Shown here: one piece after another, positions 1 through 64,000 of the stretch
Numbering within the stretch: the stretch's first letter is position 1
Layout: the number at the start of each line of letters is the position of its first letter
Assembly (NCBI GenBank): GCA_027596075.1
Contig: JADGJC010000060.1
Coordinates: 1-64,000 of the forward strand
From: Rhizophlyctis rosea
Lineage: Eukaryota > Chytridiomycota > Chytridiomycetes > Rhizophlyctidales > Rhizophlyctidaceae
Length of the DNA: 64,000 nucleotides
Direction of reading: 5' to 3'
Program-made: the position numbers and the translations under genes
Notes under the pieces: model-generated
Databases searched by the model: none
Seen by the model: the letters and a program-made list of their open reading frames with translations, nothing else
What the model was told of the DNA's origin: nothing

Positions 1-274
1 ACCTTCCGCTTTTTTCTCTCTATAAAACACAAAAAAACCAACCAAGTTTGTTGTGTTTTTGTGTTTACTTAATCTGTAACAAAACAAAACCCCCCCCCCC
101 CCCCCCCCCCCCAAAAAAAAACATCTCCAAACTGAATGCAACCCAAGAGTGATTTGATTCAAACGACTATAATTCGTCTCGTAATTGTCTACAAAGTACT
201 CTCTACCTGGTTCTACATCTACTATTTACAACCCCCTCCCTCCCCAAAATTGTCCATATGTGTGTCTTTCGAAT

Positions 275-1245
275 CTACACATCTGTCGTCTTCAGTAAAG
301 GCTGACCCCCCGCAGCGCCGTTCATAAATGGACATCGTGCAAGTTGTGTCGCGACGGTATCAATATCCCCTCCCCCCTCCTCCCCATCCAACTCCTTCTG
401 CGCCTCATCCATCTGCCGAAACATATCCATAGGGTCAAAGTACACATCAACAGCCGTAATGCGGAACTGATCATCCAACGTTGCCGTCGTCATGCCTCTG
501 ATGTCGATGACTTTGCCGGTTTTAGGGAGTGTGACTTTCTCTCCTCGTCTGGAGGTAATGAGAGATGGTAGTCGTGTCAGATGCACGGGTTTAAAAAAAT
601 TCAAGCTGAGGGAGCTAGATCGGAACCTCACACCCCCGAATACTCACTCATTCAACGCCGTATAATCGCCCAAAAACGTCCCCCAATGCCTCCACTTAAA
701 CGCCACCCTCGGCGGCCCACCATAAACCTCAAGCACCTCCCACGCAAACGTCGGCATCATCCTCTTAAACGTCTTATGACTCGCGGCAAAATCGTTATGT
801 TGAGGGTCATAGTATTTACTAGGAGACAGCAGAGCATTATACGTCCCAACCCGCGCCATTACTTCAGCCGGTTGCGATGGACCCCCGTTCAAGCGAAATT
901 CATAGGATTGGTGGTTAATGGTTCGCCATTCAGTAGGATCAGGTTTATAAGACGCTTCGATTTCCCAGTTTTTGACGACGTTCTCGACGAGTTCTTGGAG
1001 GCTGCCGGCTTGGTGGTTCATTATTTTGGCTGGGGTGCGCGGTGGTTGAGGTAAGGATTCATTTACTACCATTGTGCACAAGGGGAATAGATGCAAAGTC
1101 AATACTTACTCTCCCGCCATGCTTTACGAGTTTTCGAATAGTCCGGCTTTCTTCCGAATCGCCATTTTGCGTCATCTTGGAGGACGGCGTCTGGTGAGAG
1201 GAAGTAGTCGGGGAAGGAGGGGGAGGGTTCTTCTGTTGCTGTCAT
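275..1245 (-). CDS. SnoaL-like / pathogen-related protein (NTF2-like fold)
   Basis: Three exons read on the minus strand: 1245-1110, 1029-648 and 548-275, giving 263 residues. The first intron has a canonical GTAAGT donor. The protein resembles the plant and fungal 'pathogen-related protein' family, which has a SnoaL/NTF2-like alpha+beta cone. Visible family marks are the start ...PDYFLSPDAVLQDD, the segment GSLQELVENVVKNWEIEAS, the middle WRTINHQSYEFRLNGG and AFKWRHWGTFLGDY, and a late VDVYFDPMDMF. The family has no settled reaction; a small-molecule binding or lyase role is only inferred. The start was chosen at MTATEEPS because the open frame upstream of it has no family character. No signal peptide is visible, so it is probably cytosolic. 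Confidence 0.8.
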
Positions 1246-2377
1246 TTTATAGAAAGTCTCGGTCTTTGTAACGATATGCCGGGCCGATATGTTCTGAATG
1301 CGGTGCACAGCTCGTTTGCCACCAACGCAAATCGCGCGGACCTGTTACTCCTTTTATATAGCCAGATGGAACATGGCACCGGCTCTGCAGAAACGGGGCC
1401 GTGGATCAGTCTTTGTTGGCGGTCTGCCACCCAGGAAGGGCTGCGAAAAGGGATCCGTCCAAATTTTGCAATGATACTGACAGGAGGCAGTAGAGTGGTA
1501 GGACACATTATTTTTTCCGCTGCGATCTATCCTGCAGGTCCAGCAAGTCAGACCATCAACAGTGTTCGTTGTCTCCAGGTCCAGATTGCAGTTTGGCTTT
1601 TGGGATGCTGCATCTCTGTTGCAATCTTGATTTTCGATCTTCGGCGGGTTGATGTGCCGATGAAGGAAACCAGAGCGCGGTTGCAGGATGAGAGCACAGC
1701 GAAGACTCACCGCAAGTCCCTCCAGCCCAGCCTGCCCAGGTGGCCGCACCAACCGCCCATTTCGGCCGCGGTGAATTTTGAATGTTTCGTACCACGGACG
1801 CGATCCCGCCATCCAGGAGATCCAGGCGGAGGGGTTGCCTTCCATCATGCGGAGGGTTGCCGACGTGATCGGGCTGCTGACGGTCACCGCTTTCGACTTT
1901 GGTCGAGGGCTTCATTCAAAGTTTTCCACTTCCAAAATCGTTTGCGTGCAGAGTATGTATGCAAGCCATCATTCAGGCGGACCCCGCGTGGTTCTCAACA
2001 TGGCAGGACCACAATGCCGACCGGCCTGCGCGCGTTCCGCGCATCGATTCAATATGCAAGCGGAGGGCTACATATGGAAGGTGTGGGTTTGCGAATGTCA
2101 ACAGTCAAACAGCTAGAAGAATTACTTGCACCAATGAATGGGTGAGCTTGAAGACTTTGAAGCATTGGTGTGGATTTGGATTTTGGTGGGCGGACCGGCC
2201 AACCTGGCACCTGCAGTACCTGCTGACAAATCAGGTGCTGACGTGTTGTGAGTCATGTGTCCGAGTAAGCGGACCCGAGCCACTCCACCACTCCACCACG
2301 ATGCACAGGTTTCTCCTCAAACTCATCCACTGCCTCCACTGCCTCCATTCTCCCTCCCTCACCACAATTACGCCCCG
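1246..2377. other. Intergenic stretch, no gene recognised
   Basis: This is the space between the starts of the divergent SnoaL-like and haspin genes, so it probably includes both promoters. A 289-codon open frame on the plus strand (1276-2145) overlaps several equally open frames on the other strand. Its translation shows no domain, no amphipathic periodicity and no splice-supported continuation, so I do not call it a gene. Confidence 0.5.
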
Positions 2378-5300
2378 ATGAACCCTTACGCTGGAACACA
2401 AACAAGGGTTATACGGACTTACGGGAAGAAGTCGCAGCACAGGAGGTTGGGGAACAGGCATACTACTCAACTGTGGTCAGACGACGACGAGGAGGAGGGC
2501 GGGAACACCGCGGAAGGCACGCGAAGTGGAACAGGGAATGGCAACCTGAACCCCGTCACCGGATACGGAAGATACGCGTCAAATAGCAAACCATCACCGC
2601 CATCAAGTGATTCCAGCAGTGACAGTAGTATTGATAGTGATAGGGAGAACAATACTCGGGTTCCAGCCAGTGCCAGGAATGGAAGTGGGCAGGGTGGATT
2701 GGTCGGAGGGGTTACACGCGCCAAACCGGAAGGACGGCAGGCTCGGCCAGTCGTCAACACGTCGGAATCGGACTCAGATAACGAAAGCACAACCACTGTA
2801 GCCAAACAACCTGGATCCCAAAACACCACAACACGACATACTCGCAAACCCCTTTCACACGACAATACCGCAAAGGCGAATCGCACATCACCAGAAGGAA
2901 GCAACGCGCGGAAGGGCGGACATCGACGGGAGCGGAAGGGTGTTGCGGATGTGGAGTCTGGATCGGAGGAGGAGGTGTATGTTCCTAGACCGACGAGACG
3001 GCGTGGGAGGGTGGTTGAGTCGCCGTCACCGTCGGTTTCTCCGGTCCCGTCGTTGCCGGTGAAAGGGAACGATGAAAATGATGTTGATGGGAAGGTGGAC
3101 GTGTCGGGTAGGCGGGAGGAGACGCCTTTGATGTCGAAATTGGATGATTCGGAGGATGTGGGGTGGCAGATGGGGGGCAATGATGAAGGGGTTATTGAAG
3201 GAGTTATGGTGGTGGAGCACAGCTTGCAAGGGGATGTGGTTGATGGGGACCAGGCGGAATCTTCGAGGGAGGTGACGATAAATCGAGACTGCGTGCAGGT
3301 TGTGGATCATGACAATGGACAAACACACAATTCGCCGGGACAGACTTCTCAATCGGATATAGCAACAATCGAGCAACCGCGTAAAAGTCTGTCAACGATA
3401 CCGGAAGACCAAACTCAACTTCCCAACACTACCACCATCGTCGCCCCAACCTCTGCATCATCCCATATACCATCAACATCCCCCAATACCTCAACACAAC
3501 CCCAACACCCCACAAAATCCATAACACCAACAATAAACCGAACGACCCACATCCCCTTCCCAACCGCCAGCGCCACGCACATCGACATCCGGCGTGCAGA
3601 GGCAGTGAACCCGTCTCTTACCATGACGGCGCCGAGATTCGATTTGGGCGCCACGCCGGCGGTCGGAGTTGGTGGTGGGAGGAGGAGTTTAGGATGGGGG
3701 TTGTCGCCTATTAGGAGTGATGATGGGTGGGAGAGTGGGGTGGGAGGAGGAGGAAAGGGAAGTGGGATGGGGGAGTTTTCGATTGCGACAGAGGGGGAGG
3801 TGGTATTTTCGCCTGGTGGGGAGGGAAGGGTGGGGTGGGGTGGCGGTACGGATGGGCGGTTGGGTGCTGCATCGGGGGGGAATCAGATGTCTGGGTCACC
3901 GGGTGTTCCAGTCAAGGAGTTGAATGGAACGTCGCCGCGTAAAGAGCCATCCCCGCCTCCTGCCAAACGTCACACCTCGCTTTCTCCTACTCCTTCACAT
4001 CCATCCCCACAACACATCCCGTCTTCACTGTCGCCCGCTGAACCATCTCCCCAACCTTCTCCACCACCAACCACAATACACGTAAACGGAGCAGACATCA
4101 ACACGTTACAGCAAAGTGTCAAAAACCTTTCTCTGAGCCAACCTGCAACGTCGGCGGCGGCGATGGAGGCAGAGTTGGTGAGAGGGATGGCGGGTTTGGT
4201 TCTTGATGAGCCTGGGGGGAAGCCACGGGGTGAGGAAGCGCAGAAAGCGAAGCGGAAAGCCAAACGGGCGGAAGACAGGCGAAAGACTATGGCTAGGAGG
4301 ATGACGATGGGGGGTGTGCAGTTGGTGCAGGAGGTATGTTCATTCTGTATATTTTGGATCATGGTTATCATCCCAGCGGTAAAATTGAATATCCTGACCT
4401 GTTGGCATGAAAACGGCAGATCGGAATACGGGATCTGCTGCAGTTATGTGACCAAACGGCTCCATTACCATTTGAGCGCGTACTCGACTTGAGGTAAAAA
4501 AAACAAAACCTTCTCCAAAATCCTTGTTCAACATGCTTCCCTACATTTCTCCCCACTCACCACACCCCCGCTCACTGTCCCTCCAGCACGATCACATCAA
4601 AACTAGGCGAAGCGACGTACAGTGAGGTGTTTTCGTTAATGTATCATGGGCGGAGCGCGGCGTTGAAGGTTATCCCGTTTGGGGATGTGAAGGCCGGGCA
4701 GCCGGATGTGAAGGGTGTTGTGCAAGAAGTGAGGATTGCGAGGTGTTTGACGGAGAGGGTTGGTGGGGGGTTTGTTGAGTTGCTTGGGTGAGTTGATTAT
4801 GTTGGTTTGGAGGGAAGGGGGAGGAAAGGGTAGAGGTGTGGTGGTGTGGAGAAGGAAGCGGGATGAGGAGGTCTTGCTTCTCTTCATATTTGTTTTATTT
4901 ACCGGTTTTTTTGTTTACCCTTTTCAGAGTTGGTGTTTGTCGCGGTCCTTATCCCAAGCGATTATTGGAGCTGTGGGACCGGTGGGAGGTTGATATGGGG
5001 AAGGAGAGTGAGAATGAGAGTCCTGGTATGTTTGCATTCTCCGCCTTCCACACCCATTATTCCACCCCAAAACTCACCATCTCCCGCCCTCCCCATCCTC
5101 CAAAGACACACACCCAGCAACCCAACTCTACGCCCTCCTAATCCTCACCAACGGAGGCCGAGACCTCGAACACGTCCTACCAACACAAATCACAAGTCAT
5201 GATCAGATCCGGTCGATTTTGGTGCAGGTTATGGTCGCCGTTGCGAGGGCGGAGAGGAGGGTTGGGTTTGAGCATCGGGATTTGCATTGGGGGAATGTGT

Positions 5301-6134
5301 TGGTTAGGGAGAGTTGTGGGGGTGGTGGGAGGAGGAAGGGGGTTGTGGGTGGGGATGGGGACGGTGCGGGGGGGAAGTGGGAGGTGGAGTTTGAGGGGGC
5401 GGGGATGGAGGTTACGGTTATTGATTTTACGTTGGGGAGGGTTGAGGATGGTGAGTTTTCTTGAGTGGGTGGGCTTTAAGATATGAGGTGACTGATGGTG
5501 TTCTGTTTCCTCTCTGGATGCAGGTGGGGAGGTGTATTATGTTCCATTGAACGATGAAGAGTTCTTTACGGGGAAAGGAAAGGGAAAGCGAGGAGGTTTG
5601 TTGTTTGTTGTTTTCTTTCGTGCTTGTGGTTGCTCGAGCAGGGGATTTAGGTCCTTAGTGATCTTTGCTCGCGAATCCTGATGATTGACATGGCTACATA
5701 CCCTCAAATTAGGGGACTTGCAGTTTGACATATACCGATGGATGCGGGAGGAGACGAAGGAGAGGTGGGAGGATTTTCATCCTAAGACGAATGTGTTTGT
5801 AAGTTTGGAGTTTTTCGTTCTGTTCGGCGCGGTACCCGACTTCTATTTTTCCTTGGTAACCCAACCCTCACAAACCCTCTCCTGCTTATTTCTCCTTCCC
5901 CTCCAGTGGCTCCACTACCTCATAGATAAACACCTCACGCACGCAGCGCTTTTCAGTGCAAAGTCTCGAGGGAGAGATGGCGGTGGCAGGGAGGAGAAGA
6001 GGGAGCTTGTGGCGTTTCGGGAGAGGGTTTTGGAGTGTGGGAGTGTTGGGGAGGTGTTGGAGAGGGAGGTTGAGAGGGGGGAGGGGTATTTTTGGGGTGG
6101 TGGTGGGGGGTGGGAGGTTAAAAAAGTTGGTTAG
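2378..6134 (+). CDS. Haspin-type atypical protein kinase (histone H3 Thr3 kinase)
   Basis: Eight exons: 2378-4333, 4420-4493, 4587-4787, 4928-5025, 5106-5450, 5524-5595, 5713-5798, 5907-6134; 1019 residues. Residues 1 to about 650 are a Ser/Pro/Gly-rich, low-complexity tail beginning MNPYAGTQ and containing RTYGKK. The kinase domain follows: LGEATYSEVF (glycine-loop equivalent), ALKVIPFGD (lysine), then HRDLHWGNVLV at about 833 (catalytic loop). A DFT at about 883 replaces the usual DFG. The run FDIYRWMREE near the end is also typical. HRDLHWGN and DFT/DYT in place of DFG are hallmarks of haspin, which phosphorylates histone H3 Thr3 at mitotic centromeres. The methionine at 2378 is preferred over an upstream in-frame ATG at 2255 because family-like sequence begins there. 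Confidence 0.93.
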
Positions 6135-6455
6135 GTGTAAGGGGGTTTATTGGTCGGTGGGAGTGTAAATAGTGGTTGTAAAGTTTTGTGGTGAGAGGTG
6201 TACATTTCGGAAGGTTTACTAGAGTTGGTGACCATGGAACAAATGCGCGGAAATATGCGAAAGGGTTCGACTGATGAGTGTGTGGCCAAAAAACCAAGGC
6301 CAAAGAACCAGAACAAATGTCACAATAGTAACGAATCACCACCACCATTAGGGTCATAGAAACTTGTGTTCAGCTGTGATGAGACGCAATGTCCGTTTTC
6401 CGCCCAAATGGGCTCCCATAAACTTCGTCATACCCAAAAGAGTGATATGTAAAAA

Positions 6456-6767
6456 TTAGTTTTGCATATAGCAATCGTGTGACTCCATTTGCGTAAGGGC
6501 GATTCGGCCTTCATCGAAAGCGGCGCGAACGGACTCGGATGGGTGGGCGCTGGTTGGCTGAGATGTCAAGCTCTCCGTTCTTTCTCGGTGAGCTTTTGAT
6601 TTAGCGACTTGTTTGCTGAGGGATTCGGCGAGGCTGTCGATCGAGGGATGGTCCAATAGTATCGTAGTCAATACTTCGGGCGAGCAGGTCGGGAGGAAAC
6701 GCCGAAGCGCAAGTTCTTGAAGCGATGGAGGTTCTTCATTGCTGTCAGATTGCGACATCTTTGACAA
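6456..6767 (-). CDS. Small hypothetical protein (103 aa)
   Basis: Single uninterrupted frame starting MSKMSQSDSNEEPPSLQELALRR. The first 60 residues look helical (LALRRFLPTCSPEVLTTILL, then IDSLAESLSKQVAK). The tail is polar, with RTESLTSQPTS. It lies convergent to haspin, about 320 bases after its stop. I do not recognise a family. The composition is protein-like rather than a shadow of another gene, but transcript evidence is needed. Confidence 0.45.
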   Translation of the reverse strand: MSKMSQSDSNEEPPSLQELALRRFLPTCSPEVLTTILLDHPSIDSLAESLSKQVAKSKAHRERTESLTSQPTSAHPSESVRAAFDEGRIALTQMESHDCYMQN

Positions 6768-6938
6768 GTTTCAAGTGGAGAGATGAATGTCTATGGGAGG
6801 GAGCATTCGTTTGTTTACCCCCCTTTTTTGCAATTGTCCTAAATCCAATTGCGCAGTCACCAAGCAAGAACAGGGTATTATGGGCCCAGCTTACATAATC
6901 GCGGACCCCCGAACAAATCTCTCCGATTCAACGCACTC

Positions 6939-6965
6939 AGGGTTAGGGTTAGGGTTAGGGTTAGG
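6939..6965 (+). repeat. Interstitial telomere-type repeat, about 4.5 copies of TTAGGG
   Basis: A perfect run of the TTAGGG unit lies about 225 bases upstream of the receptor start codon. It is flanked by unique sequence, so it is not a chromosome end. Short teloboxes like this occur in fungal promoters and bind TRF/Tbf1-type factors. A role here is inference. Confidence 0.85.
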
Positions 6966-7187
6966 ATTCAACGTCCCTCCCGTTCACCAATCCAATTTAG
7001 TAACCTCATCGGCGATCCCCGATCCAAAACAGATCCAGCAACCGGGTACTGAATCAGCCTCAATGAAGTGCAACACTTCCAAATAAGTTCAATAGTTTCT
7101 CCTCCGCGCCCATTCGTCCCCAGGCGTCGTGTTTCTGATGTCTCTTCTCTTTACTCTTGTCGCATCATTCAAGATCTCCCGGAACCG

Positions 7188-10100
7188 ATGCTTCGCAAGA
7201 TCCTATCTGGCATTGTTTTAGCATGTATCGCCATACCCGCCATCGCCCAAAAATATGACTTTCCCAGCCCTCCAGGCGTGTTGATCTTCAAGGATGACAG
7301 CACGACTGGCACGACATACGCGCTTGATACCACCACGGCCGCTCCCAGTGATGCAAACACGGCGAAAGTATTCCAAGTTAGCATTCCAATCGGTGGAACG
7401 TTTGCGCAAAATGCGGGCGACTCCCCATTTGTCGCCTTCTCCTATGTCAGATATGAGGCGATTAATTTATGGATTCAGGTTTGTGCTCTACATCTCTGCA
7501 AGCTACCTCGACTGCTTGCGCATATGTATTAATTGACATGAAACCCACAAGGCTCCTGCATCAGCAAACTTGCAACTTAGACTTTCGCGCCTGTCCAATA
7601 ATGATCTGTGTATAGACAAGCCGGCGGTACAGCTGTTGGATGGCAACAAGTCGAGCACCATTACCCCATTCAACTCGCAGTGGAGAAGATTGACCATTAA
7701 GTTGGCGGACTGCAAGGGTAAAGGTGTCTACGATCGATTGTCAATTGTTAATCTTGGTGGATCGGTGAGTTTGCAATATTGCAATAGACAACTGCATTGC
7801 TGAATACATCACTGAAAGCATACCATCTGACCCGGTTATGCAGACTGCCACATTCGCGCTTGCGGGATACGTGGGCTATGTAAGTGTGCTTGGATTTGGA
7901 CACATCTGTCATTCACAAGTTCGATGGCCAACTCCTTGCATATGGCTTCTTTCTCCGCAGATAGACGGCATCGACCGCATACCGCGATATGTGAACCCAA
8001 TGCCGATACCGACCGTAACAAACTACAGCATCTTCCTCACAGAGAACCAAACATGGTCCGGCATCCACGAACGTGAAGTCGGATTGCGCGCGCAATGGGT
8101 GTGTGATTTCACCACTGGTTGGCGAGGATGTACGTTACTATACTACTGCTTTGTTCGTGCGTAGCTGAGGGTGTTTTCTCGACTTACCAATCTGCTTACT
8201 TGGCGGATAGATGGGAACCTCTCGGACGTCTTTATCCACGGATATCGCGAGTATGGTTTCCCGTGGCGACAGTAAATAAATGTGCATCATAACTGACCAC
8301 GATCTACAGCACTACGGAAGGACCGATGCCAATGGACATTTCTAGCGCTCGCTGGACAGGATACGGGTATAACTATACTTGGGCTTGGGATGTATGTTAC
8401 TATCATCGGTCGGAACAGGGTTCACTGGCATCATGTCTAACACTCACACTGATAGCCCAACACATGGTTCATCCGGTTGACTGTGGACGCTCCAAATCCC
8501 ATGCTGGGATGTGGTGAGTTCAACGATCCCAGCATATCCCTTTTCACTACTCTGGATCGAACCCGTCTTCGTTTCATGCCGCTTACTGAACAAACCTACA
8601 TCACCAGCCCTCCACAACGCGGACTTCTTCATCGTCGGCAACCAAGACACCGCAACGGAATGGTTGGTGGTATGGGTGCCGCAGATTCGAAACGAACTGG
8701 TAAGACTGTTACAAGTCGCCCTCAACTCATCGACGCATTGGAACTTGACATCATTGACTAGATCCATACCCTCGCGACATACGCCAAGTATGTCCGGAAG
8801 AAGAAAGAGCAGGGTGTTGACGTGGCAATAGAGGTTCGGACTAGAGTGCCAAGCTATTTGAGGACTGATCAATATGGTACGTCGTCCATGAGTACGCCTG
8901 TCACAAACCCCATTCAATGATCTGACCCTGCATCTCCATTCATCCCACGCTCACGCTCAAAGAATACGGCTGGATCCACCTCGTCACTCCCGAATGTCCA
9001 CAAAACGTAACTCGGTACTGGAAGTGTCCTGATATCATGTGGTTTTTGGATGACCAGATGGGGGAAATGTACTATTTGGATCGCTTAGCTCCTATCAGTG
9101 AGTGCGGCATATTTGTAAGGTTTCTCTCTATACGCCGGGTGGGCTCACCATGACGTCATTTCTACATCCAGCTATGGCCAATCAAGAATGTACGTGTTGT
9201 TTTGCGTCCCCCCGTTACATAGTGAAAGTCTAACTGGTGATCATATACATATTATTAGATTTCCAGAAAACCGGGTAAGCACAAAGTAACTCCACCCACT
9301 TGCAACCTCTGGCACCCCCCTCCAAAAACTCATCCCTGCCTTTCTCCCCTTCAACCCCAGCTACGACGCAACATACGACATCCTCCCCATCTTCGAAAAG
9401 CTCATCTACTACAACAACGACTACTACGCCCTCCCCGTCAAGGTCAAGACATCCCCTTGGCACATCCACTGGCCCAACTTCCAGGCCGCGCTCGCAGTCA
9501 ACAATACCCTGAAGGTGCCACCACCCTATAGTGGCACAACAGGCGCGTGGTGGAATAGTTGGACCATGAAGGATTTCATGAGGATTTTGGAGGCTATGTA
9601 TTTGCAGCTTAGTGAGTTGTGCGTGTGCTATGTTGATGAGAATTGAGCTGATGATGTATTGGGTAGACCTTAGGGCACTGTTTGTCTTTCCACCAGATCT
9701 TGGACATACTGTTTTGTGGCAGTACTTGTCTTTTAGTTGGGGAGGTAAGAGCTTTTGCGAGCACAGTTGATGTTGCACATCTGAAGCCTGACCGCTGGGT
9801 TTCTAGCAACGATCCTAAACTCAGATGGACGGTACTGTACCGTCCTATCCCCGAAAATCTTCAACTCATCTCGGCTAATATACGCCCTTCAACAGCTGTG
9901 CACTCAATAACAAGTACGCAGAACAAGCGATGAACGAAAGTTTGTAAGTTCTCATCTGTCTTCACCACCCTCACCCTTTTCCAGCGTCTAATCAAGACTA
10001 CCTGTCATTGTCAGCGTCAACTGGGTCCGCAACTACCCGGACCTAATCGCAAAACGTCTGCCTTGGGAACAATTCTGGAAGGACTGGTACAAGTATCTCC

Positions 10101-12872
10101 CTGCAGACCCCATCGACCCCTTGAAGGAGACGCTCTTCCCGATGGGTGTTGCGGTCTTCAATTCCACTAGTGGGACTCCCACTCAGCAGAAGTCGGACTG
10201 GCAGGGTGGGTTAATGATAGTGATCGTGCCGGGTGAGAGGGTCTTGCAGTTCAAATTTTCTGAAACATTGATATATCTAGGATTTGCGATCAGTAACTTG
10301 GATAATAGCCAGCTTGGTGTATGGGTAAGTGCAGAGTGACCCGCGCGATGCTGTAGCATTATCATAGCAAGTGACTATCCTCATTCGATTTTCACCATGC
10401 AGAAAAAGATCTACCCTCCGAGTAAGTGTTGTGGCTACAGGTTTCTATGTTTCACAACATCTAATGAGCCATCGTATATCTCCTTGCGCATCACCAGCCG
10501 GAATTTCCCAAGTAGAGGGTCTTGTGGTCGGACTGTACAGCAACTCCACCAAACTCGTCTTGGCGCACGACTGCATTATTGAAACTATTGGTAACAGTCC
10601 TGCCTTGCACAGCTTGGGTCCGCATCTTGGCGCAACATGGACATCTTAATGATACTCAATCCTCTCAGCTCGAGATGAAGATTTCCACGTTAACAACCCG
10701 CGATACTTACCCGCAGATCTAAACGGCGGCGTATCAGGATGGCGTTCGGCACTGTTGACATCCGAATATCTCGATGATGCCAAACAATTGGAGATTGACA
10801 ATGAGCTCTACTTGAGTCATGCTGCGTTCCGAGGGTATCCCTTGCAAGGGAGTCGGAGTTGGGCTGTCATGGCGCAGGTGAGGTTAGGTTTTGAATCATG
10901 ACGGTGAGGGTGTAGGCTGACTGGCATTCCAATTGATAGAATGATCCAATGAATTTGGCGATGAACGATATTCAGTATAAGGTTTGTGCCGGGGTTTATC
11001 ATGAAGGGGCTAACATGGATTGACTGACCCATCGCTGATCATGCACATTAGAATATGACAGCAGCGCAAGGGCTTAAACGTGCCTGTCAGGTGAGTGATT
11101 TCCATTCAGTGACCAGAGCGGGTTTCATGAACCATATGTCCTGATGCTGAGCTTGATATCGAACGTTCACTTCAATAGATCATTGACTGGCACACAATGC
11201 CCGCCTGCACTGCTGACGACTACCACTCCTACCCCGTGATCGTTCCAGAGAAAAACAAAGTCGACATGTATTATGATTGGAAGCCATCAACTGTGAGTGC
11301 TTTCTCCAGTCGGCGCCGCTCCATGCTCGTCCCAATCCTAATGCCATTTGTACAAACCCATATTCCCAGCTCAACGTCACCTGCCGCGCGGACATTTCCA
11401 AGGCTGTTGTACTTCCAAGCCCCGTCACTTCTGCATTTGCAGCAACCACAATCAGCATGAACTCTCGATCTGGCTTAGGCATGTTTGTGATTTCATCCAT
11501 TGGGGCAGCCTACGAGATTATCCTCTTTGGAGTGTTTTTGTGGAAGAGGAATGCCCAGGTCGTCAAGGCGGCGAGTTTGGGTGCCAGTTGTTTGATCTTC
11601 ATTGGTAAGCTGTCTCTTGGATTTTGTTGCCTACCTTCTCACCATTTCAGTCGTGGATGAGCGTACAAAAACTTACTGGATGTGATTTTCCAGGAGCTTG
11701 CTTCTGTCTTGCGTCAGTGATGATGCGTGTCAGCCCTGACCAACAGCATGGGTGGGCACAATGCTATGGCACCTGTGAGTTTTTGCATTGTTTATCACTG
11801 ATCCCCGCTTTGTAATTTCTAAAACTTCCTGCACCAGATTGGGCCCTCGCGGTAGGCTTCAGCCTTGTGCTGGGTTCACTCGGAATGAAGTCCTACCGTG
11901 TGCATGTCATCTTCAATCATTCGGAAATAGCCAAAACTACGTCGTACTCATTTCCAGACTGGAAGCTGTTGCTTTACATTGCTGCCCTGGTGGCGGGGGA
12001 GGTCTTTTGCTGTTTGGTAAGCGTCCTATTGTTGTTGCACATCATGGCGGAGTGCTAACGGAATGCAAGATATATCAATTTTGGCAAGCGGATGATGCAA
12101 CATGGCAGAAAATGGTGATTACGTCGGATAGTGTGGTTTACTTGGATGACTGCCCTCAGTCACATCGTGGGGCGACTATCATACTATATGTGGTAAGTGA
12201 ATAATGTAGTCACTATGCGCTGTTCCTATCTAAGGGCGATTTAACTTCTCTCCAGTATAATATCCTGCTTGTTTTCATTGCCGCCTTCTATGCTTTCATG
12301 ACCAGGAAAGTCGTATCCGGTGCGTCCCGGCCCGCTTCACTTGGGATGGCATTTGACTATGATCTCTAACCAATGCCATAATGCAGCATTCAATGAAAAC
12401 ATCTTCACTGCGAGCGCTATCGGTCTCATTTCCGTGGTCGTAATTGTGATCACGCCGGTGCTGAGCATGATCGATACTCATGAAGCCATGTGCGTCTCCT
12501 TGAAATTGGTCTATGAAGACTCCACTAAACATATCGTTCCGCAGCTTTATGCTGGTCGCCGTTGGTATCACGATAGCCACCATCTTGTCCACGTCCGTCT
12601 TTGCTCTCCCGAAGCTGTTGATTGCCGGTGGAATCATCATACACCGTGACATCCAGGAGTCCATTGAGAGCAAGATGATGAAGGAGCAGAAGAAGGCAAT
12701 GAGAGCGTTGGATGCCAGCATGGTTGTGCACGGGGCTGGCATGTCCGACAAAAGATCATCAGAACCGTCGAGCAATCCCACTAGTGCTCCCACAAGCGCT
12801 CCAGGTCGTTCGGCTGGAGGATCACTGATCAGTAGATCGAATGACTATGAAGGAGGCGTTGAGGATGCATAA
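7188..12872 (+). CDS. Class C (GABA-B/glutamate-like) seven-helix receptor with large ectodomain
   Basis: A gene with roughly 25-30 short exons. It starts with a signal peptide (MLRKILSGIVLACIAIPAIA). A long lumenal/extracellular part with many NxS/T sites follows (about 7250-11400). Near 9420-9460 it contains NNDYYALPVKVK, reminiscent of the 'YALP' signature of bacterial family-1 solute-binding proteins, which is an inference. From 11450 seven hydrophobic helices follow. They include a Cys in AQCYGT (loop 1), a Cys in YLDDCPQS (loop 2), the third-helix end LGMKSYRVHVIF and the helix-6 start FNENIFTAS, all typical of class C receptors. The tail EQKKAMRALDASM could form a short coiled coil. 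The exact exon near 9880-9950 is uncertain. Probably a plasma-membrane nutrient or signal sensor. Confidence 0.85.
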
Positions 12873-13594
12873 TCCGCTGGACTCACAATATGGATCTTTC
12901 CACAATATACCCTTTGATTGATATATCTGCAATATGCTCGTTGTTGATCATTTTGTGCGCTGCTGAATTGCGTGTGCACATCTCGTGCAGACGACGAAAC
13001 TAAGCAACAAAGCATTGTTTCTTTACCACTATGGTTCAAACAATCACGCCACAGATGCATTTGTCGTAATTGCCAAATAAAAGTGGATAAGGGAAAGGCT
13101 GGGGCCTCGAGCAATCAGTTTGAAAAAGTATGTGCTAGGTTCACACAGCACCGTAGTCTCCAAAGTGTCACTGGCACCCATTCTTCAACCCTGGTAAGTC
13201 ATAAAGTCTCCATCGTCAATCCCCGTTTAAATTGAATGAGTAATACTGTAGCGAACTGTCGATAGAAGAGGGAGGTTCGAAATGCAGGCAGAAATGGAAG
13301 TGAGAATTGCGAAAAGCCAACCTGTCAAAATCAAACCATGCGGTCGTTCATTTCGGAGTTTTGTATTTACTAGTGGCGTTGCAAGCCCCGGTGGCACTGT
13401 TTCACAAGCAAAGGCCTCGACCCTTTGAGGACAACCATCTCCCCCCTTGAATTTTGTCGTCAACACCAGGGGTGCAATTCCATCTTTCCAACAATATTCA
13501 CATGCTACCCGTGAGCTGAGAGGGACGTACATATCTGTAGAGCATCCTCACTCGCTGCAGTTGAGGCTTTCGTGATAGCGTCCTGTATGCAGCA
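12873..13594. other. Intergenic, no gene recognised
   Basis: 3' flank of the receptor and 5' flank of the channel gene. Both strands show only short frames without family character. No repeat stood out. Confidence 0.5.
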
Positions 13595-16500
13595 ATGCCT
13601 ACCAACGAACAGTCGCCTCTGCTCGGCACCAGCAGCGCCTCAACGGCATCCGTCGTCCGGCCAACTGCTCTCTCAACCAAGGGTGTCCTTCCTGCCTGGT
13701 CTCCAAACAAGAAGTATCTTAAACGACCGACAGCTACCCGTCCACGGTCGAGAGAGTTCTTGGAGGGTCCGTCTCGACCGTACCACACAGGCGGTGCAAG
13801 TGACTATGGCTTCACTTCTGAGCCGGCGAGTGGTGAGGAGGACTCGGAAGAGAGCGACTTCGAGTTCGAGTTCGCCAGACGAAAGATGAGGCACTGGTGG
13901 AGGTGGCATGATCATACTGCTGAAGGGAGGAAAGAGCCGTCGCTTCGAGAGCGCTTTGCATATTTGATAGATAACACGCAACTGGGTCGATGGTAAGGGC
14001 GGGAGCTTTTACTAGTAACTTTCACACAACTTCCTGACATTGGTCGCAGGTGGGACGCCGTTGATGCTATCATCAATCTCGTTTTTGTCGCCCTCTTTGT
14101 CCACATGACACACTACATCATCGCGCCGACGCGCCGGGACCCTCGACCCCCACCGCCTCCTGACTATCTGTTCAACGCCGATACCATAGTAGCGGTCGTC
14201 CTTCTAGCAGAATGGCTGCCAACAATTCTGATCTCGTTGGACCCTATTGGAGCGCTTTGGTCGTGGTTTTCTATCTTGTCAATTTTGGCTATATTCTTGC
14301 CGATTTGGGTACATTTCGACCGTCAGCGAGGGCCGGAGACGTACTTGGGAGCGAATCAGGCGTTGGCGTTCCTGTACCCATTCAGGTTTTGGCGCTTGCA
14401 CTTGTCAGTGATGCGGATCTTTAAGCCTAGGTAGATGACCGCCGTGCGTGTACTTCTGTCCGTGCATTGAGCTGACCATGAAATGTATAGCAAAACTGTG
14501 GCGTTTCACTTCTCTCCCATCACTCAGAAGGGAGTGCGTCTCGGCTTGTCTATATTCAATACGCTGTTTACCGTGGCAGCATGGGTGCACATTTGCCTAT
14601 ATGTCATTCAGGTAATGCATTTGTGATCAAAGAAATGCAAATGCCAGACGCCTCAATCGTGCTCCGCAGAAATATCGTGATCTGAGCTTCTTCGATGTGT
14701 TCTACACCATAGCCGTAAGCTCGACCAGCGGTCTCAGTACTGCCATCATCCCTGACAACGTCTTCTCACGTGTCATCATTTTGGTTAGTGGTCATTCCAG
14801 ATGATGTAACTTTCATGACGCATCAGCTAATGCTTTGTTGTGAATCAGTACGTGATGATTGTTGGAGCCATCTTCATCCCTACGAATTTGGCTGAGCTCT
14901 TGGCTCTCATCCGTAATCAATCCAAATACGAGAAGCCATATAAGCCCCTACCGGATCACAGCCATGTCGTTTGTATCGGCAATTTTGAGGTCACTGCGCT
15001 GCGAGACTTCTTGCGCGAGTTTTTCTGTGAGGTATGAACCCAGTATGCGTATCTTTTTGAACCTGGAAATGTGTTGAAGACTGTATATAGGATCACGGCT
15101 CCTCAACAATGACAACACACGTTGTCCTGCTGAACCCCAATGAACCGAACGACGATCTCGTCCAACTGCTTCGCGATCCGTTGTACGCCAACCGAATTCG
15201 TTACGTCAAAGGGAGCTCAATCTCCTTCCGGTGCCTTCAGAAAGCACGGGTCAAACAAGCAGAAGCATGTTTTGTCCTTTCCAGCCGGTATTCCAAGCAG
15301 GATGATGTTGATGATGATGCGTTGACGGTTATGCGGGCTTTGGTGAGTTAGTGGTTTGAGCAGGTGCATCAGGAACGTGAGGTTTCTAATTTAGTATGGT
15401 GGAACAGGCTTTAAAGAAGTTCGACAAAACAGCGAATATCTTTGCTCAGGTCTTGCTACCAGGCAACAAGACGCATTTTCAAATATTGGGTACGCGCTGC
15501 AGTCGACCCGTGAACCGCACCATACTGAATCACTAATTCGGAACCATTCCAGCCGACCATGTTCTTTGTATCGATGAATTCAAAATGGGTATGTGAGGCT
15601 ATGGTGTCGTTTTGCAGTTGTAGACCATGCTCATCTTGTTCTGCGACCAGGCATGCTCGCTCAAAACTGTCTTGCGCCGGGCTTTTCTACCTTTTTTTAC
15701 CTGCTTACGACCTCCATTCCGGACTCGGCAACGAAGGTGCTGAAAAAGCAGAACAAGGGTTCGACGTGGGTGAATGAATATATTGATGGGTATGTCAATC
15801 AATCTCTGTCCTCAGTATATCAACACTACATCTCATGCTATTCCTGCAGGGCCACGATGGAGATTTACGCGGTAAGACAACTTTACCAGGCGCTCGAGAA
15901 CACAACAATATCTGACATACCATTTAGGTGCGATTATCGCAAGCATACGCTGGCATGCGGTTCGACCGAGTTGCGGACCGTTGTTATGTGCAACACCGGG
16001 TCCTCCTATTCGCGGTCGGCATCGATATAGACGGACCAGAGGGCGATCAACCGCCTACTGTCCTCATGAACCCACAGGACTATGTGATGCAAGGTGGTGA
16101 GATAGCCTACGTCATCACGACGCAAAGCGGGATCGCAGACACCCTGGCGGAACAAGGCGTTGTTCTAAACGACGCACCGGATGAGTGGGGCGATTTCCAT
16201 ACTTCTGTTGACGGAGTCGAGCAGAATGACTTTATGACGGGAGAAGAGGTGGATCAGCTTATTGCTACGAAGAGGAGGGATTCGGCACCAAAGGAGGTTG
16301 CTCCTCGTGCTGTGTACCAGTTGAAAGAGGGTTCCATGTCTCCGGTTACTTCCACCCCACCTGAGGGCTCTCTGCCGGAGAAGCAATCGCCGGATAACAG
16401 CACCGTAGAGCCTGGAACCAGCCCTGGAACGCCTAAGCGCAGGAAGACGAAAGGCAAAGACGACATGATCTCAGTAGGGAAACAGTCCACAGGAGCTGTA

Positions 16501-17842
16501 GAGCAGGAGCCTCCATCCGCGGCAACAGTTCTCACCACCGCGCTACACACGTTAAAGAACCAAGGCAGTCGCGAATCTCTCGTCTCTATAACCGAAGCCG
16601 CCGAAGCCGTCGCAGCAGTAGCACTCGAAGCAGCATCAACGACAGGATTGCCGGACACTGTGTCGGACCATGTACTGATCTGCGCTCTTGGCAGTGCGTT
16701 CCCGGCAAACTTGGCGTATTTCATCGCACCGTTCCGGCATAAGGAAACTAAGCCGGTTGTGATCTTGTCCCCCGAGACGCCAACGGCGGAGGAATGGGCG
16801 CGGTTGTCGGCGTTTAAGGATGTGTATCATGTGATTGGGACGCCGCTTTTGAGGAGGGATTTGAGGAGGGCTAAGAGCGAGAAGGCTAGTCGGGCTGTGG
16901 TGTTGTCCAATCCGGATCAGCCAGAGTATGTGTTGTCGTGAACTTGCATTGGTTTCACATGTTGTCGTGAACTTGAATCGGGATATTGACGGCCATTCAT
17001 CTCCATTCGCAGTATTGCCGATCGAGCAGCGGATTCGCAGGCCTTGCTTGCGGTGCTGAACATCCAAGCTATGGGCACATTCGAAGACGACGACAAGAAG
17101 ATTTTCACGATGGTGGAGTTCATTCATGCGGAGAATATGAAGTTTATTGGTAAAGGGGAGCATTATTATAATAATGAATTGTTCGGTATGTGTGAAATGC
17201 GAACTGGAATTTTCGATTAGTGTAGGGATTGACGTATTTGTACAGGTCAAAACATCATGCCGAGTTTTGTGGGAGGGCATGTGTTTTCTGAATCGATGTT
17301 TTCGTCGTTGTTGTGTCAGACGTACTATAACCCGCATTTGTTACATGTTTTGAAGGTGAGTCTATCTGTCACAGGGCAGCAACGCCAGCGTACAATGTAT
17401 GCTCATCTATAAAACATCATTCCAGCACCTTCTCTTCAGCGGCCTAGAATCCAAGCCAACCGCAACAGCACCCACAAACGCCCCATCCCAAACCCCCGGC
17501 CCCCGCTTCCCCACCATTCCCTACACCCTCCCCCACTCCGACTCCCTCCCCTCCTTCCACGTCCCCTCCACCTCCACCGACACCACACCACCAACCCACA
17601 TCCCGCACGGCAACCTCTTCCGCATCGCCCTCCCCACCGACGGCCGCTTAACCGGGGCGCGGTTCGTGACGCTGTTTACGTACTTGCTAAGGAAGAAGCG
17701 GGCGTTGGTGTTGGGGCTTTACCGGAAGGTTGTGGAGAAGGGGGCGGTGGTGAAGTATGTTGTTGTTAATCCGGCGAAGGAGACTAGGTTGAGGAGTGGG
17801 GATTGGGTGTTTGTTATGGCGCAGGAGGAGGTTAGGTGGTGA
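13595..17842 (+). CDS. Slo/BK-like RCK-domain channel with non-canonical pore filter
   Basis: Multi-exon gene beginning MPTNEQSPLLG and ending VFVMAQEEVRW. After an acidic cytosolic N-terminus it shows helices matching S1 (WWDAVDAIINLVFVALFV), S2/S3, an Arg-bearing S4 (FRFWRLHLSVMRIF), S5, a pore loop and S6 (YVMIVGAIFIPTNLAELLAL). The RCK1 domain follows (HVVCIGNFEVTALRDFL, then LLPGNKTHFQIL and MGMLAQNCLAPGFST). A Pro/Ser-rich linker leads to RCK2 (HVLICALGSAFPANLAYF). Known Slo channels conduct K+ and are gated by Ca2+ and voltage. Here the pore reads SSTSGLSTAI where TVGYGD is expected. The region of the Ca2+ bowl has no Asp cluster. It is therefore a Slo-family protein with uncertain ion selectivity and gating. 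Confidence 0.85.
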
Positions 17843-19362
17843 GGGTTTTGCAGGGGTGGGGTGTTTAGTTCTATGTTGTGAGTGGACTTTTTGACGGTGG
17901 GGCATGTTTTTGCTTGTTAATACTTGTGGAAGTTTAGTTTTAGGCAGGTAGGTAGGGTTAGGGTAATTTAAAGTGTCGTATGTAGTCTTGTTTCGTGTAG
18001 TTTTAGCGTAGTCTTGGGGTGGCTGCAGATTGTTTACGTAGGTTTGTTTGTAAATTGTGCATAATGTATTGACTGTCATCTGAATTTGTCTTGTTCTTTT
18101 CAATGCCGAACGTTCAAACTAAGTTTGGCCATTCGACACTCTCCAAACCTTCGACTCCTTCAACCGAGCGTACACCGGGCAGAAACACAGTCCCCATAAA
18201 CTCCTGTCGAGTTCGTCATTGAGAGCTCGAACCACAACGTTCAGCTAACAGCTGTCAAAATGACGACTTCTTCATCTTCTCCATCACAAACAAATTGGCT
18301 CCGCAAAGTTGGAAACATCTGATTCTTCCCAAACTTCAAAGCGTGAGCGGATGACACTTCTAATCGGTTGCATTACAGTATTACGCGGGATATGTGACAG
18401 AGTGAGAAATTATAAACAAAGGTTGAGTGCGATAGTAGGCGTGACAGAATATACAATATGCGGGTGAAGTTTGCGACGGATGCGTAAAGGTAGAAAGTCG
18501 GTGTAGGAGTAGAGTTTTTAAAATGGGTTAGGGTTTAGGCGCAGCACGGGCTGCGCCGCTTGTTAGACCTGTAAGCGAAGAGTTATTGTAGTGCCTTTTG
18601 ACAAGTTGTTCGCGGCAAAGCGGGAACAAGGTCAATGAGAAAGCGGAGAGGTAACGGCAGCTGGCCAACCCACCTTGCTCTATTTCTTCGTTCCAGGCCT
18701 TCCGTCGTCGACCTTGTATATTGGACTTGGCGAAGAGGAGGGAAGAAAAGCCGATGGAAGCCATTATGCCCCTGCAAGACGCAAAAGAAGTTGAGTTCTG
18801 GGAGATGGTCGAAGCGAGTTCAGAGTGAACGTCATGTACATACCATCCTATGAAGCTTTTTGCTATTACGTGCATCGTGTGGGAAAGCGCGTGGTCGGGA
18901 GGGTATGCGGATGGAAGTGTATGCGAAGGAGAAGGAGAGAAGGAGAAGGAACACCAGAACGCGTCGGACCTATGACTGACGATGACACGGCAGGCTCAAC
19001 TCAAGCCCCAGGCGCTAACAAGGAAGCCCCCAATCAAGTGGTGCAGTACGCCACACACTGTGCCTCACTCAGCCAATTTTTCTTTTGAGGACCCATTCTT
19101 GGCCCATTCGCAAATTGTTTTGTGAGACTGCGCCACGATTGCATAGCGCAACTGCATTCGGGTGTGGTCACTGACTGTGTGGGTGGCGAAAGGTCAGCTG
19201 GCCAGTCGGTCGAAGGGCGGTTTTCTCTTTCTTCACTCGTCCGTTCTCCGAATTGGTATATTTGGGGTGGAATATCAAAAAAGGGTCATATAGGGAAGAA
19301 CTCTCACTCACTATATCGAAATGTACGTAGGTCGTAACGACGGAGTGGCGGAATAGTTGGGA
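17843..19362. other. Intergenic, 1.5 kb; hairpin and promoter of eL19
   Basis: No supportable gene. Features seen are telomere-like TAGGGTTAGGG near 17953-17963 and again at about 18526-18537, next to a GC-rich hairpin. A pyrimidine-rich TTTTCTCTTTCTTC tract near 19220 fits the promoter/leader of the downstream ribosomal protein gene. Minus-strand frames at 18528-18875 lack any family signal. Confidence 0.5.
18538..18557. other. Perfect 8-bp GC hairpin next to a telobox
   Basis: GGCGCAGC, loop ACGG, GCTGCGCC. It directly follows GGGTTAGGGTTTAGG. There is no T-run after it, so it is not a classical Pol III terminator. Function unknown. Confidence 0.6.
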
Positions 19363-20455
19363 ATGGCGGGGTTAGATTAGCCGAGGGGTGTGGACGACAA
19401 AGGGAAGCAGTGGAGCGTGGGAAAATCTCGGCCGGTGGGAAGATTTCAGTCGGAAGGTCGCCGATATCATTGTTTAGACCGTGGAGTTTAGAGTGGGATG
19501 GCAGGAGGGAAGAAAGGAGGACGAGTTTTGATAGGTGATGTTCATTAATTCTTGAGCACTATGCTGACCGGACTTTTTGCACCAACAGGGCTAACCTCAG
19601 GACCCAAAAGCGTCTCGCCGCTGCCGTCTTGAAGTGCGGTAAGCGTAAGGTTTGGTTGGACCCTAACGAGGCCAACGAGATTGCCAACGCCAACTCCCGT
19701 AAGTTTCATTCTTCATATTATATGCCGATTGCCCTGTTCTTTCTTTAGAAATCGAATTTGGATATCGTAAATACTCAACAATCACACCCAACAGGCCAAA
19801 ACATCCGCAAGCTCGCCAAGGACGGTCTCATCCTCAAAAAGCCCGCTGCCTCCCACTCTCGGTTCCGTGTCCGTGAGAAGGCCGCCGCAAAGCGTCTCGG
19901 TCGCCACACCGGCACCGGTAAGCGCCGCGGTACCGCTGAGGCCCGTATGCCCACCGCTGTCCTCTGGATGCGCCGCATGCGTGTCCTCCGTCGTCTTCTC
20001 CGCAAGTACAGGGAGTCTGGAAAGATCGACAGGCACTTGTAAGTAATTCAGTTTCTTTAGCGAATGGGGAGGTTGGGTTGGGAGAAGGAGGAATCTTGTC
20101 GATTTTGGGACTCATTCATGCGTCAAACAATTCCAGGTACCACGTTCTTTACCAGAAGGCCAAGGGTAACGTCTTCAAGAACAAGCGTGTCTTGATGGAA
20201 TACATCCACAAGGCCAAGGCAGAGAAGGCCCGTTCCAAGCTCATTGCGTATGTATTGTCCCCCTTTCCCACAACTCACAAGTCATTTCCTCTACCCATGT
20301 CGAACTTGCAACTCACATATTCCCTCTTCTACAGCGACCAAGCCGAGGCCCACCGCCTCAAGGCCAAGGCAGCCCGCGAGCGCCGTGTCAACCGGTTGGC
20401 CGCGAAGAAGGATGCTCTCCTCGGTGGAAAGGAGGAGGTCGCTGCCGAGAAATAA
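19363..20455 (+). CDS. RPL19: 60S ribosomal protein eL19
   Basis: Exons 19363-19370, 19589-19698, 19795-20038, 20137-20247, 20335-20455; 197 residues, the normal length. The segments [54 protein letters not shown] and [16 protein letters not shown] are near-invariant in eL19. The C-terminus is the usual Lys/Ala-rich helix. The first exon is only eight bases (ATGGCGGG). I chose it because it is the only upstream ATG that keeps frame into exon 2, but its donor (GTTAGA) is weak, so the start is less certain than the rest. Large-subunit component near the tunnel exit. Confidence 0.95.
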
Positions 20456-21599
20456 GCTTTCGGCGGAGAGATGTCGGCGCGGGATGGTGGTTTGAGGTTG
20501 CTGTAATAAAAAACATTAAATATCATTCGTCGGAGTTCGCTCGAGTTGGTGGTGTCGTTGTAGTGGAGTGGGAGGACAATGTGATGGAAGGGTGGAGGAT
20601 GGTGGTGGGTGGGAGGCGACGAGGTCAGATGGTGTGGGAGTTGTTGGGGGGATTGATGTCTGGCAGGACGAGTTTGGCACGAAGGTGCGGGTTCGCTGTC
20701 GGAAGTTGGAGTTTCGATGTGAAGAAGTCAGGAGTTCAATCATCTTCTTGCCTGCTAGCGCTTGGGGAAGCGCTGAATTGACACTGCTTCCCGTTCCTGC
20801 ATCATGAACGCCAAGTGGCATTGAAACAGCAAAGCGTCAAGACCGCAATGGGAATGTTAATGGTTATGCCGCAACAGAGTAGCACCACATGGAGACAAGG
20901 CACACTCTATTGAATAACAATGAATAATGACGGCAACGTCTTACTTTTCTGGCACTCTGACCAGCCCATCAATGTGTATTATTCCCGGATGTTCTCGTTC
21001 GAAGGTGGATGGTGTCACGGCAAGCGGTCGTTCGACACTCTCCGTGCGTTACCGGTATGCTGCGGCAACAACTTGATGGAATGAGGACTTCGAAGCAGCC
21101 AAAGAATATCCAGTGAATCAGGTTTCTGAGCAAAGGACGCAGCCGTGCATATGTGAGCAGGACACAGCTTGGTGCGTTTGGGGTGTGAGTGGTGACAAGC
21201 GGCACGACTGCGAAATGTCGGGAAGCACATGTCCACACCCTTGTCATAGAAACCATCAAAGAAGTTCACGAATACCACTTAACAGAAGCCATCCATCCAA
21301 AACACACACGTCCAACCATCACTTATCACAAAAGCTTGTCACAAAACTGTATTCAGACGACACCCAAGAACACAACACAACCACACATGCTCATTGAAGC
21401 TCACAAGTGAAATGACGGAAACCCCGGGCAAAGAGGTGAATCTGGGAGTGGGGTCGAACCACACCTACGAGGACACTGAGGTCACTCATATGTGACAGAT
21501 CTGAAGAAGGAAGCCCAAGAATTTCCGCCATTTCACCTTGGCGTGCAGGTCACTTTAGCACATGCCGATCAACCAACGGCATTTTGTATTTGGATACTC

Positions 21600-21699
21600 C
21601 CCCCATTCCCACACCACCCCCACACCACCCACACACCCACACCCACACCCACACCACACCCACACCCACACCCACACCACACCCACACCAACACCCCCC
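21600..21699. repeat. Simple repeat, (ACCCAC)/(CACACC)n
   Basis: About 95 bases made almost only of CCACAC and CACCCA units, interrupted by a few extra C or A. Low-complexity DNA with a marked strand bias (G-free on the plus strand). Confidence 0.9.
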
Positions 21700-22033
21700 A
21701 AAGCGAAGTATACCAATATTTTCTAGCAGCGAGGTATGGTGGTAGTCTTCATCATCACCATGACGCCGGAGAGACTCTTTGCGGGAGACTGCTCCATTCC
21801 CACCGGGGGTCCAATCGCCTTATGGCGCATCCTAAGGGAGAAAGACTATGCACTCCTCCCCTTCAAACAGACGGGGCATAAGAAGAACTAAAACCGACAC
21901 CTAAATGAGGAAGACTATGCACTCCTCACTTCGAGCAGCATCGAGGCCCTGGTCCAACCAACAACCGGTGAAATTCGGTTGGACAAGAAAGGCTGCAGGG
22001 GTGCTTGGCAACTTGTGGGCCTGCAAGTGTGTG

Positions 22034-22079
22034 GCTCAGCTGATTGGCGGCTCAGCTGATTGTGTGACTCAGCTGAAAT
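22034..22079 (+). repeat. Three tandem CTCAGCTGA elements
   Basis: CTCAGCTGATTG occurs twice 16 bases apart, followed 17 bases later by a diverged ACTCAGCTGAAAT. Each holds the palindrome CAGCTG, an E-box type site. It lies 300 bases past the 3' end of the STPG1-like gene, so a regulatory role is unproven. Confidence 0.6.
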
Positions 22080-22378
22080 TTGATGCGAAACCTGCCTTAT
22101 TAAGGGGTTAGCACACGTGACTGTCGGAGGGTACAATGATGCAATCACAAACGGACCCTTGGCTAAGCTTGCCTGTGCCACCGAGTGCCACAGTCATGGG
22201 CCATGTTTTTGAACCAATGAAGTCAATGAGCTTATGGTAAAATACCTAACGACAAGACTGCAACCAATGTGCCATTATGATTAAACATCGTTACCATTTC
22301 CTGAGTCACTTATGAACAAATTTAACTTATTGACAGCAGTAGAGTCCTGCCAATTCACAGCACGGCAAAAAAAAAAAA

Positions 22379-24198
22379 TCAAGACCATATTCCTTCCACA
22401 GGCAAGCGGAACGATCTAAACCCGATATCCGGTAACGGACGATAGAAACCTGTAAAGGTGCAACAAAGTGAATGAGTGCTTATGATTTTGTATACCTTGT
22501 GACTCAGACAGCGCTCACCGGGCCCTGGCCTTCCCTTCCCTTCCTCGTCTGGGAACCTAGGAACATCACTTCGGAATGAACTCTTCAAGGTTTTACAGCT
22601 CTTCTTCAGTACTCCTTCACTGGCGGCGGCAACCTCGTACCGGCCTGGGCCGGGATTTGCGCGTGGAGGGGCTCCAGATCCAGGCACTGAGACTTGTGCT
22701 GAAAGTGGGGTGCTGGGCCGAGGCGGTGCGGCAGCGATCGATTGGAAAGGCAGAGGGCGTGTGCTTGAGATTGTGACAGACCCATAATCAGCATGAAGGA
22801 CAGAAATTTGGGAGACGGACAGGCGTGAAATCAAAGCGGAGTCATTACCGGTCGGATGGGCCCATTTGTAATTTGTGCAAGGGATGGTAGGATCCTGGGC
22901 CAGGAGTTTGAAATCTGCAAGGGATAACTCATTTGAGCGGTCGTGTCTCCATTCACTACAAGCCCCCACATACTTTCCAACAACATCTGGCCGGCTCATT
23001 GTCTTGAAGGCCGCCCCCGCTCCATGTGGTTTTTTTGCTACTGCTTCCTCTTGGACTTCGTAGGCACCTGTGGGCAAATTTGTTGCAGGGTTATTCATCG
23101 TCACCATATCCAATGCTTTGCACAAGCATGATTTGTCATCCTTCGATTTTCACTACTCCCAGAAATATCTCCTCCAATCAAACTTGCAAAATCAACATTT
23201 CAAAATAACACCTACCAGGAGGAGGCGCATCATACCCGGGTATGACACCAGCACCTCCAACACCCACTCTTTTAGTGTCACTCCGAAAACTACTTCGACA
23301 TCCGTTCTGCTCCTTTCCTTGCTTTCCCAACTCCACCGGCCGGTAATCTGCTGGACCAGGACTCCCTTTTCTATGTGCACCCCATGATGGTACAGCCCCC
23401 GGGGTTGAAGAAGGATGATACGCTACAGGATGGCGAAAAGCGGGTGAAACGGAGTTCATTAATGAATAGGAGTACATAGGTGTTTGCGGACGGTATGATT
23501 GTGGATTTGTTCGGGGGTTTGTTGTTAGGTCTGTTGGAGGTTTGGTAAACCGCCGGGACTGGTTTTTAATATGAGCATATGAGAAGCGGCAATTGCTAAT
23601 GGGCAGTCTTTGTGCACAGTACCTTTGATGCAAAACCCGGCCCAAAACCCTTCCGCGAAAAAGATAAACCTTGTTGGACATCTTCATCTGCCTTGACTCG
23701 GTAATATCCTGGTCCGGGGAGTTCGTCCTGAATATGAGACCAAGCACCATGAAGATTCAGTTATTTCAGACCAAAACGGCCACAGGAAGAGCAGTTGGAA
23801 CGGCTCTTCACTCACCAAACGTTGATCAAACCTTGGCGCGGTGGAGTTGAAGCCCTTTGCCTCCCGGTCGTCGAAGTGAAATGTTTGAAATCGGGTTGGA
23901 ATGGAAGGCGGATGCATAAACAACTTGAGATGCTTCTGTTTAATGCCTGTAAAGAATCGGAAGATTATGAATTTCAACAATGGTAACTCATCAGGCATTT
24001 TCAGAAATCTGAAAGGTCATTGATATGCAGTTTCGAGTGACCGTTTTGCACAAAACATGTAAAGACGTACGCAAATTGCTCACCTTTCATCCTCGACCGG
24101 CGAACCCGCTTCCCACCTCCATCTTGATGTTGCACCGATTCAGTAACTCCGACGGGTGCACTGGTTGAGCGGCCCTGCCTTGTTATCGCTTGCGGCAT
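22379..24198 (-). CDS. SHIPPO-repeat axonemal protein, STPG1-like
   Basis: Exons 24198-24084, 23946-23816, 23727-23623, 23558-23216, 23067-22519, 22449-22379; 437 residues. SHIPPO/STPGR marks recur: ELPGPGYYRV, GSPGPADYRPVE, IPGYDAPPPG, NPGPGRYEV and GRPGPG. Each is followed at a spacing by short F-rich motifs such as FNSTAPRFDQR and SSFRSD. STPG1-type proteins sit inside or along ciliary doublet microtubules, so this points to a flagellated zoospore stage. The start MPQAIT was chosen because an upstream in-frame ATG (24225) adds only nine residues. The last intron is in frame and could be retained. It lies head to head with BUB2. Confidence 0.85.
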
Positions 24199-24500
24199 CC
24201 TCAACCGCCGTACTAGATAGGCCAAAATTCAAAAATAGCATATGTGTGTGGAGATTACCCTGATTGGAGGGGCCGAGAGAGTGAGAAATCAGAACGGGTG
24301 GGTTTGTGTGGCGCGGCACTTGCTTATGTCATCGTGGTCTGCTGGATTGGAGTCTCCCAACTGTCCCTCCAAATCATTGCCCGGCGCCCGCCCTGATGAT
24401 GAAAGGGTTTTTACTCTGCTGACTCTTTCTCATCGCTGTGTAAATATTACGTTTGTAAAACACCATATTACGTTGTATCCAACCTCCCAAACGTTCTTTC
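24199..24500. promoter_or_regulatory. Shared divergent promoter region of STPG1-like and BUB2 genes
   Basis: 302 bases separate the two start codons. I saw no clear TATA box or long inverted repeat. The assignment rests on gene orientation only. Confidence 0.45.
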
Positions 24501-26636
24501 ATGCCGGGGAAAAGGAAGGCAAAGGGGAAGCCTGCTAGTGGGGTGGGAGTGGGGGGAAGTGCTGATGGAGCGATTGTTGCAGTTTCGTTTCCAAGTGAAA
24601 CGGTTGCCGCTGGGGAAACAGCAGAGGTAGAGAGGGACGAGAGGAGCGGCGAGCGAGCGTGGAAGTCCGGCTCGATGGCAAGCTCTGCAAGATCAACGGC
24701 AGAGAACCCAGACCCTGCTGCAATGAATAAACCTCCGTCCACACCTGGAAGAACGCCAAATACTTCACCGTCGAAGCGCTCAGAGAATCGAAAAGCAACC
24801 AAACCTGCTCCCAATACCAGTTCTTCAACCTCAGATGTGTCGAAACTCACGAAGAAACCCGCTTGGAACTCCTCAACATCCGTGAACTCCAAACGCATGA
24901 AAGTTCCTGACGCTTCCGCCCCACCTGCTTCCGCCTCCCCATTCACAGCATCTTCAACCGCATCCCCAACGAAAGAAATACCAACCCTCTTTCCCTCATC
25001 ATCAACATCACCTTCTCCTTGCAGAACACCCTCATCGCCGAGTCTGACGAACTCCCGCATCTACGACCGCCCTCCGCGCCCGCACAACCTCACATCCTCC
25101 ATTCAACCACCACTCCCCCTCCACTCTCGCACTCCTACCAACAAACCTCCATCATCACATCTGTGCCACCAACATCATCATCAGACTCTCAAACAGCAAT
25201 GGGAAACCCTCATCACAACCCCCAACCCCACCGACCACGAAATGCGCAGCACACTCAAAAGGATGCGTCTAAAAGTCCTTTCCGATGGCCTTCCTGACAA
25301 TGCGTCGGCGCCGTCCTCATCTACTTCGAGATGCTCTCTGCGAGGCAAAGTGTGGAAGATCCTCCTGGGAGTTTACAGACTCTCCGCGCTGGATTACATC
25401 ACATTTATTGAGAAGGGGCCGAGTGAAGTGTGGGACAAGATCAAAAACGATACCTTCAGGACTTTTGCGAAGGATGTGGAGTTTCATGAGCGCGTTGGAG
25501 AGAGTGTCATTGCGCGGTTGTTGAATAGTTTTGTTTGGAAAGTCAAAGGTATAGTCCCTGCTAAAGATGGCCTCTGCAACCAAACCACTCGATGGAGTGC
25601 CAACCCTCAATGCCTCAATGCAGATCTTCCCCCTTCACGACTCCTAAACCTCAAATACTCCTACGTCCAAGGCATGAACGTACTTGCTGGGCCATTTCTC
25701 TACGTCATGCCGGAACTCGACGCGTTCTATTCGTTCATGCAGTTCATACAATGCACATGTCCGTTGTATGTACAGCCGCAGTTGGAGGGTGTACATTGTG
25801 GAGCTGAGGTGAGGCCTGTGATTCACCAGGCACCCGACTTGCAACGGCCAAGCTGACTTGATACTTCGGCTTTGTTTGGCATGCAGCTCATGGACCGGTG
25901 CATGCAAATCGTCGACCCGCAGCTCTATGAACACCTCAAAGCGAAACGACTGAACGCTAAGCTCTATGCTTTTCCGTGTGAGTAATCAGTACTTTGACCC
26001 TTTTAGGCACAAAGCACAAGTTTCTCAATCCCCACTGTCCGTTCTGATCCCATCTCTATCACGCCAATGTCTGGTTTAGCAATCATGACTCTCTCAGCTT
26101 GCACCCCCCCTTTGGAAGAAGTACTCCGATTATGGGACTTTTACATCGCTTTCGGGGTGCATTTGAACATTCTGTGCGTCATCGCCCAATTGACGCTGGT
26201 GAGAGATCAAATATTGAGGAGTGAAAGGTTCGTAATCGTGTTTTCACATAATTATTGTCCGTCTACGCTGTCATACATAAGTTTCGCACCATTTACACTT
26301 GTGTCATGGAAACACAGCCCGATGAAACTCCTCCGCTCGCTTCCCGCCATCCGCGCGCAAGAGATCATCTCAGTAACACTGCAGTTTGTGCCCCAATTGC
26401 CTGAGGAGCTATATGATATGCTCGTGAGGCATCCGTATGATCCGTTGATATATCAAGCGGTTGTTGCGGATCAGGATGGGGATGAGGAAGAGGCTGGTGT
26501 GAATAAAATTGGGGGTGGAATTAGTATGACATTGGGAGGGCATAGGGACAGTGGGGAAAGGACGGGCGAAGGTCGGAAAGGTGGGGAGGAGGATGAGGAA
26601 TTGGATGTGGATGGGGAGACTGAGCTGGTCATCTAG
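24501..26636 (+). CDS. BUB2: Bub2/Cdc16-type TBC-domain GTPase-activating protein
   Basis: Exons 24501-25548, 25624-25808, 25887-25977, 26080-26227, 26318-26636; 596 residues. Residues 1 to about 260 are Ser/Pro-rich and longer than in yeast Bub2. The TBC domain then shows SLRGKVWKILLGVYRL, YVQGMNVLAGPFLYVMPE, ALEGVHC-like QLEGVHCGAE, LMDRCMQIVDPQLYEHL, LSACTPPLEEVLRLWDF and SPMKLLRSLP. SACTPP...VLRLWDF and the YVQGMN box match Bub2 (budding yeast) and Cdc16 (fission yeast), the GAP for Tem1/Spg1 that restrains mitotic exit and septation. An acidic tail follows. A truncated copy of this gene lies at 30.5 kb. Confidence 0.9.
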
Positions 26637-27071
26637 GGTGCAATTTGGTGAAATGTCCAAGTGTATGTAAATGTTCAATGAGTATCTTAATATGAAATAC
26701 CAGAATTGCCCCGTTTCTTCGGGGACCCCTACCCACAAATAAGAGCTGTTTGCAATATCATCAGCGACTTTTCGCTGATGGCTAAATGGAAAAGTGTTCC
26801 GCAGCACAAATGTGCACTCATGGCCGATCCAGCCCATGAGATCTGCAGGAGTTTCTGCGAAGTGTACTTTTACAGACGCCATGCCATCATGGTACCTCAG
26901 GTTTCCCAATAGGAATTTATCTGGCGACCTCCAATCAAACAATGAAAAGAAGACAAAGATATAGCAACCGGCATCGACTTTCAAATGGAAGTGTATTCCT
27001 GAGCACTGATGTTCACATCATACCAACTTTTGCACATCATTTCCAATCACCGAACTCCTCGTCATGCGCCA
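26637..27071. other. Intergenic between convergent genes, nothing recognised
   Basis: 435 bases between the BUB2 stop and the F-box/LRR stop. No coding or structural signal noted. Confidence 0.5.
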
Positions 27072-28691
27072 TCACTCAAAAACGACTGCCGTGCCCTTCT
27101 TCAACAGCAGCTCCAAGATGCTGCCGGTTTCCCCGGCCACCTTCCCAACAGGCATACTCCCCGCCAAACTCGTCGCCGTCGTACCCGCCAAACTCGCCGC
27201 CGTACTTCCAGACACATTCCCTGCCGCCGCATTAGCCGTATTCCCATTCCCATTGCTAGCAGCCGATGACCCAACAACTTTGCCGGATTTCTTGGAAAGA
27301 ACGATTGTCCGTAGTGCGGGAAAGGTGAGGAAGGAGTCGAGTTTGTGCTCTGTATATGAACAGCTTCATCAGATGGTGCGATATTGGGATAACAAAGGAT
27401 TCACGTAACATGCCATCCCATGAGTGTTGTTTCATCACAACCAGAACCAAGTCCGGCAATGCCTTCAATGCCAAAAGTTCACTGATAGGTACTTCAATTT
27501 GGCTGATGTCGAGAGTGGTCAAACGGGGCAAGCCCTGGCAATGCTCCGAAACAATCCATTGTTCAAGCCGCGAACGTTGCACAGGTTCAACGTCCGTAAG
27601 GCCGGAAAAGACGCAACGCCTTCAAACAGCCCTTCTAGACGCGGCACTTCGGTTCCAATGACATTCACCGTTCCATTCAAGCTGAGGTCTTTGAGTGCGG
27701 AGAACTTTTTGAGGAACTGCGGGGAAGTTGTCAGTTATGGCTATGAAAAAGATTTTGAAACCAATATTTGCTTACAAGGAATGAACCTTCGCCCGAGCCA
27801 GCGATGTGCCGGACGTCGAACTTCCTCGCGGGCACCGCTTGCACTAATGGCACATCGTTCAATACAGCCGCCCTGAGCGCCGCCATATCCCTCGCAAAAT
27901 ACGCCGGATCCCGTTTCACAGACGGCTAAAAACAAAAATCATTAAGAAACTGCAGCAATGCGGATTGCATGTTGTTCCACCGTACCTTGGCAATTTTCCT
28001 CAGATGTTTGCATACTCTAGTCACCACCAGGTAGTCGCTGACCACGAGCTGTTTTCGCGTCAAGAACGTTCTTGAATGCTTTTTGAGCTGCACGACTTTG
28101 GCCTCCTCAGATGACGTTGTAGCGACGGGCTCAAGTTCCATTTTGTAGGACTCCAGTAGTAGATCGAAGATATAGCAAAGAAGTTCGTTGGGCAAATCAA
28201 CAAGGTTGAGACCGCCGACGTGCTCGCCAACCGCAGGAGGGACGAAGCAGCGTCTGCCCGCGTAAAGGAGGCGTAGACAGGACGGACAGAGAGAAAACCC
28301 CTTGCAGAATCCACGTCCAAGCCCAAGCCCGCTAAAAGCAGGACACTCTTTGTGGTTTCTATGGAGCGGACAAGCTAAAAAAACAAAGACGGTATCAGTG
28401 TCAGGAAGAAATGCGCAGTGACCATTTGCATTGAAACCCACGTTTTTCTCTGAAGGCGGCTTCCTGCCTTTGCAACTCCTTTCCTCGCTCCACTGCCTTC
28501 TTTTGTGTTTCTCTTTCCCGCGCCCGCGCCGCCTGACGCTGCCGTTCTTGCTTGCTTGCGGTTTGGTTTGCGATCTGATTCGCAGTTTTATCCTTGCGAC
28601 GGCCCATTTGAGTGAGAGATTCGAAGGTTGTGGGTTCTTTGCGGTGAATAGGAGATGCTCTTGTTGCTGATGCACTAATCTTACGCGCCAA
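27072..28691 (-). CDS. F-box / leucine-rich-repeat protein, with a one-base frame break
   Basis: On the minus strand, a charged N-terminus (MGRRKDKTANQIANQ...) is followed by a Cys/His patch ACPLHRNHKECPAFSG. The F-box follows: NLVDLPNELLCYIFDLLLES ... VTRVCKHLRKIAK at about 28200-28000. Exons with leucine-rich repeats come next (FSALKDLSLNGTV, FPALRTLNLCNV, LPRLTTLDISQIEV, FPALRTIVLSKKSG). The end is LLLKKGTAVVFE, with stop TGA at 27074-27072. F-box proteins recruit substrates to SCF ubiquitin ligases. Around 27525-27528 the frame shifts within a C4 run on the coding strand: the LRR continues only in the next frame. This is either an assembly error or a disabling mutation. The splice between the N-terminal exon and the Cys/His patch is also unclear. 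Confidence 0.7.
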
Positions 28692-30504
28692 CTGCTACCA
28701 CCGAAATCAGTGAATTACCATGAGGGAAGTGAATGTAGGAGAAGTGGTGGAAAAGCGGAGTTCTTACAGGTCACTAATTCTCCTCGGAATGAATCCAATG
28801 TTTTTTTGTTTGGAAGGTAATAAAGAATCGGCATTTTGAAGGTTCACTATGGTCACTTTGTACGTTATGGACAAAAAGGAAGGAACCTAGTTCATAGGCA
28901 ACTTTGGTGTGGTGAGGAAGGTGCGGGAACTGGACCCGCCGGTTCACTTTTTCGCGTTTCGAAGTGTTCAAGTGTTCCAGCACCCCAGTGTTCCGTGTCC
29001 ATGTCTTCCGGACATTGCTCACCGTTTTGTGGTTCATAAAATGGAGACTCCTTGTGTATGGATTGTGGCTTGTCGGCATTGGCGAGTTGGCTTGTTTGTG
29101 GCACTGTCATCATCCCACTGGATCCGGATTAGTGTGGGTTGTGACCAAGTCGTTTTTGCGTCATCACAGTTGTGACAGGCAGTCAAGAGTTCTATTACTT
29201 GTCGAAAGTGCAAATTTCGAACAATATCAATTGGTGTTGTTGAACACCTTGATTGACGCGTTACTTATTCAGGAGGTGCATACTAAGTTGCTCAACTTGC
29301 ACCATGACGCAGAAAAGGAAGCGGCGCGAGTTTCGTGGTGACAGTCCGGACCGTGTCTGAATTGGATATGCCACTGCATGAGTGTAATAGCCGTGAATGA
29401 CAAAATATCAGCAATCAACCAAGACATTGTTATCCATTTCCGACCGAAAGACTTTACTTCAACTTACCTCATCTGAGATCACCTTCAGTCATCAACCAAA
29501 GGAAAGATTATGCTTCAACGTGCCGAAGTGGATCGGCCAAAACCCAAGTTTACTTCGCTTCACTCTGACTCTGCCCCAGGAATACATCTGCTCCACCGAT
29601 GTTGATCAGTTCGTCGAGTCCATGCGTGCATGGCATGGACGGTTGGTTTCCGCACTTCCCTCACTTCCTTTTTGCGAAAGGTACTCGTTGCGTGGATCTC
29701 AGTATTCAATTATTCGATGTGTACCATAGCGGAGTCAGCATCCCTATGACAGTCATTACTGTCCATTCAGTCCGGGAGCCAGGTTACTTGCGAAAAGAAA
29801 GCGCGTTTATGAAACGTCACCCAGCGCCTAAAGGCCGTGCATTGCGGGTAAACCCAGAGACCAAGACTGCGAGGATAGTCGAGTCGGATTAACTTCTTCG
29901 CCCATGCATCGAGTCGGTAAGGAGACAAGGTCATTGATACCATTGGTGCGAGCTTCCGTCGTAAAGGTGCGGGGCTCATATCAGCTCTCGAACCTTTTTC
30001 GCCATCCAATCCTGCTTGGGGTTCACTGGCTTGACCCGGGATGGGGAGATTAGGTGCGGGGTTGGGTTGCTTCGTTTCCCGAGGTAAATTCCTCCATCAA
30101 GGAGCGTGCAAGCTGCGCGTTGTCCACAAGTACGTCTGCTGCAACCGCAAGCATCCAGCAACAAAGGCGATTGACTGTGCTCAGGGATTGTTCGGATGTC
30201 GAGAGCCGACGTTGAGGGTTGGGCATAGCAGAACTTGTCCGCGATGAGTCAAATGAACATCGGACCTTCGGGCAATCGAAGAAAGTATGCGAAGCGGTCA
30301 AGCAATCAGATGGGAGAAGGGCGTCGAAACAGGTAAGGTAGTTAAGAGAGGTATTTTGTGTTCGTGAAAGTATGTGTTGATGCCGGGATTGTTGAGAATT
30401 TTCCGGGATTCGATAACTCGTCGTTGGCGGGTCTGAGCAAGGTACAGGTTACAATCTAAATAGAGTGAAGCCATCCGCTATTTTTGTCCTTGCCAAGAAC
30501 GTCT
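28692..30504. other. Intergenic, 1.8 kb, contains one dispersed-repeat copy
   Basis: No gene recognised. Several short frames exist on both strands (for example plus 29397-29729), but the best lie inside the repeat described separately, whose second copy is full of stops. It looks like decayed DNA. Confidence 0.5.
29565..29960 (+). repeat. Dispersed repeat family 1, copy 1
   Basis: It shares ordered similarity with 32830-33200: ACTCGTTGCGTG.ATCTCA, CAGTCCGGGAGCC, GAAGGCCGTGCAT.GCG and a C/T-CGGTAA.GAG.CAAGG end. Both copies have the same orientation, about 3.3 kb apart. Copy 1 holds a 97-codon frame, but copy 2 has stops in every frame, so the original content is unclear. Confidence 0.75.
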
Positions 30505-31027
30505 GCGTTGTTTGATATATAGCTCATGGACCGATGCATGCAAATCGTTTACCCGCAGCTCTACAAACACCTCAAAGCGAAACGATTGGGCGCTAAGCTT
30601 TATGCTTTTCCATGTGAGCAATCAGTGCTTTGACCCATTCAACAACAGTCGAGCACGCTTTTGTCATTCTCACTGACCATTTTGATCCCATCCCTGTCAT
30701 GTCAATTACCCTTTCAGCAATCATGACTCTCTCAGCTTGCACGCCTCCGCCATCCGCGCGCAAGAGATCATCTCAATAACACTCCAGTTCGTCCCGCAAT
30801 TGCCTGAGGAGGTGTATGACATGCTCGTGCAGCATCCGTACGATCCTTTGATATATCAAGCCATTGTGGTGGAACGAGATGGGGATGAGGAAGATGGTGG
30901 GGTAAATAAAGTTGGTGGTGGGTTTGGCAGTAGGCTAGGGGGGCAGAAGCGTGGATGAAAGCCGGCATGGAGGGAAGGAGGAGGACGAGGACTGCGACGT
31001 GGATGGGCAGAGTGAGCTGGTTTCATA
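30505..31027 (+). pseudogene. Truncated duplicate of the BUB2 gene
   Basis: Near-identical to the last three exons of BUB2 at 25887-26636. LMDRCMQIV.PQLY.HLKAKRL is followed by the retained intron (GTGAGCAATCAGTGCTTTGACC). The start of the next exon (IMTLSACTP) then jumps directly to the final exon (AIRAQEIISITLQFVPQLPE). About 235 bases of the parent (26110-26344) are missing. Intron retention shows a DNA-level, not RNA-mediated, copy. It lacks the N-terminal two thirds and the catalytic part of the TBC domain, so it cannot encode a working GAP. Confidence 0.9.
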
Positions 31028-31227
31028 GCTCAGATGCATCCGGTGAGATGCATTTGTAAATAAGCATGCATCTCTCGAAGTGCAATTCGGAGTGATCAAG
31101 GTCCTAGGACGCACGATTTTGCTCCTGCGTGTTGCCATCTTTGACACCATATTCACCAAACCTAACAGCCATGTGTAACACATTGTATGTTGGATGACTA
31201 GATTCTATCTCACGCAATGAGGATACA

Positions 31228-32412
31228 TTAACGTTTATCAGGACCGGCTAGCGCTACACCAAAGATTGACAATGCCGCATACTCGCTGGTTTGCAAGTTT
31301 GGCACAAAGACGCAGCTATCAACTGGGGTTGCTGCTCCGCCAGTCTCGTCCCCAACACTACTCCCTATGCTACCCGCATCACTCCCTACACTACCCGCCT
31401 TTGCACCGCGTCCCTTGCCTTTCCCACCACTGGCCTTTGACTCCTTCTTCGTTCGTCTCCTGTGCTTATATTGGGTACTCCCTTCTCCTCCTCCCTCTCC
31501 TTCATCTGATTCACCCTCCCTCTTGGGCTTTGGTGAAGGCAATGGTGCTGGCGGTGGAGCTGCAGTATACCGCTTCCAGAGTGTTGATAGTTCGGTAGTG
31601 AGCGACCTAGCCTTATTGATCAACTGCTCCTGCTCGTCTGTAGTCCGCCAGATCCATGGAAATCCATTTAGTGCCGCGGATGCCTTAAACACGACAGGGG
31701 CGACCCATAGATTCGGGATGCTGACAACGCCAGGGGTGTTGAGGACACTGATGTAGGCAGGTTGCTCCAATTTGAATTCTCGGAGTGGCGACGGCATGAC
31801 GGATGAATGCGGGGTAGAGGAGGACGTTGATGTGACAGGTGAAGAGGTGGATGTATTATCGTATGGGAAGTAGGTGTTGTTTAGGGTTATTGTGATGTAG
31901 TTGGTGACCTGATACAATCATATCAATCGACAGTGTGAGAGAAGAACAAAAGCTATCTCATTACCGGCGGTATCACACGTGGACTACAAGTCCCACTTTC
32001 CTGATATTCTTTCTGCCGTTGTGCGAATTGGGTTTTCTCGGTAGCGATGAGAGTTTCGAGGTTGTGGAATGTTGGTAATAGCACCCAATTACCTAGGTCG
32101 AAACCTTTGTGACAGTTGGAACACAGTGTCACAAGGTTATGGATCTTCCGAGATTCGCCAGCAGTGATTAACTGAAGCTGATGCAATGACGTTATCTGTA
32201 GTTCAATTCGAGAAGGGTGATGAGAGAGGCGCCAGAATGGACAAAGTGGAAGTATTACCAACCCACTCCGGTCGCGCTTTGTCTGCGAGGTGCGCCGTCT
32301 CAAGACTGGAAGGTGATTTGCACCGCTTGCAACGGTCCCCGTCCCGGATGCGGACCGCTCTTCGAGTCGTTTCAGTGACGTCGGTTGATGTCGTTCTATC
32401 CGACCGGGCCAT
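31228..32412 (-). CDS. HNH-type nuclease-domain protein
   Basis: Exons 32412-32263, 32177-31965, 31908-31228; 347 residues. An early RDGDRCKRCKSPSSLETAHL and then LVTLCSNCHKGFDLGNWVLL form the paired CxxC and the His positions of a fungal HNH (HNH_2-like) nuclease fold. The intron between them is phase 0. The C-terminal half is Pro/Ser-rich, with a Lys/Arg block (KHRRRTKKESKASGGKGKGR) that could bind DNA or act as a nuclear signal. Such proteins are abundant in fungi and mostly of unknown role. It sits in the decayed 27-36 kb region. Confidence 0.75.
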
Positions 32413-33893
32413 GTCTTTTTCAATGTCAACAGCTGCAAGTTGTGGGAACTGGGGAACAAGGAAGGAGGTGTGGGGGCAGGCAATGTGAATGAACAGAGAG
32501 TATTGGATCGACCCGGCTGTGTGGCGCATTTCAGAAGCAAACCCGGGCCGTGAACTAGCTGGTGACCTTGGAATCAGTCGTTCTTTATTCTTTTTCAAAG
32601 ATTGCACTTAGCAACTGAAGTCAGAACGGTGTCTTCTGGTATGTCTTCTGGCATACAGAATTCACATATCTCATGTTGATACTGCAAAATCCAAGACACG
32701 TCAAAAGTATTGTTCGAGTTCAAATCCTGACGAACTAAGAAATCAGGACTTCATAGGGAGAAAAGCGCAGGGTAAATGATTATTACTGACAAACCAGTTA
32801 CATGCAAAAATTGGACCGTCATAAAACTATTGCCGGAATACACCCGCTTCAGCGACGTTGATTGATTCGTTGGCCCGTCGATGCAGGCATGGATTCGGGT
32901 GCTACACTCCTTTTGGCGAAAAAGAGCACTCGTTGCGTGCATCTCACTATTCAGGTTAATGGACGGGTAACGCGGAGTCGACGGTCCCATGATAGTCACT
33001 AGAATCTACTCAGTCCGGGAGCCCGTTTCAACAATGGTGCGTGCGAAAATAGAGCGCTTTGATGATGCGTCATCAGCGTCTGAAGGCCGTGCATGGCGAG
33101 TAAAGTTAGAGACTTAGGAACGCGAGGGTAATATCATCGAGAACTTCCCTTCTCTGCCTATGGATCAACTCGGTAATGAGGCAAGGCATTGTCTTTCATC
33201 TACTTGTCTCTTTCGATCGATTCTCAACTCCACCAGAAAGGAGATCAATATGCGAGACAATGGAGCACAGTCACTGCGCCACATCTTCCGAGTGCAACGG
33301 CCCCGTGGCAGGCCGTTGCCCGACAATGTCTCCCTAAACAAATGGAAAGGAAAGCCGGACCCCCCGACTGCAAGAGTCAGGAGGATTTCCCTCAGGCCCA
33401 CAATGCAAAATCCCACAGCCCACAAGGATTCAAAACGAAACCGGAGAGAATTCGAGTCTTCACAAACCCAAACCTCTCCAACAACCCATGAAGCGTATAA
33501 GCTTCCCCCCCGATACGAATACCGAAGGGAGTAGCGGCCCAATGAGTCAAATCCGACAGCCCACGTTAGTCCAACGGCGCAAGCAAGGGCACCGTACGCT
33601 GAGACAAAAGAGCAAGAAGGGGGATGCGGGTGGATGGGTCTGAATATGAATCTTTCTGTGTTGTGGTCTTTTGGAAGTGTGTGTTACCAGTCGGTGCAAA
33701 AAAAAAGATTTGTGTGGGTGATTATGTCAGAATTTCCAATGCCAAGTTATTTTGTGATCATGTCAGGGTTGAGTGGGACGCGTCAAGACTCCGACTCAAG
33801 CCCAAAGCTGCCCAGGGCTTTGACATACCGACATGTACATAGGTTTTGTGTAAGGTTTGGTGTCAAGAAGGCCAGGCGTGCAGCCGGAGCAGG
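32413..33893. other. Intergenic, 1.5 kb, contains second dispersed-repeat copy
   Basis: Apart from the repeat, only a 124-codon plus-strand frame (33160-33534) is seen, rich in Arg/Pro/Thr and without family character. I do not call it a gene. Confidence 0.5.
32830..33200 (+). repeat. Dispersed repeat family 1, copy 2
   Basis: Partner of 29565-29960 (see there). It is more decayed, with small insertions and deletions and stop codons in all frames. Confidence 0.75.
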
Positions 33894-35224
33894 TTAATTG
33901 CGGTGGTGCAAATGAGACCTTGACATCATCCTCAATTGTCCTCCACCTCTTCGGCTGCCACCGCCACTACCAGCCGTGCCGGACCCACTCCTCCCACTCG
34001 TCCCCCCACCCCCAGTAACCCGCTGATCAACCTCAACACACTTCTGCCCCAACGGGAAGTTCACACCGGCCTGATCGACGGAAATAGACAGCTGTTCCCA
34101 CCAAATCTGGGAATACCTCCGCGGCGTCCGATAATCAGCATCCAATACGGATAACTAAAAGAATTCAAACTCGCATCCTGCATTGCCACACCTGCAAAAT
34201 TGGGGTAGCTTTTTATTTAATACTACGCCTTTATTGTAGACTTTGACAGGGTCGATGTAAGTCCCCTACAGCAGCCTGCACCCATGGAGGGTTCGTGCCA
34301 GGATGGGAGGCCGACAAGGATGGGGATGGGTCGTGGGAGGGAGGAAGACCAGGATGTCCATTTTTGGAGGGTGGACCAGAAACCCGGGTTGTTTACACCC
34401 CAGCCGCAGATGTTGGGGGAGGCGGTGAAGCAGGGGGTTATGTAGTCGAAGGTGGTTGGGGTTGAGGTTAGAAGTGCCCCGGGGACGTACGGGCCAGGCC
34501 GAAAGGTTACATTGGGGAAGTCGCAGCGGGGTGTTGCTGGTAGGTGAGTGGGATGATGATGTGTGGGTTAGTTGGTAGAGCAGTAGGTCTGATTGAGTAG
34601 GGTAATTTACCAATGAGATAATAGGTCCTTGCACTGTCTCTCGACATGAGTTGTCGGAATTTCGTTACAAATGGGGTGTAATAAGGCTGTAATAACCATA
34701 CACATCGTTATTCCAAATATACACATCAACACCATCCAAGACCGCATCACCAAATGGGCGGTACGTCGTGGAGCCACCCAAGAATGTATCGAACACATTC
34801 GTGGCAGAAAGTGTGGCATTATCGGTCGAGAGAAGATAAACTGATGGGGCTATGTTGTGAAAACATCAGTACAAATCCTCAACCGGAAGGTCGAACGCGC
34901 CCCACCACCTACATATAGAAATCAAAAACTTCTTCCCCAACCCCTGACACACCTTCACATCCACCCCAACACCCACACAACTCAAACTCTCAAACCCATA
35001 CTTTGCCTCGGAGCTTGGATACGCCGCTCACTTATTCGTTGGGTACCTGCAATGGTAATTAATCCACCGCCGGGTTGCCCTTGATGTCAAAGTGGAGTGT
35101 CATGAATGACAGGTGGTAGATTGTGTGATTGGTGGTTTGGCAGAAGGTTGCGAGGGAGGGTTCTTGAAGAGAGGTGTCAGCGAATCGGGAGGAGGGGAGG
35201 TTTTGGCCCCAGTAGAGTTTCGAC
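33894..35224 (-). pseudogene. GH18 chitinase pseudogene
   Basis: On the minus strand, pieces in order match class III (plant/fungal-type) GH18 chitinase: KLYWGQNLPS, LATFCQTTNHTIYHLSFM, VDVKVCQGLGKKFLISI, LGGSTTYRPFGDAVLDGVD, SRDSARTYYLIG, CDFPNVTFRPGPYVPGALL, NICGWGVNNPGFWSTLQKW and ILVGLPSWHEPSMGAG. They are broken by at least three frame shifts (near 34670, 34270 and 34135) and in-frame stops. The catalytic DxxDxDxE reads DGVDVYIW at about 34713-34736, so the third Asp and the Glu acid are gone. A C-terminal Gly/Ser-rich tail (GGGGTSGRSGSG) remains. The enzyme would cleave chitin; this copy cannot. Confidence 0.88.
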
Positions 35225-35737
35225 AATGACTCCTCCAAAAGTCCAAAGGACTATTTCCGTTCAGACATGGAAATTGGTACCATGATGGATTTATAAATTT
35301 CTCCGACGGATGAAATGAGTTTGGTTTTCAATTACTTCGGTCGGACTGCAAAGTTAAGGGTCCACTCCACCTACTCCACCTCGCCTCGGGGTGATCGATT
35401 CTCCGATTCCCATCTTAAGTTAACTTTAGCAGCTCTCGGTGGGACTTCCAGGCGTTCAGGACGCGTCACGCGTCAACTTTTTGGTGGGCTTGAAGTTTCA
35501 AGTGCTTGACGTGTATTGTGTAGACCACTGGTGTATCAGTCCATTGTGCCCAGTTTTGTTCCCACGCCCTACGCACTCTTTGCACATCGACCCGACAAGC
35601 CCCACAGATTGACAGTAGCATAAGAGGAACGACACCCGTCTCAGTGGCACACCAGCAACTATCTCAGAAAGGGGCTAACTCATCCCGATACCGACACTTC
35701 TTAGTTCCCACCATCGTGACCCCACTTCACAGCCGCC
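35225..35737. other. Intergenic upstream of Het-C
   Basis: Holds the 5' remnant of the chitinase pseudogene and the Het-C promoter. Nothing else recognised. Confidence 0.5.
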
Positions 35738-38400
35738 ATGCCCTCCGCCATCTTTACTGCAATGATCGTGCTGGCGCTCGTATGCGTGGTCTTTCCCACG
35801 CGGGCAGCCGCCTTCGGTGCCGGCAACATCCCCTCCCTCTCAGAGTTGGAAGATCACGCTTTCCGACACGGAGATATTGAGGGTGGGCTTCCAGGGTTGA
35901 GGGAATTTGTGCTGAACTTCGGAAACTGACAGTTCCGTTATTTAGATATCTTGGCCCATATCGCACTTTCTTCCGGCGCCTTCGGACTCATTTCGAAGAA
36001 GTTCAAAGGATTGGACATTAAGCGAGTCTACTTCGGTAAGGTCTGCGAGCAGCCAGTACTGGAGGCTTTCAAACTGATATCGCTTGACGGCATAAACAGG
36101 AAACTGGCTCAGAGACTACTCCCAAGCAATCGACGTTGGAGCTCTGTCAAAAGTCAACAAGCAGACCCTGATGACTCTAGTAACCGTTTTGGGCTTCCTC
36201 GCCTTCAACTACGTCACGGAAGAATTTGAAGTGACGGAGCAACGTCTAGGATGCTACCGCGCCGAAGAACATATCGATAACCCAAAAGGCTATCCAGAGG
36301 ATGCCCAAAGTTATGATTCCCGTTTACGTGGTCCAGTAAATCCACGCGAACTCGAAATTGATCCTCGAACCGGCCTGAAAAACTATATCGCCAACGAACA
36401 AGGCGGATGGGCAACCTCCACTGCCTACGTCCGGCGATCCATCGAAATGTCCGTCCAAGCCGCACGTAACAATGATCAATATGAAGCTTTCCGGTGTTTG
36501 GGACAGGCGCTCCACACTTTGGAGGACTACCCGGCGCATAGCAATTTCGTAGAATTGTGCTTGATTGAGCTGGGCTATAACCGCGTGTTCCCTTTCGTCG
36601 GCGAAAGCACTGCCATCAGACAAGGGCGTAACGGCCCCATCTACCCCGTCATTACCGGAACATTCGGTGCAGCCGACTTTGTCCACTCCCTCCTCGGCGA
36701 AGCAACCGACCACGCCTCCCAAGCCTCCATCACTAACGTGAATGCCAAATTGGCAGAAGCGGAATCAGGACGTTCGGTTGGCGATGACGAATTGTTGAAT
36801 CTGTTGGGGCAGGTCCCGGGCATGGACGATTTCTCGAGGGAAATCAGAAGTGATGAACGGACCAGGGCGGCGCCGAATGCTTCTCCTGAGCAAATTAGGG
36901 GCGAAATATGGAAGTGGTTGGTGCTCCGTGACCAGATTGTGAAGAAGGTTGATCAGATCATTGCGAGTATTCCGGGGTTGGAGTGGCTTACGGAGAAAAT
37001 CAGTGAAGCGATCCAATTGTTCATTTGGGGAAAACTGGAGGTTTGTGTTATTTCTTTGTGGTATACGTCCAACCATGAAGACATATGATTGAGAATGGTT
37101 CGATCTTTCAGCCTTATTTGAGACCCATGATTTCCGAAGTTGTCAGCAAGCTGCAGTCTGCCTCGTCCGTGATTGTTGGTCAGGACACGCAAATGGAAGT
37201 TTTCAACAACCCGCGCTGCACCGATCCCACGCACTCGGTGTTGTCTAAGGATCATTTCGATTTGTACTTGAACGAGGTGAGTCTCGCACTATGCTTGTTC
37301 CCTGTCTATAATAAACTGCCAACTCACACCCACCCAAAAAGCCCGCAGGCAAAGTAGCCAAATACATTGTCCAAAACGTCGTCCCCGCCGTCGTCGCCGC
37401 CTGGTCCTCCGGCAACCCCTCCGACGCCGTCCGGATGGCCATGGAAGTCTTCGTCCACCCCGCCGACATGGGATTCCAAAAATCGCAATTCCAAATGGGG
37501 ATGATCAACGTCGTGCGCGAGTGGGCGAACGCCAATAGGGACGCGATCAATCATTTGGATAAGGGTAGTGTTATGGCGGGGAGGAATAAGAAGCATCCGA
37601 CGGGGAGTATTGGGGATATGCCGCCTTTGAGTGCTTTGCCGGGGCAGTTGGGGCTTACGCAGGCGCCGGGGAGGAGTGGACCGGGAGGTGGGGCGTCTTG
37701 GCAGCAGCCAGCGCAGCAGCCTCAGTATCAGCAGCAGCAGCAACAAGGGTACGGGCAGGGACAGGGATATTCTGGTGTTTCGCAGGCTCCGACTCAATCA
37801 CAATACGTGGAAGGGTGGCCCTCTGGTGGGACTGCGGCACCGTCACGTCCAGTTCAGCCGCAGCATGGGCAAGGTTACTCCGGCGGAGGAGGGTTCACGG
37901 GCATGTCGCAGCAGCCTCCGGTGCAGTCACAGTACGTAGAAGGCTATCCCGGCGGAGGACCCCAAGGAGGTCCGGGTCACCACCACGGCGGAGGCCCCCA
38001 AGGCGGCGGCGGCGGCCCACACCACCACCACCAACAGCAAAACGAAGGAGGGTACCCCGGCAGCGGCTCCAACTCCTACTTCCAATCCGGCCCACCACCA
38101 CCTCAACAATCAAACTACTTCGAAGGCTACCCCGGCGGAGCACCTTCCAACTCGTATTACCAGAACCCGCCACAACAAGGTTACGCTCCCCCACCCGGTC
38201 CGCCTCCACCACAAGGATACGGCTTCGCGCCGCCGCCTGGCCCGCCGCCTCCGCAGGGTTACGGTGGACCAGGCTTTGCTCCTCCTGAGCCTGGACCGGG
38301 GCAACCGCATGGGTATTACGGGACGGCGAGACCGTCGCAGGGGCCGCCGGCGCCGTATGGAGGTTACCCGGGTGGATATCCGGGCAATTACGGGCGCTAG
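35738..38400 (+). CDS. Het-C-like secreted/membrane-associated protein with Gly/Pro/Gln-rich tail
   Basis: Exons 35738-35882, 35946-36035, 36100-37040, 37112-37276, 37342-38400; 799 residues. Signal peptide MPSAIFTAMIVLALVCVVFP... then FGAGNIPSLSELEDHAFRHG and DIKRVYFGNWLRDYSQAID, the Het-C family opening. QALHTLEDYPAHSNFVELCL resembles a zinc-phospholipase-like His/Glu/Asp pattern. From about residue 558 the chain becomes repeats of YVEGYPGG/GWPSGG and PPPGPPPPQGYG. In Neurospora, het-c allele mismatch triggers heterokaryon incompatibility; homologues elsewhere have unknown housekeeping roles. The repeat-rich tail also matches the family habit of a Gly-rich C-terminus. Confidence 0.92.
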
Positions 38401-38612
38401 ATAGTGAGATTTGTTAGTTTAGGAGGGCGAGAGTGAGGTTTCTATGCATCGGGAGGGGAATAGTGGTTTTGCAAGGGTGAATGAAAGTGTGCACTTTCTC
38501 GTTTTTCATGTATTATAACCATCATACGGGAGAGGCTCTTTTTGATTTTTTGGGCATGGAGACTGTTATATTGAAAATGCTGATTTGATTGTCATTGTGG
38601 GTATCATGATCA

Positions 38613-39942
38613 TTATTTGGAGGTAGACGCCAACGTCCTTCCAGGTCCCGGGAATTTAGCATCCTGTCCCTCCGAGCTCTCCCCACCTGCCGTACCACCT
38701 CCACCCCCTCCCAAAAACGACGGCAAAGGTGGCCCACCGGGCGCTCCTGGCGTAGTCCATGGCGGCGATCTAGCAACCATCACGAAAGGCTGGGAATTAG
38801 AACAGAAGTTTCTGAGCTCTTCATTCACACAGAAATGCAGGCTGAAACTCACGCTGCATCATCATCCGCCAACCCCACAGCGCCCGTTCGGACGGGATCA
38901 TACGTAGGCAAGGTAGGACCTGGATGAGGGATGAAGGATCTCCGTTGAGCGAGGACATTGCCTGCGGCGCTGTGTTCGACCCTACTGGCGAGGGAGGAAG
39001 AGAGACGGAGACGGTTGATGTAGCCGGATAGGACTGCAAGAAAGCAATGTTATGCGTTGAGTTTCAATGCCTTTCAAGCGTCAGGGACGCGTTCACGTCC
39101 CCGAACGAGGAGAAAGATGCCTACATATCAGTCCAGCTAAGATACCACTCAAATGGCCCAAGAAACTCGCATTTTGGAAGATGAGTTGGGCTACGATGAG
39201 GAGGACCCATGGTGTGATTTGTGAGGGGATTGTCATCATCCCGAAAATACTGCGGACAGAATATGAAGATCTCAGTTACTGGATGAGAAAACGGGAGCGT
39301 GCAGCGAGAATGCACATACGTTCTAGGCGACGGCCGTTCATGAACATCAATAGTAATGAAAGCGAAGATCAGTCCAGATAGACCGACGGTGCATTCTGAT
39401 ACGTATCCTCCGGTTGCGGTTCTTGGTTTCTACAAAGTTGGTTAACAATCGACCACTCTCAAACGCGTTTTGAGGGTTTTCGCCTACCATTATGAAATCC
39501 GCAATCACGGCGATAAGACTATGCGGAATAGCCGTTATGGAGGGTAGTAAGAAAGCCATCTGAAGCGTCTGGAGTGTTCCATGTGCTTTTTCTATCCGGG
39601 GTGCGACGGTCAAGAAGGCTATGACATTCACGACGAGGTGGAAGGGGTTGGCGTGGAGGAAGGTTGCTGCGTTTGTTCGGTAGACTGTAGGTCCAAACAC
39701 CGCCGTTGTTAGTGTGTGTAAAGTCATCGTGGACGCGTTTTTAAGAGAGAAGAGCGCCACTTACTTAGACTTAGACCGGCGTTTGGAGCAAAGCATAGAC
39801 TTTCGATCCAGGTTGATCCGAAGATGAGACGGAGGAGTTCGATGAGTATGCATGCTCCGCTTATGAGTTGGGTTGCGAGGGGTAGACTGGAGAGGTGGCT
39901 ACGCGTTGTGGAGGAGATGTCGTGGATGTTTGAAAGCGGCAT
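38613..39942 (-). CDS. Rbd2-type rhomboid protease with C-terminal SHP box
   Basis: Exons 39942-39765, 39684-39488, 39429-39320, 39249-39125, 39033-38853, 38769-38613; 315 residues. Membrane helices include LATQLISGACILIELLRLIF and MAFLLPSITAIPHSLIAVIA. The nucleophile motif is VGLSGLIFAFITID (GxSG serine) and the catalytic His lies in ASFLGHLSGILAGLIF. The cytosolic tail ends KFPGPGRTLAS, fitting the SHP box (FxGxGxxL) that recruits Cdc48. In fission yeast, Golgi Rbd2 with such a box cleaves SREBP. The last splice uses acceptor GTTGCTAG; it was chosen because only this keeps frame into the SHP exon. Confidence 0.88.
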
Positions 39943-40196
39943 GGCTTCTACCTCTTTAGACGTTCAGCGTGGGAACGGCCTTGTTGAAGATTGGTTGGGG
40001 AGGAGGGAGGGAGAAAACCTCAGGAAGGAGGGCAGCTTCGACCCTTGGGTTGGAGAACACGATGACGATGGCACGTGCACACGCACGTCGTGGCCCAAAA
40101 ATCATCCCGGAAATTTTGGAGGTCGCGACTCGCGAACGCCATCTCGCACCCATTCTTTTCCCACAAATCCTTCCACCACCCCGTTGATAGACCAAG
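39943..40196. promoter_or_regulatory. Divergent promoter of rhomboid and thioesterase genes
   Basis: 254 bases between the two start codons. It contains a CACGTG palindrome within GGCACGTGCACACGCACGTC near 40071-40090, a candidate bHLH (Cbf1/SREBP-like) site. Function inferred from position. Confidence 0.5.
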
Positions 40197-41124
40197 ATGC
40201 CACCTCTCTCCAAGATCTTAGTCCCTCGATCCCTATCTACCTTCTCCATCCTCCGCTTCATACCCTCCCGACCCCTCTCAACTCCCGCCGCCACCTCCTC
40301 ACCTCCCCGTCCCTCCTCCAGACTTCCCGGCCTCCTCCTAGCCTTCGTCGCAGGAGCAGCCGCACCAACCTACTACTTCTACACCGAGCGGAACGAACTA
40401 GTTCCTTTCCACACGGACGACGAAGAAGCCGCCCATGCGGCACTCCTCGAAGCAGAGCGGGACCAGCACGAAATCGTAAAGCAACTGCGACAAGATAAAA
40501 ACCTACTAGAAACAGATCCATATTCATATTTAGACGGCGGGCGGTTACACCGGAACTTCACGGCGGGGCTTTTGAGGGGTAAGGGGAAGGTAGGCTTACT
40601 TCTCGGCATTCAACAGAATTCCTACTGGGATCAGACCTGTTGACACTCTTTGTACACAGTTCGCCCTCCGCCCAGCTCTTTTCCATAACGAAGAGCAAAC
40701 CGAGATCACAGCCGTAATACACGTTGGATCCCGTATGTGCGGACACGACGGCATCGTACACGGCGGTGTACTATCAACATTAATGGACGAGATGCTCGCT
40801 CGCGCGGTATGTATTCCCACCTCGACCGTCGCGTAACCTACTCCCCCTCTCCACAATACACTAACCCACCCCCACCAGACTATCCCCTCCCTCCCCAACG
40901 GCATGGGCTTCACGGCAAACCTAAACATAAACTTCCGCAAACCAGTCAGCAGCGACCAATTCCTAGTACTTCGTTCCCGCCTAAACAAAGTCGAAGGCCG
41001 GAAGGCCTTTGCCGAAGCATGGATCGAGTCCGTAGATGGCAAAACCAAGTTTGTAGACGCGACGGGGTTGTTTGTTAGTCCGAAGTCCATCCTATCGCAT
41101 CTAGTTCGGTGGAGACCGACGTGA
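40197..41124 (+). CDS. Mitochondrial hotdog-fold (4HBT) acyl-CoA thioesterase-like protein
   Basis: Exons 40197-40589, 40660-40806, 40879-41124; 261 residues. The Arg/Ser-rich start (MPPLSKILVPRSLSTFSILR) suggests mitochondrial import and is followed by one hydrophobic helix (LPGLLLAFVAGAAAPTYYF). The hotdog core shows CGHDGIVHGGVLSTLMDEML, with the HGG and Asp typical of THEM4-like thioesterases, and NLNINFRKPVSSDQFLVLRS as the second sheet. The likely reaction is hydrolysis of acyl-CoA in or at the inner membrane. Substrate unknown. Confidence 0.85.
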
Positions 41125-41406
41125 GGGTAATGGACATTCTAGACGTGTAGATTAGAGTATGATACGACAGGACAATGTTTACACGTAGCACGTTCTGGGC
41201 ACCGTATAGACTCCAAAGCATGCACCATGTAGATCTAGTTCAGGATAGTACCATTAGGCGAGTACTTCACGTATATAGAGCCACGCACCCCACCTTACAC
41301 ATCACATTCAACATGCACCTTGTCTTTCCACGTATGACACACGTTTTGGCATGCTATTTACAAAACTATATGTACAATAAGCTACGATGCTTGTCTCATG
41401 ATCTAT

Positions 41407-43027
41407 CTACACTTTGCCCGCACTAAGACTCTTCACTGCCTTTCTAAAGGTTTTGACTTCACATTTTGTGACTTTGCAAAGAGGCTTAAATGCCAATCTA
41501 TTGACATCGGGGAAGAAGACGAGACCTGATGCCTGTTCGAGCGCTGTGGGGAGGGAGTAAGTTGCATTAATCTTCAGTCGTATCGACCGCGGGATGTTAA
41601 TCACAGCTGCTTCGCAACTTTGCGCCGGCTAATGACTGTCAGAGACTCTTCAAAACCGTCGAATGAGGCGGCATCGCCTCATTCAACACGTAACACTGAG
41701 CAAGATGGTCCCATATCTTGCCGCCCGCCCTCCCACTCACCATCCAAAGGCATGACAAACTCCTCCAATGGCGTATTATCAATCGGTTGATTCGGTAGAA
41801 CAAAAGCACCCAGTGCTTGTCTATTCTTCTTGACTCCAAGAATTACTGGAAACCACTCACAACATCAGATCCGCTCAGCCTGTTCAATCATATGTTTCTC
41901 AGAAACACTATACCTTTATAGAAGTGTGTGGGAACAGCAGTATTTGGCGGGTCACCCAACACCTCATACTTGACGTAGAATTTACCGTCTTCCTCCTTTT
42001 TAGGCAAGTAGAGCGGACCAGTTACGACGTAAACGTCGTCGAACTCATGCGTCAGAGAGCGGGTGAAGTTTTCAAAGTGGAACCAGTAGCCGCGGTTGAA
42101 TCCTATACAGAAGTATGAGCTGCGGTATTACAATCAAGGCAGTCTTTTGGTTGCCGATAAGTTCGACGCGGGCGATACCTGGTCCCACTTGTGGTGAAAT
42201 ATTCGTCACTGGTACGAAGATGTATGGTTAGCATGTATGCGGATGAGAGATGAGAATCATACGCCGCCATCAATATACATACACAAGAACGTCTGATCAA
42301 CCGCCTCCTGTGAATCTCGCACGTCTGCTGCCGGCACCAGATGCCCTCTGTGAAGTGTAAAACCTGTGTTCAGATCACGTTCGTTTGGCCCATCCCTTAC
42401 CGTCCATGATTCCAACAATCAACTCACCGATCATATCCACTCCCCAAATAATCCCTCAGCTTCGCTCTGAACAACCGCGGAATGTCCAAATCCTCATGAA
42501 AAGCCGACTTGTGCCGATCCGGCACGCCCGCGTCCGCCTCGTCCGACAATTTACTTAGGTCGACGAGGGAAGCTACGGACGTGGGCGGGTTGGTTGGCGT
42601 CGGAGGATGGTGGAGTGAGCGAGCGGTTAGGTGTTCTGCTACCCAGTTGGGGTTACGGTTCGCGCGGTTGAAAGATGCGACTGCAATTTGCTGCGGTTAG
42701 CTGATCCGCAAAGCTGTCAAACTTGACCCACTGTACCATGCACGAACCATAAGCCTTTCTGTATAACACATCAGAAACTGGGCCGGGAAATCCATATTTC
42801 ATTATCTCTCGAGCGTTATATACGGGAGTCACTGGTGGAGAAGTGGGCGGTGCAGACGGGATGGTTGCAGGTTGGGACGGCACTGGCAGGGACGAGGTGG
42901 GAATGGTTGGTGGGGGAAGCGACGGAATTTGTGGTTTGTTTTGCGCTTTGGTGCAATAGAAGAAGGCCGCCACACCGCCAGCTAGTGCGCCCACAGCGAA
43001 GGATACAACCGTTTGGCCTCCTGCCAT
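41407..43027 (-). CDS. NUC1: Mitochondrial endonuclease G (NUC1-like)
   Basis: Multi-exon minus-strand gene. The start MAGGQTVVSFAVGALAGGVAAFFY gives a mitochondrial anchor, followed by a Pro-rich linker. The nuclease domain follows: REIMKYGFPGP, FNRANRNPNWVAEHLT, YLGSGYDRGHLVPAADVR (DRGH metal-binding active site), FLLTNISPQVGPGFNRGYW with the catalytic Asn, YVVTGPLYLPKKEEDGKFYV and LEQASGLVFFPDVN. The DRGH motif is assembled across an intron. EndoG is a non-specific DNase/RNase of the intermembrane space, acting in mtDNA turnover and cell death. First exon 43027-42748; later exon limits are approximate. No broken motif seen. Confidence 0.92.
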
Positions 43028-43329
43028 GTCGTCGATCTAGCTATTGATGCGTGCAGAGGATGGGAATGAACCGTGGGAAAGGGATTGTTTACCTGAGCTG
43101 AGGTTCTGCCAGCAACTTGCAATTTGGGCCGTCAAAGAGGCGCAGTCACCGCGCCTGATTATGAGAGCAAACAAGGGTCTTATGACCGCCAATCGCAGCA
43201 ATCAGAGCAAAAAAAACAAGAGGCAGCCGCCCTTCTCGCCCTTCTCTCTTCCCCCTTCACTTCTCCATCTGCAATCAATTCGAATACCCACAACAACGAA
43301 TCTGCACCAACATCAACAATAACATACGG

Positions 43330-43543
43330 GGAGCTCTGCGGTGTGTGTAATATGCGTTCGAGGTTTTCGGGTCCTGTACTACACACGATCCTTTTTGGAC
43401 GTGCGTCTTTCGCGACCGCTCATGAAAATGGGTTGGCCGAGTCATTGACATGCTCACGGGCCGGTATGGACGAACCGTATCGGATTCTGAGGCGCATTTT
43501 GCGAATCATCGTATCTCCAGTCTCTGTTTCGCGAGGTGGTGTG
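43330..43543 (+). repeat. Repeat family 2, copy 1
   Basis: Shares GGAGCTCTGCGGTGTGTGT, CCTTTTTGGAC, TTCGCGACCGCTCATG, GAACCGTATCGGATT and ATCGTATCTCCAGTCTCTGT with copies 2 and/or 3. It is followed within a few bases by copy 2 in tandem. Confidence 0.8.
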
Positions 43544-43555
43544 TAATGGTGTCAT

Positions 43556-43965
43556 CTGGATGGGTTCGGGTCCTGTACCAAACATGTTCCTTTTTTTGGA
43601 CATGCATCTTTCGCGACCGCTCATGAAAATGGGTTGGCCGAGTTATGACTGCTCACGGGCCGGTATGGACGAACCGTATCGGATTCCTGAAGGGGGCACT
43701 ATTGCATATCGCACGTCTCTGTCTTAAAGTCGCCTTTCTTGCGGTCCTACGTCTGCAGTCGGCAGCAAGTTTCGCAATCTGGAAGACTGGAATAGCCATC
43801 AGTCAAAAGGGGGTAGCTGCGTGATCGGGTTATCTTGACAGGTGTACTGATTATCGATTTCATGTGCACGGTTTGTTCCGCACGAAGTTCAAGACCCTGG
43901 ACCGGCACAGGGGTGACGTTTGTCGGCCGTAACGGAAGATTTTTCTCCAGGTGGGTGTTCAGATA
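43556..43965 (+). repeat. Repeat family 2, copy 2
   Basis: Starts TGGATGGGTTCGGGTCCTGT and repeats TTTCGCGACCGCTCATGAAA and CACGGGCCGGTATGGACGAA from copy 1. It ends with CAAGACCCTGGACCGGCACA and GGGTGACGTTTGTCGGCCG, a tail shared with copy 3. It lies 1.4 kb upstream of the cullin fragment and copy-A gene. Confidence 0.8.
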
Positions 43966-45407
43966 ACGTCAGGAGGTGTCGTTCCCCAATATACTAACGC
44001 CCTCCCATGCAGAAGTTTTCAATTGTATATGTCCCTCAATGCTGTCACTCAATGCACTACATACGAGAATATTGTCGTCTATGATGTGTTTTATAAAATA
44101 GTGCAATATATGTTTGCGTGTTTGTAATGTCAAACAGTTTTTTCTCCAATATCATTGAGGTCCATCAGAATGCATCCCTTGTGTTGCCATGGAAACTCAT
44201 CAAACGATATGATACATGGAAATTTTAGCGCCTTCCAAGTAGCCAATGTTGAAGTTGACATTGGATGTCAACTCTGGCATAGTGCCGTTGGTTGGTCCTG
44301 CAACTCCTGCCTCTTTGCAGAACTTGCAGACTGCTTCCTGGCAGGTCTTGGTGAAACCAACTCGCATCCAACAGTGTTCTCTTCCGTGCGCAGTATCATT
44401 CACATACTTCAGCATTGACAATATCATATGAGATATTAGTGCTGATAGCACAAAGCGGTTGCTGTGTGGGTAGAACTCTGAGCTACTCTTAGTGGAATTT
44501 GGAATGGGAACTGGTGGGTCATTTTGGTATGCGCACTGCGCACTGTGCGGGTGTGAGAGTTTCAAAGTTTGAGGTGTTACTATGTGTAATTGCACCCTCG
44601 ATTCAGAATATGAATGGGCTCCAAGCTCCGGAAGGCCGGCAAGTCGGGCCGGTATTGGTGTGTGACAACGTGTTCATTCATTTGGTGTCATCTAACAAAG
44701 CTTTGACGAATTGGCTGTGGACTGTCAGGTGGTTGTGTGTTCCAGCGCACTCATGACCTCAATCTGCCAACACCTCCCATACTTTCGTTCGCCAGACAGC
44801 AACCTGCCTACGATAGCTCACCCGGAGACCTCGATGCAAACACGCTGATAAACCTGCAACAGATGCACATCGGTAGCATGCTGGCGACGTGGATAGAGGG
44901 ACGGTCGCAGGAAGCTTGCCGACGGTAAGTAAGTCGCAGTCTTTCCAAGATGGCTCGAACCTTGTTGGAAGAGCACGCGAAGAGCTGACTCAACCGCTAA
45001 TGGTGACAGAAAGACCCCACTTGTTCCTATCTATATCTATCATATGACCAGTTAGTCCGCACGCCTCCACGACCGGTTGGCAAGCAATGGGTCTTTCTGT
45101 AATGGGTAAGTTTTTTTCGACTATGTTTACATTCTAGAGGAGCTGGTGGAGGACTTGGCAGTGTGTTTACACGCTAGTGAATCCATGTAAATTTCTGGAT
45201 AGGTTAGGGCGTGGCGCCCATGGGGCCAAAAAAAAATTTGTGTTATGTCATCATGTGCACCAATTGATTGACCATGACCATCCCACCCATAAATCAGGAC
45301 TTGTGTCCCTCAGTAACTTCGCCCTGGATCTTGAAGAACAGGCTATTGACTAGCGGTTTGGGTGCAAGCTTGACACTTCCTTCGCGACATTCCTTGAAAT
45401 CTTGTCT

Positions 45408-45787
45408 CTAGCGCACTTGAGCAGTCCTTTGGATCTGGAGCAGATGAGTGGTTTGGAGGAGGGGCTACAAGGCATCATGACAAACTTGGAAGGCGGCATG
45501 AGCTATGGCAAATACATGGATCCGTACACGTAAGTGCGCTGTATGGCGGAAGTATTCCATAGTCGGTGCCCGACTAACATTGTCTCGGTTCGTAGCTTGA
45601 TTTGCAACTACTGCATAAGCAGCCGGATGCAGACTGGTTTCACCGAACCCCTTGGCGCAAATGCAACAAATCGAGGCAAGTCTGATGAATGCTCTGTTGC
45701 GATGAAATTGTGAAAAACGTATTAATATGGGTTTCAGGAGCGAACCTGATGGGTGCTGATCTGTATAACAAATTGAAAGAGTAGGGT
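45408..45787 (+). pseudogene. Cullin N-terminal fragment (exons with in-frame stop)
   Basis: Three exon-like blocks bounded by GT-AG signals read LDLEQMSGLEEGLQGIMTNL / GGMSYGKYMDPYT, LICNYCISSRMQTG and ANLMGADLYNKLKE. These match the fungal CUL1 stretch around the YMxLYTxVYNYCTS motif and the following LYNKLKEY helix, with MDPYTLICNYCIS showing decay. The last block runs into TAG where cullins have Tyr. The frame then continues without a shift into the APC3-like sequence of the next gene. A cullin scaffold needs far more than this, so it is a fragment. Confidence 0.8.
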
Positions 45788-45805
45788 CAGGCGGAAGGAT
45801 GGGTG

Positions 45806-48800
45806 ATGACGGCAAAAAGGAGAAACCCGAGATCTTTCAATGCGTGGTAAGACTCAAACTTCTTGCGAACAAGGACGACAACCTCCTGAACTGATCCCTC
45901 CATCTGGGCAGGTATTCGCTCGGACAAGTATACTTCCCACGAAAGAAAAAAGAACGAGCGCTGCTGTGCTACGAGCGAGCCGTGGAGCTGGATCCTACGA
46001 ATCCCCTTTACTGGCTCAGGAAAGCGTTTGTGCTGTTCCTGATGGAAGAGTTTCAGGCAAGTTGACCGTCACTTATCATACTTCTTGATTCCATCTTCTC
46101 AACATTCACCACACATTAGGCCGCCCTCCAATGCCTCAACAAAATCGAATCCGCATCCAAATACGAAGTCAACATCCACATGCTGCAAGGGAGGGTCCAC
46201 ACGGCTCTGGGCACCAAGGACGAGGCGATGTTGGCTTTCACCAAGGCTCAAGCGTTCACGAAGGACCCGAATGTCATCAAGGACACGATTAATAGGTTGG
46301 AGCAGAATGAAGAGAGTTTGAAGCAGCATGTGGATGAGATCAGGAGAAAAGCGAAGTTACACAATGAGGAAGGACTGCTGACCTACTACACCAAAGAGTG
46401 GACGCGCTTCACGACTGCCAGTACCCTCGTGCATCACATCTCTCGGTACTTGAATCGCCATTGGGTCAAACGGGAGATCGATGAGGGTCACAAGAACATC
46501 TACGACATTTACACGGTATGGCACCACGCATCGTTTTCCATTTTATATGCGCAGACGTCTGACTTATGCATATGTTAGCTGTCTCTGGTATCGTGGCGCG
46601 ATCACATGTTCCCCGCCTACAACTACTCCTCCACCACTTCCTCTACGACAATCACCCCTTCCACCGGTCTGAACCGCAGCGCAAGCGGTCTTCCTGCGCT
46701 GCTGGACTCGCAACACCGAGAACTCTACGAGGCAATGTCTTCCTCGTGCGACAGCAAAAGCACCAAAAGCCTCTTCCCCTCCACTCCTTCGTCCGACTCC
46801 GAATCCAAGGACACCGCTCCACACGCACCATCAACTCGACCTCGTCCCCGCGTATACAAAAGAGCATACACTTTCGACGACTGCATCCGCTCCCTCGATA
46901 CCCACCAACAAATGAACATGATCAGTTTGAAGCTATCGAAATCGAACCTCTCTGAAGACGGTGACGACATTGACTTCGCTTCACCAATGGAGATTGAGGA
47001 TGGCTTGCGGCAGAAAATTCGTTTGTCACCGATCGGGAAGGACTTTCTGGTGAGCGCTCCCATCGATACAGGAAAGACCTTCGACGGTACAGCTGAAGAT
47101 GCGCAGGTACGGTTGCGATCATTTTCAACGTCTACAATGTATCATATTACTTAACCCCATTGTGCATCTACAGAAATCGGTACCCGCTACTAAGCGACGA
47201 ACCCCCTTCTCAGCCAAACCGACGTGGCCCAGCAACAACACCGCCCTCCCCTACAAGTCAACAAAAGCATGCATCCACACCTCCACCCAAAAGCGCCGCT
47301 CAACGACACGACATCGCAAGTCGCCCTCCATGACTCATTCGCAAAACCTGATGGGCTCCCCACCACCACCACCCTCAGCATCCTTCCAATGCCCCGCCTT
47401 ACCCACCCGCACCAGAGAAGCCCGCACTCCACCGCCCGGTCCGCGTCCCGTGATCCTGTCCCCACGCACCATCCGCGGGGATCGCCGTCACAAAACCATC
47501 TCGGCCCTTGAGGCGCGGTCGGCGAGCCCGGAATCCATGCTAACGGTTAGGTTCATAACGGGAAATGAAATTTGCGTCACCGTCATTGACGGTATGACGA
47601 TCGGTGATCTCAAGGGGGCGATTGAGGTTGGGGTAGGGATCCGGCGGTCTGAGCAGAATGTTGTTTGGGGTGGGAAGGTTTTGCATGATGGAGTTGTGTT
47701 ACCGGGTGTGTTAGGTGGTCGGCAAGTTCTCACCCATCCGTTTCGTTGCAACTCATTTTGTTTCCATTCTAGGTTATGACCCGGAGACGCGCGTCTACGT
47801 GGTTCCAACATTATGCGGCGGTGTCGACGACGAGTACGACGTTTTCAGCGTCCATCTGAATGGTCTGCAGGTTGTGAGGGAGATGGGGGATGTGCCCGTC
47901 GATGTAAGTATGCTTGCAAAATCCGAACCTGCACTGGTTGTTCTCATTCTAATCCTTCTTTCAAACTTAGCGGGCGTACAGTGTGCTTTGGACCCACACG
48001 GGTGGAGACCGTCACGCCGACATCATCAGTTCACTGCGTAACGCGTCGAGTGTCACTCTGCGGCGAGAATTGGCCCCAATTTCAAGTCGTGTGGGTTCCG
48101 GAGCCGAGACATTCATCGCGTTCGTTTACGTTTTTGGCAATCCGACATACGTCAAGAAGCTCTTAACGCGGCACGGTGTTGTGCGCGTGTGGAATGTTAA
48201 GAGTTTTGAAGGTATAGAATCACCCATTTATGTAGCTGCCCGCGACGTCCTCCCACACTTTTGATTCACATTCCTGACACCATGTTCCCCACTTTATTTA
48301 GCATTGGAATTGCAAAAGAGATTCGGACAAATGGGCGGCGAGAAGCGGAAGTGGGTGGACGTGATTTCACTAACTGATGAAGAGGTATATTATCTTGATT
48401 TTCCCCTCTGCGCCTTTGTTACACCTGGTGCTGACTCAATGTCAAATGCAGCGAGATGAAGTTCGTCGCCGGAACTATGCATTTGTTCTTCCCGCTGTAC
48501 ATGCTCGCGCGGTTAAGTTGCTGGATCATTCGACGCAGGAGAGGGAGCGGGAGAAGAAGGAGGAAGAGGAGAAGGAGAGGGAGAAGGAGAAGGAGAGGGA
48601 GAAGGAAAGGGAGAGGGAGAAGGAGAGGGAGCGAGAGGTGGCAGGGTTGAGGAGTCGAGTGGCGGAATTGGAAAGGAGGCTTGAGTGCCCCCTTTGTCTG
48701 GACAATACGCCCAATGCGGTGACAGTCTGTGGGCATATCTCATGCCAGGAGTGTTTGAGGGGGCATTTTGTTAGGAATGGAAGGGTTTGTCCTATTTGTA

Positions 48801-48847
48801 AGAGGACATTTGGCCAAGAGCGTGCATACTTCCCACTTCATATCTGA
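45806..48847 (+). CDS. Chimeric APC3-TPR / cullin / UBL / coiled-coil / RING protein (copy A)
   Basis: Exons 45806-45846, 45912-46056, 46120-46515, 46579-47106, 47174-47714, 47773-47903, 47971-48211, 48302-48384, 48452-48847; 833 residues with every phase consistent. Residues 1-128 resemble the last TPRs of APC/C subunit APC3/CDC27 (PRSFNAWYSLGQVYF, NPLYWLRKAFVLF), missing about 30 residues of the normal protein. Residues 129-205 are a cullin segment (LLTYYTKEWTRF, YLNRHWVKREIDEGHKNIYD, LSLVSWRDHMF). Residues 206-490 are Ser/Pro-rich. A ubiquitin-like domain (492-570) precedes a middle domain shared with copy B. A Glu/Arg/Lys coiled coil (732-780) and an intact C3HC4 RING follow (CPLC...CGHISCQEC...CPIC, 781-822). 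The RING predicts E3 ubiquitin ligase activity. The second intron is GC-AG. The upstream start is uncertain. Confidence 0.75.
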
Positions 48848-51585
48848 GGTGAAGAATATACGGCATTCATTTCGAGGACACACTCCAAGTTGCAGCGCCC
48901 AGAACTGCTGGAAATGGTTTTTACCCATCGCGTGGGTTTGCGACGGAAGAAGTTCATACAAAGGAGAAGTGACCATTGTGCTTCTTAAAGAATGTTGTTA
49001 CGCACACTTGCGCATCATGACTGGACTTGTGTTCCCAACGTTTCCCTGAAAGTGTTTGCTCGACAATTGTTCCGTCTGCAATTGTCGAATGGTCAAAAGA
49101 GATTCCCCAGTTGACATGGCAATTGTGGCACAGCAAACTGCACCACCCAAAATTACATAATCCGCGTGCCTATTATTCACTATGACTCACGCAGTGATCC
49201 CATTCATGTGATCCTCGTATTATGCAATTGATTGGCGTCATTCCCAGAGCCAAACAAACTGCACAGAAAAAGGAGTGCAACCCCCCAACCCTCTTCCCCT
49301 CTTCTTCAGTTTCCAAAATTCACTCCTATCAACCACCACCCGACATCAACAAGACAAGTCCACACAAACCGACTTGCCAACAACAACAACAACATTAACA
49401 CACAACACTGCAAACTCCACAAGCGACAGGTCCACGCTCGTGTCGTCGGTGAGCCCACTTAGCCATGAGGCACCTCTGCGGTTGCGGAGACGAACAAGTG
49501 CGGTTCATCCCTTCACCAGCGTGTCGATTCCACTGTCTGCGTTGGAGGGGTTGGACAGCTAGCGGATCTGCGTGCGGTGTACCCCAGGTCGTCACTCATC
49601 CGAAAGGGGCCGCGGTTGCGGTAACATACGGGTGGCGATCATGATACATCGTCGTATATCTCTAGTATTCGGTGGTGTTTTGAGCGAGCTGTGCCATGGT
49701 TGGGTTTAGTTAGAGGGGGTAGCCAGCTCAAGGAGGTAGATAGAGGAGCTCTGCGGTGTGTGTCATGGTGTATCTGGATGGTTCGGGTCTCATTCCTACC
49801 CCTCCTTTTTGGACGGGCGCCCTTCGCGTTCACCATTAAATTGGCTGACCGTGTTCTGCAAGTGCCGCGTTGCTTTCCCGCGGAATGGTTTGACTTAACC
49901 GTATCGGGCTTTGAAGGATACATCATTGCTAGCATCGTATCTCCAGTCTCTGTCTTTCCTTGCGATTCTACATTTTCGGTCATTGGAACAATGGGAAAGG
50001 ATGGGACAGCACGACAGGAGTATTCGCGCGTTTTGATATTGTTGACTTGTGTGCTCACTATTGTTATCAGCATCGCGCACTCGCGAATAAACCTCAAGAC
50101 CCCTGGACTGACACAGGGTTGACGTTTGTCGGCCGTGACTGGATGCCTTCTTGAAGGTGTGTCTCCGTCGTGGTATAGAGTCATTTTTCTGCCATTTTAA
50201 CTTAGTCTTCAACAGATGAGGAAGGTGTCTCGACAGATGTTTATGGCAATCAGAGCGATGGGATTTGTATTAATATACTGAATTGATGTATATGAATGTA
50301 TTCAATTGATGCGCATGCACATATAGCCTTTTGACTTTGACTTGACATGAGGAAAGGTTCCATGAAGCCATTGAACTTCAACAAAAGGTACACACAGGGT
50401 CCACGTCCACAACCAACAAGAATCGACTATGTCAGCCCTCATGGCTTCCCCGTTTTTGTGGATGATGCAGCACCACATAGGCATGCCTCATGCCCATAAA
50501 TTGGCAAGACAGCGCGCGTTTTGAGAGTCTACTCCATCCCAACTTCCCAAGAGACCTCACTGATAAACCATTGCACGTGCATGCAGCTTTATAGAAACCA
50601 ATGCAGCTATAGGTATATGACATCAAGCCTCCCAAAATGACCGAAATGTAGGAATCAAGCATGTTGCAGCTGGTCAGTTCGGTCGGTGTTCCCCATGCTC
50701 CGGACCAACATGCACCACATACAGGCAGGCACTATCAATCGTTCTAGAGGATGATTGATTACAGTGCTCGCCATTAGTTTGTTAAGGATCCTCTGGGGTA
50801 AAAAGGAGATGGAAGTGTCGACAAAGTACAACAGTCAGTAACAGTCGGGGCCCCGGAGCCCCAGGGGCCCAGCAGCTTCAAGTTTCAACGAATCAACCCG
50901 AGATACTGGGTCTGTGGTGACGCTGTTGGGCCCGAAACTCTGGTTCATGGTCGTGACTCGTGAACGCTGAACCGAACACGCCAGGCCTACCGGCCTGTGG
51001 CATACACACTGTGCCATGTGGCACGAAGTCTTGAATTGATATCGAAAATCAGCTTCGGTGTGTGCAAAATGACAAAGTCGAAAGCACAGGCACACGCGAC
51101 AAAATTGGGGCTGAGGGATGATATGAGTGCGAAAGTTGTGAAGCTTGCCCTCTCTCCCTCTCTTCCTCTCTCTCCTCCAAACCAGAAGTTTGCTTGACTT
51201 TTAATAGACAAAACCATCTGGCCGTTCCCGCAATAACACCCACGCCGCCTACGAATATACAATAAACAATAATATGATTGTTAGGCGGATAGATTGGAGC
51301 CTGGTGGTGGGGCTTGGGATCGACGAACCCGGCCGAGGTGATTATCAAATTCATGGGAGGAACTCAACTGCGCTTTGGCTGACGTTATTCCTATTCATGT
51401 CGATCCGCTGCTCACCTCTTTCTACAAAAATCTTCGGGCCCTGATCTCTTCCATTTTCACTCCAACAAACTGTCCACTCTGTGTGCATTCTTCATCAGTT
51501 GACCTCCGACCGTAGCTCACTCAGAATCTTCACCGTTTCATTAGCAAAACAAAAGGATCCATCACCTCTGGGTGCCAAGTCAATC
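48848..51585. other. Intergenic, 2.7 kb, with repeat family 2 copy 3
   Basis: Between copy A and copy B of the UBL-RING genes. Besides the repeat there is a Thr/Ser-rich plus-strand frame at 49275-49562 and a 143-codon frame (49691-50122) that overlaps the repeat. Neither has recognisable domains. Nothing is noted for 50.2-51.5 kb except the copy-B promoter. Confidence 0.5.
49740..50165 (+). repeat. Repeat family 2, copy 3
   Basis: Same order of blocks as at 43.3-43.97 kb: GGAGCTCTGCGGTGTGTGT, ATCTGGATGGTTCGGGTC, CCTTTTTGGACG, AACCGTATCGGG, ATCGTATCTCCAGTCTCTGT and finally GGGTTGACGTTTGTCGGCCG. It lies 1.4 kb upstream of the copy-B gene, the same relative place as copy 2 before copy A. Confidence 0.8.
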
Positions 51586-52054
51586 ATGTCGGCCGGTGTA
51601 GCGACTCCCCCTGCCAAAATCCTGCCGCAAAAGAACCTCAATGTACGCCTGATATGCAAGAGGTGTCAAGTGCCTACGGAAATCGTTGAGCGATTTGCGG
51701 AAGGGAGCGTGCTGTGTGGGGAGTGTGGTAGGTGTCGATTCGTCAGCTTTGAGGAGATTACGGTATGAGACTGATCAGAGACTGACCACGCCATTCCTGA
51801 CACAGGACTTGTTCTGGGAGTTCATATCATCGATACCCGGTCAGAATGTACTTCCGCCAACTTCGAAGACGGCGGCGACGACCCGTCTCGTGTTGGAGCA
51901 GCCGGCGACCCACTCCTCGGGGGCATCAACCAGCTTGAAGCCACCGTCATCAGCGCACGCGACGGCTTAGGATTCACACAGGATCTCAGCCGCATCAACA
52001 ACAAAATCCAAGGTCAACGCCAAGAAAAGCATCTCGCCCAAGCCTTCAAACACA

Positions 52055-52095
52055 TCCAATCCATGGCCGAACACATGAACCTCGCCAAAATCGTC
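52055..52095 (+). repeat. 41-base direct repeat, left copy
   Basis: A perfect 41-base match to 52870-52910, coding QSMAEHMNLAKIV of TFIIB. It marks the left edge of an 815-base insertion in the TFIIB part of copy B. Confidence 0.95.
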
Positions 52096-52869
52096 ATCGG
52101 TGCGCACATACCGGCCGTGGAAGTCAGTTCGAAGATGATGAACCAGATGGTGGTGAATTTGATGAAGAATGTTGAGAGTCCTACTTCCACCACGACGCAA
52201 CAACAGCAGCCAATGGATCCATACCTTGCCTACCTCGCCTCCCGCCAACCGAAGCAACGCCTCAACCTCCACGCCTCCGACGAAAGCGTCTCAAACTACT
52301 GCTCCCTCCTCCGCCCTCTCCTCCGCCTCGCCCTCGACCACCCCTCCATCCTCTCCGCCACCCACGCCAAAGTCCACTCCTTCCTCTCCCGCGATTTGAA
52401 ACGCCAAAAAGATAACGTCCCGGATCTCTTGTGCCGGGCGTGACGTGGAGGGACATGAAGGACGCGGTGTTTGAGGAGTTGTTGGCAGGGAATGTGGTGT
52501 GGTATTGTAAGGAGAGGCCGCATTTGGCGTGGGTGGAGGATTGGGGTGCGGAGTGTGATGAGGTGAGGTATAAGGAGACGTTGGAGGCGAGTAAGATGAG
52601 TTTGAGGTTGTTGATGTTTCAGGTGTACTTTTCGAGGAGTGTTGTTGGTGCGGCGCATGGGGATGGGAAGAAGCAGGATGTCGAGATGGGCAAGAGTGGG
52701 AAGTTGGGCCAGAGTGGGGAGTCGAGCGAGACCGCACAGCCTGGACCGAGTAAAGGGACGACGCACGCAAGGGATGAGGAGGACGGGTTCACGACTGTGT
52801 CGCAAAAGAAACGCGAAAACCTCCCCTCCGCCACCACCACATCCACCACCCCAACCACCATCCCAGCCC
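52096..52869 (+). other. Inserted coding module inside the TFIIB part
   Basis: Sequence between the two 41-base repeats. It reads as protein: MMNQMVVNLMKNVESPT, RLNLHASDESVSNYCSLLRP, KRQKDNVPDL, then in the next frame VPGVTWRDMKDAVFEELLAG, NVVWYCKERPHLAWVEDWG and SLRLLMFQVYFSRSV. A charged linker returns to TFIIB. I do not recognise the family with confidence. The conserved-looking amphipathic blocks suggest a third captured gene fragment. The internal frame break near 52430 shows decay. Confidence 0.6.
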
Positions 52870-52910
52870 TCCAATCCATGGCCGAACACATGAACCTCGC
52901 CAAAATCGTC
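52870..52910 (+). repeat. 41-base direct repeat, right copy
   Basis: Right-hand partner of 52055-52095. TFIIB continues from here (VVDSTKQIYKLVDEDK). Deletion by recombination between the two copies would leave uninterrupted TFIIB sequence. Confidence 0.95.
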
Positions 52911-54714
52911 GTCGACTCGACCAAACAGATATATAAGCTCGTCGACGAGGACAAGACTTTCAAGGGCAAATCCCCGGAAGCCATCGCCGCCGCCTGCATC
53001 AACATCGCCTGCCGACAAGACGCAGCAACGAAAACGTTCAAGGAAGTCTGCGGTGCGAACAAAATCCCCAAGAAGGAGACTGGAGGTATTTATGGAAAAT
53101 TGCTAAATGGAAGCACATTTGAGATTTCGTTGATGCCGTACGTTATGGGCAACGACTTTGTGGTATGTTTTTGTTGAACTCCTGTATGCGAGTGCTTGAT
53201 TTACCAGATACTGACTTTTCTGCTCAAGATCCTTTCTACCAAGCAACTCAAAGGATGCATCCGTCGGTGCACTGGCATGGCGGAAGAAGATCAACATATC
53301 GTGCTGAATGGAAAATCGCTCAAGAATAATAACATTTTGTGAGTTTTGCTGAGCAGACATGTCGGTTGCAAACCATTTGCAATATACATTGATGTTTTTT
53401 CTCTCTTCACTAGCACTTGATTTGACGGTGCCCGTCTCGATGTACATCATTCCTACCTTGATTGGTGGCGTGGACTCTCTGTTTGACGTTTTCGAGAGTT
53501 CTTTGAAGGACTTGCCGCTTGTTACTGGGTTTATTTCTGAGGTCCAGAATGTAAGTTCTCTGATGTTGGTGCAACAAGTTTGTAAATGCTGTTCCTCATC
53601 ACATCCACCTCTTATATCATTTCAGTGGGTCTATGGGGTGGCGTGGAGGGGTGGTGCAAAAGTGCAACACCATATTATGGTTCAGCTGGCCAATGTTAAG
53701 GAGGTTCAATTGGTGCGCAGCTCGGCACCGATTACAACTCGTAATTCGACTTCGGAGGAACTGACGCTTGCCTTTTTCGAAATTACTGGAAGTCCTGCTA
53801 TGGTGAGAAGAGTTCTAAACCAATACGGGGATGTACGGGTGTGGGCCCTGGAAAGCGTTGAGGGTAAGTACAATCCGCATTTGCCTTCGAATCAAAGGGA
53901 ATCATTATACTTTCATGTTCTCAACTTTGGACAACATTCCCACATACAGATCTTGAACTGCATAAACGGTTTGCTCGCCTAAGGGGTGTCAAGAGGAAGA
54001 GGGTTCAAACTCCAGTGGAAGAAAAGGAGGACAAGAAGGGTAAGATGGAGAATCCTCAAGCAGTTGCAATGGCAAAACAGAATTTTTGGAATGCATTTTT
54101 GACTCCTCATTGGTCAACAGAGCCGACATCCAAACACAACAGCACAACATACTCCACAGGTCTTTTGGAGTGGGCACGGAATGTCGCGTTGAAGTTTTGG
54201 TTAGTCAAGAAGCTTAGGAGGGAGAAGGAGGTGCGGTATCTATTCTCGCCTTGTCTGCGTTTGAGGTCCCAGAGCGCCTTGTACTGATATACATCACAAT
54301 AAACAGGACGTTGGGGAGGGAGGGGAGGGGGAGGTGGAGTGGTCTGAGGACATTGAGCGAATAACGGAGAAGGCAATACAGGAGCAGAACGTAGCGGAGA
54401 TGGAGAAAGTAGATGCGGCCTGGGCAACCGCCCGGGCAATGAGGGAATGGCGAGCCGTTAATCGGAAGAGGAAAGACCTCGAGCAGGAGAGAGAGGAACT
54501 GAAGATGATGAGGAAGGAGGTTGAGAAGACACGAGCGGCACTGCCACGATGTCCTATTTGTTATGAAGCAAAGCCGACCGCCGTTACAGATTGCGGTCAT
54601 CCCTTCTGCAAGCCCTGCATTGCAGCCCATCACGCCGCACAATCAGCAAATAACGGGACGCCAACCGGCCCAACTTGCCGAAAGACTTACACTTACCACG
54701 CGTTGTATTTGTAA

Positions 54715-56583
54715 CCAAACAAGATGTACATTTCTTTTGTGTTCTCGACTTGTGTGTTCCACTGTACAAGTGAAAGATGGGAGGTTAAGTTGCTCAGAGT
54801 ATGAGTCCCTCGTGCCCTCATTGCCAAAGCACAATAGTGAAACAATCAGTCATGTCGCAACTGGGAGGTATGATTTCTGTTTGTGTAATTGCACTACGAT
54901 ATCGCTTCGTTCCAGACTGGATCATATTATCATGTTTCAACAAGACGTGTACAGTCGTCAAACACAAGGAATATTCGATCTTATCAACCAAATTTTCACA
55001 TCAATCGTCATCAACGCATTTCCGGTTGCTGCTCAGAAACCATGGACAACATGGCAATGTCCCTCAAGTTATCCTCTCTTCGTTCGGTGCTTGTTGAGGC
55101 CATCGAATGATATGCAGGCGAATCGCCAAAACCAGCCGTCCGGACTAAGCGCTTGGGGAGGTCGCGGCGTATACACAGATGCGCCAACGCTGTCGCAGTG
55201 GCAGGCTCGGTATCGAGATCCACAAATATCGCGATGTTGAAACATAATTCATGTGTTCTTCTTGGGTGACCGGGTCGTTGACTTCCACGACGACAACAAT
55301 TTGATCAATGAGTATATGTGATCGACGTAATGCTGGGCGGGACCTGTAGCGCAGAAGGTGACGAAGAAGGAAATGTTTTAGCAAGTGCAGCTTGTGGTTC
55401 GAACTTTATGGCATTTCAGTCAGTGTAGAATAAGTTGATATCGAGAGAAGTAAACAATGATGTGGTAAAACACGTAAACAAATATTGGTGTGGGCACTGT
55501 TCTGTGCATTGAGCCATGACCACACACCGTGAAAAGCGAGATGCTCCGAGCGGTTTTGGCAGAAATGGCAGCCAAACACACTTGTTCATGCTTACAAGAC
55601 TAACCAGTTTCGCACCGAAGGTGGGTGATATTCAAATTCGGATATTGCATCGGCGACAGGCAAGAATACGTGGTGGGGGTGAAGAGGTGAAGAAAGAGTA
55701 TGAACGGCAATGTGTTTTATTTTTCGTAAAGTTTGAGGGACGACAACAGGTATCAACTGCGAGCCTTACGTGGAGATGGGTGTGTGGAAATTGGAGATGG
55801 AGCGGAGTTGGTGTGGTGGGTATGGGCAGACTTGAGCGAACACATCCTGCCTCCGGTTTGGGATGTACATATTTGTGAGCGTGGCGGGTGACAAGAAAGC
55901 AACCACGTATAAGGTGGGGACTACTATGAAATGTTCTGGCCGTGAATTGGGATAGACGCGGGAGCAAGATGTTGGTGAAGGTCCGGGGGACTGAAACAAG
56001 GTGCGAAAAGCGGTCCAGGCTCCACACCAGTCTTCAGTCTTGTAGTCTATCCTATTCTGGTTAAATTCCACGCTATAATGAGGTAATTTGTGTTCCCTTC
56101 CTCCGTCCTGGCTCCTGTTGTCGGAGCCAGTCTGACGTCGTAAACCGCGTCAAGGTTAATGCAACGAACAAGCTTTTCTTGTGAGCACGGGCCGTTTCGG
56201 CTGGTTCATTCGCCATGTGCAGGCGTTGAGGTGCGAGCAGCTGCAGCTCCCAATTCCCGGTACATCCCTCCACCCGTTAAGTAATTGGGCTGTGACAAGG
56301 CGGTGATGTCATGCTTGACCGTCATTAAACACTTTGTTTGAGCGGAAGTCTGGGACGTGCAGGTGCAGGCGTGCAGACTCACGTTTGCGAGAGGGCAGCA
56401 GGGCGCTGACCACAAAAACATTCCCTCCTTCCCATACAAAACATAATAAACCCTCACCTCTCCAACTCCTCACTCTCTCACCATTTCCGAACTCCTCCCG
56501 CTCCTCCCTCCATACACATCAGCACCTCATACAAACCAACCCCAACCACCCTATACCCACCGACCACCAATACACAATCCAAA
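54715..56583. other. Intergenic, 1.9 kb, nothing recognised
   Basis: Only overlapping low-information frames on both strands. The last 150 bases are C/A/T-rich (CTCACCTCTCCAACTCCTCA...), a typical fungal promoter/leader for the next gene. Confidence 0.5.
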
Positions 56584-57176
56584 ATGTTCTCCACAGGCTA
56601 CATCAAACAAATGTGGATCGCCACATTCATCATGCTCGTAATCTGGGCCTTATCCTACATCGTAACGAACTTCCTTCGCGGACGGAGGGTACCAAAGGGT
56701 GGAAGTGCCTCGGGACGGGTGGGAGTTGCGGATGCCGAGACTGTTGATCATCCTTACGTGAGTGCGATGATATGCTTTGGATATGAGGAATTCGATGATG
56801 GACTGACGTTTGTTTTGGTTCCGGTATATGAACAGCACTGGCGGGCGGCAGATGGATCTCGTGTGGCATTGGCCAGCTTCTTGATGCTGTTCGCTGCTAC
56901 TGAAGTGACAGAACGCGGGTACGGTCCCACTAAGGCTACTATCATCTTGGCATGGATCTTTTTTGGTGAGTTGAATGGTTTGAGGAGCTGCGGACCTTTA
57001 CTGGATACGCGTTTGTAATGTGTTCCTGACGCTGTCCAACCACAGTTATTGCAACTCTCCACACCGTCTTCGCAACCTTCTCCCGTCACGCCATTGGCCA
57101 TACCGCTGTTGGGTTCATCGAGTTTGCATTGATCATTGCCATCTTCGCTTTGGCATTCCGTGAGCAGGATGATTAG
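56584..57176 (+). CDS. Small integral membrane protein, unknown function
   Basis: Exons 56584-56757, 56836-56965, 57046-57176; 144 residues. Four hydrophobic segments: MWIATFIMLVIWALSYIVTN, VALASFLMLFAATEV, ATIILAWIFFVIATLHTVFA and AVGFIEFALIIAIFALAF. Between helices are YGPTK and FSRHAIGHT. The pattern is protein-like and splice sites are clean, so it is a real gene, but I cannot name its family. Probably in an endomembrane or mitochondrial membrane. Confidence 0.7.
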
Positions 57177-57521
57177 GAGGGGTGGGAATGAATCAATCGA
57201 ATCCAGAGGGCAAGAGTGGGGATCCTTCAACTGTGCATTGTACCATCTATGAATTTAAACCGCAATTAAGTTGTTCCGTAGTTCCTGCCATCTTATGTAG
57301 TTCATGTAAATCTTCCGTTTTGTTTGTATTTAGGAAAGAGATTACTGGTCTGTCTTCTTTCTGTACGTCGGTTGTCCTACATATTGCGGCCCTGTCACAA
57401 TCTTGACCCCTCATCATTTGGGCCTTTGATGGTTGACTTCCATCCGAAGGATTGGCCACACACAAAGGGGTGTGTGTTGCAGGTACTGATGCGGCGATAT
57501 GCCCGCCAGCGAAATTTATCC

Positions 57522-58004
57522 ATGGTCGTCACAACTCCATACAGTACACCTATTCCTGTTGCAATTGGAATCCGATATACTTCCTCTCACCCTGTCAACT
57601 CGCCCAACAACAAAGTCGCCCCTTTCGACACCGACATCTCCTCCGACCCCAACCGCACCAAATCCAAAGTTGCAATCACCAAAGGGGTTCTCTACACTCT
57701 GCAAGCTCAATACAAACAAAATGGTATGCTAATCGTCCGGTGCCCCCAACACGGCAAAGAAACCTACACTTCTAAACCCGCTCGCGCGTACGAACTCGAA
57801 TCCCTGTTCGGTCTCCAGTCCGTCGGTATTCTCCCCTTCCTCAGAGGCAACCCCTCCAAGCATCCGCTATATCAACATGCCGGATTGGGGCGGTACCGTG
57901 GCCCAAATACCTATTTCAACGGCAACACGTATATCGGTGGTCAATATGAACCAATCGTGGCGAAGGCGGGTTCACAAAGATGCGGCACCGCTTCTACGAT
58001 TTGA
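57522..58004 (+). CDS. Hypothetical protein or exon (160 aa)
   Basis: Open frame starting MVVTTPYSTPIPVAIGI, extendable to an ATG at 57324. It contains TLQAQYKQNGMLIVRCPQHG and YELESLFGLQSVGILPFLRG, which look protein-like, and ends in an Asn/Gly/Tyr-rich part (GPNTYFNGNTYIGGQY). No family recognised and no clear splice partners. It may be a single-exon gene or a fragment. Confidence 0.4.
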   Translation: MVVTTPYSTPIPVAIGIRYTSSHPVNSPNNKVAPFDTDISSDPNRTKSKVAITKGVLYTLQAQYKQNGMLIVRCPQHGKETYTSKPARAYELESLFGLQSVGILPFLRGNPSKHPLYQHAGLGRYRGPNTYFNGNTYIGGQYEPIVAKAGSQRCGTASTI

Positions 58005-58874
58005 CGACCAACCATGGGTTCTTTAGTGATAGAGATGGGGGGCAGGCGGAATGACATTAGGAGGACTGGGCTAGGGTCTTATGGGACCATAACGTCGGTA
58101 GACGGTGGTCATTCATAATCCGAAAACATTGCAAGAATAACAATATTCCATTGCGTATATCATTCAAAATCTCCCTCATTTTCCTCAATGCAACAAATGG
58201 ACACTCTCTTCTAGGCAAGACCCAGCGCATGGGAATGGAATTCTGTTGTACAAATAGCACGAGGGCAATCCGCAGAACTCCGCGCGAGAAGCTGACAAGT
58301 GAGTGGATGGGTGCTATTGCAAAAATTTACGACCCAAGACGCTTGGAGGTGATTGAACGTCAAGGGTGAAAAGTATTTGCGTGGTCAATAATATCGCGAC
58401 AACAAGTGTGATGTGAAAAATGCTGGGGATGAAGAATACCCCGTTATGTGTGTTCCGGTCCCAGATCAGTCAAGTTGCAAACCAACGTAACGACCAGCTG
58501 CATGTTACCAATGATTGTCAAAAGCAGGGCATGACGGAAAGGTTAGCAGGTAGCTGGTTTTCGGTTGCTGAAGTTGAAATGGACCTTGCTATCAATAATG
58601 AATTGGGCCTGAGTAATAAATTCGCTAGTGGGAGCTTGGGAAACGCGAAAGTGCCCTTTTATTTTTGGACCTCCTTTGAGACCCAAAAACAATCACAAAG
58701 CCACATGCGGGGCTTCACTTTCAAGCCCATCCCCGCTCAACGCCACATCCGGATCACTCACTTCCGCCTGGCAACTGGCGAAATTTGACCCACCCCAGTT
58801 CCTCACCATCACCCTCTCGATCGCCGAACTCTGACGCATCGTTCCTCCCCCGCCCACCCTCACGCACAGAAACC
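58005..58874. other. Intergenic upstream of the ATP synthase epsilon gene
   Basis: A 122-codon frame (58420-58788) lies just before the next gene but has no recognisable content. I see nothing else here. Confidence 0.5.
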
Positions 58875-59375
58875 ATGACTTACTGGAGAGAAGCCGGTCT
58901 CACGTATGTCATCTTGCCGCTTTTCGCACTTTGCTATCGGGATTTTGGCTGAGCTTCCCTGACCCATCCCAAACCTAAAACTGCCAATTCCACCTAAACA
59001 GCTACGTCCAAGCGGCCAACATCGCCGCCAAGGCCCTCCGCAACGTCCTCCGGAACGAAGTGAAAGTCCAGGCCGTGAAGCGCGAGGAGCAATACGTCAA
59101 GGCCGCCCTTTGGTCTAACGGAAAGCAAGGCGAAGCGGTACGTTTTTCCCCCCTCCTTTCCCTGCACTCCTGCCCTTCCGCCCTTCATAATTATCTTTTG
59201 TGGAGTGTTTTGGGACGGTCAAACCCACTCAAGCGCAACAATGCGCACGCTCAGAAAACATGTTACTAATATCCGCAACTCCCTACTTTTTGTTCTTTTC
59301 CCCCTTTGCGAAACACATATCTTACAAATCATGCAGAAAATCCTTGACGAATCCGGCAACAAGACCGGTCACTAG
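58875..59375 (+). CDS. ATP15: F1-ATPase epsilon subunit, mitochondrial
   Basis: Exons 58875-58903, 59002-59137, 59337-59375; 67 residues, the usual tiny size. The opening MTYWREAGLTYVQAANIAAK matches the near-invariant YWRxAGLxY of the mitochondrial epsilon subunit, followed by LRNVLRNEVKVQAVKRE. It binds gamma and delta in the F1 central stalk of ATP synthase. Import uses an internal signal, so no cleaved presequence is expected. Confidence 0.93.
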
Positions 59376-59862
59376 AGATATTGATCACCTATCTAGTATA
59401 TATTCGGGGTCTAATAGATCTGGCTTAATTTGGTCGCCGTTTTGATTGAGAAATGTTGATATTGAAATGCCTGGTGGAAGCTTTGGGGATGGGACGGAAG
59501 AGGTGCGCTTTTCAGCACGGGCACATATGGATGTTGTGGGGATCTTGAAGACGCAGAAGGGAAGATGGCGGACACGGTGGGAAACGTTGTTGGAAAGCGT
59601 TTGCAGGGAGTGTGTCGATAAGGTTGCGGCCCAAGGACGTTCTTTTTGGGGACTGCTTTGGTGATATTCAGCACGCCGGATGCAGCGTTCCGAGCAATTT
59701 TCCAGTTGCGAAAATTGGGAGAAAAAGCCTTTGAACATGCTTAATCACCACAGAACCCTGACTTGAGAGTTGCAGGGGTCGATCCGACAGCTCAATACCG
59801 TACAACAAAGCCCTTCGAAAGCCACACATGAGACTTCATCAAGACCACCTACATTCCACATC
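59376..59862. other. Intergenic between convergent genes
   Basis: 487 bases between the ATP15 stop and the stop of the reductase gene. Open frames here lack family character. Confidence 0.5.
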
Positions 59863-60868
59863 TCAAACACATTTCCCCGCAGAAACCAAATCAAAATAAT
59901 CCAAATGCGCCCCATTCTCCCACGTGTCTTCCTCCAACAACTTCACCAACACCCGTGCACTGTCTTCCGGTTTGACCAATTTGCCTTCATTGTGCATGTC
60001 GACGTATATCTTGCGGAGCGGTATGTCCGGCATGGTGTCGCGGATTTCGGTTTGCATGGCGGTGTCCATTGGGCCTGGTGCTGTTGTGGGGGTGTGAGTG
60101 ATGTTCGAGGGGATGGGGAGAAATGGGGCGTGCAGCACTGACCGTAGTTGAGGACACGGACGCGTGGAGTTGAGGAGGCAGAGTTTTGTTCCTTTTGGCG
60201 TTCGTGTTCTTCTATGGCTATGTTGCGGTGGAACATGTCGCGAGCGGCTTTGCCGGTTGCGTAGATGCCCCAGCAGTCGAATGGTTGGATTCTAGTGAAT
60301 GACACGACCAGGTTTTCAGATTTCGGCAGAGATGCTTCCCCAAGCAGAAAGTCCGAACCCTCTCTAAGGCACGGGACGCCTCCAGGAGCAGCGTCCCTGA
60401 TACTTACGCCGCCAGAGAAGACACATTGACAATAACCGTCTTCGTCGCATCATCCGCATACTTCCTCAAAACCTTACTCGTCAACACCATCGGAGCGGTC
60501 ACATTAACCCTCATCTCCCGTTCAATATCCTCACAGCTCCGGTCCCTAATCCTCTGCAGCTTCCCCAAACTCCCGGCGTTATTGAAAAGATACACGATGT
60601 CATATTTTGCTGGCGGAATGGCGGAGATGATAGTGGAGGTTGAGGCGTCTACGTCGGGCAGGGAGAAGTCTGTCGGGAGAGGGATAACGGTTGGTGAGGT
60701 GGGGAGAGAGCGGAGGGTTGAGGATAGGGCGGAGAGGGAGGATGATGTTCGGGAGGTCAGGATTATTGTTGTGTTCGTGGTGGACAGGGAGGAGGAGGCG
60801 AGGAGGGTGGAGAGGATGTGACCGAAGCCGCGGGAGGCGCCGGTCACTATGATGAGTGTTTTTGGCAT
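59863..60868 (-). CDS. Sepiapterin-reductase-like short-chain dehydrogenase
   Basis: Exons 60868-60408, 60291-60143, 60074-59863; 273 residues. The Rossmann nucleotide site is LIIVTGASRGFGHILSTLL (TGxxxGxG). NNAGSLGK is the NAG motif and VSSLAA carries the catalytic Ser. YATGKAARDMF gives the YxxxK pair, and NYGPGPMDTAMQTEIR is the PG motif. The NYGPGPMDT and the late VKPEDSARVLVKLLEED are typical of sepiapterin reductase, which makes tetrahydrobiopterin with NADPH. Many fungi use the fold for other carbonyls, so substrate is inferred. Confidence 0.87.
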
Positions 60869-61220
60869 TGATGGTAAGAGTTTTGCCGCGTGAGTTTGGG
60901 GTAATTGTTCCGTGCGTTTGCCAGTTGAGTGAAAAATTGGGATCGTGGGAAAGTTGTAGAGAAGGGGAGAGCCTGAAGAGCTGGGGCCTTTGAACGAACG
61001 CGTCCAGATCACATGGCTATTTTTAAGATCTAGGTTTGCTTATGCACTCCGCAAGCCACAGCCCATATTATTGGCCCAAGTTTTCGCGACATTGCAGGGC
61101 CACAAACAGTCTTCAAACCCCCAACCCCTCCACACCCTCACCTTCTACCCATTCCAGTAACACATTTCTAAAACTACCAACGACCGCTTCACCGCTCACT
61201 CCTCAAACACGCCTCCAACA

Positions 61221-61628
61221 ATGTCAATCCTCGGCTCCCGCTGGCTCTCCGCCGAAGACATCTCCGACTTCGGCACATCCTCCCACCGCTTCTCCTCCCC
61301 ACCCCTATCCCCAAAAGGCCTCGCATCCCTCTCCCGCCACCCCTCAAACCCCCTCCTCCGCCGCTCCCCCTCAAACCCCGGTCTAGCCGCCCTCCCCGCC
61401 CGATCAAACAGTCCAATCTCCCTGATCTACCAACCAGGATCACCATCCCCCTCTCTAGACGGAAGCACCGTCGCGCCCTCGGCCACCAGCCACGAAAGCG
61501 AAGACCGTATTGTGGAATTGTTGTTTAGGACAGAAGAGGACTTTTACGAACGGAATGCTTGTGCGTGTCATTCGCGGTTGGCGCATGCGGGGAGGGTTGT
61601 ATTGAGTGAGGAGGATTATCGTGATTGA
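61221..61628 (+). CDS. Small Ser/Pro-rich hypothetical protein (135 aa)
   Basis: Single exon. An opening with RWLSAEDISDFGTSSHRF and a Ser/Pro-rich middle with repeated RHPSNPLLRRSPSNPGL are followed by an acidic helical end, EDRIVELLFRTEEDFYERN. The Ser-Pro sites suggest phosphorylation. No family recognised. The ATG follows an A/C-rich leader, as expected for a fungal gene. Confidence 0.5.
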   Translation: MSILGSRWLSAEDISDFGTSSHRFSSPPLSPKGLASLSRHPSNPLLRRSPSNPGLAALPARSNSPISLIYQPGSPSPSLDGSTVAPSATSHESEDRIVELLFRTEEDFYERNACACHSRLAHAGRVVLSEEDYRD

Positions 61629-62010
61629 TGGGTGTGGGTTTGGTGCCGGCTAGTTGCGCACTAGTCGATCGTTTCTGTAGATAGTGTATTGTTTTGTTTG
61701 GAAGAACTCTCTTTCCAGCTTCCCATTTTTCATTCCATTATATAATTCAGTTTGTAGTTTATGAGGTCTTATGTAGAGGGGAATCACGTCGATCCAAGTT
61801 GTATGATTATTCACATGAGTAGTAGAATGGCCAATCGCGATATTCGCAGGAGCTTACTTGTTATCGAAACAAAGTGAAGGACTCATCTTGAAAGCAGCAT
61901 CACAAGTGGAGTGACGGACCTCGACTGATAAAGCACTAGTAAACAAACCCCAAAGATATTTACAAAATACGCACGGTTCCGCGTATCAACCACGGACACG
62001 CAAGCAACAT
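61629..62010. other. Intergenic between convergent genes, nothing recognised
   Basis: 382 bases, A/T-richer than the flanks, consistent with two 3' flanks. Confidence 0.5.
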
Positions 62011-63721
62011 CTAACTACTTCCAGTGAGCCCCTCCACCAATCTGAACCTAGACATCTTCATCAACCCCTGCCAATAAACAACAACTTCCCGCTCCGAAAT
62101 CAATATCACTAAGTAAAACAAGAGAAAGGTCACATAAGTAAACAAATCACACACCAAACACAAAACCAAACCCCCACCCGACTCACCATCACAATTAATC
62201 CTCGTCGCATGCCTAAACCCAAGCCCCGCAACCCTCCCCTGCCCCGCATACGCCCTCTTCCCCACAAACTCCGTCGTACTATCCAACAAAACCCCCGGCC
62301 CATTCCGCCTCCGACTCCTCACACTCCCATTCCCCACCCCATCCCCAATCTCCGCCCTAACCGAAATCTCCCCCCTGGGTACATTAATATCCCCGGTTAT
62401 CTTATGCATTTCCAGCAGAAGCGTGGAAGTGGATTGAATCGGGGAAGAGGATGAGGAGGACGGGGATGGCGGGATGTAGGAAGGGTTTGAAAAGGATGAG
62501 CCGTGGGTGAAGCGGAGGAGGAGGAACTCCACGCCATGGCCTCCGTATGTGCCGGCCCAGATGCCTTCGATGGGTTTGACGGGCATCGCATCGGGCAGAC
62601 GCGTAATGCTATTCGATGTAGGAGCAGAAATCTTACTGAAGCACGACGTATACGTCGTAGGCTGCAGAATAGTCTGCATAGTCAAGGATGTGGTTGTATT
62701 CATTAGTCTCCGCGTATGGCATCCGCGAGGGCAGAGGAAGGCCATGGTTGGATGGGTGGTCGGTGGAGGTGGGTCGGGGATTGGGCAGCTTAGTGGTGGG
62801 TCTGCGGGGGAGACGAAGTTTATGGTGGGGATGTCGTGGGAAACTGCAGTTGAGGATCCTGGGAAGGGCCACAGTCCGGTTTCATGGTTTGGAGACCAGC
62901 GGGGTTTGCCTGAAAACGATCAGAACGGATCGCAATCAGCCGCCTGCACGTTATAAGATGTTTTGGGAGGTGGATGCCATCATACCTTGATTCTCTGAAA
63001 GAGCTACCAAACCCCCCAAGTCTATGACATTATATGCCAAATGGGGATCCCCCGTTTCTTGACAAAGACAATAACTCCCAATACTCCCATACGTCGCCAC
63101 AACCGGAACTTCGCGCTCGGCATCCGAGTTCCCACTCCCTCCCTCCTCTCCATCCTCCTCACTTCCAATCTCCCCAACCCGTCTCTTAACATCCTCCACA
63201 CTCCCAAAATAAATCCTAAACACCTCCTCCTCCTCCACCATCAACTCAAACAAATCAATCGCAACATTCACATCCTTACTAAACGGCACCTCCGGATCCG
63301 CATCACCCTGTTCCGGCACCGCCAACCGGTTCCGACCCCTTACACGCGACGCCGTAACAACGCCCGCATCAAACTCCGGCCTCACAACAATCATCTCCCC
63401 CTGGTAAAACGAATAATCCCCCTGGAAGACGCCAAGTCGAGGGCCCCAAGTTCGCGCAAAGGCTAGGTATACTTGTTTGACGTCTTTGAAAGGAAATCCG
63501 GAGACGGTTGACAGGTATTGCGAGGCGTCGATGTTGTATTCTGATTTTGAGAGGGTGGACCAGAGGAGTGGGTCTGAGGTTGCTTTTTGGAGGTAGCGGC
63601 AGGTTTGTGCGAGGGTCAGGCAGTTGTGATATGTTAGGCGGGAGAGGATTAGGAGGAGGCATTCGTGGGGGATGGTGGTGAGGGTTGGTGATGAGGAGGT
63701 GTTTGAAAAGTGTGGTGTCAT
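62011..63721 (-). CDS. F-box protein, FBXO31-like
   Basis: Exons 63721-62986, 62909-62187, 62108-62011; 518 residues. The F-box lies at about residues 15-55 (LTTIPHECLLLILSRL, LAQTCRYLQKATSDPLLW). After a middle with WGPRLGVFQGDYSFYQGEMI comes a beta-rich block, EGIWAGTYGGHGVEFLLLRF ... HKITGDINVPRGEISVRAEI. It matches the FBXO31 substrate-binding pattern (GxxxGTYxxHGxE... KITGDxNxPxG). It would bind Skp1 and present substrates to an SCF ubiquitin ligase. A Glu/Asp-rich loop and Ser runs are insertions. Both introns have good GT-AG ends. Confidence 0.85.
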
Positions 63722-64000
63722 CGTGAGGACCTACAAGCGAGGCAAGTTATGTGGGAATCGAACAACGCGAAGTATTGATTTGTAGTGAAGTTGGATAAGA
63801 TGGAGGGAAGAGACGATGTGGATTGGCGGGGAATTCGTCGCCTTTTCAGTTTGGTTTGGGACCGCGTGCTCGACGGCTGGTGCGCAGCACCATACGATCG
63901 CGCCATGCCTAAGGACCCAACCTGAGTTTCCCCACCCTGCCTGCACATCATCTTACCAGTACCTTCAACCATCAAACCCCCAAAATGTGGCCCCTCCAAA
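63722..64000. other. Upstream region of the F-box gene, window edge
   Basis: Likely promoter. A minus-strand frame runs to the edge but shows no family character. Confidence 0.4.

Follow-up and report, generated by a model that had tools for sequence, protein, structure and literature searches.

The window analysed here, the whole stretch of 64,000 nucleotides of Rhizophlyctis rosea DNA, contains two tandem genes, copies A and B, whose C-terminal halves are related (34% identity in the alignment of A with B) and follow the same order: a ubiquitin-like domain (UBL) with a conserved terminal Gly-Gly, a middle domain belonging to no recognised family, a coiled coil and a RING. A PTLxGGVD...DVF motif is common to the two copies, as are the coiled coil and the RING, in agreement with the original prediction that all four parts are shared. 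These halves, which we call the native parts, are located as follows.

47540..48847, plus strand: native part of copy A; UBL from ATG 47540, ending LCGG, then middle domain, coiled coil and C3HC4 RING
47540-47705, 47773-47903, 47971-48211, 48302-48384, 48452-48847, plus strand: exons of the native part of copy A
53118..54714, plus strand: native part of copy B; UBL ending LIGG, then middle domain, coiled coil and a RING whose seventh ligand position holds Gly

In the alignment, the RING of copy A reads with all eight C3HC4 metal ligands and exceeds the Pfam cut-offs of zf-RING_2 (27.8 bits, cut-off 27.3) and zf-C3HC4 (23.3, cut-off 21). That of copy B lacks one of the eight, the seventh ligand being aligned with Gly, and is still over the cut-offs of zf-RING_UBOX (26.5, cut-off 25.2) and zf-C3HC4 (24.4, cut-off 21). 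The ubiquitin-like domain is identified by a profile match and the C-terminal Gly-Gly; for copy A the PF00240 score straddles the cut-off of 25.4 bits, with 25.8 in one scan and 22.2 in another, and PDB ubiquitins align as far as the Gly-Gly, while the UBL of copy B, having no Pfam ubiquitin match, is recognised solely by its alignment with A. It had been suggested that the two genes belong to a fungal E3 family with exchangeable fronts; however, an exon-by-exon search for the UBL-middle-RING half gave these two tandem genes only. In protein databases, where for part of the searching the 7999 candidates sharing most words were scored, no relatives of the half were found beyond two weak matches (6e-5 and 4e-4), which on reading are driven by the coiled coil. 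A low-complexity stretch at 48537-48649 has a BLAST match to the contig of APC3, which is treated as chance.

The N-terminal halves are of a different nature. Judged by nucleotide alignment, the 5' ends of both genes consist of parts of other genes, copied as unspliced genomic DNA and arranged as follows.

45411..45783, plus strand: CUL1 piece 1 (N-terminal exons, two introns), from C602:218874-218498, 86% nucleotide identity
45777..46315, plus strand: C-terminal TPR piece of APC3 (CDC27), from C6, in two blocks of 80% and 89% nucleotide identity
45782..45784, plus strand: in-frame TAG at the CUL1/APC3 join of copy A, codon 71 of 909
46318..46617, plus strand: CUL1 piece 2, from C602:218496-218197, 87% nucleotide identity
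46619..47539, plus strand: the greater part of a one-intron, uncharacterised ORF, from C59:91430-90509, 93% nucleotide identity
51565..52099, plus strand: TFIIB piece 1 with ATG 51586 and one intron, reaching from the zinc ribbon to where the first core repeat begins, from C144:8484-9014, 88% nucleotide identity
52100..52869, plus strand: insert of about 770 bp splitting TFIIB; blocks 52217-52323 and 52470-52660 match C495:14853-15332
52870..53083, plus strand: TFIIB piece 2, from C144:8970-9183, 92% nucleotide identity

In copy A the pieces thus run in the order CUL1-APC3-CUL1-C59 ORF. The APC3 piece sits inside a CUL1 exon and is without 156 bp of its donor at about 45970, with the frame kept; after it CUL1 resumes with one donor base unaligned between pieces 1 and 2. 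Weak CUL1 similarity also extends slightly upstream of 45411. Over this front, TPR/ANAPC3 and Cullin exceed their Pfam cut-offs, and the one exon of the C59 donor ORF that was scanned has no Pfam match. The copied DNA stops immediately before ATG 47540, which is probably the native start of the UBL-RING part. Copy A reads as a single frame of 909 codons across all five joins, the TAG at the CUL1/APC3 join being the sole stop before the end, and of its ten introns (eight GT-AG, two GC-AG) six fall within the captured DNA, where they are aligned with introns of the donors.

In copy B the intron of TFIIB likewise aligns with that of the donor, and the insert is flanked by a 45-bp duplication, since 52870-52914 repeats 52055-52099 with 44 of 45 positions identical; the stretch 53084-53117, between TFIIB piece 2 and the native part, has no assignment. 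Two frame breaks are found, one inside the insert (about 52416-52440) and the other a phase break between the exon ending at 53338 and that starting at 53414, at the UBL/middle boundary. We term them apparent, because unusual splicing could still open the frame: at the boundary 169 combinations of GT/GC-AG sites would do so, those among the 40 listed all needing a second poor site and changing the UBL, and in the insert 641 single-intron choices of 45-1000 nt would (the 25 listed being those shorter than 130 nt), none with a donor in the nine common hexamers. Copy B looks to be decaying.

The original prediction, which had matched APC3 plus cullin in front of A and TFIIB in front of B and had offered capture, different in each copy, as a possible explanation, is borne out by Pfam and by donors that are still present elsewhere in the genome. 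Of the pieces in A, however, the C59 ORF and the earlier of the two from CUL1 had escaped it, and B additionally holds the C495-related insert and the duplication; its interval opens at 43330, while the captured part of A begins near 45411. Five donor loci (C602, C6, C59, C144 and C495) are matched by the two fronts, and the donor genes have exons that run beyond the captured parts. For comparison, one control stretch of 13 kb from the same window gave four matches, two of them off the contig (C235, C49), with three of four candidates scored, and a second gave two (C63, C146), with two of three scored; the unscored candidate in each is probably the locus of the query itself, since that locus is missing from the matches. 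The idea that host exons had been picked up is not supported, as the CUL1/APC3, APC3/CUL1, CUL1/C59 and TFIIB joins fall inside exons. A processed retrocopy is excluded by the donor introns kept in the CUL1, APC3, C59 and TFIIB pieces.

The divergence of the pieces from their donors was examined in seven captured segments, some with trimmed edges and with the insert of B, which holds one of the breaks, left out. Their exons differ at 163 of 2320 bp (7%) and contain three indels, each of 3 bp, whereas their introns differ at 99 of 441 aligned bp (22%) and contain 19 indels, 16 of which are not multiples of 3, intron gap counts varying with the alignment. In these alignments the exons have kept frame while the introns drifted, and, since exon indels are few and all of 3 bp, the frames look guarded. 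The same differences, being measured from the only donors found, rule out that the junctions are assembly joins.

We propose that A and B are old tandem UBL-RING genes whose fronts were captured at the DNA level and selected in frame, an explanation to which, taken as a whole, we give about an even chance. The ancestor would have been a gene for UBL(Gly-Gly), middle domain, coiled coil and RING, and an old tandem duplication would have produced the two copies. The captures would be later than the duplication and separate in each copy, because the exons are 7% diverged from their donors and A and B are only 34% identical in amino acids; at least two steps per gene would be required, because the pieces are nested. 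Each step was presumably a duplicative, non-homologous insertion of genic DNA by repair or by replication template-switching. In templated insertions and in template switching of the MMBIR type, short pieces of distant loci are brought together at a single site, where microhomology is slight or absent, usually as single events; A and B resemble them in the pasted distant pieces and differ in needing at least two rounds per gene. The translated fusion would then have been maintained by selection for some time, and copy A may still be made, starting from ATG 45806 past the TAG or through exon skipping; the other candidate start in its front is ATG 45444.

It is also possible, if rather doubtful, that the mosaics were never useful: error-prone repair would have pasted fragments before two RING genes, the fronts would now be decaying leaders, and the UBL-RING part from ATG 47540 would be the sole product. 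The TAG in A, the two apparent frame breaks and the altered RING ligand in B agree with this, and so does the ratio of Ka to Ks between chimera and donors, which ranges pairwise from 0.28 to 0.80 and, pooled by hand, is about 0.45, close to the value for a neutral copy compared with a constrained parent. In CUL1, furthermore, the changes specific to A are rich in replacements (12 replacement, 6 silent), those specific to the host gene being 3 and 7. Other CUL1 copies point the same way: the piece at C72 is plainly dead, with two frameshifts and three stops in 306 exon bp, and the CUL1 part of a CUL1-XPO1 mosaic at C52 has an early TGA. The C72 piece, however, is more diverged (43 of 306 exon bp) than the CUL1 of A (33 of 476 exon bp), so age confounds the comparison of their frames. 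Against a useless by-product stand the complete lack of frameshifts in the 2320 exon bp of the seven segments, compared with 19 indels in 441 bp of intron, the single frame shared by the five joins of A, and the frame at C52, which is open through the joins, running on from exon 2 of CUL1 across XPO1 and into an unrelated ORF of 314 codons. With such an in-frame mosaic standing before another ORF, capture is not confined to the UBL-RING genes. The aligned codons are free of stops, where 4.8 would be expected if all changes occurred in the chimera and 2.4 if half did, which by itself is weak evidence of constraint; the frame constraint could also be older than the capture, provided that the donors were paralogs, already diverged and under constraint.

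A second alternative, that a Helitron-like, Pack-type or repeat-marked element brought the fragments and landed 5' of A and B, has a slim chance. Pack-MULE and Helitron captures retain introns and form multi-gene mosaics, and plant and animal elements bring together same-sense, intron-bearing pieces of several genes, products that the fronts of A and B resemble. Capture at the DNA level, shared by A and B, is described for Pack-MULEs (PMC8277862), and in the setting of PMC4289320 Helitrons are stated to capture gene fragments frequently. Moreover, a dispersed repeat, X, is found 5' of A, of B and of the C52 mosaic.

43330..43955, no strand assigned: partial copy of repeat X upstream of copy A, without coding signal by eye
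49279..50158, no strand assigned: repeat X upstream of copy B, with relatives at C16, C190 and C52 and short matches at C184 and C392

As the capturing element, however, X is unsupported: in the flanks of its copies at C16 and C190 (about 5.3 and 4.5 kb compared) nothing matches the window, C52 or CUL1. The copies of X at these two loci adjoin ORFs named by eye as RAD54-like and glycosyltransferase-like. The only inverted pair of at least 30 nt spanning the locus (40872-40905 with 54304-54337, 79%) is of low complexity and its right arm lies at the start of a B exon; the 45-bp duplication flanks just the insert of B and not the whole captured front. No element gene was found in a scan of ten ORFs of the window, comprising 8 of its 33 ORFs with at least 190 aa and two shorter ones, and at gathering thresholds the window gave no match to Rfam. 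A search of the genome for the Helitron RepHel domain (PF14214) was silent, as were all its controls. For the suggestion that the genes are cargo of an element, no element was identified, and, unlike Pack-MULE and Helitron products, the fragments show no element ends of at least 30 nt and no element genes in the ORFs scanned, are nested in exons and continue the frame of a resident gene, which they join close to its ATG or exactly there. Finally, it is very improbable that a donor promoter, 5' UTR and start codon were the useful part and the coding pieces passengers: the outer pieces, from CUL1 and TFIIB, are indeed 5' ends, and all three CUL1 copies (A, C52 and C72) start no more than about 75 bp from the ATG of CUL1, but the aligned TFIIB block reaches only about 21 bp before its ATG and the starts of the CUL1 blocks vary between 75 bp upstream and 12 bp downstream of theirs, too little for a promoter, and none of the APC3, C59 and XPO1 pieces is a 5' end.

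Returning to fronts captured and selected in frame, the least certain step is function. The fusion may act as a putative RING E3 whose front is the docking part of one of the cell's hub proteins (the CUL1 N-terminus, the APC3 C-terminal TPRs, the TFIIB zinc ribbon and core), and it would compete with the parent protein or mark the parent's partners or mimics for ubiquitylation. Precedents are TRIM5-CypA (TRIMCyp), in which the new targeting part gained by a gene of the RING E3 type is a copied housekeeping protein (PMC4378998, PMC4936896), and plant NLRs with integrated decoys, in which an immune receptor carries fused copies of host proteins that may serve as baits (PMC11611257). On sequence grounds A and B would be comparable to both, being RING genes that carry copies of housekeeping proteins and whose fronts, as copies of the cell's own proteins, are possible baits. 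TRIMCyp, however, gained one retrotransposed gene at the C-terminus, whereas A and B carry nested, intron-bearing pieces of several genes at the N-terminus; the TRIM order (RING, B-box and coiled coil from the N-terminus) is absent, as in A and B the RING follows the coiled coil and the 25 listed of the 33 Pfam families for A include no B-box, and, unlike in plant NLRs, there is no NLR domain. It is unlikely, though conceivable, that the two genes keep acquiring parts of the cell's own hub proteins (SCF, APC/C, TFIIB) and use them, in frame, as baits at the N-terminus. They would then be to a fungus what TRIMCyp or NLR decoys are to their hosts, built by DNA-level patching, and the bait might be cut from the RING at the UBL Gly-Gly.

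The mosaics of A and B offer a datable case of new genes made from unspliced pieces of core genes, in which donors, introns and breakpoints can all be read. The first copy reads its patched front in one frame and illustrates how copied fragments build new protein combinations, and the parallel in-frame CUL1-XPO1 mosaic at C52 suggests that the process is recurrent. If the fusions are translated, hubs of the ubiquitin system would have been turned into parts of RING proteins.

The front of copy A, one of two tandem genes ending in a ubiquitin-like domain (UBL), a middle domain, a coiled coil and a RING, consists of pieces copied from CUL1, APC3 (CDC27) and the uncharacterised ORF of contig C59, whereas the front of copy B carries TFIIB and an insert. 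The window comes from contig C535 (168,176 bp) of a 44.1 Mb genome in 634 contigs.

Captured pieces in the fronts of copies A and B, with identity to the donor (copy A: nucleotide identity, DNA search)
45411-45783, A, CUL1 piece 1, 86%
45777-45972, A, APC3 block 1, 80%
45968-46315, A, APC3 block 2, 89%
46318-46617, A, CUL1 piece 2, 87%
46619-47539, A, C59 ORF piece, 93%
51565-52099, B, TFIIB piece 1, 88%
52870-53083, B, TFIIB piece 2, 92%

In the donor a single base separates the two CUL1 pieces (C602:218498 and 218496), which places the APC3 insertion within a CUL1 exon; the APC3 piece lacks 156 bp of its donor between two TPR-coding stretches. Adjoining blocks overlap by 7 and 5 bases at two joins of A and by zero at two others, values blurred by later change. 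The C59 copy ends at the base preceding the ATG at 47540, which is probably the native start of copy A, since the methionine opening its UBL coincides with ubiquitin Met1. In B, 770 bp separate the two TFIIB pieces. One 45-bp donor stretch (C144:8970-9014) is present twice, at 52055-52099 and again at 52870-52914, with 44/45 positions identical between the two, so that either the insertion duplicated it or the template switched back by 45 bp. The insert matches contig C495 in two blocks (79% and 82%), where one ORF of the donor has no Pfam match. Scanned exon by exon, the donors retain domains beyond the captured parts (cullin and neddylation domains in CUL1, the N-terminal domain in APC3), and TFIIB has both core repeats.

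The shared half of the two copies is 34% identical in an alignment across UBL, middle domain, coiled coil and RING. In a PDB search UBL residues 3-73 align with ubiquitin 4-76, as far as Gly-Gly, and the UBL is thus seen to end in both copies in L(C/I)GG, followed by VD. The best 60 of 304 PDB matches are only ubiquitins, ubiquitin fusions and ubiquitin-like chains, none to the middle domain, which gave no Pfam match when scanned as part of the whole proteins and no NCBIfam match for its central exon (47971-48211 in A; 53626-53863 in B). The aligned RING of A has all its ligands, and in that of B the seventh is Gly. Two genome searches (16 and 8 matches) found no UBL-middle-RING half beyond A and B; matches elsewhere fell within the query's RING or UBL, except a 31-residue match within the C59 donor.

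Copy A can be read as a single frame of 909 codons including the final stop, in 11 exons (45444-48847), whose sole internal stop is a TAG at 45782-45784; it is open from 45800 to the end of the RING. Its 10 introns are all short, 8 GT-AG and 2 GC-AG. The GC-donor introns (GCAAGT) lie at 45676-45737 in captured CUL1, where the corresponding host intron likewise has a GC donor, and at 46057-46119 in captured APC3. The two halves of copy B are each open over long stretches and are not joined in one frame by a plain exon model.

Apparent frame breaks in copy B
about 52416-52440, within the insert
UBL/middle boundary, the exon ending 53338 and the exon starting 53414 being off by one in phase

Seven captured segments were aligned to their donors, a set that excludes the C495-like insert of B, the 45-bp duplicate in its second place and the blurred APC3, C59 and CUL1 edges. 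Exons (2320 bp) showed 163 differences and 3 indels, each of 3 bp, and introns (441 aligned bp) 99 differences and 19 indels, of which 16 have lengths not divisible by three. These exons hold no frameshift, with dozens expected at intron-like indel rates, and aligned codons no stop, where 4.8 would be expected with all change on the side of the copies and 2.4 with half of it there. Pairwise Ka/Ks was 0.42 and 0.31 for the CUL1 parts, 0.32 for APC3, 0.56 for C59, and 0.80 and 0.28 for the TFIIB parts (the last in the coding frame, off2, of three frames run). CUL1 changes polarised with another copy, on contig C52, comprise 12 replacement and 6 silent in A and 3 and 7 in the host. Taken together, these data suggest that the frame was guarded and the amino acids rather free to change, with the caution that an identical contrast between exons and introns would result if the donor had diverged under constraint before it was captured. 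The constraint, if real, is by now lost or partial, given the TAG in A and the frame breaks in B.

Further CUL1-derived sequences were found elsewhere in the genome.

CUL1 pieces outside the window
C72:28587-29003, third copy of the CUL1 5' piece
about 2053-4098 of C52:32500-38500, CUL1-XPO1 mosaic, a second mosaic in the genome

The C72 piece has 43 differences, 2 frameshifts and 3 stops in 306 exon bp, and is more diverged than the CUL1 parts of A (33 differences in 476 bp, no frameshift or stop). At C52 the CUL1 5' piece (80%) is joined, via a CUL1 intron, to a piece of XPO1 82% alike to C323 (PDB match exportin-1, 1.6e-10). The best matches of the XPO1 pieces are fungal exportin chains; together with the Het-C gene of the window and the short introns, they are consistent with a fungal genome. 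The XPO1 piece stops 13 bases short of the ATG of an unrelated 314-codon predicted ORF (MAHQTHQ...), and counted from CUL1 exon 2 the three form one open frame, with an early TGA in the first CUL1 exon and one 3-bp deletion. In A as at C52, the captured chain thus appears to stop directly at a resident start codon or a short way upstream of it. Two 13 kb control stretches of the window showed no mosaic: one matched C235, C49 and two places on its own contig, the other C63 and C146, with one candidate unscored in each.

A dispersed repeat (repeat X, 0.5-0.9 kb) occurs at 49279-50158 and 43330-43955 and on C16, C190 and C52; its longer matches are 71-81% alike, with a well-conserved 45-base stretch close to the 3' end, and the copy upstream of A contains a tandem duplication (43366-43487 and 43565-43686, 199-base period, 91% identical). 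The window also holds a local duplication (25863-26629 and 30499-31021, 78-80% alike) close to a TBC (Rab-GAP) ORF, a Het-C gene at 36096-38397, and at 33968-35215 a sequence with a 76% copy at C235.

As to origin, a spliced-RNA source is ruled out because donor introns are retained, and intron-mediated shuffling in A and B because the joins lie within exons; the CUL1/XPO1 join at C52 falls in introns. Element tests, which were weak, found no mobile element. Our preferred explanation is duplicative insertion by a non-homologous route in the course of break repair or replication, which would have hit the same place repeatedly, and after which an open fusion would for a time have been selected for. 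All six pieces of known coding strand are in sense orientation (CUL1, APC3 and C59 in A; TFIIB in B; CUL1 and XPO1 at C52), for which selection for an open frame would account as well as any mechanism.

Among the matches listed in the open-licence PMC literature on chimeric genes in chytrids, Helitron-captured fragments in fungi, TRIMCyp and gene capture, exon shuffling and new genes, integrated decoys with E3s, template switching and chytrid UBL-RING proteins, no title or opening of an abstract reports a UBL-RING mosaic of this kind. It is quite possible that the fusion is a decaying by-product. The CUL1 N-terminus (SKP1 side), the APC3 C-terminal TPRs and the TFIIB ribbon/core are binding surfaces of hubs; since the captured parts are such surfaces, a role of the fusion as bait or competitor would be a natural reading.
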